Virus record (IMG/VR): IMGVR_UViG_3300031963_000251
Location: 1-47,658 of that record
Direction: 5' to 3' (one strand)
Length of the DNA stretch: 47,658 bases
Source: a virus
A model generated the notes under the pieces. It worked only from the letters and a program-made list of their open reading frames with translations, was not told the origin of the DNA and did no database searches. Below are positions 1-47,658 of the stretch, piece by piece (position 1 is the first letter of the stretch; every line of letters starts with the position of its first letter). Made by a program: the position numbers and the translations under genes.

Positions 1-447
1 ACATTAACCTATTGTTTTTTAATATCAGGTTCAACAACAATACCACCGACCGTCTCATTTGAATTACCATCGTCATTACCAAACCCTTTTCCTCCGCCGG
101 CAAATATATCTTTTACAGGCGCAGATTCAGTTATTGTTAAATTGGTAGATACATCAAGTGGATGTGAGAAATTCATATATTATGGATGTCCTGTTAGTCC
201 AACACCAACTCCAACAATGACACCTACTCCAACTCCTACACCCACTTCAACTTGTAGATGTATTACGGTATCTGCAAGTACAATCACAAATGGTGTGTTT
301 TATTATACAGATTGTTTTGGAGTTACATTATCACCAATAACCGTAACTCAAAATACTATATCTTATTATTGTGGAACAAATCCAATTGTTGTATCAGATT
401 GTTCAGTTACTTTAGGTTCTCCTTGCATATCAGGTTCTTGTCCTTAA
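1..447 (+). CDS. Structural (tail fibre-like) protein, 5' truncated by window edge, with Pro/Thr linker
   Basis: The reading frame is open from base 1 to the TAA at 445-447 (148 visible residues), so the gene begins upstream of the window; a TTG at 142 could be read as a start but the frame continues without a stop before it. The visible part has a Pro-rich beginning, then a Pro-Thr linker (SPTPTPTMTPTPT..., bases 199-252) and a Cys-containing beta-rich C-terminus (CRCITVSAS, YYTDCFG). The same style of linker occurs in the protein starting at 5043. I recognise no enzymatic motif. Position directly before the glycosyltransferase genes and near the fibre cluster suggests a virion surface protein. 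The linker is a plausible O-glycosylation substrate (inference). Confidence 0.6.
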   Translation, partial: TLTYCFLISGSTTIPPTVSFELPSSLPNPFPPPANISFTGADSVIVKLVDTSSGCEKFIYYGCPVSPTPTPTMTPTPTPTPTSTCRCITVSASTITNGVFYYTDCFGVTLSPITVTQNTISYYCGTNPIVVSDCSVTLGSPCISGSCP

Positions 448-500
448 TTTTTATTAATCTATTCATATTTAATTGATTTTTTTTATTTTTAAAATAAAAA

Positions 501-1748
501 ATGTCAAAAATTTTTGTTCAAATAGCATCTTACAGAGACCCTCAATTAATTCCAACAATTAAAAGTATGTTGGAAAACGCAAAGAATCCACAAAATTTAG
601 TTTTAGGTATTTGTAGACAATATCACCCCGATGATAAATTTGATGATTTATCGGAGTATGAAAATGATAAAAGATTTAGAGTTTTAAATGTTTTATACAC
701 AGAATCAAAAGGTGTTTGTTGGGCAAGACATCAAGTTCAACAATTATATAAAAACGAAAAATATACATTACAGATTGATTCCCATATGAGGTTCGCACCA
801 AATTGGGATGTTGAGATGATTGATATGGTTAAAGACCTACAAAAGAAAGGTTATAATAAACCATTATTAACAGGTTATGTTTCGTCATTCGACCCAGACA
901 ATGACCCAAATGGAAGAGTTAATGAGCCTTGGAGAATGGTATTTGATAGATTTATCCCTGAAGGAGCTGTATTCTTTTTACCCGAAACAATTCCAAATTG
1001 GAAAAATTTAACCGAACCAGTCACAACAAGATTTTATTCCGCTCACTATTGTTTTACTTTGGGGCAATTTTCAAAAGAAGTTATTCATAATCCAAATTAC
1101 TATTTTCACGGAGAAGAAATCTCAATTGCTGTGAGAGCTTATACTCATGGATATGATTTATTTCATCCTCATAAAGTTTTAATTTGGCACGAGTACACAA
1201 GAAAGAATCGTACAAAACAGTGGGATGATGACAAGGAGTGGTTTAAAAAGAACGACCAATCACACAAATTAAATAGACAACTATTCGGTATGGATGGTGA
1301 AGAAATGATTGATTTTGGTGAGTATGGTTTTGGTAAAGAAAGAACATTAGAGGATTATGAAAAGTATGCAGGAATTAAATTTTCATTAAGAGGAGTTCAA
1401 CAATATACTTTAGATAAAAATTATCCACCAAATCCATACAATTATGAAACTCAAGAAGAATGGTTAAAAAGTTTTTCATCAATCTTTAAACATTGTATTG
1501 ATGTTCACTTTAATCAAGTTCCTGAAAAAGATTATGATTTTTGGGTGGTAGCGTTTCATAATGAAAAAGATGAGACAATATATCGAAAAGATGCCGATAT
1601 AAATGAAATAAACAGAATGATGACCGACCCTGACGGATATTGTAAAATATGGAGAGAATTTCAAACAACAATTAAACCAAAGTATTGGGTTGTTTGGCCA
1701 TATAGTAAATCTAAGGGGTGGTGCGATAGATTAACAGGAAATTTATGA
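501..1748 (+). CDS. GT60-type polypeptide GlcNAc-transferase-like glycosyltransferase
   Basis: 415 residues. It resembles the Glycosyltransferase (GlcNAc) family (GT60, the Dictyostelium Skp1 GnT1 and Trypanosoma mucin GlcNAc-transferase type), which adds GlcNAc to hydroxyl groups of proteins from UDP-GlcNAc. Seen in the sequence: N-terminal IFVQIASYRDPQL (4-16) followed by an A-x-x-P...GICRQ segment; the metal/sugar-nucleotide motif QIDSHMRF with D93-S94-H95; then FHGEEISIAVRAYTHGYD and LIWHEY, the conserved C-terminal half of the catalytic GT-A domain. About 135 C-terminal residues are unassigned. There is no signal peptide or membrane segment, so it should act in the cytoplasm. Its TGA overlaps the ATG of the next glycosyltransferase by 4 bases, indicating an operon. 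Its leader is A-rich without a Shine-Dalgarno sequence. The family call is firm; the acceptor is inferred. Confidence 0.85.
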   Translation: MSKIFVQIASYRDPQLIPTIKSMLENAKNPQNLVLGICRQYHPDDKFDDLSEYENDKRFRVLNVLYTESKGVCWARHQVQQLYKNEKYTLQIDSHMRFAPNWDVEMIDMVKDLQKKGYNKPLLTGYVSSFDPDNDPNGRVNEPWRMVFDRFIPEGAVFFLPETIPNWKNLTEPVTTRFYSAHYCFTLGQFSKEVIHNPNYYFHGEEISIAVRAYTHGYDLFHPHKVLIWHEYTRKNRTKQWDDDKEWFKKNDQSHKLNRQLFGMDGEEMIDFGEYGFGKERTLEDYEKYAGIKFSLRGVQQYTLDKNYPPNPYNYETQEEWLKSFSSIFKHCIDVHFNQVPEKDYDFWVVAFHNEKDETIYRKDADINEINRMMTDPDGYCKIWREFQTTIKPKYWVVWPYSKSKGWCDRLTGNL

Positions 1749-2464
1749 AAAAAATATTATTAACAATGTTGTTTTGGACTGATGGTCAAAGTCAGTCTAC
1801 CAGAGAAAGAAATGTTAAATTTACGTTTCCAAAAATTATAGATTTAACCGAATTTTTAAATAAAAATAATATTGAATGCGAATTCAAACTATATGATTTT
1901 TCACCTATTAAAGTAATTTACGATTCAATTCATATACCTTACGAGTTAGGGGATTATAAACGGTCTGAAAAAATAAATCTAATATTAAAACAAAATGAAA
2001 ATTTTGATTTTGTATTTATGTTTGATTGCGATACTTTTTTTAATGAATCTAATTTTTTACAAATATTAAACATTATTAATAATTTAGAAAAGGGGGATAT
2101 TGTGACTTTTGATGCTGCAAAACTAAAAGAAGAGGATTTAGACTTAATATTTAAAACCGGCAACGTTGATGAAAAAACCACAGATTGGTGGTATGCGTAT
2201 TCAGGTGAAAAAAAATACGGACCTTTAAACGGAAGAGCGGGTGGATTAGGTGGCGTTTTTATTTGTGATATAGATTTAATATTAGGTAATGGCGGGTTTG
2301 ATGAAAAATATGTTGGTTGGGGTGGAGAAGATGGAGATATGTTGGATAGAATAATTAATTCAAAAAAACTTAATAGATTAACTCCGACTAGAGATTTTGC
2401 GCCTTATCATCTCCCACATTTTGTGGATTTAAATAACAAAAAATATAATAAAAGATTCAAATAA
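1745..2464 (+). CDS. GT-A glycosyltransferase, galactosyltransferase C-terminal-like
   Basis: 239 residues. Hallmarks of a GT-A sugar transferase: a DxD metal-binding motif FMFDCDTFF (D94, D96), and near residues 166-200 the sequence AGGLGGVF...GGFDEKYVGWGGEDGDML, the signature of the galactosyltransferase C-terminal region (Glyco_transf_7C), where the Trp and Glu-Asp contact the acceptor and donor. A DFAPYHLPHF segment follows, similar to the metal-binding His region of these enzymes. It starts inside the stop codon of the GT60-like gene (ATGA overlap) and is translated from the same message. It probably extends a glycan started by its neighbour; the sugar cannot be read from sequence. Confidence 0.8.
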   Translation: MKKILLTMLFWTDGQSQSTRERNVKFTFPKIIDLTEFLNKNNIECEFKLYDFSPIKVIYDSIHIPYELGDYKRSEKINLILKQNENFDFVFMFDCDTFFNESNFLQILNIINNLEKGDIVTFDAAKLKEEDLDLIFKTGNVDEKTTDWWYAYSGEKKYGPLNGRAGGLGGVFICDIDLILGNGGFDEKYVGWGGEDGDMLDRIINSKKLNRLTPTRDFAPYHLPHFVDLNNKKYNKRFK

Positions 2465-2480
2465 TAAAAAAATTAAATTT

Positions 2481-3329
2481 ATGAAAACACTTTTTATAAC
2501 CTCTATTTATTCAAATCTTTGGGGCACTGAGTTTGGCGGAAGACCTAGTAGAGAGTATCATTATAGGATAAGTCTTCAAAACATTTTGAATATGAATCCC
2601 ACAAAATGTGTTTGTTTCACTTCATCAGATGAAATAGAAAATCTAAAAAATGTATTCTATAATAATTTTAAAATGCCTCAAGAACAATTATCATTTGTAA
2701 TTTTTGATTTACACAATACCAAATATTTTGATGAGATTAGAAAATTAAAAAATTTGGAGGAGATGAAAAGAACCGATAGATGTTATGAAATTCAGTATAA
2801 TAAATTTATGTGGAAATATAACATAAATGAAATTTATAATTATGATAGGGTTTATTGGATTGACTCTGGATTATCTCATGGAGGTATTTTTCCTGAAAAA
2901 TACCAAAAAGATAATAGTCGAGAAGGTCATTATAAAATAAGTTTATTTAGTCAAAAATATTTAAACCATTTAAATCAATTAACTTCAGATAAGATTCTTT
3001 TATTATCTAAAAATAATGAAGGACAATTTTTTTGGTCGCAACAAATACCCCAACATTATTATAAAGAATTTGATAGGTCTAAACATATTATCGGAGGTCT
3101 TTTTGGGGGAACACCAAAAAAATTTTTAGAATTTTGTGATAAGTTTGAAACTTTATTAATACAATTATTAAGAAATGAAAATCAATTATATATGGAAGAA
3201 CTAATAATGTCTTGTCTATATTTTAATGAAAAAAATAATTTTACTTTATTGGAATTCGATGATTGGTATAAAAGAGAGCACCATAATGACCCTAATATAA
3301 AATATTTTTATAATATGTTTGAATTATGA
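2481..3329 (+). CDS. HtrL/YibB-like glycosyltransferase-fold protein
   Basis: 282 residues. The core YDRVYWIDSGLSHGGIFPE (121-139) with D128 is typical of the HtrL_YibB family, whose members sit in lipopolysaccharide or capsule gene clusters and have a GT-A-like fold. Supporting segments are an N-terminal strand LFITSIYSNLW and IIGGLFGGTPKKF further on. No membrane segment is visible. The final codons overlap the next gene (ATGA at 3326-3329), and the next gene begins with a related domain, so this looks like an old duplication. Biochemical activity is unproven for the family; a sugar transferase role is inferred from the fold and from the neighbours. Confidence 0.7.
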   Translation: MKTLFITSIYSNLWGTEFGGRPSREYHYRISLQNILNMNPTKCVCFTSSDEIENLKNVFYNNFKMPQEQLSFVIFDLHNTKYFDEIRKLKNLEEMKRTDRCYEIQYNKFMWKYNINEIYNYDRVYWIDSGLSHGGIFPEKYQKDNSREGHYKISLFSQKYLNHLNQLTSDKILLLSKNNEGQFFWSQQIPQHYYKEFDRSKHIIGGLFGGTPKKFLEFCDKFETLLIQLLRNENQLYMEELIMSCLYFNEKNNFTLLEFDDWYKREHHNDPNIKYFYNMFEL

Positions 3330-4996
3330 TTACATTAGTTACGGGTCTTTGGGATATAAAAAGAGATAGTCTTTCTGAAGGGTGGTCTCGTTCATTCGAG
3401 CATTACAAACAAAAATTTTCAGAACTACTTAAAGTAGAAAATAATATGATTATATTCGGTGACCCCGAGTTAGAGTCATTTGTTTGGGAACATAGAGGTA
3501 AAGAAAATACACAGTTTATTGTAAGATATCAATCTTGGTTTAAGACCAACGAATATTATGAATTAATTCAAAAGATTAGAAACAATCCAGAATGGTTTAA
3601 TCAAGTAGGTTGGTTAACAAATTCCACTCAAGCAAAACTTGAGATGTATAACCCACTTGTAATGTCAAAGATGTTTTTATTACATGATGCGAAAATACTT
3701 GATAGGTTTAATTCCGAATATCTATTTTGGATTGATGCTGGTCTTACAAACACTGTTCACCCTGGTTATTTTACTCACGACAAAGTTTTAGAGAAGTTGC
3801 CAAAATACGTTAATAACTTTAACTTTGTTTGTTTTCCTTATGAAGCAAATACCGAAATTCATGGGTTCAAATTTGATAAGATGAATGACTATTCAGGTAA
3901 GAAAGTTGATAAGGTTGCTAGAGGAGGATTTTTTGGTGGTAGAAAAGAATCAATAACCGAAATTAATAATCTATATTACAATTTATTAGTTGAGACATTA
4001 AACAATGGTTTAATGGGTACTGAAGAAAGTTTATTTACAATTCTATTATACAAATACCCAAACACATTTAGTTATTCTGAAATAGAAGGTAATGGTCTTA
4101 TGGGTAAATTTTTTGAGGATTTAAAAAACGATTCTGTGGTCGTCAAATCGGAAAAACCAATTAGACAAGAGATTAAAAATATTGATACGAGTAAGGTTGG
4201 TTTATATGTTATTACATTTAATTCACCAAATCAGTTTGAGACATTAATTAAATCAATGTTAGAATATGACTCTGATTTTATAACAAAAACAAAAAAGTTT
4301 TTACTTGACAACTCAACAGATTTATCAACAACTCCAAGATATAAACAATTATGTGAGCAATATGGTTTTGAACACATAAAGAAAGATAATTTGGGAATTT
4401 GTGGTGGAAGGCAATTTGTGTCTGACCATTTTAATGAATCTGATTTAGATATAATGGCGTGGAGCGAAGATGATATGTTTTTTCAAAACAAACCTAATGA
4501 AACTTGTAGAAATGGGTTTAATAGATACACATCAAATTTATATCAAAAATGTTTAGATATTTTAAAGAAAGAAAATTTTGATTTTTTAAAAATAAACTTC
4601 ACGGAATTCTACGGAGATAATTCAACTTGTTGGCCGTGGTATAATGTTCCGCAAGATTTTAGACAAAAACATTGGCCAAATAAACCAAATCTTCCTGTGC
4701 AAGGTTTAGACCCCGATTCTCCTTTGTCGAAATATAAACATATTAAATCTTATAAAGGTTTACCTTATGTTAGTGGTGACATTTATTATTGTAATTGGAC
4801 TCATTTTATAACAAAAGAAGGTAATAGAAAAATGTTTCAAGAAACAAAATGGGATAGACCATTTGAACAAACTTGGATGAGTCATATATATCAAGAAACA
4901 ATTAAAAGTAAAATTAACCCTGGTTTATTACTATTAACACCAATTGAGCATAACCGTTTTGAACACTATGACGGTAAATTAAGAAAAGAAAGTTAA
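3326..4996 (+). CDS. Two-domain glycosyltransferase (HtrL/YibB-like + GT2-like)
   Basis: 556 residues with two apparent catalytic units. Residues 1-270 resemble the preceding protein: VTGLWDI at the start, EYLFWIDAGLTNTVHPGYF with D137, and a later GGFFGGRKE. From about residue 290 a second domain begins with VGLYVITFNSPNQFETLIKS, the first strand of a GT2-type nucleotide-sugar fold, followed by DNLGICGGRQF and the acidic motif MAWSEDDMFF (E381-D382-D383) that probably binds the metal. The C-terminus carries several Trp/His-rich stretches that may form the acceptor site. It is the last of four glycosyltransferase genes that overlap or lie within 20 bases of one another. A bifunctional enzyme that adds two sugars in sequence is a reasonable inference. 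Confidence 0.75.
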   Translation: MITLVTGLWDIKRDSLSEGWSRSFEHYKQKFSELLKVENNMIIFGDPELESFVWEHRGKENTQFIVRYQSWFKTNEYYELIQKIRNNPEWFNQVGWLTNSTQAKLEMYNPLVMSKMFLLHDAKILDRFNSEYLFWIDAGLTNTVHPGYFTHDKVLEKLPKYVNNFNFVCFPYEANTEIHGFKFDKMNDYSGKKVDKVARGGFFGGRKESITEINNLYYNLLVETLNNGLMGTEESLFTILLYKYPNTFSYSEIEGNGLMGKFFEDLKNDSVVVKSEKPIRQEIKNIDTSKVGLYVITFNSPNQFETLIKSMLEYDSDFITKTKKFLLDNSTDLSTTPRYKQLCEQYGFEHIKKDNLGICGGRQFVSDHFNESDLDIMAWSEDDMFFQNKPNETCRNGFNRYTSNLYQKCLDILKKENFDFLKINFTEFYGDNSTCWPWYNVPQDFRQKHWPNKPNLPVQGLDPDSPLSKYKHIKSYKGLPYVSGDIYYCNWTHFITKEGNRKMFQETKWDRPFEQTWMSHIYQETIKSKINPGLLLLTPIEHNRFEHYDGKLRKES

Positions 4997-5020
4997 TCTA
5001 TTTATTTTACATTATTAAAG

Positions 5021-5038
5021 TATTTATATGATAAAAAG
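5021..5038 (+). promoter_or_regulatory. Putative late promoter (TATTTATA box)
   Basis: TATTTATATGATAAAAAG lies 4 bases before the start region of the gene at 5043; the 8-base box ends 14 bases from the ATG. The same box plus an ATAAAAAG-like tail precedes most structural genes in the window. Confidence 0.55.
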
Positions 5039-5042
5039 ATAG

Positions 5043-5786
5043 ATGGATTTTTTTATCAAAAAAAATAGTACTCTCCCACTTTTAAAATTACAGGTCGTAA
5101 AGAATGGTCGTAACGATTATGATAATTTTATGAAAACCATAGAATTATCAGCAATCTTCTTTTCAATGGTCGATATTGAAACGGGAGTTGCTAAGATAAG
5201 TTCAAGACCCGCAGGATTTGTAGAAAAAACTTTTATTGACCCAAACGCAGAACCTGAATATTATATTTACTATCAATTTACAAATAGAGATACAAATAAA
5301 GTAGGTAGATATGAAGGTCAGTTTATGTTAAGAAATGATGACGGAGTTTTAATATTACCTATTAGAGAAAAACTTTTTATTAATATTCAAGAGTCATTTA
5401 TCGCGGATGATTTACCATATGAGAATTGTTATACATCAGAATTTCCTTGTTGCGTTAACGGACCTTATACAACAACTACAACAACGACTCCGTGTCCAAG
5501 TTGTCCAACTTGTCCTGAACCAACTCAAACTCCTATAACAACTACTACAACAACAATTATCCCTATAACAACTACTACGACAACAATAAATATAACTGAA
5601 ACGCCAACTCAAACTCCTACAGTAACTCCAACTCCTACAATAACACCAAGTCCGACACCGGCACCTCAAAACGATTTGATGTTTATGTTTATTCCTGAAG
5701 GTGATATAGAATTTGTATTAATACCTGACGGTGATTTAGGAGTTTTTGATTTACCAATTGATGATTTAGGTTTTGAATTTTTATAA
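5043..5786 (+). CDS. Virion/baseplate-associated protein with a Thr/Pro mucin-like stalk
   Basis: 247 residues in three parts. Residues 1-128 are a beta-rich domain of the kind found at the N-terminus of baseplate upper proteins (alternating strands, RYEGQFMLRNDDG). Residues 129-160 are Cys-rich (NCY, PCC, CPSCPTCPEP). Residues 141-209 are dominated by Thr runs and Thr-Pro dipeptides. The last 38 residues are an acidic, hydrophobic repeat-like tail (FIPEGDIEF, LIPDGDLGVF, LPIDDLGFEF) that could be a docking peptide. It has its own TATTTATA box and leads the fibre gene cluster. The exact role is unknown; a stalk linking the baseplate to fibres is an inference. The Thr tract is the best local candidate substrate for the glycosyltransferases just upstream. 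Confidence 0.6.
   Translation: MDFFIKKNSTLPLLKLQVVKNGRNDYDNFMKTIELSAIFFSMVDIETGVAKISSRPAGFVEKTFIDPNAEPEYYIYYQFTNRDTNKVGRYEGQFMLRNDDGVLILPIREKLFINIQESFIADDLPYENCYTSEFPCCVNGPYTTTTTTTPCPSCPTCPEPTQTPITTTTTTIIPITTTTTTINITETPTQTPTVTPTPTITPSPTPAPQNDLMFMFIPEGDIEFVLIPDGDLGVFDLPIDDLGFEFL
5463..5669 (+). repeat. In-frame ACN trinucleotide tract encoding Thr/Pro stalk
   Basis: Bases coding residues 141-209 of the preceding protein consist mainly of ACA/ACT/ACG and CCN codons, with two near-identical blocks each giving a run of six Thr (TTTTTT). Trinucleotide periodicity means slippage would change the stalk length without a frameshift. Confidence 0.75.
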
Positions 5787-5803
5787 AAAAGAAAATAAAT
5801 GAA

Positions 5804-5818
5804 TATTTATAAATAAAA
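5804..5818 (+). promoter_or_regulatory. Putative late promoter (TATTTATA box, palindromic)
   Basis: TATTTATAAATAAAA directly upstream of the ATG at 5821. The 12-base core TATTTATAAATA is a perfect palindrome, and the box ends 9 bases before the start codon. Confidence 0.55.
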
Positions 5819-5820
5819 AA

Positions 5821-7899
5821 ATGGCAATAGGAATTAGAATAACGAGTAATAATTTAAATGGTAAAGTTGCTAATGTGACTTTTAATCCATCGACTGGTGG
5901 TACAATAAATATTGGTGATGTGACAATTCCGTTTAATTATATAACAGAATTTCCTTATGGAACATATCAAGTTTATGTTCCGTTTTATGACTACACTTAT
6001 GATTTAACAATTAATCAACCTGTTGATGTTAAATCTTTTGTATTTGTGTCAAAAACAACCACAAATAATAATAATGGTATTGTTAATTTAAATTATGGTG
6101 ATTTAACCGCAACGGTATTTAATTTAGGAATCGATAGCACGGGATGGTATATAAATGATTTATATCCGATAACAAATTCAGGTTACGCAATATATTTTCA
6201 AAACGATAATACTTGTGATTTACAATGGGTTGTTTTTATAGATTCAGAAGGTAATGTAATTGAAAGTTATCAAACTAATTGTAATTGTGATTACGATTAT
6301 AATATTTTAGGAGGTAAATACGCAACGTTTGAAGATTACTATAATCGTGTTTTAAAAATTTTTAATGGTAAAGAAATTACTACACTTAGTCCTGATGATG
6401 AAAATGAAGCGTATTTTACAGTTGATGATTATGATGGTGTATTATCAAATAATAATATTATTGTTGCAAAACAAAACCTTTCTGCCAACACATTTACGTT
6501 AAATATTTTAAATAATAATACTTTAATTCCTTTTGGAGATGTTTATACCTACTCAACAGGGTTTATGGATTTTTCAACATATTTTGACGGTAATTTTATA
6601 CGTATTAGAAAATATAATAATTCTTTAAGTTCATTTGAATATATTAAAATATATGATGGTTCAAATGGTAATTTATTACAAAATATCGATTTAACAACAA
6701 ATATCTATAATCAAGATAGATATTCATTTTATGGTAATAATAAATTGATTGAAATCTATTGGAACAATTCCGACAGTAGTATTGATTATTTAATAATACA
6801 TTATGACGGTAACACAAATACATTAAATACCACAACACATAATAGGTTAAATTATCTGGGTTATCCTGATTTAACAACAAATGAAAATCTATATCCAAAT
6901 AATGGTGGTTCGGATTCTTTTAGTTTAATGATATATGATAATTCAGGAAGTTACAATGGTATTGGAACTTCCGTTAGTTATTGTGATATATTATACATGT
7001 TAAGTGGGGATACAAACATTCAAACATTCACTTTTCAAAATAGCGGAGTCCAAGATAAAACAATTAGAACATATGTTTCATTAAATGATAATATTTTTGT
7101 TCCTTGCGACAATGGTGATGGAAAAGTTTCAATATTAAGTATTACAAGTTCAGGTATAAACTATCATGACACAAATCTTTTAATGTCTAGTAATCCTCAA
7201 GTTAGTGATATGGTTGAATGTGGAAATGGTTTTGTTGGTTCATTTTTTGATGATACTAATTATACTCAAATGAGTTTAATACATATAACAGAAACCGGAA
7301 CTTTAGGAGATGTTATTAACGGTATTAATTTGACAGGGGTGTATCAAAGAAATGTAGAATATTACGGTAATTTATATCATTTTAGACCTTACACAGGTGA
7401 TACTTATTATATAATTCCAAACTCATCTTCTTTTCAAATAGGTAATTTTACAGGTAGTACGGTTAATCCTTATAATCCACAAACTTCATTTAAAGAAGAT
7501 TTTTTAAGAAGAGGTAATTTATTATATATTGATTATACCAATTCTCAGTGTTGTTTATTAACTGAAAGCGGTCTTACCTCAACTTTTAATTTACCTATTG
7601 GTTCGGCTGGGTATTCTGTAAGTGTTGGAGAAACCACATTTATGTATGTTTATAATGATAGTATCACTAATTTTATAACAATAAATCTGTACGATTTCAA
7701 TTTCAATCTATTAAATAGTCAAATAACCACTTTTACAAATATATGGACTACTGATTCTTGTAATGATAATCACGTATTAATAATTAATGAAAATAATAAA
7801 TATTATATTTATTTGGTTTCTGAAAATGAAATAACTTATAAAGAATTGTCGGATAATGATTCGTATAGAACGTTCAATGATTATGTTTGGTGGGATTAA
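5821..7899 (+). CDS. Large tail fibre/structural protein, possibly beta-propeller, function unknown
   Basis: 692 residues, very rich in Asn, Tyr, Thr, Ser and Asp with almost no Lys clusters or helices predicted by eye; it reads as an all-beta structural protein. The N-terminal part (1-150) looks like one or two immunoglobulin-like or jelly-roll domains with a Cys cluster near 155-160 (NCNCDYDYN). From about residue 200 on, repeating patterns of hydrophobic strand, G/N turn, then FxxxY or IYDGSNGNLLQ-like elements suggest propeller blades. No enzymatic motif is recognised. It has its own TATTTATA box and belongs to the fibre cluster. A role in host receptor binding is inferred from context only. 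Confidence 0.6.
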   Translation: MAIGIRITSNNLNGKVANVTFNPSTGGTINIGDVTIPFNYITEFPYGTYQVYVPFYDYTYDLTINQPVDVKSFVFVSKTTTNNNNGIVNLNYGDLTATVFNLGIDSTGWYINDLYPITNSGYAIYFQNDNTCDLQWVVFIDSEGNVIESYQTNCNCDYDYNILGGKYATFEDYYNRVLKIFNGKEITTLSPDDENEAYFTVDDYDGVLSNNNIIVAKQNLSANTFTLNILNNNTLIPFGDVYTYSTGFMDFSTYFDGNFIRIRKYNNSLSSFEYIKIYDGSNGNLLQNIDLTTNIYNQDRYSFYGNNKLIEIYWNNSDSSIDYLIIHYDGNTNTLNTTTHNRLNYLGYPDLTTNENLYPNNGGSDSFSLMIYDNSGSYNGIGTSVSYCDILYMLSGDTNIQTFTFQNSGVQDKTIRTYVSLNDNIFVPCDNGDGKVSILSITSSGINYHDTNLLMSSNPQVSDMVECGNGFVGSFFDDTNYTQMSLIHITETGTLGDVINGINLTGVYQRNVEYYGNLYHFRPYTGDTYYIIPNSSSFQIGNFTGSTVNPYNPQTSFKEDFLRRGNLLYIDYTNSQCCLLTESGLTSTFNLPIGSAGYSVSVGETTFMYVYNDSITNFITINLYDFNFNLLNSQITTFTNIWTTDSCNDNHVLIINENNKYYIYLVSENEITYKELSDNDSYRTFNDYVWWD

Positions 7900-7915
7900 A
7901 AAAAAATAAAAAAAT

Positions 7916-8161
7916 ATGATAACAACAGTAAGAATTAATGTAGAAAAATTAAAAAACTCCTTGTTGAACTACTCAACAACAGTTCACCTCAATGAAGGTT
8001 CGACTTATTTAGATTTAAAAGAAAAATTATATTCGATGGTAAATCTTGATAAATCTTTTGAGGTTGATAAATCGTCAATTTATGTTAAAAACAAAGAAGT
8101 AAAATATGATGAAGTAGTATCAACCGAAAATAAAATCTTATATAATGTAACGGTTAAATAA
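7916..8161 (+). CDS. Small protein, possibly beta-grasp (ubiquitin/MoaD-like) fold
   Basis: 81 residues, starting 16 bases after the previous stop and ending just before a strong terminator, so it is the last gene of the 5821 unit. The pattern is strand (TTVRINVEKL), strand (STTVHLNEGSTY), helix (LDLKEKLYSMVNL), strand (SIYVKNKEVKYDEVV), strand (KILYNVTVK). This order and the gly-ser-thr turn before the helix recall MoaD/ThiS or ubiquitin-type beta-grasp proteins. It lacks a C-terminal Gly-Gly, so conjugation is unlikely. Function is unknown; a chaperone or connector for the neighbouring fibre is possible. The fold guess is weak. Confidence 0.55.
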   Translation: MITTVRINVEKLKNSLLNYSTTVHLNEGSTYLDLKEKLYSMVNLDKSFEVDKSSIYVKNKEVKYDEVVSTENKILYNVTVK

Positions 8162-8195
8162 AATTTAATAAAAATTAATAAAATGTCTTAATAAT

Positions 8196-8228
8196 AAACC
8201 CCAATTTTTGTTGGGGTTTTATTTTTTT
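8196..8228 (+). terminator. Intrinsic terminator
   Basis: A 9-bp stem AAACCCCAA / TTGGGGTTT with loop TTTTTG is followed by a T-rich run to 8228. It closes the 5821-8161 unit before the next TATTTATA box at 8253. Confidence 0.9.
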
Positions 8229-8252
8229 ATATAAACAAATATAATCCAATGA

Positions 8253-8270
8253 TATTTATATCATAAAAAG
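8253..8270 (+). promoter_or_regulatory. Putative late promoter (TATTTATA box)
   Basis: TATTTATATCATAAAAAG, nearly identical to the copy at 5021. The box ends 15 bases before the ATG at 8276 and lies immediately after a terminator, as expected for a new transcription unit. Confidence 0.6.
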
Positions 8271-8275
8271 ACTTC

Positions 8276-10843
8276 ATGGCAAATATAAAGATATCGGCGT
8301 TACCAAGTGTCCAACCAAGTGGTTATACGAATGACGATTTATTGGTAATAGTAAATTATGACGTTTCAAGTGGGACAACAAAGAATACACCTTTAAGTGG
8401 ATTAACTTCTTATATATTAAGTGGAGTAACATTTCCAACAGATTATCTTCCGTTAAGTGGTGGGACAGTTACAGGTGATACAATATTTAATCAAGGTTTA
8501 ACCGCAACAACAATATCCGCATCAACATACTTAGGACTACCTTTAGATGTTTATGTTACGGGGGGAACTTATTCTGGAGGAACAATAACGTTTACAAATA
8601 ATAGTGGTGGAACATTTCCTGTATCAGGAATAACTTCAAATGAGGGAAATCAATGGTTAATACCAACTGGAGATACCGTTACCGTTAATTCAAATTATCA
8701 ATATTTCATATATGGTGATATAATAGTTCAGGGTACTTTAATACTCGAAACTAATAGTCAGTTAGTAGTTGTTAATGGAGATGTTATAAATAGTGGAGGA
8801 ACAATCACAAATAACGGAACAATATCCGATATTGAAATTCCTTTATTTGATACGAAAGTTACTGGTGGAACGTATTCTGCCGGAACAATAACATTTACAA
8901 ATAATAGTGGGGGAACTTTCACGGTTACAGGAATTACCGCAACTGGCGGAGGAACATTTACTGGAGGAACGGTTAGTGGAGATACAATTTTTAGTAGTGG
9001 ATTAACCGCAACTACGATATCCGCATCAACATACTTAGGTTTGCCTTTAGATATATATGTGACCGGAGGTACATATAGTGCTAGTTCATCTACAATTATA
9101 TTTACAAATAATTCCGGTGGTACTTTTGATGTCACGGGAGTGACTGCTTCGGGTGGAGGAACATTTACAGGAGGAACTGTAACTGGGGAAACAATATTTC
9201 AAAGTGGGATAACCGCAACAACAATTTCAGCAACATCTTTAACAGTTGATTATATTGATTTTAATATAACCGCAAATACCACTCATCAGGAAGGAAGAAT
9301 TCATTGGAATGATGCTCTAAAAACTTTAGAGGTTGATACAGAAAATGCCGGTGTGCAACTAAAAGTGGGACATGAATTAGTTGTGAGAGTTAACAATCAG
9401 ACTGGTTCACCAATTCCAAAAGGAAGTGCGGTTTATATAAACGGAGAACAAGGACAAAGACCCACAATAACTTTGGCAAGTTTTACGGCAGATAGTACAT
9501 CCGCAGCAGTTGTTGGTCTAACAATGACTCAAATAAATAACAATAATAATGGTTATGTAATTGTTGGGGGTGTATTAGAAGGTCTTGACACCTCTTCTTA
9601 TACCGCAGGAACGCCATTGTATCTTTATACAGGAGGAACCTTAACTTCAACAAAGCCACAAGCCCCTGACCATGATGTTAGAATTGGTAAGGTAGTTGTT
9701 TCAAACGCAACAACAGGTTCTATATATGTTTCCATTCAAAATGGTTATGAATTAGATGAATTACATGATGCTAGAATTACAAATAAATCTGTTGGAGATT
9801 TATTAACAGTTAGTGGGTATAACGGATATGATTTATGGGTTAATTCAAAAACATTAAACGGTTCATATACAATAACCGGAGATACTACGATAGGTCAAGG
9901 ATTAACCGCGACAACAATATCGGGAGGAACAATATATGGTAGTGGTTTGGGTTTAATAAATATTCCTATTTCTGGTGTTACCAATCTACAAACATCATTA
10001 AATAATAAATTTGATATAACAGGTGGAACTATTAATGGAAATTTAACTGTAACCGGAAATACAAATTTACAAACATTTACTGCGGGAACAGGAACTATTA
10101 ACGGTAATTTAACTGTAACAGGAAATACTATTTTAACATCCGTTACAGGAAATAGTTTAAATATAACCGGAAATACAATAATATCTTCTTTTACAGGAGG
10201 TTCGGGAACAATTAACGGTAATTTAAATGTAACTGGAAATACCTCAATGACAGGAACATTAAATGTTACGGGTAATACAAACGTGAGAGCGTTTACAGGT
10301 ACTACGGGATATTTTTCTGGAACAGGTCAGAACGTGTTAACAGTTATTGGTTCAGGTAATAGCACATCGTCACCAATATTTTCGGTTATAGGAAATGGAA
10401 CTAGCGCGGAATTATTTAGTGTTACAGATTCTTTTTCAGGTTCGTTATTTTCGGTTAACGATATTTCAGGATTATCGATATTAGATGTTAACTCTGATAG
10501 TACAATTTTGATGGGTAATTATTTAGCTCCGTCATTAAACACAACAACAAGAACAAGTCTAACCGCAGGAACTACCACGGTTTATTCAATACCGACAAGT
10601 GCCTATACAGGAGCGTTTTTTGATTATACTTTAATTAGTACGGGAAGCACAGGTGCTAGAGCGGGAACGATAATGTCAATATGGAGTGGGTCAAGCTCTC
10701 AGTTTACTGAGGTTTCAACTAACGATATTGGTGTTACAACTGGAGTTACTTTCACAGTTGCGGTTTCAGGAAATAATGCGGTGTTAAGTAGTTCGGCAAC
10801 AACAACGGGTTGGACATTAAAAACAATAGTTAGAAGTATATGA
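8276..10843 (+). CDS. Repeat-built tail fibre protein
   Basis: 855 residues, Gly/Thr/Ser/Ile rich, with no Cys. The N-terminus (ANIKISALPSVQPSGYTNDD) resembles phage fibre attachment regions. Residues about 60-325 contain repeated modules: GDTIF..GLTATTISAS followed by TYLGLPLDVYVTGGTYS and TITFTNNSGGTF, occurring two to three times. The middle section (about 340-510) is a different domain containing GSAVYINGEQGQRPTI. Residues about 580-690 carry at least five NLTVTGNT/LNVTGNT repeats typical of trimeric beta-solenoid shafts. The C-terminal part (about 760-855) is a globular tip. It starts a four-base-overlap operon with the lectin genes (its TGA overlaps the ATG at 10840). Receptor binding is inferred. 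Confidence 0.75.
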   Translation: MANIKISALPSVQPSGYTNDDLLVIVNYDVSSGTTKNTPLSGLTSYILSGVTFPTDYLPLSGGTVTGDTIFNQGLTATTISASTYLGLPLDVYVTGGTYSGGTITFTNNSGGTFPVSGITSNEGNQWLIPTGDTVTVNSNYQYFIYGDIIVQGTLILETNSQLVVVNGDVINSGGTITNNGTISDIEIPLFDTKVTGGTYSAGTITFTNNSGGTFTVTGITATGGGTFTGGTVSGDTIFSSGLTATTISASTYLGLPLDIYVTGGTYSASSSTIIFTNNSGGTFDVTGVTASGGGTFTGGTVTGETIFQSGITATTISATSLTVDYIDFNITANTTHQEGRIHWNDALKTLEVDTENAGVQLKVGHELVVRVNNQTGSPIPKGSAVYINGEQGQRPTITLASFTADSTSAAVVGLTMTQINNNNNGYVIVGGVLEGLDTSSYTAGTPLYLYTGGTLTSTKPQAPDHDVRIGKVVVSNATTGSIYVSIQNGYELDELHDARITNKSVGDLLTVSGYNGYDLWVNSKTLNGSYTITGDTTIGQGLTATTISGGTIYGSGLGLINIPISGVTNLQTSLNNKFDITGGTINGNLTVTGNTNLQTFTAGTGTINGNLTVTGNTILTSVTGNSLNITGNTIISSFTGGSGTINGNLNVTGNTSMTGTLNVTGNTNVRAFTGTTGYFSGTGQNVLTVIGSGNSTSSPIFSVIGNGTSAELFSVTDSFSGSLFSVNDISGLSILDVNSDSTILMGNYLAPSLNTTTRTSLTAGTTTVYSIPTSAYTGAFFDYTLISTGSTGARAGTIMSIWSGSSSQFTEVSTNDIGVTTGVTFTVAVSGNNAVLSSSATTTGWTLKTIVRSI
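8450..9240 (+). repeat. Internal module repeats in the fibre gene
   Basis: Modules coding GLTATTISASTYLGLPL, VTGGTYS and TFTNNSGGTF recur around 8490-8640, 8850-8950 and 8995-9150, with a partial copy to about 9240. The nucleotide sequence is also similar, so the array can probably expand or contract by recombination. Confidence 0.75.
10021..10320 (+). repeat. Short shaft repeats (TVTGNT type) in the fibre gene
   Basis: At least five copies of a motif coding INGNLTVTGNT, SLNITGNT or GTLNVTGNT lie in tandem. A related copy (GTLSVTGNT) occurs at the N-terminus of the fibre gene at 13341, suggesting shared ancestry or compatible shafts. Confidence 0.7.
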
Positions 10844-11526
10844 GTTTTAGTTACGGACAAAAAATAGTAACAAATGGATTGGTTTTATATCTAGATGCCG
10901 CAAATATTAGGTCATACCCAAAAACCGGAAATACTTGGTATGATTTAAGTATTGGTACTAATACTGGTACTTTAAATAGTGGTTCAACATTTAATACCTC
11001 AAATGGTGGTAGTATTGTTTTTGATGGTACAGATGATAATGTAAATTGTGGAAACAATTCAATATTAGATGTTGGAAATAACATTACGGTAAACGCTTGG
11101 ATTTTTTTACCGAGTACTGGTGCGACAACAGGTTATAGACCGATAGTATCTAAAGTTGTTAGTGGAGCCACTGTTGGTTGGGAAATGGGTGTTAGTATTG
11201 GAAAATTAAGATGTGTCTTCAGGCCGACCTCAAATATTATAGACCTTACTGGACCTGATTTATCTATAGGTGTTTGGCAAATGTGTACATTTAGTTATGA
11301 TAACTTAACCACTAAGTTATATCTAAATGGGGTTTTAAGAACCTCAACATCAAGTGGTGGTCCTGTTATATTAGATTCATCACAACCATTTCAAATAGCG
11401 ACAAGAGGAATCGGAGGAAATACGTTTTTAGGTAGGATATCACAAGTCTCGATGTATAATCGAGCCTTATCTTCATCAGAAATTTTACAAAACTATAATT
11501 CGACAAAAGCGAGATTTCAATTATGA
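10840..11526 (+). CDS. LamG/concanavalin A-like lectin-domain protein 1
   Basis: 228 residues, essentially one LamG-type (Laminin_G_3) jelly-roll. Diagnostic parts: IVTNGLVLYLDAANIRSYP, TGNTWYDLS, then SIVFDGTDDNVNCG, NAWIFLPS, CTFSYDNLTTKLYLNGV, and the terminal helix-strand QVSMYNRALSSSEILQNYNS. Such domains bind carbohydrates or surface polymers. The start overlaps the stop of the fibre gene (ATGA), and its own stop overlaps the next ATG, so the lectins are translationally coupled to the fibre. It is the first of three tandem paralogues. Likely a virion adhesin or fibre-associated receptor-binding protein. Confidence 0.85.
   Translation: MSFSYGQKIVTNGLVLYLDAANIRSYPKTGNTWYDLSIGTNTGTLNSGSTFNTSNGGSIVFDGTDDNVNCGNNSILDVGNNITVNAWIFLPSTGATTGYRPIVSKVVSGATVGWEMGVSIGKLRCVFRPTSNIIDLTGPDLSIGVWQMCTFSYDNLTTKLYLNGVLRTSTSSGGPVILDSSQPFQIATRGIGGNTFLGRISQVSMYNRALSSSEILQNYNSTKARFQL
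10918..10948 (+). repeat. 31-bp direct repeat, copy 1
   Basis: A stretch of 31 bases beginning CCAAAAACCGGAAATACTTG is identical to 11604-11634 in the next lectin gene. It codes PKTGNTWYDL in both. Confidence 0.9.
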
Positions 11527-12281
11527 GCGGAAGTATTGTAAGTTCAAAAATAGTTACAAATGGATTAGTATTATACTTAGACGCGGTTAATACTCTTTCG
11601 TATCCAAAAACCGGAAATACTTGGTATGATTTAACAACCAATGGGTTTATTGGTCAACTAAACAACACCCCCTTATTTGTAACAACAGGTGGAACTTCTT
11701 TTTCTTTTGACGGTACCAATGAAAATGTTAATTTAGGTAATCTGTCATCACTTTCTTTTACTAGTGGGACATTTTCCGTTGAGATTTGGGTTAATGTTCC
11801 AAGTAGTTGGTCTGGACCTGCAAACATAAATCAATATCCTAATTTAATTAGTAAAGGAGCTAACGCTGGATGGGACACAAATGGGTGGTCATTACATTGT
11901 TTTAGAGGGGTGTTAAGTTCTGACCCCAAAGTTATTGGGTTAGGGATTAAAAATGGGTCTAATCTTGTTACATCATCCACACAAATAACATTAGAAAATA
12001 CAGATTTAGATAGATTCATATGTGTATCAGTAACTATGGATTTAACCTCTATTAAAATTTTTAAAAACGGAATACTTAATAAAACGGTAACATCTTTAAC
12101 TTCGCCATTAGGAAACCCTTTAGTAGGTCCTGCGGAAAATTCATCAAATGTTGTTATCGCAAGCGGTCCATCGTCACAATATTTTCCTGGTAAGATATCT
12201 AACATTAAATTATATGATAGAAAATTAAGTGATTCTGAAGTTTTACAAAATTATAACTCAACTAAAGTAAGATATATTTAA
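11523..12281 (+). CDS. LamG/concanavalin A-like lectin-domain protein 2
   Basis: 252 residues with the same architecture as its upstream neighbour: IVTNGLVLYLDAVNTLSYP, TGNTWYDLT, FSFDGTNENVNLGN, FSVEIWVNVPS, and the closing NIKLYDRKLSDSEVLQNYNS. It carries an insertion in the middle (NINQYPNLISKGANAGWDT) compared with copy 1. The start is set by the 4-base overlap with the preceding stop. It shares a perfect 31-base repeat with copy 1, indicating recent duplication or gene conversion. Role inferred: alternative or additional receptor-binding tip on the tail. Confidence 0.85.
   Translation: MSGSIVSSKIVTNGLVLYLDAVNTLSYPKTGNTWYDLTTNGFIGQLNNTPLFVTTGGTSFSFDGTNENVNLGNLSSLSFTSGTFSVEIWVNVPSSWSGPANINQYPNLISKGANAGWDTNGWSLHCFRGVLSSDPKVIGLGIKNGSNLVTSSTQITLENTDLDRFICVSVTMDLTSIKIFKNGILNKTVTSLTSPLGNPLVGPAENSSNVVIASGPSSQYFPGKISNIKLYDRKLSDSEVLQNYNSTKVRYI
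11604..11634 (+). repeat. 31-bp direct repeat, copy 2
   Basis: Identical to 10918-10948. Recombination between the two copies would delete 686 bases and fuse the lectin genes in frame, because the spacing is not a multiple of three but the genes lie in different frames at the same codon phase. Confidence 0.9.
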
Positions 12282-12286
12282 TTAAT

Positions 12287-12550
12287 ATGGAAACACAATT
12301 ATACGAGAATAGAAAATTTATGATATTTAATGTATCTGAATTAGAATTAATAGATTTTACACAAGTATGTGAAACTTCAATTGACACGGTTAGAAAAAGT
12401 GTTGATGGTGATAAAACATTTGTTAAATGGGACACCGAAGGAATTCCTTCATCAGTGGATAGTTTAACAACTAAAGAAGGTCCTTATACTTATGAAGAAA
12501 TTTTAAACATACTATCAACTTCAGAATGGACTGATGTAACAATAATATGA
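12287..12550 (+). CDS. Small unknown protein between lectin genes
   Basis: 87 residues, acidic, no recognised motif. It has a short N-terminal strand section (YENRKFMIFNVSELELIDF) and a C-terminal segment (YTYEEILNILSTSEWTDV). It starts 6 bases after the stop of lectin 2 and its TGA overlaps the ATG of lectin 3 by 4 bases, so it is part of the same polycistronic message. A chaperone or small accessory for the adjacent lectin fibres is possible by context alone. Confidence 0.6.
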   Translation: METQLYENRKFMIFNVSELELIDFTQVCETSIDTVRKSVDGDKTFVKWDTEGIPSSVDSLTTKEGPYTYEEILNILSTSEWTDVTII

Positions 12551-13290
12551 GTACAGTAGGAAATTGGCAAGGTCCAAAAATAGTTAAAGAGGAGTTAGTT
12601 TTATATTTAGATGCGGGTTCTCCCAATTCTTATTTTGATAAAACAAGCACAACTTGGAGAGATATTAGTGGATATGGTAACAACGCCACATTACTAAATG
12701 GGGTAACGTATAGTTCAAATAATGGCGGTGTTTTTATTTTTGACGGTACTGATGATGCGGCCAGAGTCTCACCAAACGCAATCTATAGAAATTTTACAAA
12801 TGCAACTTTTAGTATATGGTGTACATTCTCAACACTATCTACTAATAGTATCTATACTTTAATAAATAATGGAATCCAATCAACTGATAGTCATTTTTGG
12901 TTATATTATGATAATAGGACTTCATTACCATCTAATGTTAATAGAATAGGTTTTGAGTGGGGTAATGGCACTAATAGAACTGGTTTACTATCAACATCAA
13001 CTTTAATTCCTGTTTTAAATAATTGGTATAATATTGTGGCAACTTTTGATAACGGAACTTCAATAATTTATGTTAATGGAGTTGTGTTTGGTAGTGGTAC
13101 AACATTAGTAACAACAATAGCCGGAGTTGCCGCGGCTCAAATATATACAGGAGGTTATTTTTCCGCCGGTCCTTCGGGAATACAATTATCTTGGCCGGGA
13201 AATTTAAATCAACATTTAATATATAGAAAAACATTATCTCAATCAGAAGTTTTACAAAACTACAACGTAACAAAATATAGATATTTATAA
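12547..13290 (+). CDS. LamG/concanavalin A-like lectin-domain protein 3
   Basis: 247 residues, the most divergent of the three LamG paralogues: IVKEELVLYLDAGSPNSYF, TTWRDISGYGNNATLLNG, FIFDGTDDAARVS, FSIWCTFSTL, WYNIVATFDNGTSIIYVNG and the end NQHLIYRKTLSQSEVLQNYN. The GYGNNATLLNG and GTSIIYVNG elements match the LamG consensus better than in copies 1 and 2. Translation is coupled to the 87-residue protein by an ATGA overlap. It ends the operon begun at 8276. A carbohydrate-binding role is inferred from the fold. Confidence 0.85.
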   Translation: MSTVGNWQGPKIVKEELVLYLDAGSPNSYFDKTSTTWRDISGYGNNATLLNGVTYSSNNGGVFIFDGTDDAARVSPNAIYRNFTNATFSIWCTFSTLSTNSIYTLINNGIQSTDSHFWLYYDNRTSLPSNVNRIGFEWGNGTNRTGLLSTSTLIPVLNNWYNIVATFDNGTSIIYVNGVVFGSGTTLVTTIAGVAAAQIYTGGYFSAGPSGIQLSWPGNLNQHLIYRKTLSQSEVLQNYNVTKYRYL

Positions 13291-13298
13291 CTTTAATA

Positions 13299-13316
13299 TA
13301 TTTATAATAAAATAAA
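13299..13316 (+). promoter_or_regulatory. Putative late promoter (TATTTATA box)
   Basis: TATTTATAATAAAATAAA between the lectin operon and the fibre gene at 13341; the box ends 34 bases before the ATG, leaving room for the leader that carries the purine-rich site at 13328. Confidence 0.5.
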
Positions 13317-13327
13317 CATTACTGGAC

Positions 13328-13335
13328 AGGGGAAG
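13328..13335 (+). promoter_or_regulatory. Unusual Shine-Dalgarno-like site
   Basis: AGGGGAAG ends 5 bases before the ATG at 13341. Almost all other genes in the window have only A-rich leaders, so this G-rich site stands out. Confidence 0.45.
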
Positions 13336-13340
13336 TAATT

Positions 13341-14159
13341 ATGCCAAACGAATTAATAGTAAGAAACGGTTTTACAAGTCAAGGAAACTCATTTATAAAC
13401 GGTACTTTGTCCGTAACAGGAAATACAACTTTACAGACAATTAATGTTACGACATTAGGTATTACAGGAACAACTACCACAAGAAGTATTATACCTGAAT
13501 CAAATAATACTTATAATTTAGGAGCAACAAATAGAAGATGGAGTGGTGTTTATACAAGAGAAATAAGATTTTACGATGCTGACGGAACATCGGTAAATGA
13601 CTACATAACTGTTAGCGCTCCAACAGATTTAGCTAGCTCTCCAAAACCAGCTTGGGCGTTAACTTTACCTCTATTAAGTGGTTCAACAAATAGTTTTTTA
13701 GGAGTATATAGTGGAGCATCAAACACGTCAAATACAACTTGGTTCTCATTATCAGGAGGAACAGGAATTTCCATATCTCAAACATCAAATGCTAGTGGAG
13801 GAACGATGACACTATCTTCTTCCCCAACCAGTTTTTATTCCGAACCATCATCAACTGCGGTTACGTGGAATGTAAGTGGTAATAGTACAAACTATAAACT
13901 AACCTTAACCGCAAACACAACATTAAATTTAAGTAATGTTAGAAATGGTGATTACGGAACAATTATTTTAACTCAAGATTCGGGAGGAAATAGAACGGTA
14001 ACTTTAGGAACGGTTAACGGTGGCTCAGCAACACATAAAGTTGTTAATGGTGGCGCTGGTTTAGTTAGTTTAACCGCAACGGCAAACGCAATTGATATTC
14101 TATCTTTTACATACGATGGAACAAATATGTATTGGAATAAAGGTTTAAATTATACATAA
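13341..14159 (+). CDS. Tail fibre protein with shaft repeat and C-terminal beta-rich tip
   Basis: 272 residues. The N-terminus (PNELIVRNGFTSQGNSFING) is followed by TLSVTGNTTLQTINV, a repeat shared with the 855-residue fibre. Next comes NTYNLGATNRRWSGVYTREI, a motif common in phage fibres just before intramolecular chaperone or tip domains. The C-terminal half includes YGTIILTQDSGGNRTVTL and DILSFTYDGTNMYWNKGL, typical of small structural domains found at the ends of many phage proteins. No enzymatic motif. It has its own promoter box and an uncommon G-rich ribosome-binding site. A short fibre or fibre extension is the likely role. Confidence 0.7.
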   Translation: MPNELIVRNGFTSQGNSFINGTLSVTGNTTLQTINVTTLGITGTTTTRSIIPESNNTYNLGATNRRWSGVYTREIRFYDADGTSVNDYITVSAPTDLASSPKPAWALTLPLLSGSTNSFLGVYSGASNTSNTTWFSLSGGTGISISQTSNASGGTMTLSSSPTSFYSEPSSTAVTWNVSGNSTNYKLTLTANTTLNLSNVRNGDYGTIILTQDSGGNRTVTLGTVNGGSATHKVVNGGAGLVSLTATANAIDILSFTYDGTNMYWNKGLNYT

Positions 14160-14161
14160 TA

Positions 14162-15049
14162 ATGTCTAGACTATTTTTTAGTTCATTAAGTGGTGTTGAT
14201 TACGGAGGAAGTATTGACCCGATAACTTTAAACCCAACGGTTTATTTTCAGGTGTTTGATACAAGTTATTTAACCCCGTCATCACCTTCTTCAGGAACTT
14301 CAATTACTGAAATTAGACAATACACGGCGGAAACTTATTCAGCAATTACCGCTGCGACCGATTGTGCCCCAACTTGGGATGTTTTGGGGGGTCAAAATTT
14401 ACTTTATTTTCCCGCAATATATGGTTCTTGCTGGCCACCTCCTTGTGTTGCGACTTGTGATGGTAGTTATTATACAACGAATCAAAATATTAGTTTTATG
14501 TCTACAAGTGGGTATTCATTTACTCTTTATCTTGTAGTAAAACCGTTATCGGGAAGAACTGCTGATATTTCAAGTAATCTAAATTTTATATTAAACGATG
14601 ACCCATTATATTTACCTTTACCAAGAACTTCAAATGTAGAATATATTGCGGTAGTCGATAATAAAGACATTTATTTAAAAACAGAAACAGATAATTATAA
14701 CACAATACTAAATGTACCAATTGAGATTAACTCTGATGAAACCGAACTTCAGTCAAAAAATTTAAGAATCTTTTCAATTAGGGCTCAAGACACTAGAGAT
14801 TTAATAAACAATTCCGTTTTTACGTATGTTAATGGAATACAGACAACCGCGATGACTCAGTCAACCGTTACAACAGGAACTACAATAGGAATTGATTTTT
14901 CTTTAGGAGGAGTAAATCCAACCAATAGTATTGTAGAGGAATTATATCAAGGTTATTTTGGGGAATTAATAATTTTTAATACAATACACTCAATTGATAC
15001 TCACAGTAAAATAATAACCTTCTTAAAAAATAGGTGGGGAATATCATAA
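14162..15049 (+). CDS. Concanavalin-like lectin/fibre protein
   Basis: 295 residues, starting 2 bases after the preceding stop. Beta-rich with an insertion containing Cys and Pro (GSCWPPPCVATCDGSYY, about 97-113) that could form disulphides. The C-terminus, YQGYFGELIIFNTIHSIDTH followed by a short helix and FLKNRWGIS, is the characteristic ending of bacterial and phage LamG/ConA-like lectin domains. The YFQVFDTSYLT and SGYSFTLYLVV segments fit the same jelly-roll. It is therefore a fourth, more distant lectin-type adhesin of this cluster. No terminator follows before the polymerase promoter. Confidence 0.65.
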   Translation: MSRLFFSSLSGVDYGGSIDPITLNPTVYFQVFDTSYLTPSSPSSGTSITEIRQYTAETYSAITAATDCAPTWDVLGGQNLLYFPAIYGSCWPPPCVATCDGSYYTTNQNISFMSTSGYSFTLYLVVKPLSGRTADISSNLNFILNDDPLYLPLPRTSNVEYIAVVDNKDIYLKTETDNYNTILNVPIEINSDETELQSKNLRIFSIRAQDTRDLINNSVFTYVNGIQTTAMTQSTVTTGTTIGIDFSLGGVNPTNSIVEELYQGYFGELIIFNTIHSIDTHSKIITFLKNRWGIS

Positions 15050-15053
15050 GTTA

Positions 15054-15085
15054 TTTGACAATTCATTAGATTAATTTTATATTTA
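15054..15085 (+). promoter_or_regulatory. Host-type promoter of the DNA polymerase gene
   Basis: TTTGACA (15054-15060), 17 bases, then TATATTT (15078-15084). It fits both the classic TTGACA/TATAAT pattern and the Bacteroidetes TTTG...TAnnTTT pattern. The same arrangement occurs at 45304 before the ssDNA-binding protein gene. Confidence 0.65.
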
Positions 15086-15100
15086 TTTAGGTAAGGTAAA

Positions 15101-15117
15101 TCTCAAATAGTTTGAGA
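15101..15117 (+). promoter_or_regulatory. Leader hairpin upstream of DNA polymerase
   Basis: TCTCAAA-TAG-TTTGAGA, a 7-bp stem with a 3-base loop, lies in the untranslated leader 27 bases before the polymerase ATG. T4 and RB69 polymerases repress their own translation through a leader hairpin, so a similar operator is possible; this is inference only. Confidence 0.4.
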
Positions 15118-15144
15118 GCGAATAAACCACTTTAAATTTTTATT

Positions 15145-17919
15145 ATGATTAGTCAAGAAGAAATCAAATCCTTCTTAGAGGGTAATGACCCCGAAGAACA
15201 CATTGTTGCGATAGAATTCGATTACGCAACCGATTCCATTTATAAAATAAAAGAACCACCAGGACAAGGAAAGATTATCAAGAAAGATAATTTTACCGCA
15301 TTTGCTTGGGTCGGAGACCTTAAAGGGATAAATTTTTATCAATCATCAAAAGCACTACAAAAAGAGGCTATGTCCAAATACGGAATTATGATTGAGAAAC
15401 TTGAGACCAAAGGAAATAAAAGATTGGAAGATGGTCTTAAATTTATGGTTAAATCTTTAAAAGGTTACCGTTCACTCATACAATTCTTCAGAGATGGTGG
15501 GGCAGACCCTTGGGGAGAAAGAACAAAAGATTTAATAATGGTTCTACCTCCAGTAGAACAATATCTAATCCAAAAAGAAAAACGTTTATTTAAAGGATAT
15601 GAAGAATACAACGACATCACAAGGTTTGTATTTGACTTGGAGACGACCTCATTAGAACCAAAAGACGGTCGTATTTTTATGATTGGATTAAAAACAAATA
15701 AAGGATTTCAAAAAGTTATTGAATGTTCCGATGAAGAGCAAGAAAGAGCGGGACTTGTTGAGTTCTTTAGAATTATAGATGAGATAAAACCAACAATCAT
15801 TGGTGGTTATAACTCCGCAAATTTCGACTGGTATTGGATATTTGAAAGATGTAAGGCGTTACATTTGGATATTAAAAAGATATGTAGAACATTAAATCCG
15901 AACTACAATATTAAACAAAGTGAGAATTTACTTAAACTCGCCAATGAGGTTGAGAAATATAATCAGGTTGGAATGTGGGGTTATAATGTTATTGATATTT
16001 TACATTCGGTTAGAAGAGCTCAAGCTATTAACTCAAGTATTAAGTCAGCGGGTCTTAAATATATTACACAATATATTGAGGCAGAAGCACCTGACCGTGT
16101 TTATATTCCCCATGAAGATATTGGTGCAATGTATCGTGATAAGAATGAGTATTGGTTAAACATTACAAACGGAAAATATAAAAGAGCGGATAAACCTGAG
16201 TTCGATAATTTAGATACAAGATTTCCTGGAACATATATAAAAGTAACGGGGGATAATATTGTTGAGAGATATCTTGATGACGATTTGGAGGAAACCCTAT
16301 TAGTCGATGATGAATTTAATCAAGGGACATTCTTACTTGCGTCAATGGTACCAACAACTTACGAGAGAGTTTCTACTATGGGAACTGCGACTTTATGGAA
16401 GATGTTGATGTTAGCTTGGTCTTATAAATTCAAATTAGCAATTCCTAAAAAACAAGAAAAAGCGGACTTTGTAGGAGGATTATCAAGATTACTAAAAGTA
16501 GGATATTCAAAGTCAGTATTAAAACTAGATTATTCTTCACTATACCCATCTATTCAATTAGTTCATGACGTGTTCCCTGATTGTGATGTTACAGGAGCAA
16601 TGAAAGGAATGTTATCTTATTTCAGAAATACTCGTATTATGTATAAGAACTTAGCGGGGGAATGGTATGAGAAAGATAAGAAAAAATCATTATCTTATGA
16701 CCGTAAACAGTTACCTATTAAGATTTTCATTAACTCAATGTTCGGGGCTTTATCAGCACCACAAGTATTTGCTTGGGGAGATATGTTTATGGGAGAACAG
16801 ATTACTTGTACGGGAAGACAATATCTTAGAATGATGATTAAGTTCTTTATGAAAAAAGGTTATACTCCGCTAGTAATGGACACCGATGGGGTCAATTTTT
16901 CAAAACCTGATGGAGTGGAGAATAGAGTTTATATTGGTAAAGGTAATAATTGGAAAGTTAAAAAGGGTAAAGAGTATAAGGGTGATGATGCTGATGTTGC
17001 AGAATTTAACGATATGTTTATGAGAGGTGAGATGGCATTAGATACCGATGGAACTTGGCCTTCTTGTATTAATCTTGCTCGTAAAAACTACGCGGTTATG
17101 GACGCAAAAGGTAAAATCAAATTAACAGGTAATACAATTAAATCAAAAAAACTTCCACTATATATTGAAGACTTTTTAGATAAAGGAGTTAAATACTTGC
17201 TTGAGGGTAAAGGTCAGGAGTTTGTTGAGTGGTATTACGAATACCTATCCAAGATATACAATAAAGAAATCCCACTAATGAAAATCGCCCAAAGAGCGAA
17301 AGTAAAACTTAGTATGGATGATTATATCAAAAGGTCAAAACAAAAAACAAAGGCGGGTGGTGATATGTCGATGATGGCACATATGGAATTAGCAAGACAA
17401 CATAAGTTAAATGTTAATTTGGGTGACGTTATCTATTATGTAAATAACGGGACAAAGGCTTCAGAGGGGGATGTTCAGAAGATAACAAAAAAATTAACTA
17501 AGAAACAAATAACTGAACTTGAGGCAGCAGGTAAAAAAGTTCCTGAACCAACAAAAGAAATTCAAATTAATTGTTATATGTTAGATGCCAAAACATTAGA
17601 AAATAATCCAGGTATGACAGGTGATTATAATGTTGCAAGAGCGGTAACAACATTTAATAAAAGGATTGAGCCATTACTTGTGGTATTTAAAGATGAAGTT
17701 AGAGATAGTTTACTTGTTGACAAACCTGAAGATAGAGGGTTATTTACAAAAGACCAATGTGAATTAATTAATGGACACCCATTTGAACCTGAAGACCAAG
17801 ATTCTTTAGAAGAAGTTTTAAAATTATCTGAAGGGGAAGTTAAGTATTGGGAGAAAAGAGGTATTGACCCTAACTATATGTATGAATTGGCTGATGAAGG
17901 GTGGGAAGAATACATTTAA
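15145..17919 (+). CDS. Family B DNA polymerase (T4 gp43-like) with 3'-5' exonuclease
   Basis: 924 residues, close to the 898 of T4 gp43. Exonuclease motifs: Exo I VFDLETT (D164, E166), Exo II GGYNSANFDWYW (D228), Exo III YLDDD (Y376, D380). Polymerase motifs: A LDYSSLYPSIQ (D462), B KIFINSMFG (K526, N530, G534; Phe replaces the usual Tyr), C MDTDGV (D579, D581). The C-terminal region is basic then acidic, as in T4 where the end contacts the sliding clamp. All catalytic residues are present, so it should be an active replicative polymerase. It is a single-gene unit with its own host-type promoter, and its stop overlaps the convergent minus-strand gene by 4 bases without any terminator. Confidence 0.97.
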   Translation: MISQEEIKSFLEGNDPEEHIVAIEFDYATDSIYKIKEPPGQGKIIKKDNFTAFAWVGDLKGINFYQSSKALQKEAMSKYGIMIEKLETKGNKRLEDGLKFMVKSLKGYRSLIQFFRDGGADPWGERTKDLIMVLPPVEQYLIQKEKRLFKGYEEYNDITRFVFDLETTSLEPKDGRIFMIGLKTNKGFQKVIECSDEEQERAGLVEFFRIIDEIKPTIIGGYNSANFDWYWIFERCKALHLDIKKICRTLNPNYNIKQSENLLKLANEVEKYNQVGMWGYNVIDILHSVRRAQAINSSIKSAGLKYITQYIEAEAPDRVYIPHEDIGAMYRDKNEYWLNITNGKYKRADKPEFDNLDTRFPGTYIKVTGDNIVERYLDDDLEETLLVDDEFNQGTFLLASMVPTTYERVSTMGTATLWKMLMLAWSYKFKLAIPKKQEKADFVGGLSRLLKVGYSKSVLKLDYSSLYPSIQLVHDVFPDCDVTGAMKGMLSYFRNTRIMYKNLAGEWYEKDKKKSLSYDRKQLPIKIFINSMFGALSAPQVFAWGDMFMGEQITCTGRQYLRMMIKFFMKKGYTPLVMDTDGVNFSKPDGVENRVYIGKGNNWKVKKGKEYKGDDADVAEFNDMFMRGEMALDTDGTWPSCINLARKNYAVMDAKGKIKLTGNTIKSKKLPLYIEDFLDKGVKYLLEGKGQEFVEWYYEYLSKIYNKEIPLMKIAQRAKVKLSMDDYIKRSKQKTKAGGDMSMMAHMELARQHKLNVNLGDVIYYVNNGTKASEGDVQKITKKLTKKQITELEAAGKKVPEPTKEIQINCYMLDAKTLENNPGMTGDYNVARAVTTFNKRIEPLLVVFKDEVRDSLLVDKPEDRGLFTKDQCELINGHPFEPEDQDSLEEVLKLSEGEVKYWEKRGIDPNYMYELADEGWEEYI

Positions 17920-18299
17920 TCCAACTTAATACCATCGGACGAAATTATATACCAGTTGTTTTCAATTAAAACCATCTCAACACAAGCACCCTTACTTATA
18001 TTAAGTTCATCATAGTACTCATCTATCTTTCCGATAGATGGGGTTATGGTAACGTTTGTTAATACTTTAATAATAAGGTGGTCGGATTTAGAATTGTCTA
18101 AAACTAAATTACAATGTTCGGCATTTTTGATTAAAATTAAATCTTCACCATTTGTTTTATACGAAGATTCGGTTACGACTTTTTTTAAAAACTCAGGCAC
18201 TAACGGAATAAGTTTCTCAAAATATTCAATCTCTTTATGTTGTTTAATATTATAGGTTTTATCACCAATTTTTTTCCTAACCAATGTCGATTTTATCAT
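17916..18299 (-). CDS. Small structural protein resembling a fibre C-terminal domain
   Basis: 127 residues. The second half, CNLVLDNSKSDHLIIKVLTN then TPSIGKIDEYYDELNISKGA and VEMVLIENNWYIISSDG, follows the pattern of beta-rich tip domains ending many phage fibre and neck proteins, where strands are closed by W-Y-x-x-x-S-x-D-G. The N-terminal half is helical and charged. The start codon overlaps the stop of the preceding neck-like gene (4-base ATGA), so it is translated with it. Probably a neck or tail accessory; no precise function is recognised. It converges with the polymerase gene, sharing 4 bases. Confidence 0.6.
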   Translation of the reverse strand: MIKSTLVRKKIGDKTYNIKQHKEIEYFEKLIPLVPEFLKKVVTESSYKTNGEDLILIKNAEHCNLVLDNSKSDHLIIKVLTNVTITPSIGKIDEYYDELNISKGACVEMVLIENNWYIISSDGIKLD

Positions 18300-19417
18300 A
18301 TTACATAAATTTGTCTTGGCATTGCGGTAAATTTCTTTTGTTTGTTTAAGTTTTCCGCAAGTAACGCCTCACGCTCCATTACTTTTTCAGGTCTTAATCT
18401 TGTTAATCTACCCTCAGCACCTGTTAATTCCTCAATTAATTTAGTTTTTTCGTCTTTTGACTCAGTCGCTAAAGATTGGTAATCCATTGTTAATTCAGAA
18501 TCAGGAGTTTTTAAATTACCGCTATATTTTCCTCTTACCTTTGATAAGGTTTCTTTACAATATGCAATAAACCATCTTCTAACCCATTGTTGTGCTGGGT
18601 TATTAAGGTCTGCCCAACTAATCTTTTCAAACGGAACATCAGAAGGTAATCTAATAATATCAGGATTGTCCTTCAAACATTTATCTCTATCAGGACCATC
18701 AACCTCATAATACCAATACCAAACCTTACCTCTCATTAATGTAGAATTTCCAAAATCAAATTTACCACCTGGTACATTCATAAGGTGAATTGCCTTCTTT
18801 CCTTCAGGAAGTGCGGTAACTCTATATGTTAATTCTCCCGCAATAATTCTTCTTTGTATATTAATCTCTTGCATTCTTAATAACATATCAAAGGCAGGCA
18901 TCATAAAATATGAGCCCGAATAACCAAACTGAGAATAACCAGCGGGTCCTCCCAAACCAACACCACCTAATGCTCCAAATGTCCAAGGGTCAAATAATAA
19001 ATTATTTAACTCAGCCGGAGTAAACCATAATAATTCATTTAATTCTCTACCGGCAGGAATTTCGTACATTTGTTGTCCTTTAACTAATTGTATGTAATCT
19101 TTTTTAAGAACAGAATCTCCTCCCGCTTGCAATCCAACAATTTTCGAATACGCGTAAGTATATCTTTGTTCGTAATCTAAACTTTTTGTGGTAAATGCTT
19201 TAGATAAAGATTGAGTATCTAAATTTAAATTATAAAGTGATGTCCATTGAGATTCAATTAACCAATCTTGGACATATTGCGAATAATCGTCTATTGAGAA
19301 TTCTAATAGAGTGTCCATTTGTTCATCCTCTAATTCAATAGACCTTAAAGGAGCACCTAATAAGTGTCTAACTTTACGATATAAATCGCTTCTTTCTGGT
19401 TCTGCAATGATTGACAT
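18296..19417 (-). CDS. Putative neck/head-tail connector protein
   Basis: 373 residues. The N-terminus, DLYRKVRHLLGAPLRSIELE followed by DEQMDTLLEFSIDDYSQYV, is a helical connector-type signature (a VR..LG.P...IEL.DEQ.. pattern shared with head-tail connector proteins). Later features are QLVKGQQMYEIPAGRELNEL, a Gly/aromatic-rich loop (FGALGGVGLGGPAGYSQFGY), and AQQWVRRWFIAYCKETLSKV, a segment found in conserved neck proteins of T4-like viruses of aquatic bacteria. I would compare it first with gp13. It lies on the opposite strand from the rest of the tail genes but has the same TATTTATA box 16 bases upstream. Identity as gp13-like is inferred. Confidence 0.6.
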   Translation of the reverse strand: MSIIAEPERSDLYRKVRHLLGAPLRSIELEDEQMDTLLEFSIDDYSQYVQDWLIESQWTSLYNLNLDTQSLSKAFTTKSLDYEQRYTYAYSKIVGLQAGGDSVLKKDYIQLVKGQQMYEIPAGRELNELLWFTPAELNNLLFDPWTFGALGGVGLGGPAGYSQFGYSGSYFMMPAFDMLLRMQEINIQRRIIAGELTYRVTALPEGKKAIHLMNVPGGKFDFGNSTLMRGKVWYWYYEVDGPDRDKCLKDNPDIIRLPSDVPFEKISWADLNNPAQQWVRRWFIAYCKETLSKVRGKYSGNLKTPDSELTMDYQSLATESKDEKTKLIEELTGAEGRLTRLRPEKVMEREALLAENLNKQKKFTAMPRQIYVI

Positions 19418-19423
19418 AATTGT

Positions 19424-19441
19424 GTTCTTTATATATAAATA
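19424..19441 (-). promoter_or_regulatory. Putative late promoter (TATTTATA box), minus strand
   Basis: On the minus strand TATTTATATATAAAGAAC ends 6 bases before the ATG at 19417; the box itself ends 16 bases away, within the spacing seen on the plus strand. Confidence 0.55.
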
Positions 19442-20962
19442 TCAATCTATCTTAAAAACTAAATCACTCTTATTTAAGACAAAATTTCCTTCAACAATTT
19501 CGGTATTTGAATTATCAAACACATATATTTTTTTTCTATTTGTGAATATTAACCAATCTGTTTCATATTCCTTAACTCCACCAGTTTCGATAAAATTAAC
19601 TTTATCCCCGTCAAGTTTAATATCTTTAAAAGGTTTAACTTGAGCGGTCTTTTTACTTCCATTATAAATAATTTCACAATCAACTCCTTGTAATGTATCA
19701 CTAAGATTACCAATACTAGCAATCTTTTTAACATTATCGTTACCAAGTCTTTCTTTTAATTTTTTAACAACATAGTCTTCGTTAGTATCACCAAAACCAC
19801 CTGTCTTTTTAACGGTATCCATTAACGATTTAAATGTTGATGATTCGGGATTAAAGATTCTATTTTTAAAATAAGTTATTGCGTTTAATAATCTTGTAAG
19901 TTGTTCATCATTGTTTTCAACATTAAAGGTTATTGGTCTTTTCTTCATTGTGAAAAGAACTTTATTTATGTCGTTAACTAAGATACAAAAACAGGTATAA
20001 TTTGTATTAACTCTATTAAATATTGAACGACCGGGTTCTCCCATAAAATCGTATAAACCTCTTAATGTCCCTGGAGCATATTCATTTCTTTTATAATAGT
20101 TGTCAGGAAACACCTCAGACAAAGTTTTCTCAATCCATTCGTTAAAATCTTTCTTAATATTTGGGTACTTGTTAAATAACTCTCTATAAAAAGAGTTTTC
20201 TCTTGTACTACATTTTTCATCCACCGATTCCGACAAAATAATTCTTCTAAAATAATTTTCGTTTAATGTTGTTTTGGTTTTCATTTCATACATTTTGTTA
20301 ACAAATTCCCAATTAACAAAATCCCAAAAACCTTTTATATATTCATCCCTTTTATTTTGGTATTTTAAATAATAAGCATGTTCCCATAAATCTAAACCTA
20401 GTAAAGGATAACCACCTCTTTTAATAACATTCATTAGTGGGTTGTCTTGATTAGGAGTTGACATAATTTTTAATCTTCCCTTTTTGGTTAAAACAAGCCA
20501 CACCCATCCTGAACCAAATCTTTTTTGTGCAACATCTTCAAACCTTGTTTTAAAGTTTTTAAACGATTCAAAATGTTTATTTATTTTATCAAGTAGTTTA
20601 TCGGAAGGGTTTTGTTTTTTTGGGGATAACATCTTCCAAAATAAAGCGTGGTTAAAAGCTCCTCCCGCATTATTTCTAATAACTTTTGGAAATCTACTTA
20701 TTGATTTTACAATTTGTTCAAGTTCTAAATCACCATAGTCTTTTTTGGATAAAGCGTCATTCAATTTCTTAACATATCCTTTATAATGTTTGTTATAATG
20801 AATATCCATTGTTTCAGAATCAATGAATTGTTTTAAAGAAGAATAAGAATAAGGTAATTTTTCAATACCGATTTTTTTCATTTCGGTTAATAAGAAATTC
20901 TTACTTTCTGACTTTTGAATTTGTTCTAATAAAACTGATGTCTTTTCTAATATACTTTTCAC
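19442..20962 (-). CDS. Fe/Mn superoxide dismutase fused to a PD-(D/E)xK-like nuclease domain
   Basis: 506 residues, GTG start chosen because an in-frame TAA lies three codons upstream and a TATTTATT box ends 15 bases before it. Residues about 32-228 are an Fe/Mn superoxide dismutase: ligands H55 (DIHYNKHYKGYV), H105 (NNAGGAFNHALFW), D191 and H195 (LGLDLWEHAYYLKYQNKR), plus FGSGWVWLV and GFWDFVNWEFV. Residues about 385-480 look like a restriction-endonuclease fold: GDTNEDYVVKKLKERLG (E395), LQGVDCEI (D428), KTAQVKPF (Q441-x-K443), the QxK variant seen in Mrr-type nucleases. The link region 234-245 (NENYFRRIILSE) and the N-terminus (FLLTE) resemble processed phage head-targeting peptides. Each domain is clear to fair; the joint function is unknown. 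Confidence 0.85.
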   Translation of the reverse strand: MKSILEKTSVLLEQIQKSESKNFLLTEMKKIGIEKLPYSYSSLKQFIDSETMDIHYNKHYKGYVKKLNDALSKKDYGDLELEQIVKSISRFPKVIRNNAGGAFNHALFWKMLSPKKQNPSDKLLDKINKHFESFKNFKTRFEDVAQKRFGSGWVWLVLTKKGRLKIMSTPNQDNPLMNVIKRGGYPLLGLDLWEHAYYLKYQNKRDEYIKGFWDFVNWEFVNKMYEMKTKTTLNENYFRRIILSESVDEKCSTRENSFYRELFNKYPNIKKDFNEWIEKTLSEVFPDNYYKRNEYAPGTLRGLYDFMGEPGRSIFNRVNTNYTCFCILVNDINKVLFTMKKRPITFNVENNDEQLTRLLNAITYFKNRIFNPESSTFKSLMDTVKKTGGFGDTNEDYVVKKLKERLGNDNVKKIASIGNLSDTLQGVDCEIIYNGSKKTAQVKPFKDIKLDGDKVNFIETGGVKEYETDWLIFTNRKKIYVFDNSNTEIVEGNFVLNKSDLVFKID

Positions 20963-20970
20963 AAATATTT

Positions 20971-20985
20971 ATTTTATAATAAATA
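20971..20985 (-). promoter_or_regulatory. Putative late promoter (TATTTATT box), minus strand
   Basis: On the minus strand TATTTATTATAAAAT; the box ends 15 bases before the GTG at 20962. It overlaps the very end of the upstream helicase gene by its first base or lies directly beside it, giving the SOD gene its own promoter. Confidence 0.5.
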
Positions 20986-22749
20986 TTATGTTATTGAATT
21001 AATTTTATTCATAATCTGTTCTACGATATCACCTTTATCTAAATTGTCACCCATTACAGTTTCAATTACAGATTTCTTTGAGTTTACAATATCATATATT
21101 GACCCCTCAATAGTATTTTCAAATATTGGGTAATAAACAAGGACATTATTTTTTTGACCATATCTATACGCTCTATCTTCGGCTTGAGATAAATCACCAG
21201 GAACAAATGATAGGTCATTAATGATTACCGATTCCGCCGCGGTTAATGTTAACCCAACTCCTGCCGCCTTAACGTTACCAACAAATACTTTTATTTTATC
21301 GTTTTCTTGGAATTGGTCAACCGCATATTGTCTTTGTGGTTTAGAAGAACTTCCGTCTAATCTTACCGCTTGTTTACCAAAGTGGTCGGCAATACGATTT
21401 AAAGTATCTGTAAAGTTTGTGAATATGATAACTTTCTTTTCTTGGTCAATTATGTTTTGAGCAAGTTCAATAGTATGTTCTATTTTTTCTTCAGCAATTA
21501 CTTGTCTTACTTTCATAAGTTTTGTAAACTGAATTGTTAGCGATTTTGATTCCTCACCCTTTGTTCTATACCAATCAAAGTATTCTCCCATTAACCCTTC
21601 ATATAATTTAGACCTCAACCTTAAATAAACGGGGGTAATAATCTTTTCAGGTAAATCCAATACTTCCGTTTTCAATCTTCTTAATACTTGTTTTGAAGTT
21701 CTATCTCTTAGTTCTTCTAAGTTAGACGCTCCTGATACATTCCAAATCTTTCTGTTACCGGCTTTAAATTGATACCCTTGACAATATCTGATAGCGTAAG
21801 CCATCCAATTCTGAGCAACAGGACTTTCAATTAGTTGAAGTAAATTGAAATAATTCATTGGTCTGTTTGTCATTGGTGTTCCTGTTAATAACCAAAGAGT
21901 ATCGGCTTTTTTAGAAAAATGATTTACGAGTTTTGTTCTTTGAGCTTGGCCATTTTGAATGTAATGAGCCTCATCAATTATAATAAGTTCAGGTTTAAAC
22001 TTACCAATAAATGAATTATCTTTATCTTTTAAATCATAAAAGTTTTTAAGGATATCGTAATTAGTAATTACAAAATCGTGTTCTAATGAAAAGTTTTTAC
22101 CCTCACAAATAAAAATACTTCTGTCCGTATAGTTTCTAATCTCCCTTTCCCAATTAATCTTTAAAGATGCGGGACAGATAATTAAGACTTTTTTAGCATT
22201 TGTTTCTAAAGCGGCGATAGTCGCTGAGGTAGTTTTACCAACACCCATATCATCCGCCAATATAAATCTTTTAGAACCAACCAATTTTTCTATCGCCTCT
22301 TTTTGATGATTTAAGGGTGGTCTATGAGAATATTTAAAGTAGTCAATTTCGACCACTTTAGTTGTGTGAGTTTTTAGTAAGGCTCCTTTGGGTAACCAAA
22401 AATCGTGTATTGTTTCACCCGAAAAAACTTTACCCCAAATATGATAGGATTTTTCTTTTTCTGATAATAACTTCTCAACCCAAACTTCAGTTGGTATTTC
22501 AGTATATAATTTCTCATCGGCAATTTTCTTTGCGAAGTATGGGTCTAAATCGACCCACTTCTTAGCAACCCTTGGTGTTTTGTTGTGATTGTTAATTATA
22601 TATTCTGATTGTGAACGAGTGGGATAAAACTTTTTGTTAGTATCTTTTTGGTGTTTTAATTTTAATATAAAATTATTTGCACCATCATATGAATCCAATA
22701 AAGATAATGCGGTGTGTTCGATAAGATTATTTGTCAGACCTGAAGTCAC
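20986..22749 (-). CDS. SNF2-family DNA helicase/translocase
   Basis: 587 residues, GTG start (an in-frame TAA lies three codons upstream and no nearby ATG exists). Superfamily 2 motifs: I ADDMGVGKT (G169-T173), Ia IICPASLKINW, II IIIDEAH (D259-H262), III LLTGTP (288-292), V GVGLTLTAA and VI QAEDRAYRYGQ, with VIIFTNFTDTL at the start of the second RecA-like lobe. The QAEDRAYRYGQ box and arrangement are of the SNF2/HepA/SMARCAL1 type rather than UvsW. Residues 1-140 form an extra N-terminal domain of unknown role. It likely remodels forks or protein-DNA complexes during replication or recombination. It is the most upstream gene of the minus block, divergent from the neck gene at 22799. Confidence 0.92.
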   Translation of the reverse strand: MTSGLTNNLIEHTALSLLDSYDGANNFILKLKHQKDTNKKFYPTRSQSEYIINNHNKTPRVAKKWVDLDPYFAKKIADEKLYTEIPTEVWVEKLLSEKEKSYHIWGKVFSGETIHDFWLPKGALLKTHTTKVVEIDYFKYSHRPPLNHQKEAIEKLVGSKRFILADDMGVGKTTSATIAALETNAKKVLIICPASLKINWEREIRNYTDRSIFICEGKNFSLEHDFVITNYDILKNFYDLKDKDNSFIGKFKPELIIIDEAHYIQNGQAQRTKLVNHFSKKADTLWLLTGTPMTNRPMNYFNLLQLIESPVAQNWMAYAIRYCQGYQFKAGNRKIWNVSGASNLEELRDRTSKQVLRRLKTEVLDLPEKIITPVYLRLRSKLYEGLMGEYFDWYRTKGEESKSLTIQFTKLMKVRQVIAEEKIEHTIELAQNIIDQEKKVIIFTNFTDTLNRIADHFGKQAVRLDGSSSKPQRQYAVDQFQENDKIKVFVGNVKAAGVGLTLTAAESVIINDLSFVPGDLSQAEDRAYRYGQKNNVLVYYPIFENTIEGSIYDIVNSKKSVIETVMGDNLDKGDIVEQIMNKINSIT

Positions 22750-22787
22750 AATATTTTAATAAACTTAATTAAAACAATAATAAGAAG

Positions 22788-22799
22788 TATTTATAAATA
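22788..22799. promoter_or_regulatory. Palindromic TATTTATAAATA box in divergent promoter region
   Basis: A perfect 12-base palindrome lies between the helicase gene (-) and the gene at 22799 (+). On the plus strand only 3 bases separate the 8-base box from the ATG, so a promoter here would give a leaderless message; on the minus strand 42 bases separate it from the GTG. Confidence 0.5.
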
Positions 22800-23314
22800 T
22801 GTCAAATAATAAAATTCCAATAACGAGATTGGGCAAATTTTTTGGTCGAGAAGATTTCGATTTAGACTTATCAATGGGGGAAGAGTGGTTACACGGGGAT
22901 ATGAATTTTACTTTGGTATTATACAGAGTAGATAGAATGAAGACAAAAACCGATGATGTGTATGGTGAGACCGTAGAAGATGGTATTAAGTTTTTACCAC
23001 CTGTTGAGTTTAAAGGTTATGTTCAAATTATGTCACCCGAAAACAAAAATCTTGGTAATAGCAAAATAAATCAATTTGAACCAGGTAATTTAAAAGTTTC
23101 TGTTTATCAAAAACATTTGGATGAATTGGGTATCGACATTAATTTTGGAGATTATATTGGATATTATGAAACTGAGAGTAGGGTTAGATATTATACCGTA
23201 AATAACGATGGTAGAGTTGTGTCTGACAATAAACATAATTACGCGGGAACAAGACCTTATTATAGAACAATAATGGCTTCTGCGGTTGTTAATAACGAAT
23301 TTAGAGGATTATAA
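22799..23314 (+). CDS. Putative neck/head-closure protein (gp14-like)
   Basis: 171 residues. Segments: FFGREDFDLDLSMGEEWLHG near the start, TLVLYRVDRMKTKTDDVYGE, then FLPPVEFKGYVQI, FEPGNLKVSVYQKHLDELGI and NFGDYIGYYETESRVRYYTV. This order (FGE/FGRED, a YG element, then LxVSV...GD.I.Y.....xYyV) parallels the neck protein gp14 of T4-like phages, though shorter than T4's 256 residues. The location, two genes before the tail sheath and followed by a gp15-like gene, matches T4 order 13-14-15-18-19. Homology is judged by eye, so the assignment is tentative; membership in the connector region is likely. Confidence 0.55.
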   Translation: MSNNKIPITRLGKFFGREDFDLDLSMGEEWLHGDMNFTLVLYRVDRMKTKTDDVYGETVEDGIKFLPPVEFKGYVQIMSPENKNLGNSKINQFEPGNLKVSVYQKHLDELGIDINFGDYIGYYETESRVRYYTVNNDGRVVSDNKHNYAGTRPYYRTIMASAVVNNEFRGL

Positions 23315-23318
23315 AATA

Positions 23319-24362
23319 ATGCCGTTACCTAAAAAAATAAAAAAAAATATACCTTTAACCGAATCTAAAATTCTTTTAGAAAGAAGACAGGAATTGGTTG
23401 ATATGATTAATAAAGATGGTACTTATTTACCTAAGAGTTTATTACATGCTGATTTGGATGGTGGGTTTTTAGATTTTGTTAAAAATGATTTAAAATTAGT
23501 TGTTACAGGTAAACTTGTACCAACCGTTGATGTTATTATAACAACCCAAAATTGGGCTCAATTTACGGAGACTTGGAATTTTCAAAATTTAGATAAAAAT
23601 ACTGAACCTCCTTTTGTCACAATAGTTAGAAATCCTGAAGTAAAATACGGAAGTAATCCTTTAATTTACACAATACCAAATAGAAGACAATATTTTTATG
23701 CTCAAGTTCCGACTTGGGATGGTCAAAGAGCGGGAATGGATATATATAAAATACCTCAACCAGTCCCAATAGATATAACATATTCTGTCAAAATAGTTTG
23801 TAACAGAATGAGAGAATTAAATAAATTTAACCAAATTGTTTTAGAAAAATTTTCATCTAGACAAGCATATGCGAATATAAAGGGTCATTATATACCTATT
23901 TTAATGAACAACATTTCAGATGAATCTGTAATGGATGTCGAAAAAAGAAAATATTATATTCAAAGTTATGAGTTCACTATGTTAGGGTTTTTAATAGATG
24001 AAGATGAGTTTGAAGTTTCGCCAGCGGTAACAAGAATATTACAGATTTATGAATTTGATAAAAAATCTTTAAAACGAAGTAAACGAAATGAAAATGAAGA
24101 AAAACCAACAACTATTAATTTTCTTTTTGTTGTCGGTAATAATATTTTAACGGAAAAATTTAACTATACATCAAATATAAAAGTGGGTAACACTACTAAT
24201 TTAAATTTATTAAATGGGTATTCTGTTTATATAAATAACAATTATTATGGTGACGATGTTACTGAAATACAAATAAACACTAATGATGTTCTAAAAATAG
24301 AAGTTAATAAACAAGATATTAATTTAGAGTCTAATATAGAATTATTTATAGAATATATTTAA
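23319..24362 (+). CDS. Putative tail completion/sheath terminator protein (gp15-like)
   Basis: 347 residues from the ATG at 23319; an in-frame TTG at 23286 would overlap the upstream gene and is less likely, since the ATG sits 4 bases after the previous stop. The central part (TVDVIITTQNWAQFTETWNF, DITYSVKIVCNRMRELNKFN, EKFSSRQAYANIKGHYIPIL, YIQSYEFTMLGFLIDEDEF) matches the pattern of tail terminator proteins capping the sheath and tube, as T4 gp15. The last 80 residues form an extra beta-rich domain (SNIKVGNTTNLNLLNGYSVY) not expected in T4. Position just before the sheath gene supports this. The stop overlaps by 4 bases the stop of the convergent small gene on the other strand. Confidence 0.55.
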   Translation: MPLPKKIKKNIPLTESKILLERRQELVDMINKDGTYLPKSLLHADLDGGFLDFVKNDLKLVVTGKLVPTVDVIITTQNWAQFTETWNFQNLDKNTEPPFVTIVRNPEVKYGSNPLIYTIPNRRQYFYAQVPTWDGQRAGMDIYKIPQPVPIDITYSVKIVCNRMRELNKFNQIVLEKFSSRQAYANIKGHYIPILMNNISDESVMDVEKRKYYIQSYEFTMLGFLIDEDEFEVSPAVTRILQIYEFDKKSLKRSKRNENEEKPTTINFLFVVGNNILTEKFNYTSNIKVGNTTNLNLLNGYSVYINNNYYGDDVTEIQINTNDVLKIEVNKQDINLESNIELFIEYI

Positions 24363-24523
24363 CTTTCACCATAAATATCTTTTTTTTCTTTACACTTTTC
24401 AACTATAAGTTTTTCTAAAAACCTATACATTTTAATACCGTTTTTATCACAATACTTTTTTAGTAAGTCATGAACCTCAATGGATATCTTTAAATTCTTT
24501 ATTTTTTTATTACTGGTCGACAT
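24359..24523 (-). CDS. Small ribbon-helix-helix-type putative DNA-binding protein
   Basis: A 54-residue reading frame, ATG at 24521-24523 and TAA at 24359-24361, lying alone on the minus strand between two plus-strand tail genes. The sequence begins MSTSNKKIKN, then a strand (LKISIE), a helix (VHDLLKKYCDKNG) and a second helix (MYRFLEKLIVEKCKEKK), the layout of MetJ/Arc-type repressors where the strand pair inserts into the DNA major groove. It has a TATTTATA box on its own strand 34 bases upstream (24558-24565). It lies immediately upstream of, and divergent from, the tail sheath gene, so it could control the sheath promoter or its own. Function is inferred from the fold pattern only. Confidence 0.65.
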   Translation of the reverse strand: MSTSNKKIKNLKISIEVHDLLKKYCDKNGIKMYRFLEKLIVEKCKEKKDIYGES

Positions 24524-24557
24524 AAGATAATAAAGGCAGAATTTATTCTACCTAATT

Positions 24558-24565
24558 TATAAATA
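24558..24565 (-). promoter_or_regulatory. Putative late promoter (TATTTATA box), minus strand
   Basis: Reads TATTTATA on the minus strand, 34 bases before the ATG of the small ribbon-helix-helix gene. It sits back to back with the plus-strand box at 24603. Confidence 0.45.
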
Positions 24566-24602
24566 CTATGAATAAAGTAAAGAACTTTGTTATTTTTTGT
24601 AA

Positions 24603-24610
24603 TATTTATC
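24603..24610 (+). promoter_or_regulatory. Putative late promoter (TATTTATC variant) of the tail sheath gene
   Basis: TATTTATC followed by TATAATAAATAAAA; the box ends 36 bases before the sheath ATG at 24647. The long purine-rich A-tract leader is typical for a highly expressed gene here. Confidence 0.45.
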
Positions 24611-24646
24611 TATAATAAATAAAAAAAATAAAATTAAAAAAGAATA

Positions 24647-27600
24647 ATGGCATCTAACAGTAAAGTATTCGTATCTCCAGGAGTTTATACTTCTGAAGTT
24701 GATTTAAGTTTTGTAGCACAAAGTGTTGGTGTTACGACTTTAGGAATCGTTGGTGAAACCTTAAAAGGTCCGGCATTTGAGCCTATCTTCATTAGAAATT
24801 ATGATGAGTTTTCGTCATACTTTGGAGACACTTCACCTGAAAAATTTATAAACACACAAATCCCTAAATATGAGTCTGCATATATTGCTAAGGCTTATTT
24901 ACAACAATCAAATCAATTGTTTGTTACAAGAGTTTTAGGACTATCAGGATATGATGCGGGTCCTTCTTGGTCAATATCAACGAAAGCTAATGTTGACCCG
25001 TCAACTGTTACATTATGTTATAGTTCAGTAACAGATGTCAATATTTGTAGCGGACAAACAAATCCTTGTGACCCTTGTTGTGTTGATTATTTGGTTTTAC
25101 CAATATCGGTTGATTTTACAGGATGTACAAATACTCCTGATTCAATTGTTTTTAGTTCCACAATACCAGCAGAAATTTTAGCGAAATTAAATGTTCCTTA
25201 TGAAGAGTTTAATGGTTCTCAATCCAGTTTATCTGAAAATATGAAAACTCAGATATTCGATATTGTGAACGATGACGCATTTGGAACTACATTACCAAAA
25301 TTAGAAGATACTTCAATTTACTATTACGGTACAATTTCAGGAGACACTTATGAATCGTTAAAAACGACATTTACCGCAGAAACTAATGTATTTAATGTTG
25401 ATGATTTAAATTCTGATACGGCCAATTTTTCAGACCCAAATAACGACCCTTGGTATTATGCTTTATTTGATAATATTGGTGGAGGCGCTTATATGGGATA
25501 TTCATTTTGGACTGTTGTTACTGGTTTAACTGAAATAATTACCGCAACTACTACAACAACTAGTACAAGTACAACAACAACCACAACTAATCCTTGTAAC
25601 CCGACAACAACAACTACAACTTCAACAACAACAGTAAAACCTGTTAAGTGTTATACTGGAACTTTAATCGGACAAATTTTTGTTTATAAAGGAACTGCGT
25701 TTTTAGATTATGATGATTTAGTAATTGCAACTTTACGTTCAAGAGGTATTGCAACATATTCAACTGATGACGGTCCTGTTTACGAAGTTTCAGGTTTAAC
25801 TCAAGTTAGTATGGATTGTAGTGGTGGTTATTCCGCGGTAACTAAAAATCCATTCGCAACTTTTGGCGTTAATGTAACAAATAAAGATAATCAAAATTTC
25901 TTCTTTGAAACTTCTTTCTCAAATTCAGATTCACAATATCTTTCAAAAGTATTTGGGGTTACCAACTTTGGAAAACCTAGAAGTGAAGCTCCAATATTTG
26001 TAGAAGAAAATTTCCAAGCGTTATTAATATATGGTTGGAGAAAGGGATATATTAGAGGTTTAAGTTGTGATTTGACAGCATTACCTAACGCAAGACAAGG
26101 GGTCGACCCAACATCAATTGCTTGGTATTTAGAAAGATATCAATCACCAGTTTCTCCTTGGGTTGTTTCTGAACTAAGAGGTAATAAAGTTTTTAGATTA
26201 TTTAAATTTATGACAATTGCCGATGGGGACGCTGCTAACATAGAGGTTAAAATTTCTATAGCAAACATATCATTTAACAACGGTACTTTTGATATTATAG
26301 TTAGAGATTTCTTTGATAGTGACTCAGCTCCTGTTGTTTTAGAAAAATTCACAAATTGTAATATGAACCCTAATGATAACGCATTTATTGCTAAAAAAAT
26401 AGGTACATTAGATGGTGAATATCAATTAAACTCAAAATACATTATGGTAGAAATTAACGAGGATGCTCCTGTTGATTCATTACCTTGTGGTTTTGAGGGG
26501 TATCAATTTAGAGAATATGCGGGAGTTAGACCACCATTCCCAATTTATAAAACCAAATATGATTTCCCAGGTGAAGTTGTTTACAACCCTCCTTTTGGAA
26601 CGTCTTCAGGAAATGACAACGCTACAAGGTCTCCTGGTGACAATGTTAGAAGAACATATTTAGGTATTTCAGATACAGTAGGTTATGATGTGGATTTCTA
26701 TTCGTATAAAGGTAAACAATTACCGTTAAATATTTGTAATGATATTACCGGTGAAGATTGGTTTTATAAGACAAGAGGTTTCCATATGGATAAAAACGCT
26801 AGTAGTATTACAATAGGAGATAATTTTACAACAAGTGGAACTCCAGCGTTTTTTGTTGGTTCTGCAGAATTTACATCAGACCCACAATCAGAAAGTAATC
26901 CTTACTATAGATTATACGCTCGTAAATTTTCTTTATTATGTCATGGAGGTTTTGATGGATGGGATATATATAGAGAATCTAGAACAAATACAGATAGATA
27001 TGTATTAGGTCAAATAGGTTATAGAAACGGTGCTTGCGCATCTCCAAAATATCCTACAGCAACTGGTTGGGGTGCTTTCAAACAAATAACGGTTGGTGAT
27101 AACTCCGTTGATTGGGCTAATACCGATTATTACGCATATAAATTAGGACAAAGAACATTTGCAAATCCTGAAGCGGTTAATATTAACGTATTCGTAACTC
27201 CAGGTATTGATTATGTTAATCATTCAAATCTTGTGGAAGATGCGGTTGATATGATTGAAAACGATAGAGCGGATTCATTATATATCTGTACAACTCCTGA
27301 TTATAATATGTTTGTACCTACAGTTGGTGACCAATTAGATTTAATTTACCCACAAGAAGCGGTTGATAATTTGGATAATATTGGTTTAGATTCAAACTAC
27401 ACTGCAACATACTATCCTTGGGTATTAACAAGAGATACTGTTAATAACACTCAAGTTTACATTCCGGCAACCGCTGAGGTAACTAGAAATTTAGCGTTAA
27501 CTGACAATATTGCATTCCCTTGGTTCGCAGCTGCGGGTTATACAAGAGGTTTAGTAAACGGTATTAAGGCTCGTAAAAAGTTAACTCAAGAAGATAGAGA

Positions 27601-28012
27601 CACCTTGTATAATGGTAGAATTAACCCAATCGCAACCTTCTCTGATGTTGGTACGGTAATTTGGGGTAACAAAACTTTACAAATTAGACAGTCGGCTCTT
27701 GATAGAATCAATGTAAGAAGATTGTTGTTACAAGCTCGTAAATTGATTTCGGCAGTATCAGTTAGATTATTGTTTGAACAAAACGACCAAAAAGTAAGAC
27801 AAGATTTCTTAGACGCTGTTAACCCAATATTAGACGCTATTAGAAGAGATAGAGGTTTGTATGATTTCCGTGTAACGGTTTCTTCTGACCCAGCTGATTT
27901 GGATAGAAATCAAATGACGGGTAAGATTTATATCAAACCTACAAAATCGTTAGAATTTATCGACATTACGTTCTACATTACTCCGACCGGAGCGTCTTTC
28001 GAGAATATCTAA
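24647..28012 (+). CDS. Contractile tail sheath protein (gp18-like), enlarged, with Thr-rich insertion
   Basis: 1121 residues, against 659 in T4 gp18. The N-terminus KVFVSPGVYTSEVDLSFVAQ and TTLGIVGETLKGPAFEP is the hallmark of sheath proteins. The C-terminal third holds the conserved core: GTVIWGNKTLQ, SALDRINVRRLLLQARKLIS, DFLDAVNPILDAIRRDRGLY and KIYIKPTKSLEFIDITFYIT. The extra length lies in the middle, including a Cys-rich segment (NICSGQTNPCDPCC), then residues 299-329 made mostly of Thr (runs of five and six, with NPCNP between), and several further beta-rich insertions. Insertions in sheaths face outward, so the Thr tract is probably on the tail surface. It is followed by a strong terminator. 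Identification is firm; the glycosylation idea is inference. Confidence 0.95.
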   Translation: MASNSKVFVSPGVYTSEVDLSFVAQSVGVTTLGIVGETLKGPAFEPIFIRNYDEFSSYFGDTSPEKFINTQIPKYESAYIAKAYLQQSNQLFVTRVLGLSGYDAGPSWSISTKANVDPSTVTLCYSSVTDVNICSGQTNPCDPCCVDYLVLPISVDFTGCTNTPDSIVFSSTIPAEILAKLNVPYEEFNGSQSSLSENMKTQIFDIVNDDAFGTTLPKLEDTSIYYYGTISGDTYESLKTTFTAETNVFNVDDLNSDTANFSDPNNDPWYYALFDNIGGGAYMGYSFWTVVTGLTEIITATTTTTSTSTTTTTTNPCNPTTTTTTSTTTVKPVKCYTGTLIGQIFVYKGTAFLDYDDLVIATLRSRGIATYSTDDGPVYEVSGLTQVSMDCSGGYSAVTKNPFATFGVNVTNKDNQNFFFETSFSNSDSQYLSKVFGVTNFGKPRSEAPIFVEENFQALLIYGWRKGYIRGLSCDLTALPNARQGVDPTSIAWYLERYQSPVSPWVVSELRGNKVFRLFKFMTIADGDAANIEVKISIANISFNNGTFDIIVRDFFDSDSAPVVLEKFTNCNMNPNDNAFIAKKIGTLDGEYQLNSKYIMVEINEDAPVDSLPCGFEGYQFREYAGVRPPFPIYKTKYDFPGEVVYNPPFGTSSGNDNATRSPGDNVRRTYLGISDTVGYDVDFYSYKGKQLPLNICNDITGEDWFYKTRGFHMDKNASSITIGDNFTTSGTPAFFVGSAEFTSDPQSESNPYYRLYARKFSLLCHGGFDGWDIYRESRTNTDRYVLGQIGYRNGACASPKYPTATGWGAFKQITVGDNSVDWANTDYYAYKLGQRTFANPEAVNINVFVTPGIDYVNHSNLVEDAVDMIENDRADSLYICTTPDYNMFVPTVGDQLDLIYPQEAVDNLDNIGLDSNYTATYYPWVLTRDTVNNTQVYIPATAEVTRNLALTDNIAFPWFAAAGYTRGLVNGIKARKKLTQEDRDTLYNGRINPIATFSDVGTVIWGNKTLQIRQSALDRINVRRLLLQARKLISAVSVRLLFEQNDQKVRQDFLDAVNPILDAIRRDRGLYDFRVTVSSDPADLDRNQMTGKIYIKPTKSLEFIDITFYITPTGASFENI
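25541..25633 (+). repeat. In-frame ACN tract encoding Thr-rich insertion in the sheath
   Basis: ACA/ACT codons repeat with a few AGT/TCA codons, coding a stretch of about 31 residues with two blocks of six Thr separated by NPCNP. It resembles the stalk tract at 5463-5669 in both DNA and protein. Confidence 0.75.
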
Positions 28013-28028
28013 TTAAACTAAAATTAAA

Positions 28029-28058
28029 AAAGGGGAGGTTAAAATCTCCCTTTTTTTT
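28029..28058 (+). terminator. Intrinsic terminator after tail sheath gene
   Basis: GGGAG (28033-28037) pairs with CTCCC (28046-28050) over an 8-base loop, flanked by an A-run and eight T residues. Confidence 0.85.
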
Positions 28059-28067
28059 ATTATATGA

Positions 28068-28075
28068 TATTTATT
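28068..28075 (+). promoter_or_regulatory. Putative late promoter (TATTTATT box)
   Basis: TATTTATT, then AAT and the ATG at 28079. The arrangement is the same as at 22788-22801 (box, AAT, ATG), which supports 28079 rather than 28064 as the start of the next gene. Confidence 0.45.
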
Positions 28076-28078
28076 AAT

Positions 28079-29041
28079 ATGTCAATTAGAAATTTAATAA
28101 AAAATGTTTTACACGAAGAAGTGAAACAAAAAAAATTAAAATTATTTGCATTAGATTGGGATGATAATATCCTAAGAATGCCAACAAAATTATATGTGAA
28201 AACAGATGACGGAGACTCTGTGGGAATGTCAACTGAAGATTTTGCAATCTATAGAGAAAAGATTGGAAAAGAACCTTTTGAGTTTGAAGGTAAAACAATT
28301 GTCGGATTAGATAGTGACGCTTTTAGAGATTTTACTCGTTCTGAAAGTTTTTTAATTGATACTGAAAAGGCAATTAGAAAAAATAGAAAATCACCTAGTT
28401 TTGTATCTTTTAAAAAGGCGTTAATAAAAGCAAGTCCATTCTCAATAATAACCGCAAGAGGTCACGACCCTGAAATTATTAAACAAGGAGTTAAAGTTTT
28501 TATAGATTTAGTTTTATCTCCTGAAGATAAAGAAAGAATGATTAATAACATAAAAAATGTTTTAAAATTCGAGAATAGAGAAAAATTTTATAAAGTAGAC
28601 CAAAGTAGTGATGAACAATTATTAGACATTTACTTAGACTATAAAGGAAGATACTATCCAGTTTCTTCAAAAGAATTCGGAAGACAATTTAAATTAGACT
28701 CCGCAAAGGGGGCGTCAAGTCCTGAACAGTCTAAAAAAATAGCATTATCAGATTTCTTAGAACAAGTTTATGATGAGGTTGGTGATTTAATAAAAAGTGG
28801 TAAATACGGTCCTATCTCTTTAGGATTTTCAGATGATGACCCAGGAAATGTTAGAAGTATGGTTAATCATATACAAGACGAACTTTCAATGATGTATCCA
28901 GAAATAAAATTCATTGTTAAAGACACTTCTGAAGGAGGTATGAAAAAGATTATTATAAAAAGAGAAAGAGAATTAAATAAAGATTTAAATGAAAATTATA
29001 TAATTAATAAAATTAAAAAAGAATTATATAAATTAAAATAA
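28079..29041 (+). CDS. HAD-like phosphatase-fold protein
   Basis: 320 residues from the ATG at 28079 (an ATG five codons earlier, 28064, overlaps the promoter box and is less likely). HAD motifs: I KLFALDWDDNILRMP (D26, D28), II PFSIITARGHDPE (Thr as the motif II residue), IV SLGFSDDDPGN (acidic cluster). Between motifs I and II lies a cap-like insertion of about 90 residues. The family hydrolyses phosphate esters, including 3'-phosphates of nucleic acids; the substrate here cannot be read. The N-terminus SIRNLIKNVLHEE looks like a capsid-targeting peptide with an LxE-type cleavage site. It sits between the sheath and tube genes, an unusual place for an enzyme. An internal virion cargo role is inferred. 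Confidence 0.7.
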   Translation: MSIRNLIKNVLHEEVKQKKLKLFALDWDDNILRMPTKLYVKTDDGDSVGMSTEDFAIYREKIGKEPFEFEGKTIVGLDSDAFRDFTRSESFLIDTEKAIRKNRKSPSFVSFKKALIKASPFSIITARGHDPEIIKQGVKVFIDLVLSPEDKERMINNIKNVLKFENREKFYKVDQSSDEQLLDIYLDYKGRYYPVSSKEFGRQFKLDSAKGASSPEQSKKIALSDFLEQVYDEVGDLIKSGKYGPISLGFSDDDPGNVRSMVNHIQDELSMMYPEIKFIVKDTSEGGMKKIIIKRERELNKDLNENYIINKIKKELYKLK

Positions 29042-29102
29042 TTATATTATATACTATAAAAATAAAAAAACAAAAGTAAATAGAAAAAAATTCACAATAG
29101 TA

Positions 29103-29120
29103 TATTTATATAATAAAGAT
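29103..29120 (+). promoter_or_regulatory. Putative late promoter (TATTTATA box) of the tail tube gene
   Basis: TATTTATATAATAAAGAT; the box ends 40 bases before the ATG at 29151, with an A-rich leader between. Confidence 0.5.
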
Positions 29121-29150
29121 AAAAATAAATAAGATTAAAAATAAAAAAAC

Positions 29151-29639
29151 ATGGCTGATTTATTGATGAAAATGCCGGTTCCTTACGAACCCAAAAGGCA
29201 AAATCGATTTATATTAAGATTTGATACCACATTAGGTATTAACGAGTGGTTTGTTGAATCTGCAGCAAGACCAAATTTTACAGTTAACGCAACTGAAATT
29301 CCATTCTTAAATACTTCAACATATGTTGCTGGTAGATTTAAATGGAATACTATTAATGTTAAATTTAGAGACCCAATAGGACCATCGGCATCACAAGCTT
29401 TAATGGAGTGGGTTCGTTTATGTGCTGAATCTGTTACAGGTCGTATGGGTTATGCAGCGGGATACAAAAAAAATGTTAACTTAGAAATGTTAGACCCGAC
29501 AGGAGTTGTTGTTGAAAAATGGGTATTAGAAGGAACATTCTTAACTTCAGTTAACTTTGATTCTTTAGCCTATTCTCAAGATGCTATTGCAACAATTAGT
29601 GCAACACTCCAAATGGATAGATGTATATTAGTGTATTAA
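29151..29639 (+). CDS. Tail tube protein (gp19-like)
   Basis: 162 residues, close to T4 gp19 (163). Seen: KMPVPYEPKRQNRFILRFDT at the start, ARPNFTVNATEIPFLNTSTY, then RFKWNTINVKFRDPIGPSAS, ALMEWVRLCAESVTGRMGYA, and the closing strands EGTFLTSVNFDSLAYSQDA and ATISATLQMDRCILVY. These match the hexameric tube-forming fold of T4-type phages. It forms the inner tube through which DNA passes, assembled under the sheath. It is a monocistronic unit with its own promoter box and a good terminator, fitting a very abundant structural protein. Confidence 0.92.
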   Translation: MADLLMKMPVPYEPKRQNRFILRFDTTLGINEWFVESAARPNFTVNATEIPFLNTSTYVAGRFKWNTINVKFRDPIGPSASQALMEWVRLCAESVTGRMGYAAGYKKNVNLEMLDPTGVVVEKWVLEGTFLTSVNFDSLAYSQDAIATISATLQMDRCILVY

Positions 29640-29660
29640 TTTTTTGATAAAAAATAATTT

Positions 29661-29692
29661 AATCCCATACATATATGTGTGGGATTTTTTAT
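29661..29692 (+). terminator. Intrinsic terminator after tail tube gene
   Basis: A 10-bp stem ATCCCATACA / TGTGTGGGAT (one G-T pair) with loop TATA is followed by six T residues. Confidence 0.9.
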
Positions 29693-29697
29693 TTATA
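29690..29697 (+). promoter_or_regulatory. Putative late promoter (TATTTATA box)
   Basis: TATTTATA at the end of the terminator T-tract, 53 bases before the ATG at 29751. The spacing is longer than usual, so this copy is less certain. Confidence 0.35.
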
Positions 29698-29750
29698 CTC
29701 TTTATATTAAAGAATAATAGAATATTATTAATAATAAAAACTTTTTAAAA

Positions 29751-30509
29751 ATGGATGAAAAATTAATTCAAGCAGGGACCGAAAATTTTAATTTACCACA
29801 CGATGTTGTTCAATTACCAACAGGTGGTGTATTTTATAAGTCAAAAAAGAAATCAGTTAAAATGGGGTATTTAACCGCTAACGATGAAAACATATTAATA
29901 AATTCAATACAAGGTGATAGGGATAATGTGGTTATGTCTTTAATTAGAGGTAAATTATATGAACCTGAACTTAGACCTGATGAACTTTTAGAAAGTGATA
30001 TTGAGGCGTTGTTATTATTTTTGAGAAATACTTCATTCGGACCTGAATATAAAGTTTCTTTAACCGACCCTAAAACGGATAAAAAATTTACGACCGAAAT
30101 TTTATTAGACGAATTAAATATTAAAAAAACAAATGTAAAACCTGACGAAAATGGTTTTTTTACAACCACGTTACCAAAAAGTAATGTTACCGTTAAATTA
30201 AGACCTATATCATATGGAGAGGCTATGGAAATTGAAAAAATGGTGGAACAATATCCCGCGGGTAGAGTTGCTCCAAAGATTAATTGGAGATTAATGAAAC
30301 AAATACAAGAAATTAATGGAGACTCCGATAAAGGGAATATCGCTAAATTTATAGATTCATTACCAATTGCCGATTCAAAATATATTAGAAATTTTTTAAA
30401 AGAAAATATCCCTTCATTAGACTTAACTAAAACTATTAAAGCCCCTTCAGGAGAATTGGTAACAACAGAGATTGCCTTTGGGGTTGAATTTTTTCGGCCT
30501 TTCTTCTGA
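29751..30509 (+). CDS. Baseplate hub assembly/tail chaperone (gp26-like, T4_baseplate family)
   Basis: 252 residues in the zero frame. Typical of the T4 baseplate protein family: HDVVQLPTGGVFYKSKK, VKMGYLTANDENILINSI, LLESDIEALLLFLRNTSFGP and later KLRPISYGEAMEIEKMVEQY with an ending in GVEFFRPFF. Related proteins act as chaperones for baseplate hub or tape-measure assembly. It lies directly before the tape-measure-like gene, as tail chaperones do. In the last codons the sequence TTT TTT CGG could shift ribosomes +1 into a second open frame that ends at 30651, giving a 299-residue fusion (248 + 51). Function in hub assembly is inferred from the family. Confidence 0.75.
   Translation: MDEKLIQAGTENFNLPHDVVQLPTGGVFYKSKKKSVKMGYLTANDENILINSIQGDRDNVVMSLIRGKLYEPELRPDELLESDIEALLLFLRNTSFGPEYKVSLTDPKTDKKFTTEILLDELNIKKTNVKPDENGFFTTTLPKSNVTVKLRPISYGEAMEIEKMVEQYPAGRVAPKINWRLMKQIQEINGDSDKGNIAKFIDSLPIADSKYIRNFLKENIPSLDLTKTIKAPSGELVTTEIAFGVEFFRPFF
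30489..30498 (+). other. Candidate +1 programmed frameshift site
   Basis: Zero-frame codons GAA TTT TTT CGG. Phe-tRNA on TTT can re-pair one base forward with TTC, and the next zero-frame codon is the rare CGG, which favours the slip; the new frame continues GGC CTT TCT. A homopolymer (six T) sequencing error is the alternative. Confidence 0.55.
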
Positions 30510-30651
30510 TTATCGTAAATTATTATTTGACGAATATTACATCATGGCGAAGTTTCTAAGAACTTCTTATTCAGATTTTATGTCTATGCCAACATATACT
30601 AGAAAGTATTTGGTGGATAAAATTATCGAGAATAATACTCCAAAAACCTAA
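30496..30651 (+). CDS. Frameshift extension or separate small tail assembly protein
   Basis: In the +1 frame, codons from GGC at 30496 read on to TAA at 30649-30651 (51 residues): GLSSDYRKLLFDEYYIMAKF, then LRTSYSDFMSMPTYTRKYLV and DKIIENNTPKT. The motif S-x-F-x-x-M-P-x-x-x-R-x-x-L is common in the second product of phage tail chaperone pairs. It could be made either as a fusion with the gene at 29751 or from its own ATG at 30544 (35 residues). There is no other gene in the space before the tape-measure-like gene, and a coding-like sequence is preserved throughout. Fusion by frameshift is the favoured view, not shown. Confidence 0.65.
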   Translation, partial: GLSSDYRKLLFDEYYIMAKFLRTSYSDFMSMPTYTRKYLVDKIIENNTPKT

Positions 30652-30657
30652 TTAAGA

Positions 30658-30675
30658 TATTTATTAATAAAAAGT
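30658..30675 (+). promoter_or_regulatory. Putative late promoter (TATTTATT box)
   Basis: TATTTATTAATAAAAAGT, 14 bases from box end to the ATG at 30680. It closely matches the copies at 5804 and 44340. Confidence 0.55.
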
Positions 30676-30679
30676 TTAA

Positions 30680-32527
30680 ATGGCTCAAGACAATCCTTTA
30701 GAAAATATTGGTAAATATTTAGGTGATTTATTATCTGATATTCAAGAAGAATATAAAAAGGCTTTTAATATTGAAACCATTATTAAACAAATGAACGAGG
30801 TTGAAGACCAAGCCGCTCAACTGTCAAAACAGTTTGGTTCTGGTAGAGAAAACGTTCTAAATATAAGTAAAGGTTTAACTGAATCCCTAACCACAATCAC
30901 ATTGATGGGAGGGGATTTAACCTCAATCGCTGAAATTCAAAAGGCGATATCTTCCGATTTAGGAAGAAACGTTGTATCAAGTAATGAAATCGTAGAAAGT
31001 TTATTCGCAACATCTCAAGTTGTTGGTGAAACATCCGCAACATTAGTTAAAAACTTTAAAGACGCTGGCATGTCCGCCGCACACATTAAAGAAGAGATGG
31101 AAGGTGTTGTTAATATATCAAGACAACAAGGACTTAACGCTCAAGCGGTTTCAAAACAAGTAGTTACAAATTTAGATTATTTAAATAAGTTTAATTTTCA
31201 AGGAGGAGTTGATGGATTAGCGAAAATGGCCGCACAAGCGGTTAGTTTAAGAGTTGATATGAAAACAACTTTAGGATTAGCGGAAAAAATGTTTAATCCT
31301 GAACAAGCGATTGAGATGGCGGCGGCGATGCAAAGATTAGGAGTTGCTCAAAGTGATTTATTAGACCCATTAAGATTAATGGAGATGGGACAAAATGACC
31401 CTGCCGAACTACAAAATCAAATTGCGGAAATGACAAAACAATTTGTTACTATGGGTGACAAAGGTAGATTTGAAATTATGCCGGGTTCTAAATTAAGACT
31501 ACAAGAAATTGCTAGAGAATTGAATATTAATTATGGGGAATTAAGTAGGATGGCCATTGCGGGTAAAGAACTTGATGACAAATTAACTAAAATTAGATTT
31601 CCTGAAAATGCGTTTAGTAAAGAACAAGAAAGTTTTATTGCAAACATTGCTCAAATGAATAAAGACGGTCAATACACAATAAAGATTGACGGAAAAGAGT
31701 TTGGTATGGAAGAAGCGATAAACGAATTTAAAAAATCTCCTGAAAAACTTGAAGAATTGATGTCACCAAAATCAATGGAAGAGTTGGCTAAAGAACAATT
31801 AACAACACTACAAACAATTTCTAAAAATATTGAGGCGGGACAACAAATAGGGTATGCCGCTGGGGGTAGTAAATTTGGTAAAGATATGTTTGATTTATTT
31901 CGAGCGTCGTCAAATGTATCAGGAGCAGCATTTAGAGCGTCTTTAGGTGGAGATACTAAAACCCAAACAAAGGTAATTGATGAAAGTTATAACGCTTTTA
32001 CAGGGGCGATAACATCATTAACGGGTGAAGGTTCTTTTGAAGAAAAAATTAAGAAAGCCGCTGAAAATGTAGAAGAGGCTGGTAAAACTTTATCAGATTC
32101 ATTAAAAAAAGCCGGTGAAAATATACCGGTTACTTTTAACGAAGAGTATAAAAAATTAGTAGCATCAAATAATAACGTTATTAAAGTACTTGAAAGTGTG
32201 TATGGTAAAATTTCAGGTAAAGAACCTGACTCTAAAACCAAATCAGTCGAAACTCAAAATATTATTGACCAAAAAACAAAAGAAGACATTGATAAAGTGT
32301 CACAAGGTATTAATACAGAAACTAATAAAAAACCAAACGAACCTTTAGAAGTTACTATTAAAATTGTTCACGATTTAAAAGATACTCCAAGTAATATAGA
32401 TGAAAACAAACTTTTAGAAATGTTGAAAACATCCTTTAAAGATAAAGAACTTCAAGATGTGGTAAACAAATCGTTGAATGATTTAATCACTAACGGAGGA
32501 TTAACAGGAATACCGAATAAAAAGTAA
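30680..32527 (+). CDS. Tape-measure-like tail protein (position of T4 gp29)
   Basis: 615 residues, close to T4 gp29 (590). Mostly helical and Ala/Lys/Glu rich. Segments: N-terminal NIGKYLGDLLSDIQEEYKKA, then long helices around residues 30-200 (SLTTITLMGGDLTSIAEIQK, LAKMAAQAVSLRVDMKTTLG), FNPEQAIEMAAAMQRLGVAQ, and C-terminal coiled-coil stretches (EEKIKKAAENVEEAGKTLSD). No catalytic motif or lysozyme domain. It follows the tail chaperone and its presumed frameshift product and precedes the giant baseplate genes, the canonical place of the tape measure, which sets tail length and guides assembly. Assignment rests on position, size and helix content. Confidence 0.65.
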   Translation: MAQDNPLENIGKYLGDLLSDIQEEYKKAFNIETIIKQMNEVEDQAAQLSKQFGSGRENVLNISKGLTESLTTITLMGGDLTSIAEIQKAISSDLGRNVVSSNEIVESLFATSQVVGETSATLVKNFKDAGMSAAHIKEEMEGVVNISRQQGLNAQAVSKQVVTNLDYLNKFNFQGGVDGLAKMAAQAVSLRVDMKTTLGLAEKMFNPEQAIEMAAAMQRLGVAQSDLLDPLRLMEMGQNDPAELQNQIAEMTKQFVTMGDKGRFEIMPGSKLRLQEIARELNINYGELSRMAIAGKELDDKLTKIRFPENAFSKEQESFIANIAQMNKDGQYTIKIDGKEFGMEEAINEFKKSPEKLEELMSPKSMEELAKEQLTTLQTISKNIEAGQQIGYAAGGSKFGKDMFDLFRASSNVSGAAFRASLGGDTKTQTKVIDESYNAFTGAITSLTGEGSFEEKIKKAAENVEEAGKTLSDSLKKAGENIPVTFNEEYKKLVASNNNVIKVLESVYGKISGKEPDSKTKSVETQNIIDQKTKEDIDKVSQGINTETNKKPNEPLEVTIKIVHDLKDTPSNIDENKLLEMLKTSFKDKELQDVVNKSLNDLITNGGLTGIPNKK

Positions 32528-32550
32528 AAATAAAAAAATTAATTTGAATC

Positions 32551-32572
32551 TATTTATATTAAAAATATAAAG
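32551..32572 (+). promoter_or_regulatory. Putative late promoter (TATTTATA box)
   Basis: TATTTATATTAAAAATATAA; the box ends 15 bases before the ATG at 32574. Confidence 0.5.
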
Positions 32573-32573
32573 T

Positions 32574-35500
32574 ATGTCAAGTCCTCTTTCTTTTGCGTCA
32601 ACAACAAGTTTTAGAACACTTTTAATGGGTAAAAATTTACCTCCGTATAGTGTTCCAGGGTTTTATAGACCACAAGTTGGAGATGTAAATTATGAAACTC
32701 AAATAACAGTATCTAACGTAATAGATTCGCCCGGTGAGTTAATTAACACAGACCCATACGCACAACAATTATATCCATTAAATCAATACGGACCAAACGG
32801 AGGATATCAAGTTGGTATTACATACAATAATTTAGCAAGCCCTGTTACCTCCAATCAAGGAGAATACGACCCAAATGATACAAAATTAGATTTATTAAAC
32901 GAATTTTATATTGATACTGCGGCGATTGAAAACAAATATCTACCACAAGGGGGGTATGATAACATGGTTATTGTTGACGATGTTGAAGTTAATAATAAAA
33001 TATATCAACCTTATTGGGAACCACCGTCTTTTAGACCATCAAGTTATACTCCATATCAAATATTATTATCGGACAATCCTTCAGGAACTAACGGAACATT
33101 ATCTAATGATTCTTATATCGCTAGATTAGGAGCTCAAAAATTAAGAGAGTCGTTACAAGCGAGAGTCGACACTGAAATATTTCAAAACACAACAGGATTA
33201 TTAAATACTCAAGGTTTATCAGACCCTTTTCAAGCCAGTTTGATTGCAGCGGGACAACAACCTTTGGTTTATAGAAATTGGGTGATTACAAGACCTGAAA
33301 ATCCATTAGTCGCTGCGGCCGATTTCCTAACCAGATTAGGGGGAGCGTATTGGCCTGTTTCACCAATACCCGGAGATTATTTTGATGAGAATCAAATAAA
33401 CGGAGGAGTTTACCAACAAGCATCTCAAGCGTTAAATACTGTAAACCAATTAACAGGTGGTTTTTTAGGACCGATACTTAATAAATTTAGAAATCCGTCT
33501 GAAATATTTTTAGCGAATACTGGTAATGCTCAAAGGTCAGTATTGTTTAATACTTTAGATTTAAATAGATACCAACCTGGGTATAATAAAAATTATGGAG
33601 GTATTTTAGGAATCGCACAAGGAGTAGTAAATTTAGCCGTTAGTTTAATCAACGCGGCAAATGATACGTTAGTAAGTTCTTATTATGTTGGTAGTAGAAA
33701 CGCTGAACCTGGAACTATTACATCTCCACCAAATCAAGTTCCCGTTAACCCTGTTGGACAACAAGTAATGGCTCCGGTTTACGGTCCTTCAGAATTGGCG
33801 ATATTATACGAAGGAAATCAAAATCAATTAAATTTTGGTTTAGCGGGAAAAACTTTAAATGACGGAGGAACAATTGACGGTCAATTTGTTTGGGTCTCCC
33901 CTAAATACAAAGGAGCCGCCGGATACAACGCAACACCAGGTGGTGGTAAAGGAAGTTTAGATGAGGAATATAATTTAATCAGTAGTGCTTATGAAAGTAA
34001 TGAGTCTACTAATATAACCTTTAAAGAAAATTCAATATTAGACCAAACCCAAAGATTAATAAATTCTGCCGATAATGTTGCGGGAATAACAAGATTAAAA
34101 CATGTTGGTAATGCGATTAATCAAGTTAGTAAAGTTTTTAATGATGGGTATAAAGAAATGACAAAGGGCTCTCAAGTCGTATCTTATAAAGATTTTACAA
34201 CTGGAGATGAAAAAGGTATTGAATATTGTAGAGTTTTTACTAAAGACACACCATATTATACTTACGCTGACTTACAAAAAACTGACGGTATTACTAAATC
34301 AGGAAGAAGATTTACAAATTCAGTTTTTGATAACACTTTTAATTTAAATATTGCGCCACTAAAAAATCCAAACTCAACTAATATAGTTGCAAACAACCCA
34401 CTTGGAAGAGGAGGATATGCTAAAAAATATATGTTCTCAATTGAGAATTTGGCGTGGAGGACATCTAGTAGACCCGGTTTTACTTATGATGAATTACCCG
34501 TTTGTGAAAAGGGACCTAATGGAGGTAGAGTGATGTGGTTTCCACCATATGATTTAAAATTTAATGATACAAGCAGCGCGGGATGGACACCCAACGAATT
34601 TATGGGTAGACCTGAACCGATATATACTTACAAAAGTACACAAAGAACAGGAAGTATTTCTTGGAAAATAATTGTTGATAGCCCTTCAGTTTTAAACTTA
34701 ATTGTTGAAGAACAATTAAAAGGTGCTAATAAAGAAAGAGTTAATTCAATTTTAGATTCATTTTTTGCGGGATGTGTTAAATTCGATATATACGAATTAG
34801 CAAAAAAATTCAATAGAATACCGTCTAAAGACTTGTATTTAATACAGGAAAAACTAAGTAACCCAAGATTAACTGACGTTGAGGCATCAAAATTAGTCAG
34901 GAGTATTGAAACTGATTTACCAATTGATGGGGAGACTAATCCGGCGGAAAATACAAAAGGTATTGCAACCACGGTAACGCCTGATTTTAGTACATTTAAA
35001 ACTGAATACGAAGGTCTATCATTTTATTTTGAAAACGATATTCCTAAACCATCAAACACAAACGCGAATTACGAACCGTTATATAAATCGTACAATACTG
35101 AAACAATGCAAAAAAAATATGTTGAAAACGCGAAAACATATTTTGACCCTGATTCACCTTTTTGTAAAAAAAATGAAACTTATTGTACTGAAAATAGAGA
35201 AGTAGAACCTTTTTTCAAAAGTGTGATAGAAAACAATTACAAAAAATTTACAGAAGGAGAAAAAAATTTTATTACCGATACTTATAAACTTTTTAATGAA
35301 AAACAAGCGTTAAGTATGACTATAACCGTTCTTGGTTCAGCGTCGGCGTTAAGTGATGTGGGATATAATCAAAAGTTATCGGAAAGAAGGATTAAGGCGA
35401 TGGAAAACTTTTTAAAAACAAAAGAGGTTGGTGGAGTGAAATTGGAAGAATTTTTTAAAAATGGACAAATAAAGATTATTCCTGAGGCTAGTGGTGAAAC

Positions 35501-37619
35501 TACAAAAGTAACACCTAAAGGAGAAGGTAAATTTTCTGGAGTTGAAGTTAATTGTAATAAAAATATAACAGGAAGTACAGGAGGAAGTGTTGCAGGCAAA
35601 GTAACAAACAATGGTTCTCAATGGTACTCAACAAACGCAATGGCTTGTAGAAGAGTTGCAATTAAAAATATTAGTATAGAACCAATTATTTCAGTTGATG
35701 TTACTGTAGGAGAAACTGACCCGGTTCAGAAAAAAACAATAACCACTGAAACAATTATACCAAAAAAACCAAAGGTTGAAAAAACAATAACCCAACAAGA
35801 AAAAGAAGGAATTTCAAAAATAGTTTTAAGAAATTTGTTAACTGAATGTGATTATTTTTCATTAATACAAGAAAAAGACCCAATGGTTTATGATTCAATT
35901 AAACAAAAAATAAAATATTTCACACCCGCATTTCATTCTATGACTCCAGAGGGACTTAATTCGAGAATAACTTTTTTGAATCAATGCGTCAGACCTGGAG
36001 AAACAATACCTGTAATTGGAACTGACGGAAAACCAAAATATAATGATTCTTTAAATACTTCATTTGGTGCTCCACCGGTTTTGGTTTTAAGAATAGGTGA
36101 TTTTTATCACACTAAAGTTGTTCCAGACAGCATGGCATTCACTTACGAACCTTTTATATATGATATGAATCCCGAAGGTATTGGAATTCAACCAATGATT
36201 GTCAACGTAACTATGAGTGTTAAATTTATAGGTGGTCACGGATTATCTAAACCAGTTGAACAATTACAAAATGCTTTATCTTTTAATTATTATGCGAACA
36301 CAGAGATATATGACGAGAGAGCGGTTTGGACGGAAAATACCTCAGCTTTAGATAAAGAAGTACTTCAATCAATCGTTGAAAAAGAAGCAGCTGCGTCACC
36401 TCCTGTTCCACAAAACCAACCACAAAATAACGGAGGCACAACAATTGGGGAGGTAATAACTAATATTCCGGTAACTGATGGACAAACAGGAGAAACATCA
36501 TATCAAAAAATAATGGATAGTTTAGTAGATAACACCAAAACATATATGGAAAATGTTTTTAACACTATGGAAAAAATAATGTTACAAACTAATTTTGGTA
36601 TTATGCAACTTGTTAGTCAAAAAAGAAAATATTTTAAGGGCAAAATTAAGGCAGACGCATCTAATGATGTTATTTTATATGGTAAACCTGAAGGTGAAGG
36701 AGGTAGAATAGATAAGTTATTTGAAAATGTAATAATTGGTATTAAAGATAGAACAAACCCTATAATGGATTATTTGTTTAATGGTGTTAATAATAATGGG
36801 TTTAGTGATAAAGATATTGAATTAGTAACCACTAACATGATTAATTATGTTAACGAATTAAAATCTCCATTATCAACTTCAGTAGCGACATTATTACAAG
36901 AATTAATTTTGTTTGAACAAGATTATATTCAAATAATAAGAAAATGTAATTTAGTTTATGATAAGACTGATGGAAAAATATTAGAATCTGGTGACCCAAG
37001 AATCTATACAATTTCAGGAACCGATAATGTAAGTAATCTTAGTACTAATAACCCTCAAGATACTTATATAGAATTTTTTGATGATTTTGAAACTTTATCT
37101 TCTTGTTTACAGCAATATAATCAAAATATATTAACATATATTGAAGTTTTTGATGACGGAACATCTTCTTCTTATGAAGACGGAGACTTCCAAATGGCAA
37201 ACGAACAAAATTTTACAGGTAATAATAATGAACTTTTCTTTAGTGTAATGGCTAGAATTCTTGCAGATAATAATAAAAAAGAAGAATTTAAAACCAAAAT
37301 AATATCAGGTGACCTTTTAAAGGTACCAAATTTAAAGAAAAAATTTAATAAAATTGTTGATAATTTATCAAAATCTTACTCTAATGAATTAAAAGATGAA
37401 GAAAAACTTTTCACAAAAATTAAAAAATCTAAAGAATATAAAGACTTAATAGACGGTATCACTGAAAAAATGTACCCAAAAGGAAAACTTAGAAAGTTTA
37501 ATTACACAACAGTTCCTGGAGGAAATCTAAACCAACAAACTCAAGATGTTAAAAATCTATACAAAACACAAAATATAGATAATGACGATACATGGACTAA
37601 TAAATACATACTTTTATAA
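32574..37619 (+). CDS. Giant baseplate/virion protein with embedded OmpA-like domain
   Basis: 1681 residues. The first 500 residues are Asn/Gly/Pro rich and structural, with no known motif. Around 670-705 comes MWFPPYDLKFNDTSSAGWTP followed by FMGRPEPIYTYKSTQRTGSI, a segment suggesting tail-tube initiator or baseplate relationship. About 885-1050 resembles the OmpA peptidoglycan-binding fold: ITVLGSASALSDVGYNQKLS with ERRIKAMENFL (917-945), where the N and the LSERR (R939) are kept but the usual ligand Asp is Ser924. Near 1165-1260 is a second conserved block (PVLVLRIGDFYHTKVVPDSM, MNPEGIGIQPMIVNVTMSVK) like baseplate LysM-flanking domains. The C-terminus is helical. It heads a three-gene unit with the next two proteins. 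Role as baseplate component is likely; precise counterpart unknown. Confidence 0.65.
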   Translation: MSSPLSFASTTSFRTLLMGKNLPPYSVPGFYRPQVGDVNYETQITVSNVIDSPGELINTDPYAQQLYPLNQYGPNGGYQVGITYNNLASPVTSNQGEYDPNDTKLDLLNEFYIDTAAIENKYLPQGGYDNMVIVDDVEVNNKIYQPYWEPPSFRPSSYTPYQILLSDNPSGTNGTLSNDSYIARLGAQKLRESLQARVDTEIFQNTTGLLNTQGLSDPFQASLIAAGQQPLVYRNWVITRPENPLVAAADFLTRLGGAYWPVSPIPGDYFDENQINGGVYQQASQALNTVNQLTGGFLGPILNKFRNPSEIFLANTGNAQRSVLFNTLDLNRYQPGYNKNYGGILGIAQGVVNLAVSLINAANDTLVSSYYVGSRNAEPGTITSPPNQVPVNPVGQQVMAPVYGPSELAILYEGNQNQLNFGLAGKTLNDGGTIDGQFVWVSPKYKGAAGYNATPGGGKGSLDEEYNLISSAYESNESTNITFKENSILDQTQRLINSADNVAGITRLKHVGNAINQVSKVFNDGYKEMTKGSQVVSYKDFTTGDEKGIEYCRVFTKDTPYYTYADLQKTDGITKSGRRFTNSVFDNTFNLNIAPLKNPNSTNIVANNPLGRGGYAKKYMFSIENLAWRTSSRPGFTYDELPVCEKGPNGGRVMWFPPYDLKFNDTSSAGWTPNEFMGRPEPIYTYKSTQRTGSISWKIIVDSPSVLNLIVEEQLKGANKERVNSILDSFFAGCVKFDIYELAKKFNRIPSKDLYLIQEKLSNPRLTDVEASKLVRSIETDLPIDGETNPAENTKGIATTVTPDFSTFKTEYEGLSFYFENDIPKPSNTNANYEPLYKSYNTETMQKKYVENAKTYFDPDSPFCKKNETYCTENREVEPFFKSVIENNYKKFTEGEKNFITDTYKLFNEKQALSMTITVLGSASALSDVGYNQKLSERRIKAMENFLKTKEVGGVKLEEFFKNGQIKIIPEASGETTKVTPKGEGKFSGVEVNCNKNITGSTGGSVAGKVTNNGSQWYSTNAMACRRVAIKNISIEPIISVDVTVGETDPVQKKTITTETIIPKKPKVEKTITQQEKEGISKIVLRNLLTECDYFSLIQEKDPMVYDSIKQKIKYFTPAFHSMTPEGLNSRITFLNQCVRPGETIPVIGTDGKPKYNDSLNTSFGAPPVLVLRIGDFYHTKVVPDSMAFTYEPFIYDMNPEGIGIQPMIVNVTMSVKFIGGHGLSKPVEQLQNALSFNYYANTEIYDERAVWTENTSALDKEVLQSIVEKEAAASPPVPQNQPQNNGGTTIGEVITNIPVTDGQTGETSYQKIMDSLVDNTKTYMENVFNTMEKIMLQTNFGIMQLVSQKRKYFKGKIKADASNDVILYGKPEGEGGRIDKLFENVIIGIKDRTNPIMDYLFNGVNNNGFSDKDIELVTTNMINYVNELKSPLSTSVATLLQELILFEQDYIQIIRKCNLVYDKTDGKILESGDPRIYTISGTDNVSNLSTNNPQDTYIEFFDDFETLSSCLQQYNQNILTYIEVFDDGTSSSYEDGDFQMANEQNFTGNNNELFFSVMARILADNNKKEEFKTKIISGDLLKVPNLKKKFNKIVDNLSKSYSNELKDEEKLFTKIKKSKEYKDLIDGITEKMYPKGKLRKFNYTTVPGGNLNQQTQDVKNLYKTQNIDNDDTWTNKYILL

Positions 37620-37621
37620 AA

Positions 37622-37945
37622 ATGGGAAAACAATACTATAATAGATATAATAATTTTATTATTAATGGGGAACAAACTGTAGTTCCTTATATTAATCTAC
37701 CAAGTAAAACCACAGATAAAAGGTATATTTATAAAGTCGGACAAAGTAGATTAGATAAAATTTCACAACAATATTATGATTCCCCAACATTTGGATGGTT
37801 AATAATGTTAGCGAATCCGATTTATGGTGGACAAGAATGGCAAATACCTGACGGTTCTATATTGACAATTCCATTTCCTTTAGTAGCTTCTTTACAAGAT
37901 TACAATAACGAATTAAATAACCATTTCTTCTATTATGGTAGATAA
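37622..37945 (+). CDS. gp53-like baseplate wedge protein (LysM-like)
   Basis: 107 residues, 2 bases after the preceding stop. The core KRYIYKVGQSRLDKISQQYY, DSPTFGWLIMLANPIYGGQE and IPDGSILTIPF is a LysM-like module in the arrangement of T4 gp53, the wedge subunit that joins baseplate wedges to the hub; T4 gp53 is longer (196 residues), so this may be a minimal version. The last 11 bases overlap the start of the next gene, so all three baseplate genes are translationally coupled. Confidence 0.7.
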   Translation: MGKQYYNRYNNFIINGEQTVVPYINLPSKTTDKRYIYKVGQSRLDKISQQYYDSPTFGWLIMLANPIYGGQEWQIPDGSILTIPFPLVASLQDYNNELNNHFFYYGR

Positions 37946-40900
37946 AACAGAAAATATATTAGTAGAATTTGACTACAACAACATTACGGTAATAGACCCA
38001 AACAAGGTTATTGATGAAAACGGAAAGGCAAAAGAAAGATTTGTAAATCAAGAAGATTTAGTTATGTATGCCAATTTAGAGTGTAATGTTTTACCAAGAA
38101 CGAAATTGGCCTTAGGGGTTGCGAGTAACGACCAAATACAAACTGTATCAATTGCTAGTATTAATTTTTTAAAACCAGGGGGAAAAGAATTTTTAGATAA
38201 TTCTTGGACTGACGAATTAACTGGAAAAGATACAATACAAGGTAAAGGGGTTAATCAACCAAATTTAGAATCGATTAAAAACCCAAAAAAAGACAATGAT
38301 TATTACATAAGACAAACAATATCATCTAATGGAAAGGCCGGTGCGACTGATAATGGATTATTAGGAATTACTTCTATTGACATTAGACAGAATACTTCCT
38401 TTATGCCTGTTATTACAATAAAATTAATAGACGTAAAAGGTAGAGCATTGTTTGAGTCAGGAGATAATTCACCATATGCCGCATTTTTTAATCTACCGTA
38501 TCCAATGTTTAATTTAACAATAAAGGGATACTACGGTAGAGCGGTTAAATTACCTTTAATGTTACAAAATTTCACATCTTCATTTAATTATAATACAACC
38601 AATTTTGATATTACATTAACTTTTTACACTTACAAATATACTATGTTGGCTGAAATTATGATGGGGGCGTTAATAGCGACTCCAAATATGTATAAAAATA
38701 ATTTAACAATTGAAACAAAAAAAGGAACTCCATCTCAATATGTTAATGTTAAAGATTCGGTAATTGAAAAAGGGTATCAGAAAGTTAAAGAAGTTTATAG
38801 TGAATATAAAACAAAAGGATTAGTACCTGAAGATTTTCCGGAATTAACCTTAGTTCAAATGAAATATAACATTTCAAATTTTATTAAAAATATTTTTGAT
38901 TCTTTTACCAAACAGAATATGGAACCTTTAAATTATTTAAAGACATATCAAGACACGTTGTCAGAGTATAAGAAAGATGTTTTTACCGCAATAAATGGTT
39001 CTTGGTTTTCTAAAAATATGGACAATCAAAATTATATCGTATTAAAAGATAAAACAAAAATTTATACATTTAAAAAAGATATAACGGATTATAAAGGTGC
39101 TAAAAGTGAATTAGAAAAAAGTATAATAGATAAATATAATACTAAATTAAATGGTAATAAAACCGTTGGGCAAAATGGTTCGTATCAGATTGGTGGTAAA
39201 GGTGATAAATCAACGGCAATTAAATGTGACATATCTTTAAATGATTTTATAGTTAAAAACGTGAGTTTTGATAACGATATTGATTGGGTTGAAACATATA
39301 TTGTTTGGAAAAAAGATAAAAAGAAATTAAATGAACAAAGTGAAGAAATAAAACTTTTTATAGATGAAGTTAAAAAATCAAATTTATTCAATACCGTAGA
39401 GACAACAGATAATAATGGTAATAAAAAAACCGTTAAAGATTGGTTTGTTTTTGAAAAATCAATAGAAATTAAAGACCCCGTAACTAATATAAAATTACCT
39501 ACTAAAACATTTAATGATAAATTAAATGACATATCAAAAACTTTAAAAGAATATAAAGAAAAAATAGAAACTGATTTAACAAACGCTTTATCTGATTTAT
39601 TACAAGATAAAAATTCAGGTATCGGTTTTGTACCGAACATAAGAAATGTTTTGGCGGTTATTTTTGCAAACTGTGAGGCATTTATTAGGTTATTAGATGA
39701 TGTTCATAAACAAGCTTGGGATATAAACAGCGATGAGGATTTATTGAGACATAGAAAAAATGCAATATTCAATAATCAAGTTGCGGGAGCTTCACCCGAT
39801 AATTTGGGAGACGATAAAACACCAATTTATCCGTGGCCACAATTAATTGTTGCAACCGCTGGTGAAAATGGTCAAGAAACTTATGAGATTAGATATCCAG
39901 GTGATGATGATTTAAAAACATTAACTAAAAGTAATATTGATGGAACTTGGCCTGAAGTAGAATTTGTCGAAGAATTTATTAGAGGATTAGTTGAAAAACA
40001 AACTATCACATCAAAAACAATTCCGGTTGAAAATAATGTTTTAGACATTAAAAGAATTAGTTTTGACGCTATTGAATTTCCAATAGGAAACGATGTTTAT
40101 AGTAATAAAGAAGAAGTTAAATTCTTTTATGAGATTTACGAGAGAATACTTTTAATTTCTAATATGTCTAAATTATCTAGAGCATCCTTGTCAACAACTG
40201 ATACTGATGAAATTACTAATTTAATTGCTGAATGCGAAAGTATTAATTTAAATAACAGTTTATCTAGTAATGACCCATTTTTGATTAAAAAATTAACCGA
40301 TTATGGAATAAATGCGTCTAATTATTTGCTGATTCTAAGGCATTTTTCAAACCAAGGATTAGGTCAAAGTTGGCAAAATTATATTAGAGGAATATATAAC
40401 ACTTCTTATATTAATAATAGAATCATTAATGGACAATTCGATTTTATTAATAGTAATATATTAAACAGTGTAAAAACACAACCACAAGTATCAGTTGAAA
40501 ACGAAGACAAAATTTCAAAATATATAACAGGGTCAACAACATCCAACGAGTTTGATTTTTCAGACACATACCCATTTATAAATGAAAAATGGTCAAAAGA
40601 AAATTTATCAAACTCATCATCATTTTCTAAAGTAAAAGATTCATTTAACACAACAAAAGTTTTAAAATACAATCAACAAAGAAAAATAATTACTAATTTT
40701 GTTGAAGGAGAAACAACTGAAAAGATAAGACCGATAACTAATTTTAATTACATATCTTTAAGTTATCCTTATGTCAGTAGTCCTGGAGACTTAAACGCCC
40801 AAACATTAAAAGCGTTTTATCAGAATAGAAGAATTAAAGACCAATTACCCACAGAAGGTAATATTGTATATAATGATTATACAAATCAAGTTAGACCAGA

Positions 40901-43900
40901 ACAAACAACATCTATTTTTAATACCCCTTATTTTATTAATTCTATACAAGAAGGTATTCAAAATTTTAGAAATTTTTCAGAATATCCTTTTGTTTCTTCC
41001 GCATATTATTTTATTAATAGTTTACCTATTGCGACATTAAAAGAAAAATATAAAAGTTATGAAAACAACTCAATTACTGAGTTAGATTACATTTTTGCAA
41101 CAATCAAAAAATTTGGAGCAATTCATAAAGTACCATACGCTTGGGCATTAAAGATAGGTTCGGTGTGGCATAGGTATAAAAAATACGTAGAAACAGGTGT
41201 TGATATTTTAGATAGAAGTTGGTCAGGATTTAGTTACACATATAACTATGACCCAACAACTCAAAATAAAGAAAAAGTGTATAGTTTATCTTTTAACAAT
41301 TCTCAAATTGACATTGTATTACAAAAAGATACTACCATAGGAGCTGAATTATCCACGGTTATTAATACTGGATTTTATCCAAAATTAATAAATGATTTTA
41401 ATGTATTTTATCAAGGGTATGAAATTTATTCTTCGTATTCCGAAAGTGATATACAATCAGGGTTTAGCTCAGGAGTTACTTTAAATTATGTTGATGATGC
41501 TATAATCAATTTGTATGAAGGTTTTGATGAATCTATACCAAATAGAGATTTAAGAATTGTACCTTGGTCTGTTACAGTGGATAGTTTTTTAGAACCCGAT
41601 TCTTTATTTGTAATGCCATCACAAGGTTCTTTATTTAATCAAACGTTATCGGAGTGTTTTAATTTAAATACCGCACCAACATATAGACTAACAAATGAGG
41701 TTTTTGATAACTCCTCAATGTATAATGGCTCTGTGAGACTTTTTTGGGCGGCACCTAATTATGGGTATTTTGACGATGGTTTGGTATCAAAACCTTCACC
41801 CGAAGAATATCTAAAAACGGTATTAACAGGAGAAAGTATTCAAGAAAACTTTTCAATTAAATCAAGTGGTTCATATACAAAAATAAGTGAAATTTTTTCG
41901 GTTTTTGAAAAAGAAATTTTAGATAAATTTGAGACTATGTTTTTGAATTTTTCAAAATCTATCTACGACTCTGATTTAGGTAATTTAACTACGGACCCTG
42001 AAATATTCACAGAATCAGGAGGTAATAGCGAATTACCCTCAAACATTATGTTTAAAAATTTTCAATCAATTATGGTTGAAATGATGAAAATTAAAAAACA
42101 ACCTTATACCGGAGGAACCGAATTTGTAACTACAATACAAAATAACCAATTACAAAAAATAGGAAGTGTGTTAAAATCTTTCTTAACATACGATGTAGTA
42201 TTTAAACACGGCAATCCATCATCCTATGATATAAGATTATTTAAAACGTTTTCACAATTAGATTTAACCGACCCATATACTTGGGAAGATTATAGTGTTG
42301 AAACACCAAATTCATTACCAACAAGTAGTAATTCGGTCACATTATCACAATCGGTCTCAAATTTTCCAGAAGAGTGGAAGACGTTAAAATCATATGTTGG
42401 ATTTTCAGAAATACCCGAATTAAAATACGATAACAACGGTTCTTATATAACTGATTTTTTTATTGATTTTAATGTGGCCTTTAAAAAAGATAATATAATT
42501 AGATTCGCTCCGATAATCAAAATATATGTGACACAAAAATTAATTAATAATAATATAAAAGTAGGGGATTTTTATAATTTAATGACGAGTTATTTAGGTT
42601 CTAATTTAAGCTTCCAAAACAAAATTTTGGATAATTTAATGATTAAAATTGCGACAAAATTACCTAAAACAACAATTACTGTTGATGTTAAAAAACCTTC
42701 AGAAGTTAATGGAGGAACTCAGTCAAAATCAGAATTGTATGAATCTTTTAAATCATTAAATGATAAATGGATTGCCGGAAACGATGTTAAAAATAAAACA
42801 TTATTTGAAGATGTTCTATTATTGGATAGGGCTAGTAGAAATATTGGAGAAAAAATACTAGTCGATATTTTTAAATTACAAAATAGATTAGAAAATTTAG
42901 ATTCTCAAATTGATGTGTTAGGGTTTGTTCAAACAATATTAGTAGAGAATCATTTTGTTGTTATGAATTTACCAACTTATGTTAATTTTTATAATGTGCA
43001 AGATGTTGTAAAAAACGCAATCCCAAAACCTGAAGGTACTTTAGAATTTGCAAATACTTTATTTGGAACATTTTTAAATGTTGATTATAGAAATTCTTCC
43101 TCTAAATTAGTTTGTTTTTACGGCGGAAAACCTAGTGAACAATTAGATTTAAAAAATAACGTTGATTATAGATTTAGAAATGACGCCTTTGAATTGAGAA
43201 GAGCGAGTGATAATCCGTTAGTGGAAAACCAAATTAATAAAAAAGATTGGGCTTTATCTAATAAAGTAGTTGGATTTAATGTAGACATAGGACCTCAAAA
43301 TCAACAGATTTTTATGGGGTTTGATGTTAGCCAAACTGCCGGTAAAGCGACTGCCGAAAGTATTGAAGTTACTACTCAAATGGGTAATCAAAATCGTAAT
43401 AGAAAAGGAGCGACTCAAAGCGTATCTTTATATAATTTATATAAAAATAGAAGTTATAGATGTCAAGTTACAATGATGGGTAACGCGTTAATACAACCAA
43501 CAATGTATTTTAATTTAAGAAATGTTCCTATGTTTAGTGGACCTTATATGATATTGGAAGTAAGTCATAGGATTTCGCCAGGTTCTTTTACAACTTATTT
43601 TACAGGAGTTAGACAACCAACCGCTTCATTACCAATTCTTGATGATTATATACAATCACTAAGAAAAAATTTACTTCAATCCATAATTGAAAAATTAGAA
43701 CAAGATAAGATTGAACAAGAAAGACAAGCAAATGCGAATAATCCAAAAAATAATACTGCAAGTAACACTTCTTTAATTACTGATTGTATAAAAAATGCTT
43801 ATAAAGATTATCAAAAATTCTCGGCAATTACACCAACACAAACAACAATAAATGTTAGTGATATGTATAAAAAAATTGTAGATACAACACCAAATGTTAT

Positions 43901-44315
43901 GTTACAAAAATTAATATTCTGCAGAATATACTTTAGCTCATTGGATAATTCAAACACTAACAGATTCACATCTGTTAACAATAATTACGCAGGAATTTTT
44001 TTAGACTCGAACAATAATTGGGGGGCAAACGGAGAAGAAAATCTGTCAAAGAAATTTTATTGTGCTCTTGGAAACACCGTAAATGCGGTTTTTGAAAATG
44101 AAGTGAAAGTTATTTCCTTATTGAAAAATAAATGGGAATCTAGAGTCGTTTCCGTTAAAGATAATATAACGGATATTACTAAATTCATAGTTAATAATTA
44201 TGACGCCAAAACTAACAATAACGCTTACAATTCGCTTAATTCTGTTGATAGAGATAATTACACGAATATAATTAATAATGCGGTTAATTTATTTAACACA
44301 TTAAAAAATAGATAA
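37935..44315 (+). CDS. Giant baseplate hub-like protein, 2126 residues
   Basis: One of the largest genes here. Residues about 130-230 (GLLGITSIDIRQNTSFMPVI, TIKLIDVKGRALFESGDNSP, PYPMFNLTIKGYYGRAVKLP) read like a hub N-terminal domain of the gp27 type. Residues about 1815-1900 (YKNRSYRCQVTMMGNALIQP, YFNLRNVPMFSGPYMILEVS, HRISPGSFTTYFTGVRQP) match the closing hub domain, where a strand pattern V-x-G-x-x-x-x-x-P...G-x-Y-x-I-x-x-V-x-H recurs in tail hubs. Between them lie about 1500 residues of mixed, mostly unassigned sequence, including charged coiled-coil parts. After a Gln/Glu helix (1920-1940) a C-terminal domain of about 175 residues (RFTSVNNNYAGIFLDSNNNW) faintly resembles phage murein hydrolases but lacks an evident catalytic Glu. 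Likely hub core, cell-wall role uncertain. Confidence 0.65.
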   Translation: MVDKTENILVEFDYNNITVIDPNKVIDENGKAKERFVNQEDLVMYANLECNVLPRTKLALGVASNDQIQTVSIASINFLKPGGKEFLDNSWTDELTGKDTIQGKGVNQPNLESIKNPKKDNDYYIRQTISSNGKAGATDNGLLGITSIDIRQNTSFMPVITIKLIDVKGRALFESGDNSPYAAFFNLPYPMFNLTIKGYYGRAVKLPLMLQNFTSSFNYNTTNFDITLTFYTYKYTMLAEIMMGALIATPNMYKNNLTIETKKGTPSQYVNVKDSVIEKGYQKVKEVYSEYKTKGLVPEDFPELTLVQMKYNISNFIKNIFDSFTKQNMEPLNYLKTYQDTLSEYKKDVFTAINGSWFSKNMDNQNYIVLKDKTKIYTFKKDITDYKGAKSELEKSIIDKYNTKLNGNKTVGQNGSYQIGGKGDKSTAIKCDISLNDFIVKNVSFDNDIDWVETYIVWKKDKKKLNEQSEEIKLFIDEVKKSNLFNTVETTDNNGNKKTVKDWFVFEKSIEIKDPVTNIKLPTKTFNDKLNDISKTLKEYKEKIETDLTNALSDLLQDKNSGIGFVPNIRNVLAVIFANCEAFIRLLDDVHKQAWDINSDEDLLRHRKNAIFNNQVAGASPDNLGDDKTPIYPWPQLIVATAGENGQETYEIRYPGDDDLKTLTKSNIDGTWPEVEFVEEFIRGLVEKQTITSKTIPVENNVLDIKRISFDAIEFPIGNDVYSNKEEVKFFYEIYERILLISNMSKLSRASLSTTDTDEITNLIAECESINLNNSLSSNDPFLIKKLTDYGINASNYLLILRHFSNQGLGQSWQNYIRGIYNTSYINNRIINGQFDFINSNILNSVKTQPQVSVENEDKISKYITGSTTSNEFDFSDTYPFINEKWSKENLSNSSSFSKVKDSFNTTKVLKYNQQRKIITNFVEGETTEKIRPITNFNYISLSYPYVSSPGDLNAQTLKAFYQNRRIKDQLPTEGNIVYNDYTNQVRPEQTTSIFNTPYFINSIQEGIQNFRNFSEYPFVSSAYYFINSLPIATLKEKYKSYENNSITELDYIFATIKKFGAIHKVPYAWALKIGSVWHRYKKYVETGVDILDRSWSGFSYTYNYDPTTQNKEKVYSLSFNNSQIDIVLQKDTTIGAELSTVINTGFYPKLINDFNVFYQGYEIYSSYSESDIQSGFSSGVTLNYVDDAIINLYEGFDESIPNRDLRIVPWSVTVDSFLEPDSLFVMPSQGSLFNQTLSECFNLNTAPTYRLTNEVFDNSSMYNGSVRLFWAAPNYGYFDDGLVSKPSPEEYLKTVLTGESIQENFSIKSSGSYTKISEIFSVFEKEILDKFETMFLNFSKSIYDSDLGNLTTDPEIFTESGGNSELPSNIMFKNFQSIMVEMMKIKKQPYTGGTEFVTTIQNNQLQKIGSVLKSFLTYDVVFKHGNPSSYDIRLFKTFSQLDLTDPYTWEDYSVETPNSLPTSSNSVTLSQSVSNFPEEWKTLKSYVGFSEIPELKYDNNGSYITDFFIDFNVAFKKDNIIRFAPIIKIYVTQKLINNNIKVGDFYNLMTSYLGSNLSFQNKILDNLMIKIATKLPKTTITVDVKKPSEVNGGTQSKSELYESFKSLNDKWIAGNDVKNKTLFEDVLLLDRASRNIGEKILVDIFKLQNRLENLDSQIDVLGFVQTILVENHFVVMNLPTYVNFYNVQDVVKNAIPKPEGTLEFANTLFGTFLNVDYRNSSSKLVCFYGGKPSEQLDLKNNVDYRFRNDAFELRRASDNPLVENQINKKDWALSNKVVGFNVDIGPQNQQIFMGFDVSQTAGKATAESIEVTTQMGNQNRNRKGATQSVSLYNLYKNRSYRCQVTMMGNALIQPTMYFNLRNVPMFSGPYMILEVSHRISPGSFTTYFTGVRQPTASLPILDDYIQSLRKNLLQSIIEKLEQDKIEQERQANANNPKNNTASNTSLITDCIKNAYKDYQKFSAITPTQTTINVSDMYKKIVDTTPNVMLQKLIFCRIYFSSLDNSNTNRFTSVNNNYAGIFLDSNNNWGANGEENLSKKFYCALGNTVNAVFENEVKVISLLKNKWESRVVSVKDNITDITKFIVNNYDAKTNNNAYNSLNSVDRDNYTNIINNAVNLFNTLKNR

Positions 44316-44339
44316 AAATAATTTTTTATTATTATTAGA

Positions 44340-44357
44340 TATTTATAAATAAAAAGA
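44340..44357 (+). promoter_or_regulatory. Putative late promoter (TATTTATA box, palindromic)
   Basis: TATTTATAAATAAAAAGA; the box ends 12 bases before the ATG at 44360. Almost identical to the copy at 5804. Confidence 0.55.
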
Positions 44358-44359
44358 TT

Positions 44360-44584
44360 ATGAATACAAAATTAATATTAGATAGTTATCTTGGTAAAAA
44401 CACAAGAACATCTGAAAAAGACTTAGGAAATGGTTCTAAACAAGTTTGTGATTTAGACACTGGAGAGTGTTATACGGTTAGAATGAAAGACGGTCTTATT
44501 GAAAGGGTAGATAACACTATGAAGACTAATAAAAGAATCCAAGTTGAAACCACTACAGGTATAAAACAATTATTAAATGGATAA
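44360..44584 (+). CDS. Small protein of unknown function
   Basis: 74 residues, basic, beginning MNTKLILDSYLGKNTRTSEK and containing VCDLDTGECYTVRMKDGLIE in the middle. A D-x-x-T-G-E-C-Y hairpin-like segment with two Cys may bind metal or form a disulphide, but no known motif is matched. It has its own promoter box and is followed after 5 bases by the Ala/Pro-rich gene, so both are one unit. It could be a small virion or assembly factor; nothing more can be said. Confidence 0.6.
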   Translation: MNTKLILDSYLGKNTRTSEKDLGNGSKQVCDLDTGECYTVRMKDGLIERVDNTMKTNKRIQVETTTGIKQLLNG

Positions 44585-44589
44585 TTAAA

Positions 44590-45276
44590 ATGAGTATAGA
44601 TAAAAAAATATTAGAAGAAATTAATAGGTACAAACGTATTAATAACTATATTAACGAGCAAGAAATGGCGGAATTACCTCCACCTCCGGCAGATGCCGCA
44701 GCGGCAGCACCAACTGACGCACCACCAACCGACGCGGTGACACCACCTCCAGTAGACGCGGCAGCGGGGGCTCCTCCTGCCGAATCAACACCTCCACCAG
44801 CACCTGTAGACACCACAACCGACCCTGATGTTGAAAAAATAGGTGACGAAAAAGAGGATAAGAAAGAATTAGATATTACTGATTTAGTCAACTCTCAAAA
44901 AAATGTTGAGGATAAACAAGAAGAATATTTTAATAATTTATTTAAATCTTTAAGTGATTTAGAGGAAAAATTATCCAATATGGATATGATTGTTAACAAA
45001 CTAAATGATATTGAAGCGAAAGTTGAAAAATATAGAACAAAAACACCTGAAGAAAAATTAGAATTAAGAAGTTTGGATTCAGGACCTTTTAATCAGAAAT
45101 TATCGCAATATTTTGAAGATAAACAAGACGATTTTGAAAAACAAGGTAGAGAAGAATATATCTTAACAAAAGATGAAGTTGAAGATTTTTCTCCATCAGA
45201 GGTTAAAAAAAGTTTTAGAAACTTTGAAGAAGGTAGAGACGATGAACCAAACGCATTTAACCAATTTAAATATTAA
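44590..45276 (+). CDS. Ala/Pro-rich linker protein, possible internal virion or scaffold protein
   Basis: 228 residues. N-terminal helix SIDKKILEEINRYKRINNYI ends in NEQE, a possible cleavage site of the LxE/IxE kind used for phage head proteins. Residues about 30-77 are an Ala-Pro-rich low-complexity linker coded by GC-rich sequence, unlike the rest of the window. Residues 85-145 form a charged coiled coil (EEYFNNLFKSLSDLEEKLSN), and the acidic C-terminus ends in NAFNQFKY. Its neighbours are a small unknown gene and the ssDNA-binding gene. The layout (helix, flexible linker, coiled coil) suits a scaffold or internal head protein. No enzyme motif. Confidence 0.6.
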   Translation: MSIDKKILEEINRYKRINNYINEQEMAELPPPPADAAAAAPTDAPPTDAVTPPPVDAAAGAPPAESTPPPAPVDTTTDPDVEKIGDEKEDKKELDITDLVNSQKNVEDKQEEYFNNLFKSLSDLEEKLSNMDMIVNKLNDIEAKVEKYRTKTPEEKLELRSLDSGPFNQKLSQYFEDKQDDFEKQGREEYILTKDEVEDFSPSEVKKSFRNFEEGRDDEPNAFNQFKY

Positions 45277-45280
45277 GTAA

Positions 45281-45298
45281 TGGGGATGAAATTCCCCA
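45281..45298 (+). terminator. Possible terminator hairpin (weak T-tract)
   Basis: TGGGGA / TCCCCA stem with a 6-base loop directly after the stop of the Ala/Pro-rich gene. The following sequence is only moderately T-rich, so termination may be partial. Confidence 0.45.
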
Positions 45299-45303
45299 AC
45301 TAA

Positions 45304-45335
45304 TTTGACATTACAAAGGCTGACACTTATATTTT
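45304..45335 (+). promoter_or_regulatory. Host-type promoter of the ssDNA-binding protein gene
   Basis: TTTGACA (45304-45310), 17 bases, then TATATTT (45328-45334). The spacing and elements are the same as at 15054 before the DNA polymerase gene, and no TATTTATA box is present. Confidence 0.65.
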
Positions 45336-45363
45336 ATCATAAACAATTAAATAACACGAAAAA

Positions 45364-46212
45364 ATGGCGACAAACAATTCACTCGACGCGGTACTGGCGC
45401 AGTACGAAAATTCAAAACAGGGGTCATCATCCACCTCTAAAATGTCTCAAGACGAAAGGATGAAAAAATACTTCGCGGCAATCCTTAAAGACAACGAAAA
45501 ACAAGGACAAAAACGATTAAGAATTCTACCAACAAAAGACGGCTCTTCACCATTCAAAGAAGTTTGGTTTCACGAAGTTCAGGTAGATGGTAAATGGCAA
45601 AAATTCTACGACCCAGGTAAAAATGACAACGAACGTTCTCCTTTAACTGAGGTTTATGAAGAATTAATGGCAACAGGAAAAGAGTCTGATAAGAAGTTGG
45701 CAACACAATACAAACCACGTAAGTTTTATATTGTTAAAGTTGTTGATAGAGATAACGAATCTGATGGAGTTAAATTCTGGAGATTCAAACACAACTATAA
45801 AAATGAAGGAATCTTAGATAAAATTATTCCAATTTGGAGAGCAAAAGGAGACATCACAGACCCTGAAAAAGGTAGAGATATTATTCTTGAGTTAACCAAA
45901 GCAAAAACACCAAACGGAGCGGTATATACAGTAATTCAAACAATTATGTATGATGACCCGGCACCGATTCACGAAAAGAAAGAAACAGGCGATTCTTGGG
46001 TTAATGACGAATTAACTTGGGAAGATGTATACTCTAAAAAACCTGAAGAATATCTTGAGGCAATTGCAAGAGGAGAGACTCCACGTTGGGATTCAGATGC
46101 GGGTAAATACGTTTATGGAAATTCTGACGAACAAACAATTGATATGGGTAGTAAAAAATCTACAAAAGACCCACAGGCTGACGCAGAACCTGATGAAGAT
46201 ATGCCATTTTAA
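45364..46212 (+). CDS. Single-stranded DNA-binding protein (gp32-like)
   Basis: 282 residues. The N-terminal section is basic and Ser-rich (NSLDAVLAQYENSKQGSSST), followed by RLRILPTKDGSSPFKEVWFH and RKFYIVKVVDRDNESDGVKF, the beta-barrel core in the pattern of T4 gp32. The C-terminus ends in an acidic tail (DPQADAEPDEDMPF), typical of phage and bacterial SSBs that recruit partner proteins. No Cys is present, so the zinc site of T4 gp32 is absent. It protects ssDNA during replication, recombination and repair and precedes uvsX, as in related phages. It has a host-type promoter. Confidence 0.85.
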   Translation: MATNNSLDAVLAQYENSKQGSSSTSKMSQDERMKKYFAAILKDNEKQGQKRLRILPTKDGSSPFKEVWFHEVQVDGKWQKFYDPGKNDNERSPLTEVYEELMATGKESDKKLATQYKPRKFYIVKVVDRDNESDGVKFWRFKHNYKNEGILDKIIPIWRAKGDITDPEKGRDIILELTKAKTPNGAVYTVIQTIMYDDPAPIHEKKETGDSWVNDELTWEDVYSKKPEEYLEAIARGETPRWDSDAGKYVYGNSDEQTIDMGSKKSTKDPQADAEPDEDMPF

Positions 46213-46227
46213 AATTTATTAATCATT

Positions 46228-46254
46228 GCGTGGACAAATCGTCCACGCTTTATT
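46228..46254 (+). terminator. Hairpin, likely partial terminator/attenuator
   Basis: An 8-bp perfect stem GCGTGGAC / GTCCACGC with loop AAATC is followed by TTTATT. It lies 15 bases after the ssDNA-binding gene and could let less transcript into the downstream genes. Confidence 0.6.
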
Positions 46255-46265
46255 ACATTTAACTT

Positions 46266-46499
46266 ATGAAAGCGACGAATAACGAAAACAAAATTACAGA
46301 AAAAATGTATAAGGCTTTATGTGCCAAATACGAATCACAAGCTTTAGAGGCTGAGGCATCACTACTTGTTTATTTTACTTCACCTGTTGGAATTGGAGAA
46401 CATCCACAACATATTGAAGAAATGGATAAACTTGTTGAAAAGATTGCAAACGCAAAAGACAAATTAGAAACAATTAAAGAATTCTATAAATACGAATAA
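46266..46499 (+). CDS. Small helical protein between ssb and uvsX, unknown function
   Basis: 77 residues, nearly all helix: KITEKMYKALCAKYESQALE, then a short loop with FTSPVGIGEHPQHIE and a second helix EEMDKLVEKIANAKDKLETI. The shape is a helical hairpin with charged faces. It starts after the hairpin at 46228 and ends 2 bases before the uvsX start, so the two are translated together. A role as a recombination accessory is plausible by position, but no family is recognised. Confidence 0.65.
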   Translation: MKATNNENKITEKMYKALCAKYESQALEAEASLLVYFTSPVGIGEHPQHIEEMDKLVEKIANAKDKLETIKEFYKYE

Positions 46500-46501
46500 T
46501 T

Positions 46502-47491
46502 ATGGCGATTAAGAAAAAAGAAATAACTTTAGATTCCATAAAATCTAAGTTCTCCACAAAAACTAAATATAAACCAGAGAGTTATTATAGTTGTGGAGAT
46601 GCTTTTATGGGAGCTTGTGGGTTACCAGGTCCTATTATGGGAGGTATTAATATGTTCTTAGGGCACTCTAATAGTAGTAAAACAACCGCCATGATTTTGG
46701 CAGGAGTTGACGCTCAAAAGAAAGGACATCTACCCGTATTCATAATTACTGAAAAGAAATGGAGTTGGTCTCATGCGGTTGAACTTGGATTAAAAGCAGA
46801 ACAAAATGAACAAGGGGAGTGGGACGGTGATTTTATTTTTAATGATAGTTTTGATTATATTGAACAAGCAACTGATTTTATAAATGAAGTTTTAGATGCT
46901 CAAGAAAAAGGAGAATTACCATATAGTTTATTATTCTTATGGGATTCTGTTGGGTCAATCCCATGTAAAATGACCTTTGAAGGTAAAGGTGGAAAAATGC
47001 ACAACGCATCTGCTTTAGCGGATAGAATAGGAATGGGAGTACATTCAAGAATATCTAAATCAAAAAAAGAAGATTATCCTTATTATAATACTATGGTAGT
47101 AGTTAATCAACCTTGGGTTGATTTACCTGACAATCCATTTGGACAACCTGAGATTAAGGCGAAAGGTGGAGAGGCATTGTGGTTGGCATCTTCTTTAGTT
47201 TTTCTATTTGGAAATCAAAAGAAAGCAGGTATTAATCATATTACCGCAACTAAAAATGGTAGAACTGTTAGATATGCTATTAGAACCAAAATATCGATTA
47301 TTAAAAATCACGTAAATGGTTTGGGTTATAATGATGGTAAAATTATTGCCGTACCACAAGGTTATATTTCCGATACAAAAGAGGCTTTGGAAGAATATAA
47401 AAAACAATATTCTAGTTATTGGAATGCTGTTCTTTCAGGTACAGGGGAAATTTTATTAGATGAAGAAGTTGTAGATAGTTTGGAAGACTAA
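46502..47491 (+). CDS. uvsX: UvsX-like RecA-family recombinase
   Basis: 329 residues. Walker A FLGHSNSSKTTAM (G54, K60, T61) uses the S-K-T form rather than the classic G-K-T, as T4 UvsX does (S-F-K-S). Walker B is YSLLFLWDSVGSI with D near 149. Further RecA core features: NMFLGHS entering the P-loop, VFIITEKKWSWSH, and MVVVNQPWVDLP followed by KAKGGEALWLASSLVFLF, the segment matching the L2/central beta region. T4 UvsX is 391 residues, so this copy is a little short at the ends. It drives strand exchange on ssDNA coated by the SSB, working with the helicase and polymerase in the window. Confidence 0.88.
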   Translation: MAIKKKEITLDSIKSKFSTKTKYKPESYYSCGDAFMGACGLPGPIMGGINMFLGHSNSSKTTAMILAGVDAQKKGHLPVFIITEKKWSWSHAVELGLKAEQNEQGEWDGDFIFNDSFDYIEQATDFINEVLDAQEKGELPYSLLFLWDSVGSIPCKMTFEGKGGKMHNASALADRIGMGVHSRISKSKKEDYPYYNTMVVVNQPWVDLPDNPFGQPEIKAKGGEALWLASSLVFLFGNQKKAGINHITATKNGRTVRYAIRTKISIIKNHVNGLGYNDGKIIAVPQGYISDTKEALEEYKKQYSSYWNAVLSGTGEILLDEEVVDSLED

Positions 47492-47501
47492 AAAACAAAA
47501 A

Positions 47502-47658
47502 GTGATTAAAACATTATTGGTTGACGGAAACAACCTATTTAAAATAGGACTTCACGGAGTTAAGGATTATTACCATAATGCTAGACATATTGGGGCAATC
47601 TGGCACTTCGTGAATACTTTAAGAAAATTTATTGAAGAAAGTAATTTCGACAAAGTAG
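47502..47658 (+). CDS. 5'-3' exonuclease/RNase H (FEN-like), 3' truncated by window edge
   Basis: A GTG at 47502, 10 bases after uvsX, opens a frame that runs to the window end (52 codons). The sequence IKTLLVDGNNLFKIGLHGVK carries the first acidic residue of the FEN/5'-3' exonuclease active site (LLVDGNN), followed by an IGAIWHFVNTLRKFIEES helix typical of T4 RNase H and related flap nucleases. It would remove RNA primers during lagging-strand synthesis. No ATG is available nearby, so GTG is the likely start. The rest of the gene lies outside. Confidence 0.8.
   Translation, partial: MIKTLLVDGNNLFKIGLHGVKDYYHNARHIGAIWHFVNTLRKFIEESNFDKV

Follow-up and report, generated by a model that had tools for sequence, protein, structure and literature searches.

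The internal head proteins of phage T4 (IPI-III and Alt) carry capsid-targeting sequences, are cut by the prohead protease gp21, and bring a variable cargo. T4-type prohead proteases have the consensus (L/I)xE, with a preference for L or I at its first position. According to parts of two papers, the head protease of T4 and of giant phages cuts on the C-terminal side of glutamate (an LIE example lies at gp21 residue 9), and short leaders direct cargo into T4-type heads (PMC9026906, PMC5694885). A section of the first paper describes T4 leader fusions with which even nucleases (EcoRI, staphylococcal nuclease) were packed into heads and then delivered to cells (PMC9026906). According to a review, superoxide dismutases (SODs) are among the virion-packaged proteins of large viruses, namely giant eukaryotic viruses in the Megavirus work that it cites (PMC9405923); by analogy this precedent makes a packaged viral SOD plausible, although it proves nothing for the phage described here. 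Another related system is found in Chen et al. 2022, part of which describes phages that encode ribosomal protein S21 (bS21) and have freshwater Bacteroidetes as predicted hosts and genomes of up to 331 kb (PMC9723584).

A superoxide dismutase and a nuclease in one reading frame

The locus considered here lies in a metagenomic virus record, and the window is the whole stretch that was analysed (47,658 nucleotides). It contains a gene with two modules:

19442..20962, (-): whole gene of the SOD-nuclease protein, a predicted polyprotein; 506 aa, GTG start, ORF without internal stop
20258..20881, (-): SOD module, residues 28-235 (208 aa), Mn-type; ligands H55, H105, D191 and H195, with Q172 and G100-G101
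19442..20227, (-): nuclease module, residues 246-506, predicted PD-(D/E)xK-type fold plus additional helices at its N-terminus; AlphaFold model, pLDDT 86.9
19778..19780, (-): E395, on the first core helix of the nuclease and predicted to bind metal; 51/51 nuclease domains
19679..19681, (-): D428, predicted metal ligand; 51/51 nuclease domains
19634..19642, (-): Q441-x-K443 motif (QVKPF); Q and K in 51/51 nuclease domains

Judged by sequence and model, this ORF joins a Mn-type SOD to a nuclease of the PD-(D/E)xK type whose site reads E-D-QxK. A scan of IMG/VR gave at least 597 relatives, and in 79 of the best 80 both parts are found in a single frame, while the remaining one starts at a contig end. 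Identity to the window protein is 52-58% in these best 80, save for four contigs at 97-100%. After the 79 full-length fusions were collapsed at 92-93% identity, 33 homologues were left, and all eight residues on which the two sites depend (H55, H105, D191, H195, E395, D428, Q441 and K443) are invariant in 33/33. The 51 nuclease domains come from 158 collapsed at the same level. The SOD ligands and the nuclease residues had been named in the earlier note, and both sets stand. Both halves appear to be under purifying selection, with a median dN/dS of 0.05 for the SOD (6 usable pairs) and 0.10 for the nuclease (10 pairs); the 10 pairs used were >80% identical, and 4 SOD values with dS >1.5 were excluded from the median. 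In a metagenomic record, two genes may in principle be joined by an error of assembly or sequencing, which the earlier note gave as a possible refutation. Here, the same fusion recurs in many contigs of different records, mostly at 52-58% identity, and an artefact can be ruled out as next to impossible.

The earlier note also knew of no such fusion, a view that does not hold given the many contigs and, very likely, a BFVD entry. A0A6J5L953, a protein of 501 aa from an uncultured Caudovirales phage, is named only 'superoxide dismutase', but its model has the nuclease domain (TM 0.90, 30% identity); the domain, the name and the length together make it very likely the same fusion. It is thus like the window protein in its nuclease domain and differs by its annotation as a superoxide dismutase alone. 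None of 50,697 named phage records covers 80% of the SOD-nuclease protein, and no description of the fusion was found in the titles and abstract starts of open-licence PMC literature. Very probably, then, the fusion was already in databases beforehand, judging by the model, without a description in the open papers searched. A separate BFVD entry, A0A8D9CCA0 (uncultured marine phage, 1113 aa), has the same nuclease domain (TM 0.75) and is maybe a polyprotein with other cargo.

The SOD module matches Pfam Sod_Fe_N over residues 34-113 (E=9e-22, 77.7 bits, cut-off 27) and Sod_Fe_C over residues 119-223 (E=3e-40, 137 bits, cut-off 20.9), and its best solved relative is the Deinococcus MnSOD (E=1e-60). 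Q172, G100 and G101 are invariant in 33/33 homologues, and we take them to be the second-shell Gln and the Gly-Gly of Mn-type enzymes. H59, Y63 and E194 are equally invariant (33/33); together with Q172 they presumably have gateway, dimer-bridge and Mn-type roles. By sequence the module is a Fe/Mn SOD of the Mn type, and it is predicted to be active. In a quick tree, the 16 phage SODs group together as a single clade, separate from the 66 bacterial rows (these come from 64 of 80 GTDB SOD loci, two of which gave two rows each). In a pattern scan, the 80 best bacterial relatives of the SOD include 65 from Bacteroidota. A source in Bacteroidota fits both the tree and these relatives, within a sample limited by the pattern scan.

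The nuclease half is far less easily recognised. It has no match in Pfam up to E=10, nothing significant in PHROG (best E=0.33), and its profile finds nothing better than E 0.099 among PDB sequences. Here the fold comes from an AlphaFold2 model of the C-terminal part, built on the 51-row alignment (mean pLDDT 86.9). In Foldseek, the leading matches are I-Ssp6803I and archaeal Hjc, with a probability of 0.95-1.00 and E 0.005-0.042 in the first four rows and no E <0.001. The VIA-align ranking begins with Hjc (Z 8.7, 104 residues, 3.5 A), NhoI (8.1), I-Ssp6803I (7.9) and SPARDA (7.9), then HhaI, DpnI, RecU and PvuII, where a best Z of 7-8 is common in models without a clear match. The aligned part is residues 142-261 of the nuclease model, and the preceding 140 residues are hardly tested by this comparison. 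The first 35 VIA-align rows are, by a classification that we assume, PD-(D/E)xK enzymes, and the invariant nuclease residues fall within helix one of the model core and the two strands that follow it. As these residues are placed as the fold needs, and the first 35 rows belong to that superfamily, the fold is accepted. The module is likely, from the model and with modest structural scores, a PD-(D/E)xK-type nuclease with a QxK site, and cleavage of DNA would be its expected activity. Rows within one Z unit count as tied, so that the ranking speaks for the superfamily and for neither a subfamily nor a substrate. The earlier note had proposed an Mrr-like QxK nuclease and suggested structure prediction of the C-terminus as a check. 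The nearest structures are indeed restriction-endonuclease-fold enzymes, at modest scores, and the superfamily is upheld by the model and the invariant residues. The 'Mrr-like' part is not confirmed: the top neighbours are Hjc, NhoI, I-Ssp6803I and SPARDA, which are compatible with Mrr, and Mrr is not named among the 50 VIA-align rows listed, an absence that is uninformative by itself.

Outside these contigs the nuclease is rare. Among named phages it occurs only in two records of one 735-kb uncultured phage, as a stand-alone protein of 290 aa, and a scan with this copy gave no relative in viral contigs. In cellular genome contigs there were 172 pattern matches to the nuclease, and none is a relative.

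Module joints and the head proteins of the relatives

The two modules are preceded and separated by short segments that close with a glutamate:

20882..20962, (-): N-terminal leader, residues 1-27, candidate capsid-targeting propeptide; low-confidence helix in the model, closing with invariant E27
20879..20890, (-): candidate prohead-protease site 1, L25-T-E27/M28; [LI]xE in 33/33, next residue M in 29 and A in 4
20255..20266, (-): candidate site 2, L233-N-E235/N236; [LIM]xE in 33/33 (M in 2), next residue S in 21/33
20225..20236, (-): candidate site 3, L243-S-E245/S246; [LI]xE in 32/33, next residue G in 22, S in 8, Q in 2

On the present evidence we lean, with some caution, towards a capsid-targeted two-cargo polyprotein of a huge, T4-related phage lineage. 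From sequence and computed models we infer the following course. Residues 1-27 would act as a capsid-targeting leader and carry the precursor into the prohead, where the phage's gp21-type protease would cut after E27, E235 and E245. These cuts would remove the leader and a short linker, so that the head would contain a complete Mn-type SOD (~208 aa) and a separate nuclease (~261 aa), to be ejected together with the phage DNA. Superoxide near the entering phage genome, or in the cell just infected, might then be cleared by the SOD, and DNA of the host or of a competitor might be cut there by the nuclease.

The joints carry much of this proposal. Across the whole alignment, [LIM]xE is kept in at least 30/33 rows only at E27, E194, E235 and E245; E194 lies in the SOD active site, and the others are the module joints. 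In a control in which all 20 residues took the place of E, within joint zones chosen by the analyst (20-33 and 227-250), only I33 appears besides the joint glutamates, and K35 falls just outside. Cuts after E27 and E235 would release residues 28-235, a SOD of about standard length (208 aa). M28 is found eight residues before LPY, approximately where a leaderless bacterial SOD begins: 6 of 25 listed bacterial SODs are short (201-204 aa) and have their M seven residues ahead of LPY, and the same spacing occurs in 13/69 bacterial SOD ORFs, a count in which the nearest upstream ATG was taken and SODs with a long N-terminus therefore get a misplaced start. In the full-length model, 27-45 and 231-248 are the only runs of at least three residues with pLDDT <50. 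Disorder at the joints is weakly supported by this, since the model is poor up to residue 100 (block means 36-64) and has a helix, itself of low confidence, running through 218-243. Residues 1-33 have a mean identity of 0.67 in the 33-row alignment.

It is also possible to read the protein as a bifunctional enzyme that stays uncut in the infected cell or the virion, with linker glutamates that are merely conserved. The single frame in 79 of the best 80 of at least 597 relatives and the two intact active sites agree with this. Linker positions 232 and 234 are 91% conserved as well (33 rows), so that the glutamate is not the sole constraint there. On the other hand, no such pattern other than [LIM]xE is conserved in the linker, much of which is variable (mean 0.60), and we consider a permanently joined enzyme unlikely.

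A cut in the prohead would call for head genes of the T4 kind, and these are found in the relatives. Of nine records of relatives, 4 have a gp21-type protease (PF03420) and 5 a capsid protein of the gp23 type, some of these being fragments. In G003, the head genes of the lineage occur in the same genome as a SOD-nuclease copy (L004) that is 100% identical to the window protein. The capsid protein has the motif LINE/A (cut before A) at residue 60 in 4/4 capsid sequences inspected, which is near the expected place given that the T4 gp23 propeptide has 65 residues, a length taken from a part of PMC5694885. Two further genes of the head cluster are of interest:

L103:10248-10964, (-): 238-aa protein between portal and protease, candidate core protein
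L103:7468-8457, (-), L113:18104-19060, (+), and loci L294-L326: head-cluster nuclease paralogue, in the scaffold-protease gap in G003

The 238-aa protein has 5 and 4 (L/I)xE(S/A/G) motifs in two genomes, a density 8-12x that of other proteins (98 in 56,222 residues; 188 in 87,338). Its motifs are LLES, LNES, INES and ITES, and LNES is the commonest form of site 2 (14/33). It has no Pfam match above cut-off and is a candidate gp67/gp68-like core protein. Homology of the paralogue to the nuclease module is supported by hhalign (probability 96.7, E 3e-10); this QxK nuclease has E, D and QxKPF, and in 33/35 loci found it is near capsid, scaffold, core or protease genes; G002 and G004 have no such paralogue at the head-cluster place, and it has no match in named phages.

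The cargo reading is favoured by the LxE conserved at the joints, the gp21 and gp23 homologues, the capsid LINE/A and the LxES-rich 238-aa protein, and also by M28 at the usual SOD start, the paralogue in the head cluster and the T4 precedent. Several points count against it. The residue after E27 is Met in 29/33, compared with Ala in the capsid protein, and site 1 is the least canonical of the three; at site 2, the cut would be followed by N, T, E or G in 12/33 homologues. Capsid protein, protease and nuclease paralogue have a motif density of only ~2x background. Leaders are weakly enriched in the genomes as a whole: [LI]xE near protein starts reaches 2.6% in G001 (residues 1-10) versus 0.9-1.8% from residue 31, and 1.9% versus 0.6-1.8% in G003. 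In addition, a nuclease that shares the head with the phage genome would have to be kept inactive. The earlier note had suggested a virion-packaged protein, and to this idea the protease-type joint sites, the T4-type head genes of relatives and the head-cluster paralogue lend indirect support.

It is worth noting that other proteins have comparable N-termini. In G001 (16/348 ORFs) and G003 (5/209), leaders like MKxxITExQ or ITEEEKxRI are found, e.g. in L109, L110 and L102, possibly a head-targeting family. In the window, two proteins without PHROG match (28064-29041 and 44590-45276) have the leader-like N-termini NLIKNVLHEE and RINNYINEQE, with acidic cut-like motifs.

The locus with and without the dismutase

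The gene is flanked by two conserved neighbours:

20986..22749, (-): SNF2-type helicase, upstream neighbour; upstream in 35/35 fused and 16/16 SOD-less loci examined
18296..19417, (-): head-tail adaptor, Ad2-like, downstream neighbour; phrog_211, E=3e-10

The adaptor is downstream in 34/35 fused loci (the 35th locus ends there) and in 16/16 SOD-less ones, and a polymerase gene lies beyond it in most loci that reach far enough. An extra ORF occurs between nuclease and adaptor in L009, L012, L073, L141 and L170. In L141 it is a further nuclease copy, 35% identical to the head-cluster copy, and in L009 it resembles a nuclease copy by eye. The ORFs of L012 (7532-8692, +), L073 (7536-8681, +) and L170 (4756-5877, +) are of no known kind and ~370-390 aa long.

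Elsewhere in the window, glycosyltransferase-type genes (GlcNAc, Glyco_transf_7C, HtrL_YibB) lie at its start (501-4996). At 10840-13290, three adjoining genes match the same PHROGs (24074, 8510, virion structural), the first with a Laminin_G_3 lectin-like domain, perhaps an adhesin cassette. The tail sheath protein at 24647-28012 (1121 aa) has its best sheath matches confined to the last 300 residues and carries a large N-terminal addition.

A T4-like late promoter before the operon (TATAAATA) was considered and set aside: one copy is found there, but the window holds 21 in total versus 14.3 expected, and 7/100 shuffles are as high. Nor is this octamer conserved upstream of the SNF2 gene (1/42 versus 1.7 expected), which also counts against the cargo reading.

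Orthologues without the SOD are found at the same locus. A query with the nuclease only gave 78 new loci, many on known contigs, of which 43 are fused and 35 have no SOD motif in the stretch covered (1 of the 35 is the contig end of a fusion). In a quick tree of 54 rows, made after collapse at 92-93% identity and with the contig ends L005 and L131 dropped, the 17 SOD-less proteins nest within the 37 fused ones and require four or more changes. These changes are read as losses because fused rows lie at the base of the tree and a leader and SOD-start remnant is found in L180 and L182-L186. This suggests that the SOD was lost at least four times at the locus, although the outgroups are long branches and the counts cannot separate gain from loss. 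The SOD-less nucleases keep E395, D428, Q441 and K443, and at this locus SOD-less proteins retain the leader, the LxE site or both. An LxE site ahead of the nuclease is kept in 14/17 SOD-less forms despite differing deletion ends, which again favours a head cargo; 3/17 have no LxE site by the criterion used and 6/17 are without the long leader, and both of these count against it. What stays constant at the locus is thus the nuclease, with the SOD as an optional addition, and the two lack obligate coupling, which counts against an uncut enzyme.

The same orthologues bear on an idea in the earlier note, that redox state controls the nuclease. In this version, the SOD module would regulate its partner; a kindred reading makes it a non-catalytic structural module. 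The physical linkage might suggest as much, and so might C251, an invariant Cys close to where the nuclease module begins. However, the metal ligands, H59, Y63 and Q172 are invariant, with a dN/dS of ~0.05, and the SOD-less nucleases keep C251 as well as all catalytic residues. Because same-locus relatives have a catalytically complete nuclease without any SOD, redox control is disfavoured, and a regulatory or structural role of the SOD is very improbable.

The surroundings of the gene raise one more alternative, in which the nuclease is a Holliday-junction or branch-resolving enzyme of packaging or recombination at the head or neck, with the SOD as passenger. T4 endonuclease VII plays such a branch-resolving role. 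Archaeal Hjc is the top structural neighbour (Z 8.7), the gene lies between those of the SNF2 helicase and the head-tail adaptor, and there are nuclease paralogues in the head cluster, all of which speak for this alternative. But restriction, homing and SPARDA nucleases lie within one Z unit of Hjc, the fold being silent on substrate, and the seeming extra copies at the locus in some relatives fit an arms-race role at least as well. We regard a resolvase as rather improbable, a little more so than an uncut enzyme.

Comparison with known systems

If the two-cargo head polyprotein is correct, a SOD would be injected at infection, a direct case of a phage that copes with oxidative stress, either within the virion or during the opening minutes of infection. 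Head loading with two enzymes from one precursor, which to our knowledge has otherwise been done only artificially, with T4, would then have a natural example. A vague phage annotation, 'superoxide dismutase', is turned into a checkable prediction of three exact cut positions. More tentatively, and with somewhat less than even chances, one may think of a cargo-polyprotein system in which one leader loads an enzyme chain separated by prohead-protease sites, modules like the SOD are added or dropped, and each infection injects an antioxidant and a nuclease.

The phages themselves are probably giant phages akin to the lake phages of Bacteroidota, a kinship drawn from the bS21 signature and not from a tree. 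Contigs of the relatives reach 322 kb, and a reverse-strand bS21 gene lies within the capsid/protease/portal cluster (PF01165 above cut-off in 2/2 tested, G003 and G004). According to parts of PMC9723584, the bS21 lake phages share a reverse-strand bS21 gene inside the head cluster, their genomes reach 331 kb where the contigs here reach 322 kb, and the main text of that paper has no 'superoxide', 'dismutase' or 'nuclease'.

Among the single modules, the SOD is closest to bacterial Mn-type enzymes: those of Deinococcus, Sphingobacterium and Bacillus (SodA), among the 50 structural matches listed, are 42-50% identical over ~195 residues and share all four ligands and Q172. Unlike them, the phage module is embedded between a leader and a nuclease. 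Stand-alone phage SODs (Vibrio phage 2.275.O, 189 aa; Pseudomonas phage PA5oct gp223, 182 aa) are of the Fe/Mn family and keep the ligand positions in the alignment, but they are without a nuclease, have 28-30% identity and a shortened helical region. The record of PA5oct gp223 was not used as proof of SOD packaging, its 'ESI-MS/MS' note being found on several metabolic genes too.

For the nuclease, one point of comparison is DREN of SPARDA. A part of PMC12205087 gives its catalytic residues as D41, Q60 and K62 and states that it resembles I-Ssp6803I. DREN/DUF4365 and I-Ssp6803I share the modelled fold with the phage nuclease, and Asp with Gln-x-Lys is an arrangement common to it and DREN. In contrast to such PD-(D/E)xK nucleases, the phage protein has ~140 extra residues ahead of the core, 12-18% identity and no Pfam or PHROG match.

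As a whole, the protein is most like T4 IPI-III and Alt in having a short leader that closes with an LxE-type site (a likeness in these traits), in a cargo that varies, and in belonging to a lineage whose members encode a T4-type protease and capsid protein. A gp21-processed head cargo is thus a known kind, and the new point is the architecture, with conserved LxE at the module joints. Unlike the T4 proteins, the predicted phage precursor has two enzymes with further candidate sites between them.
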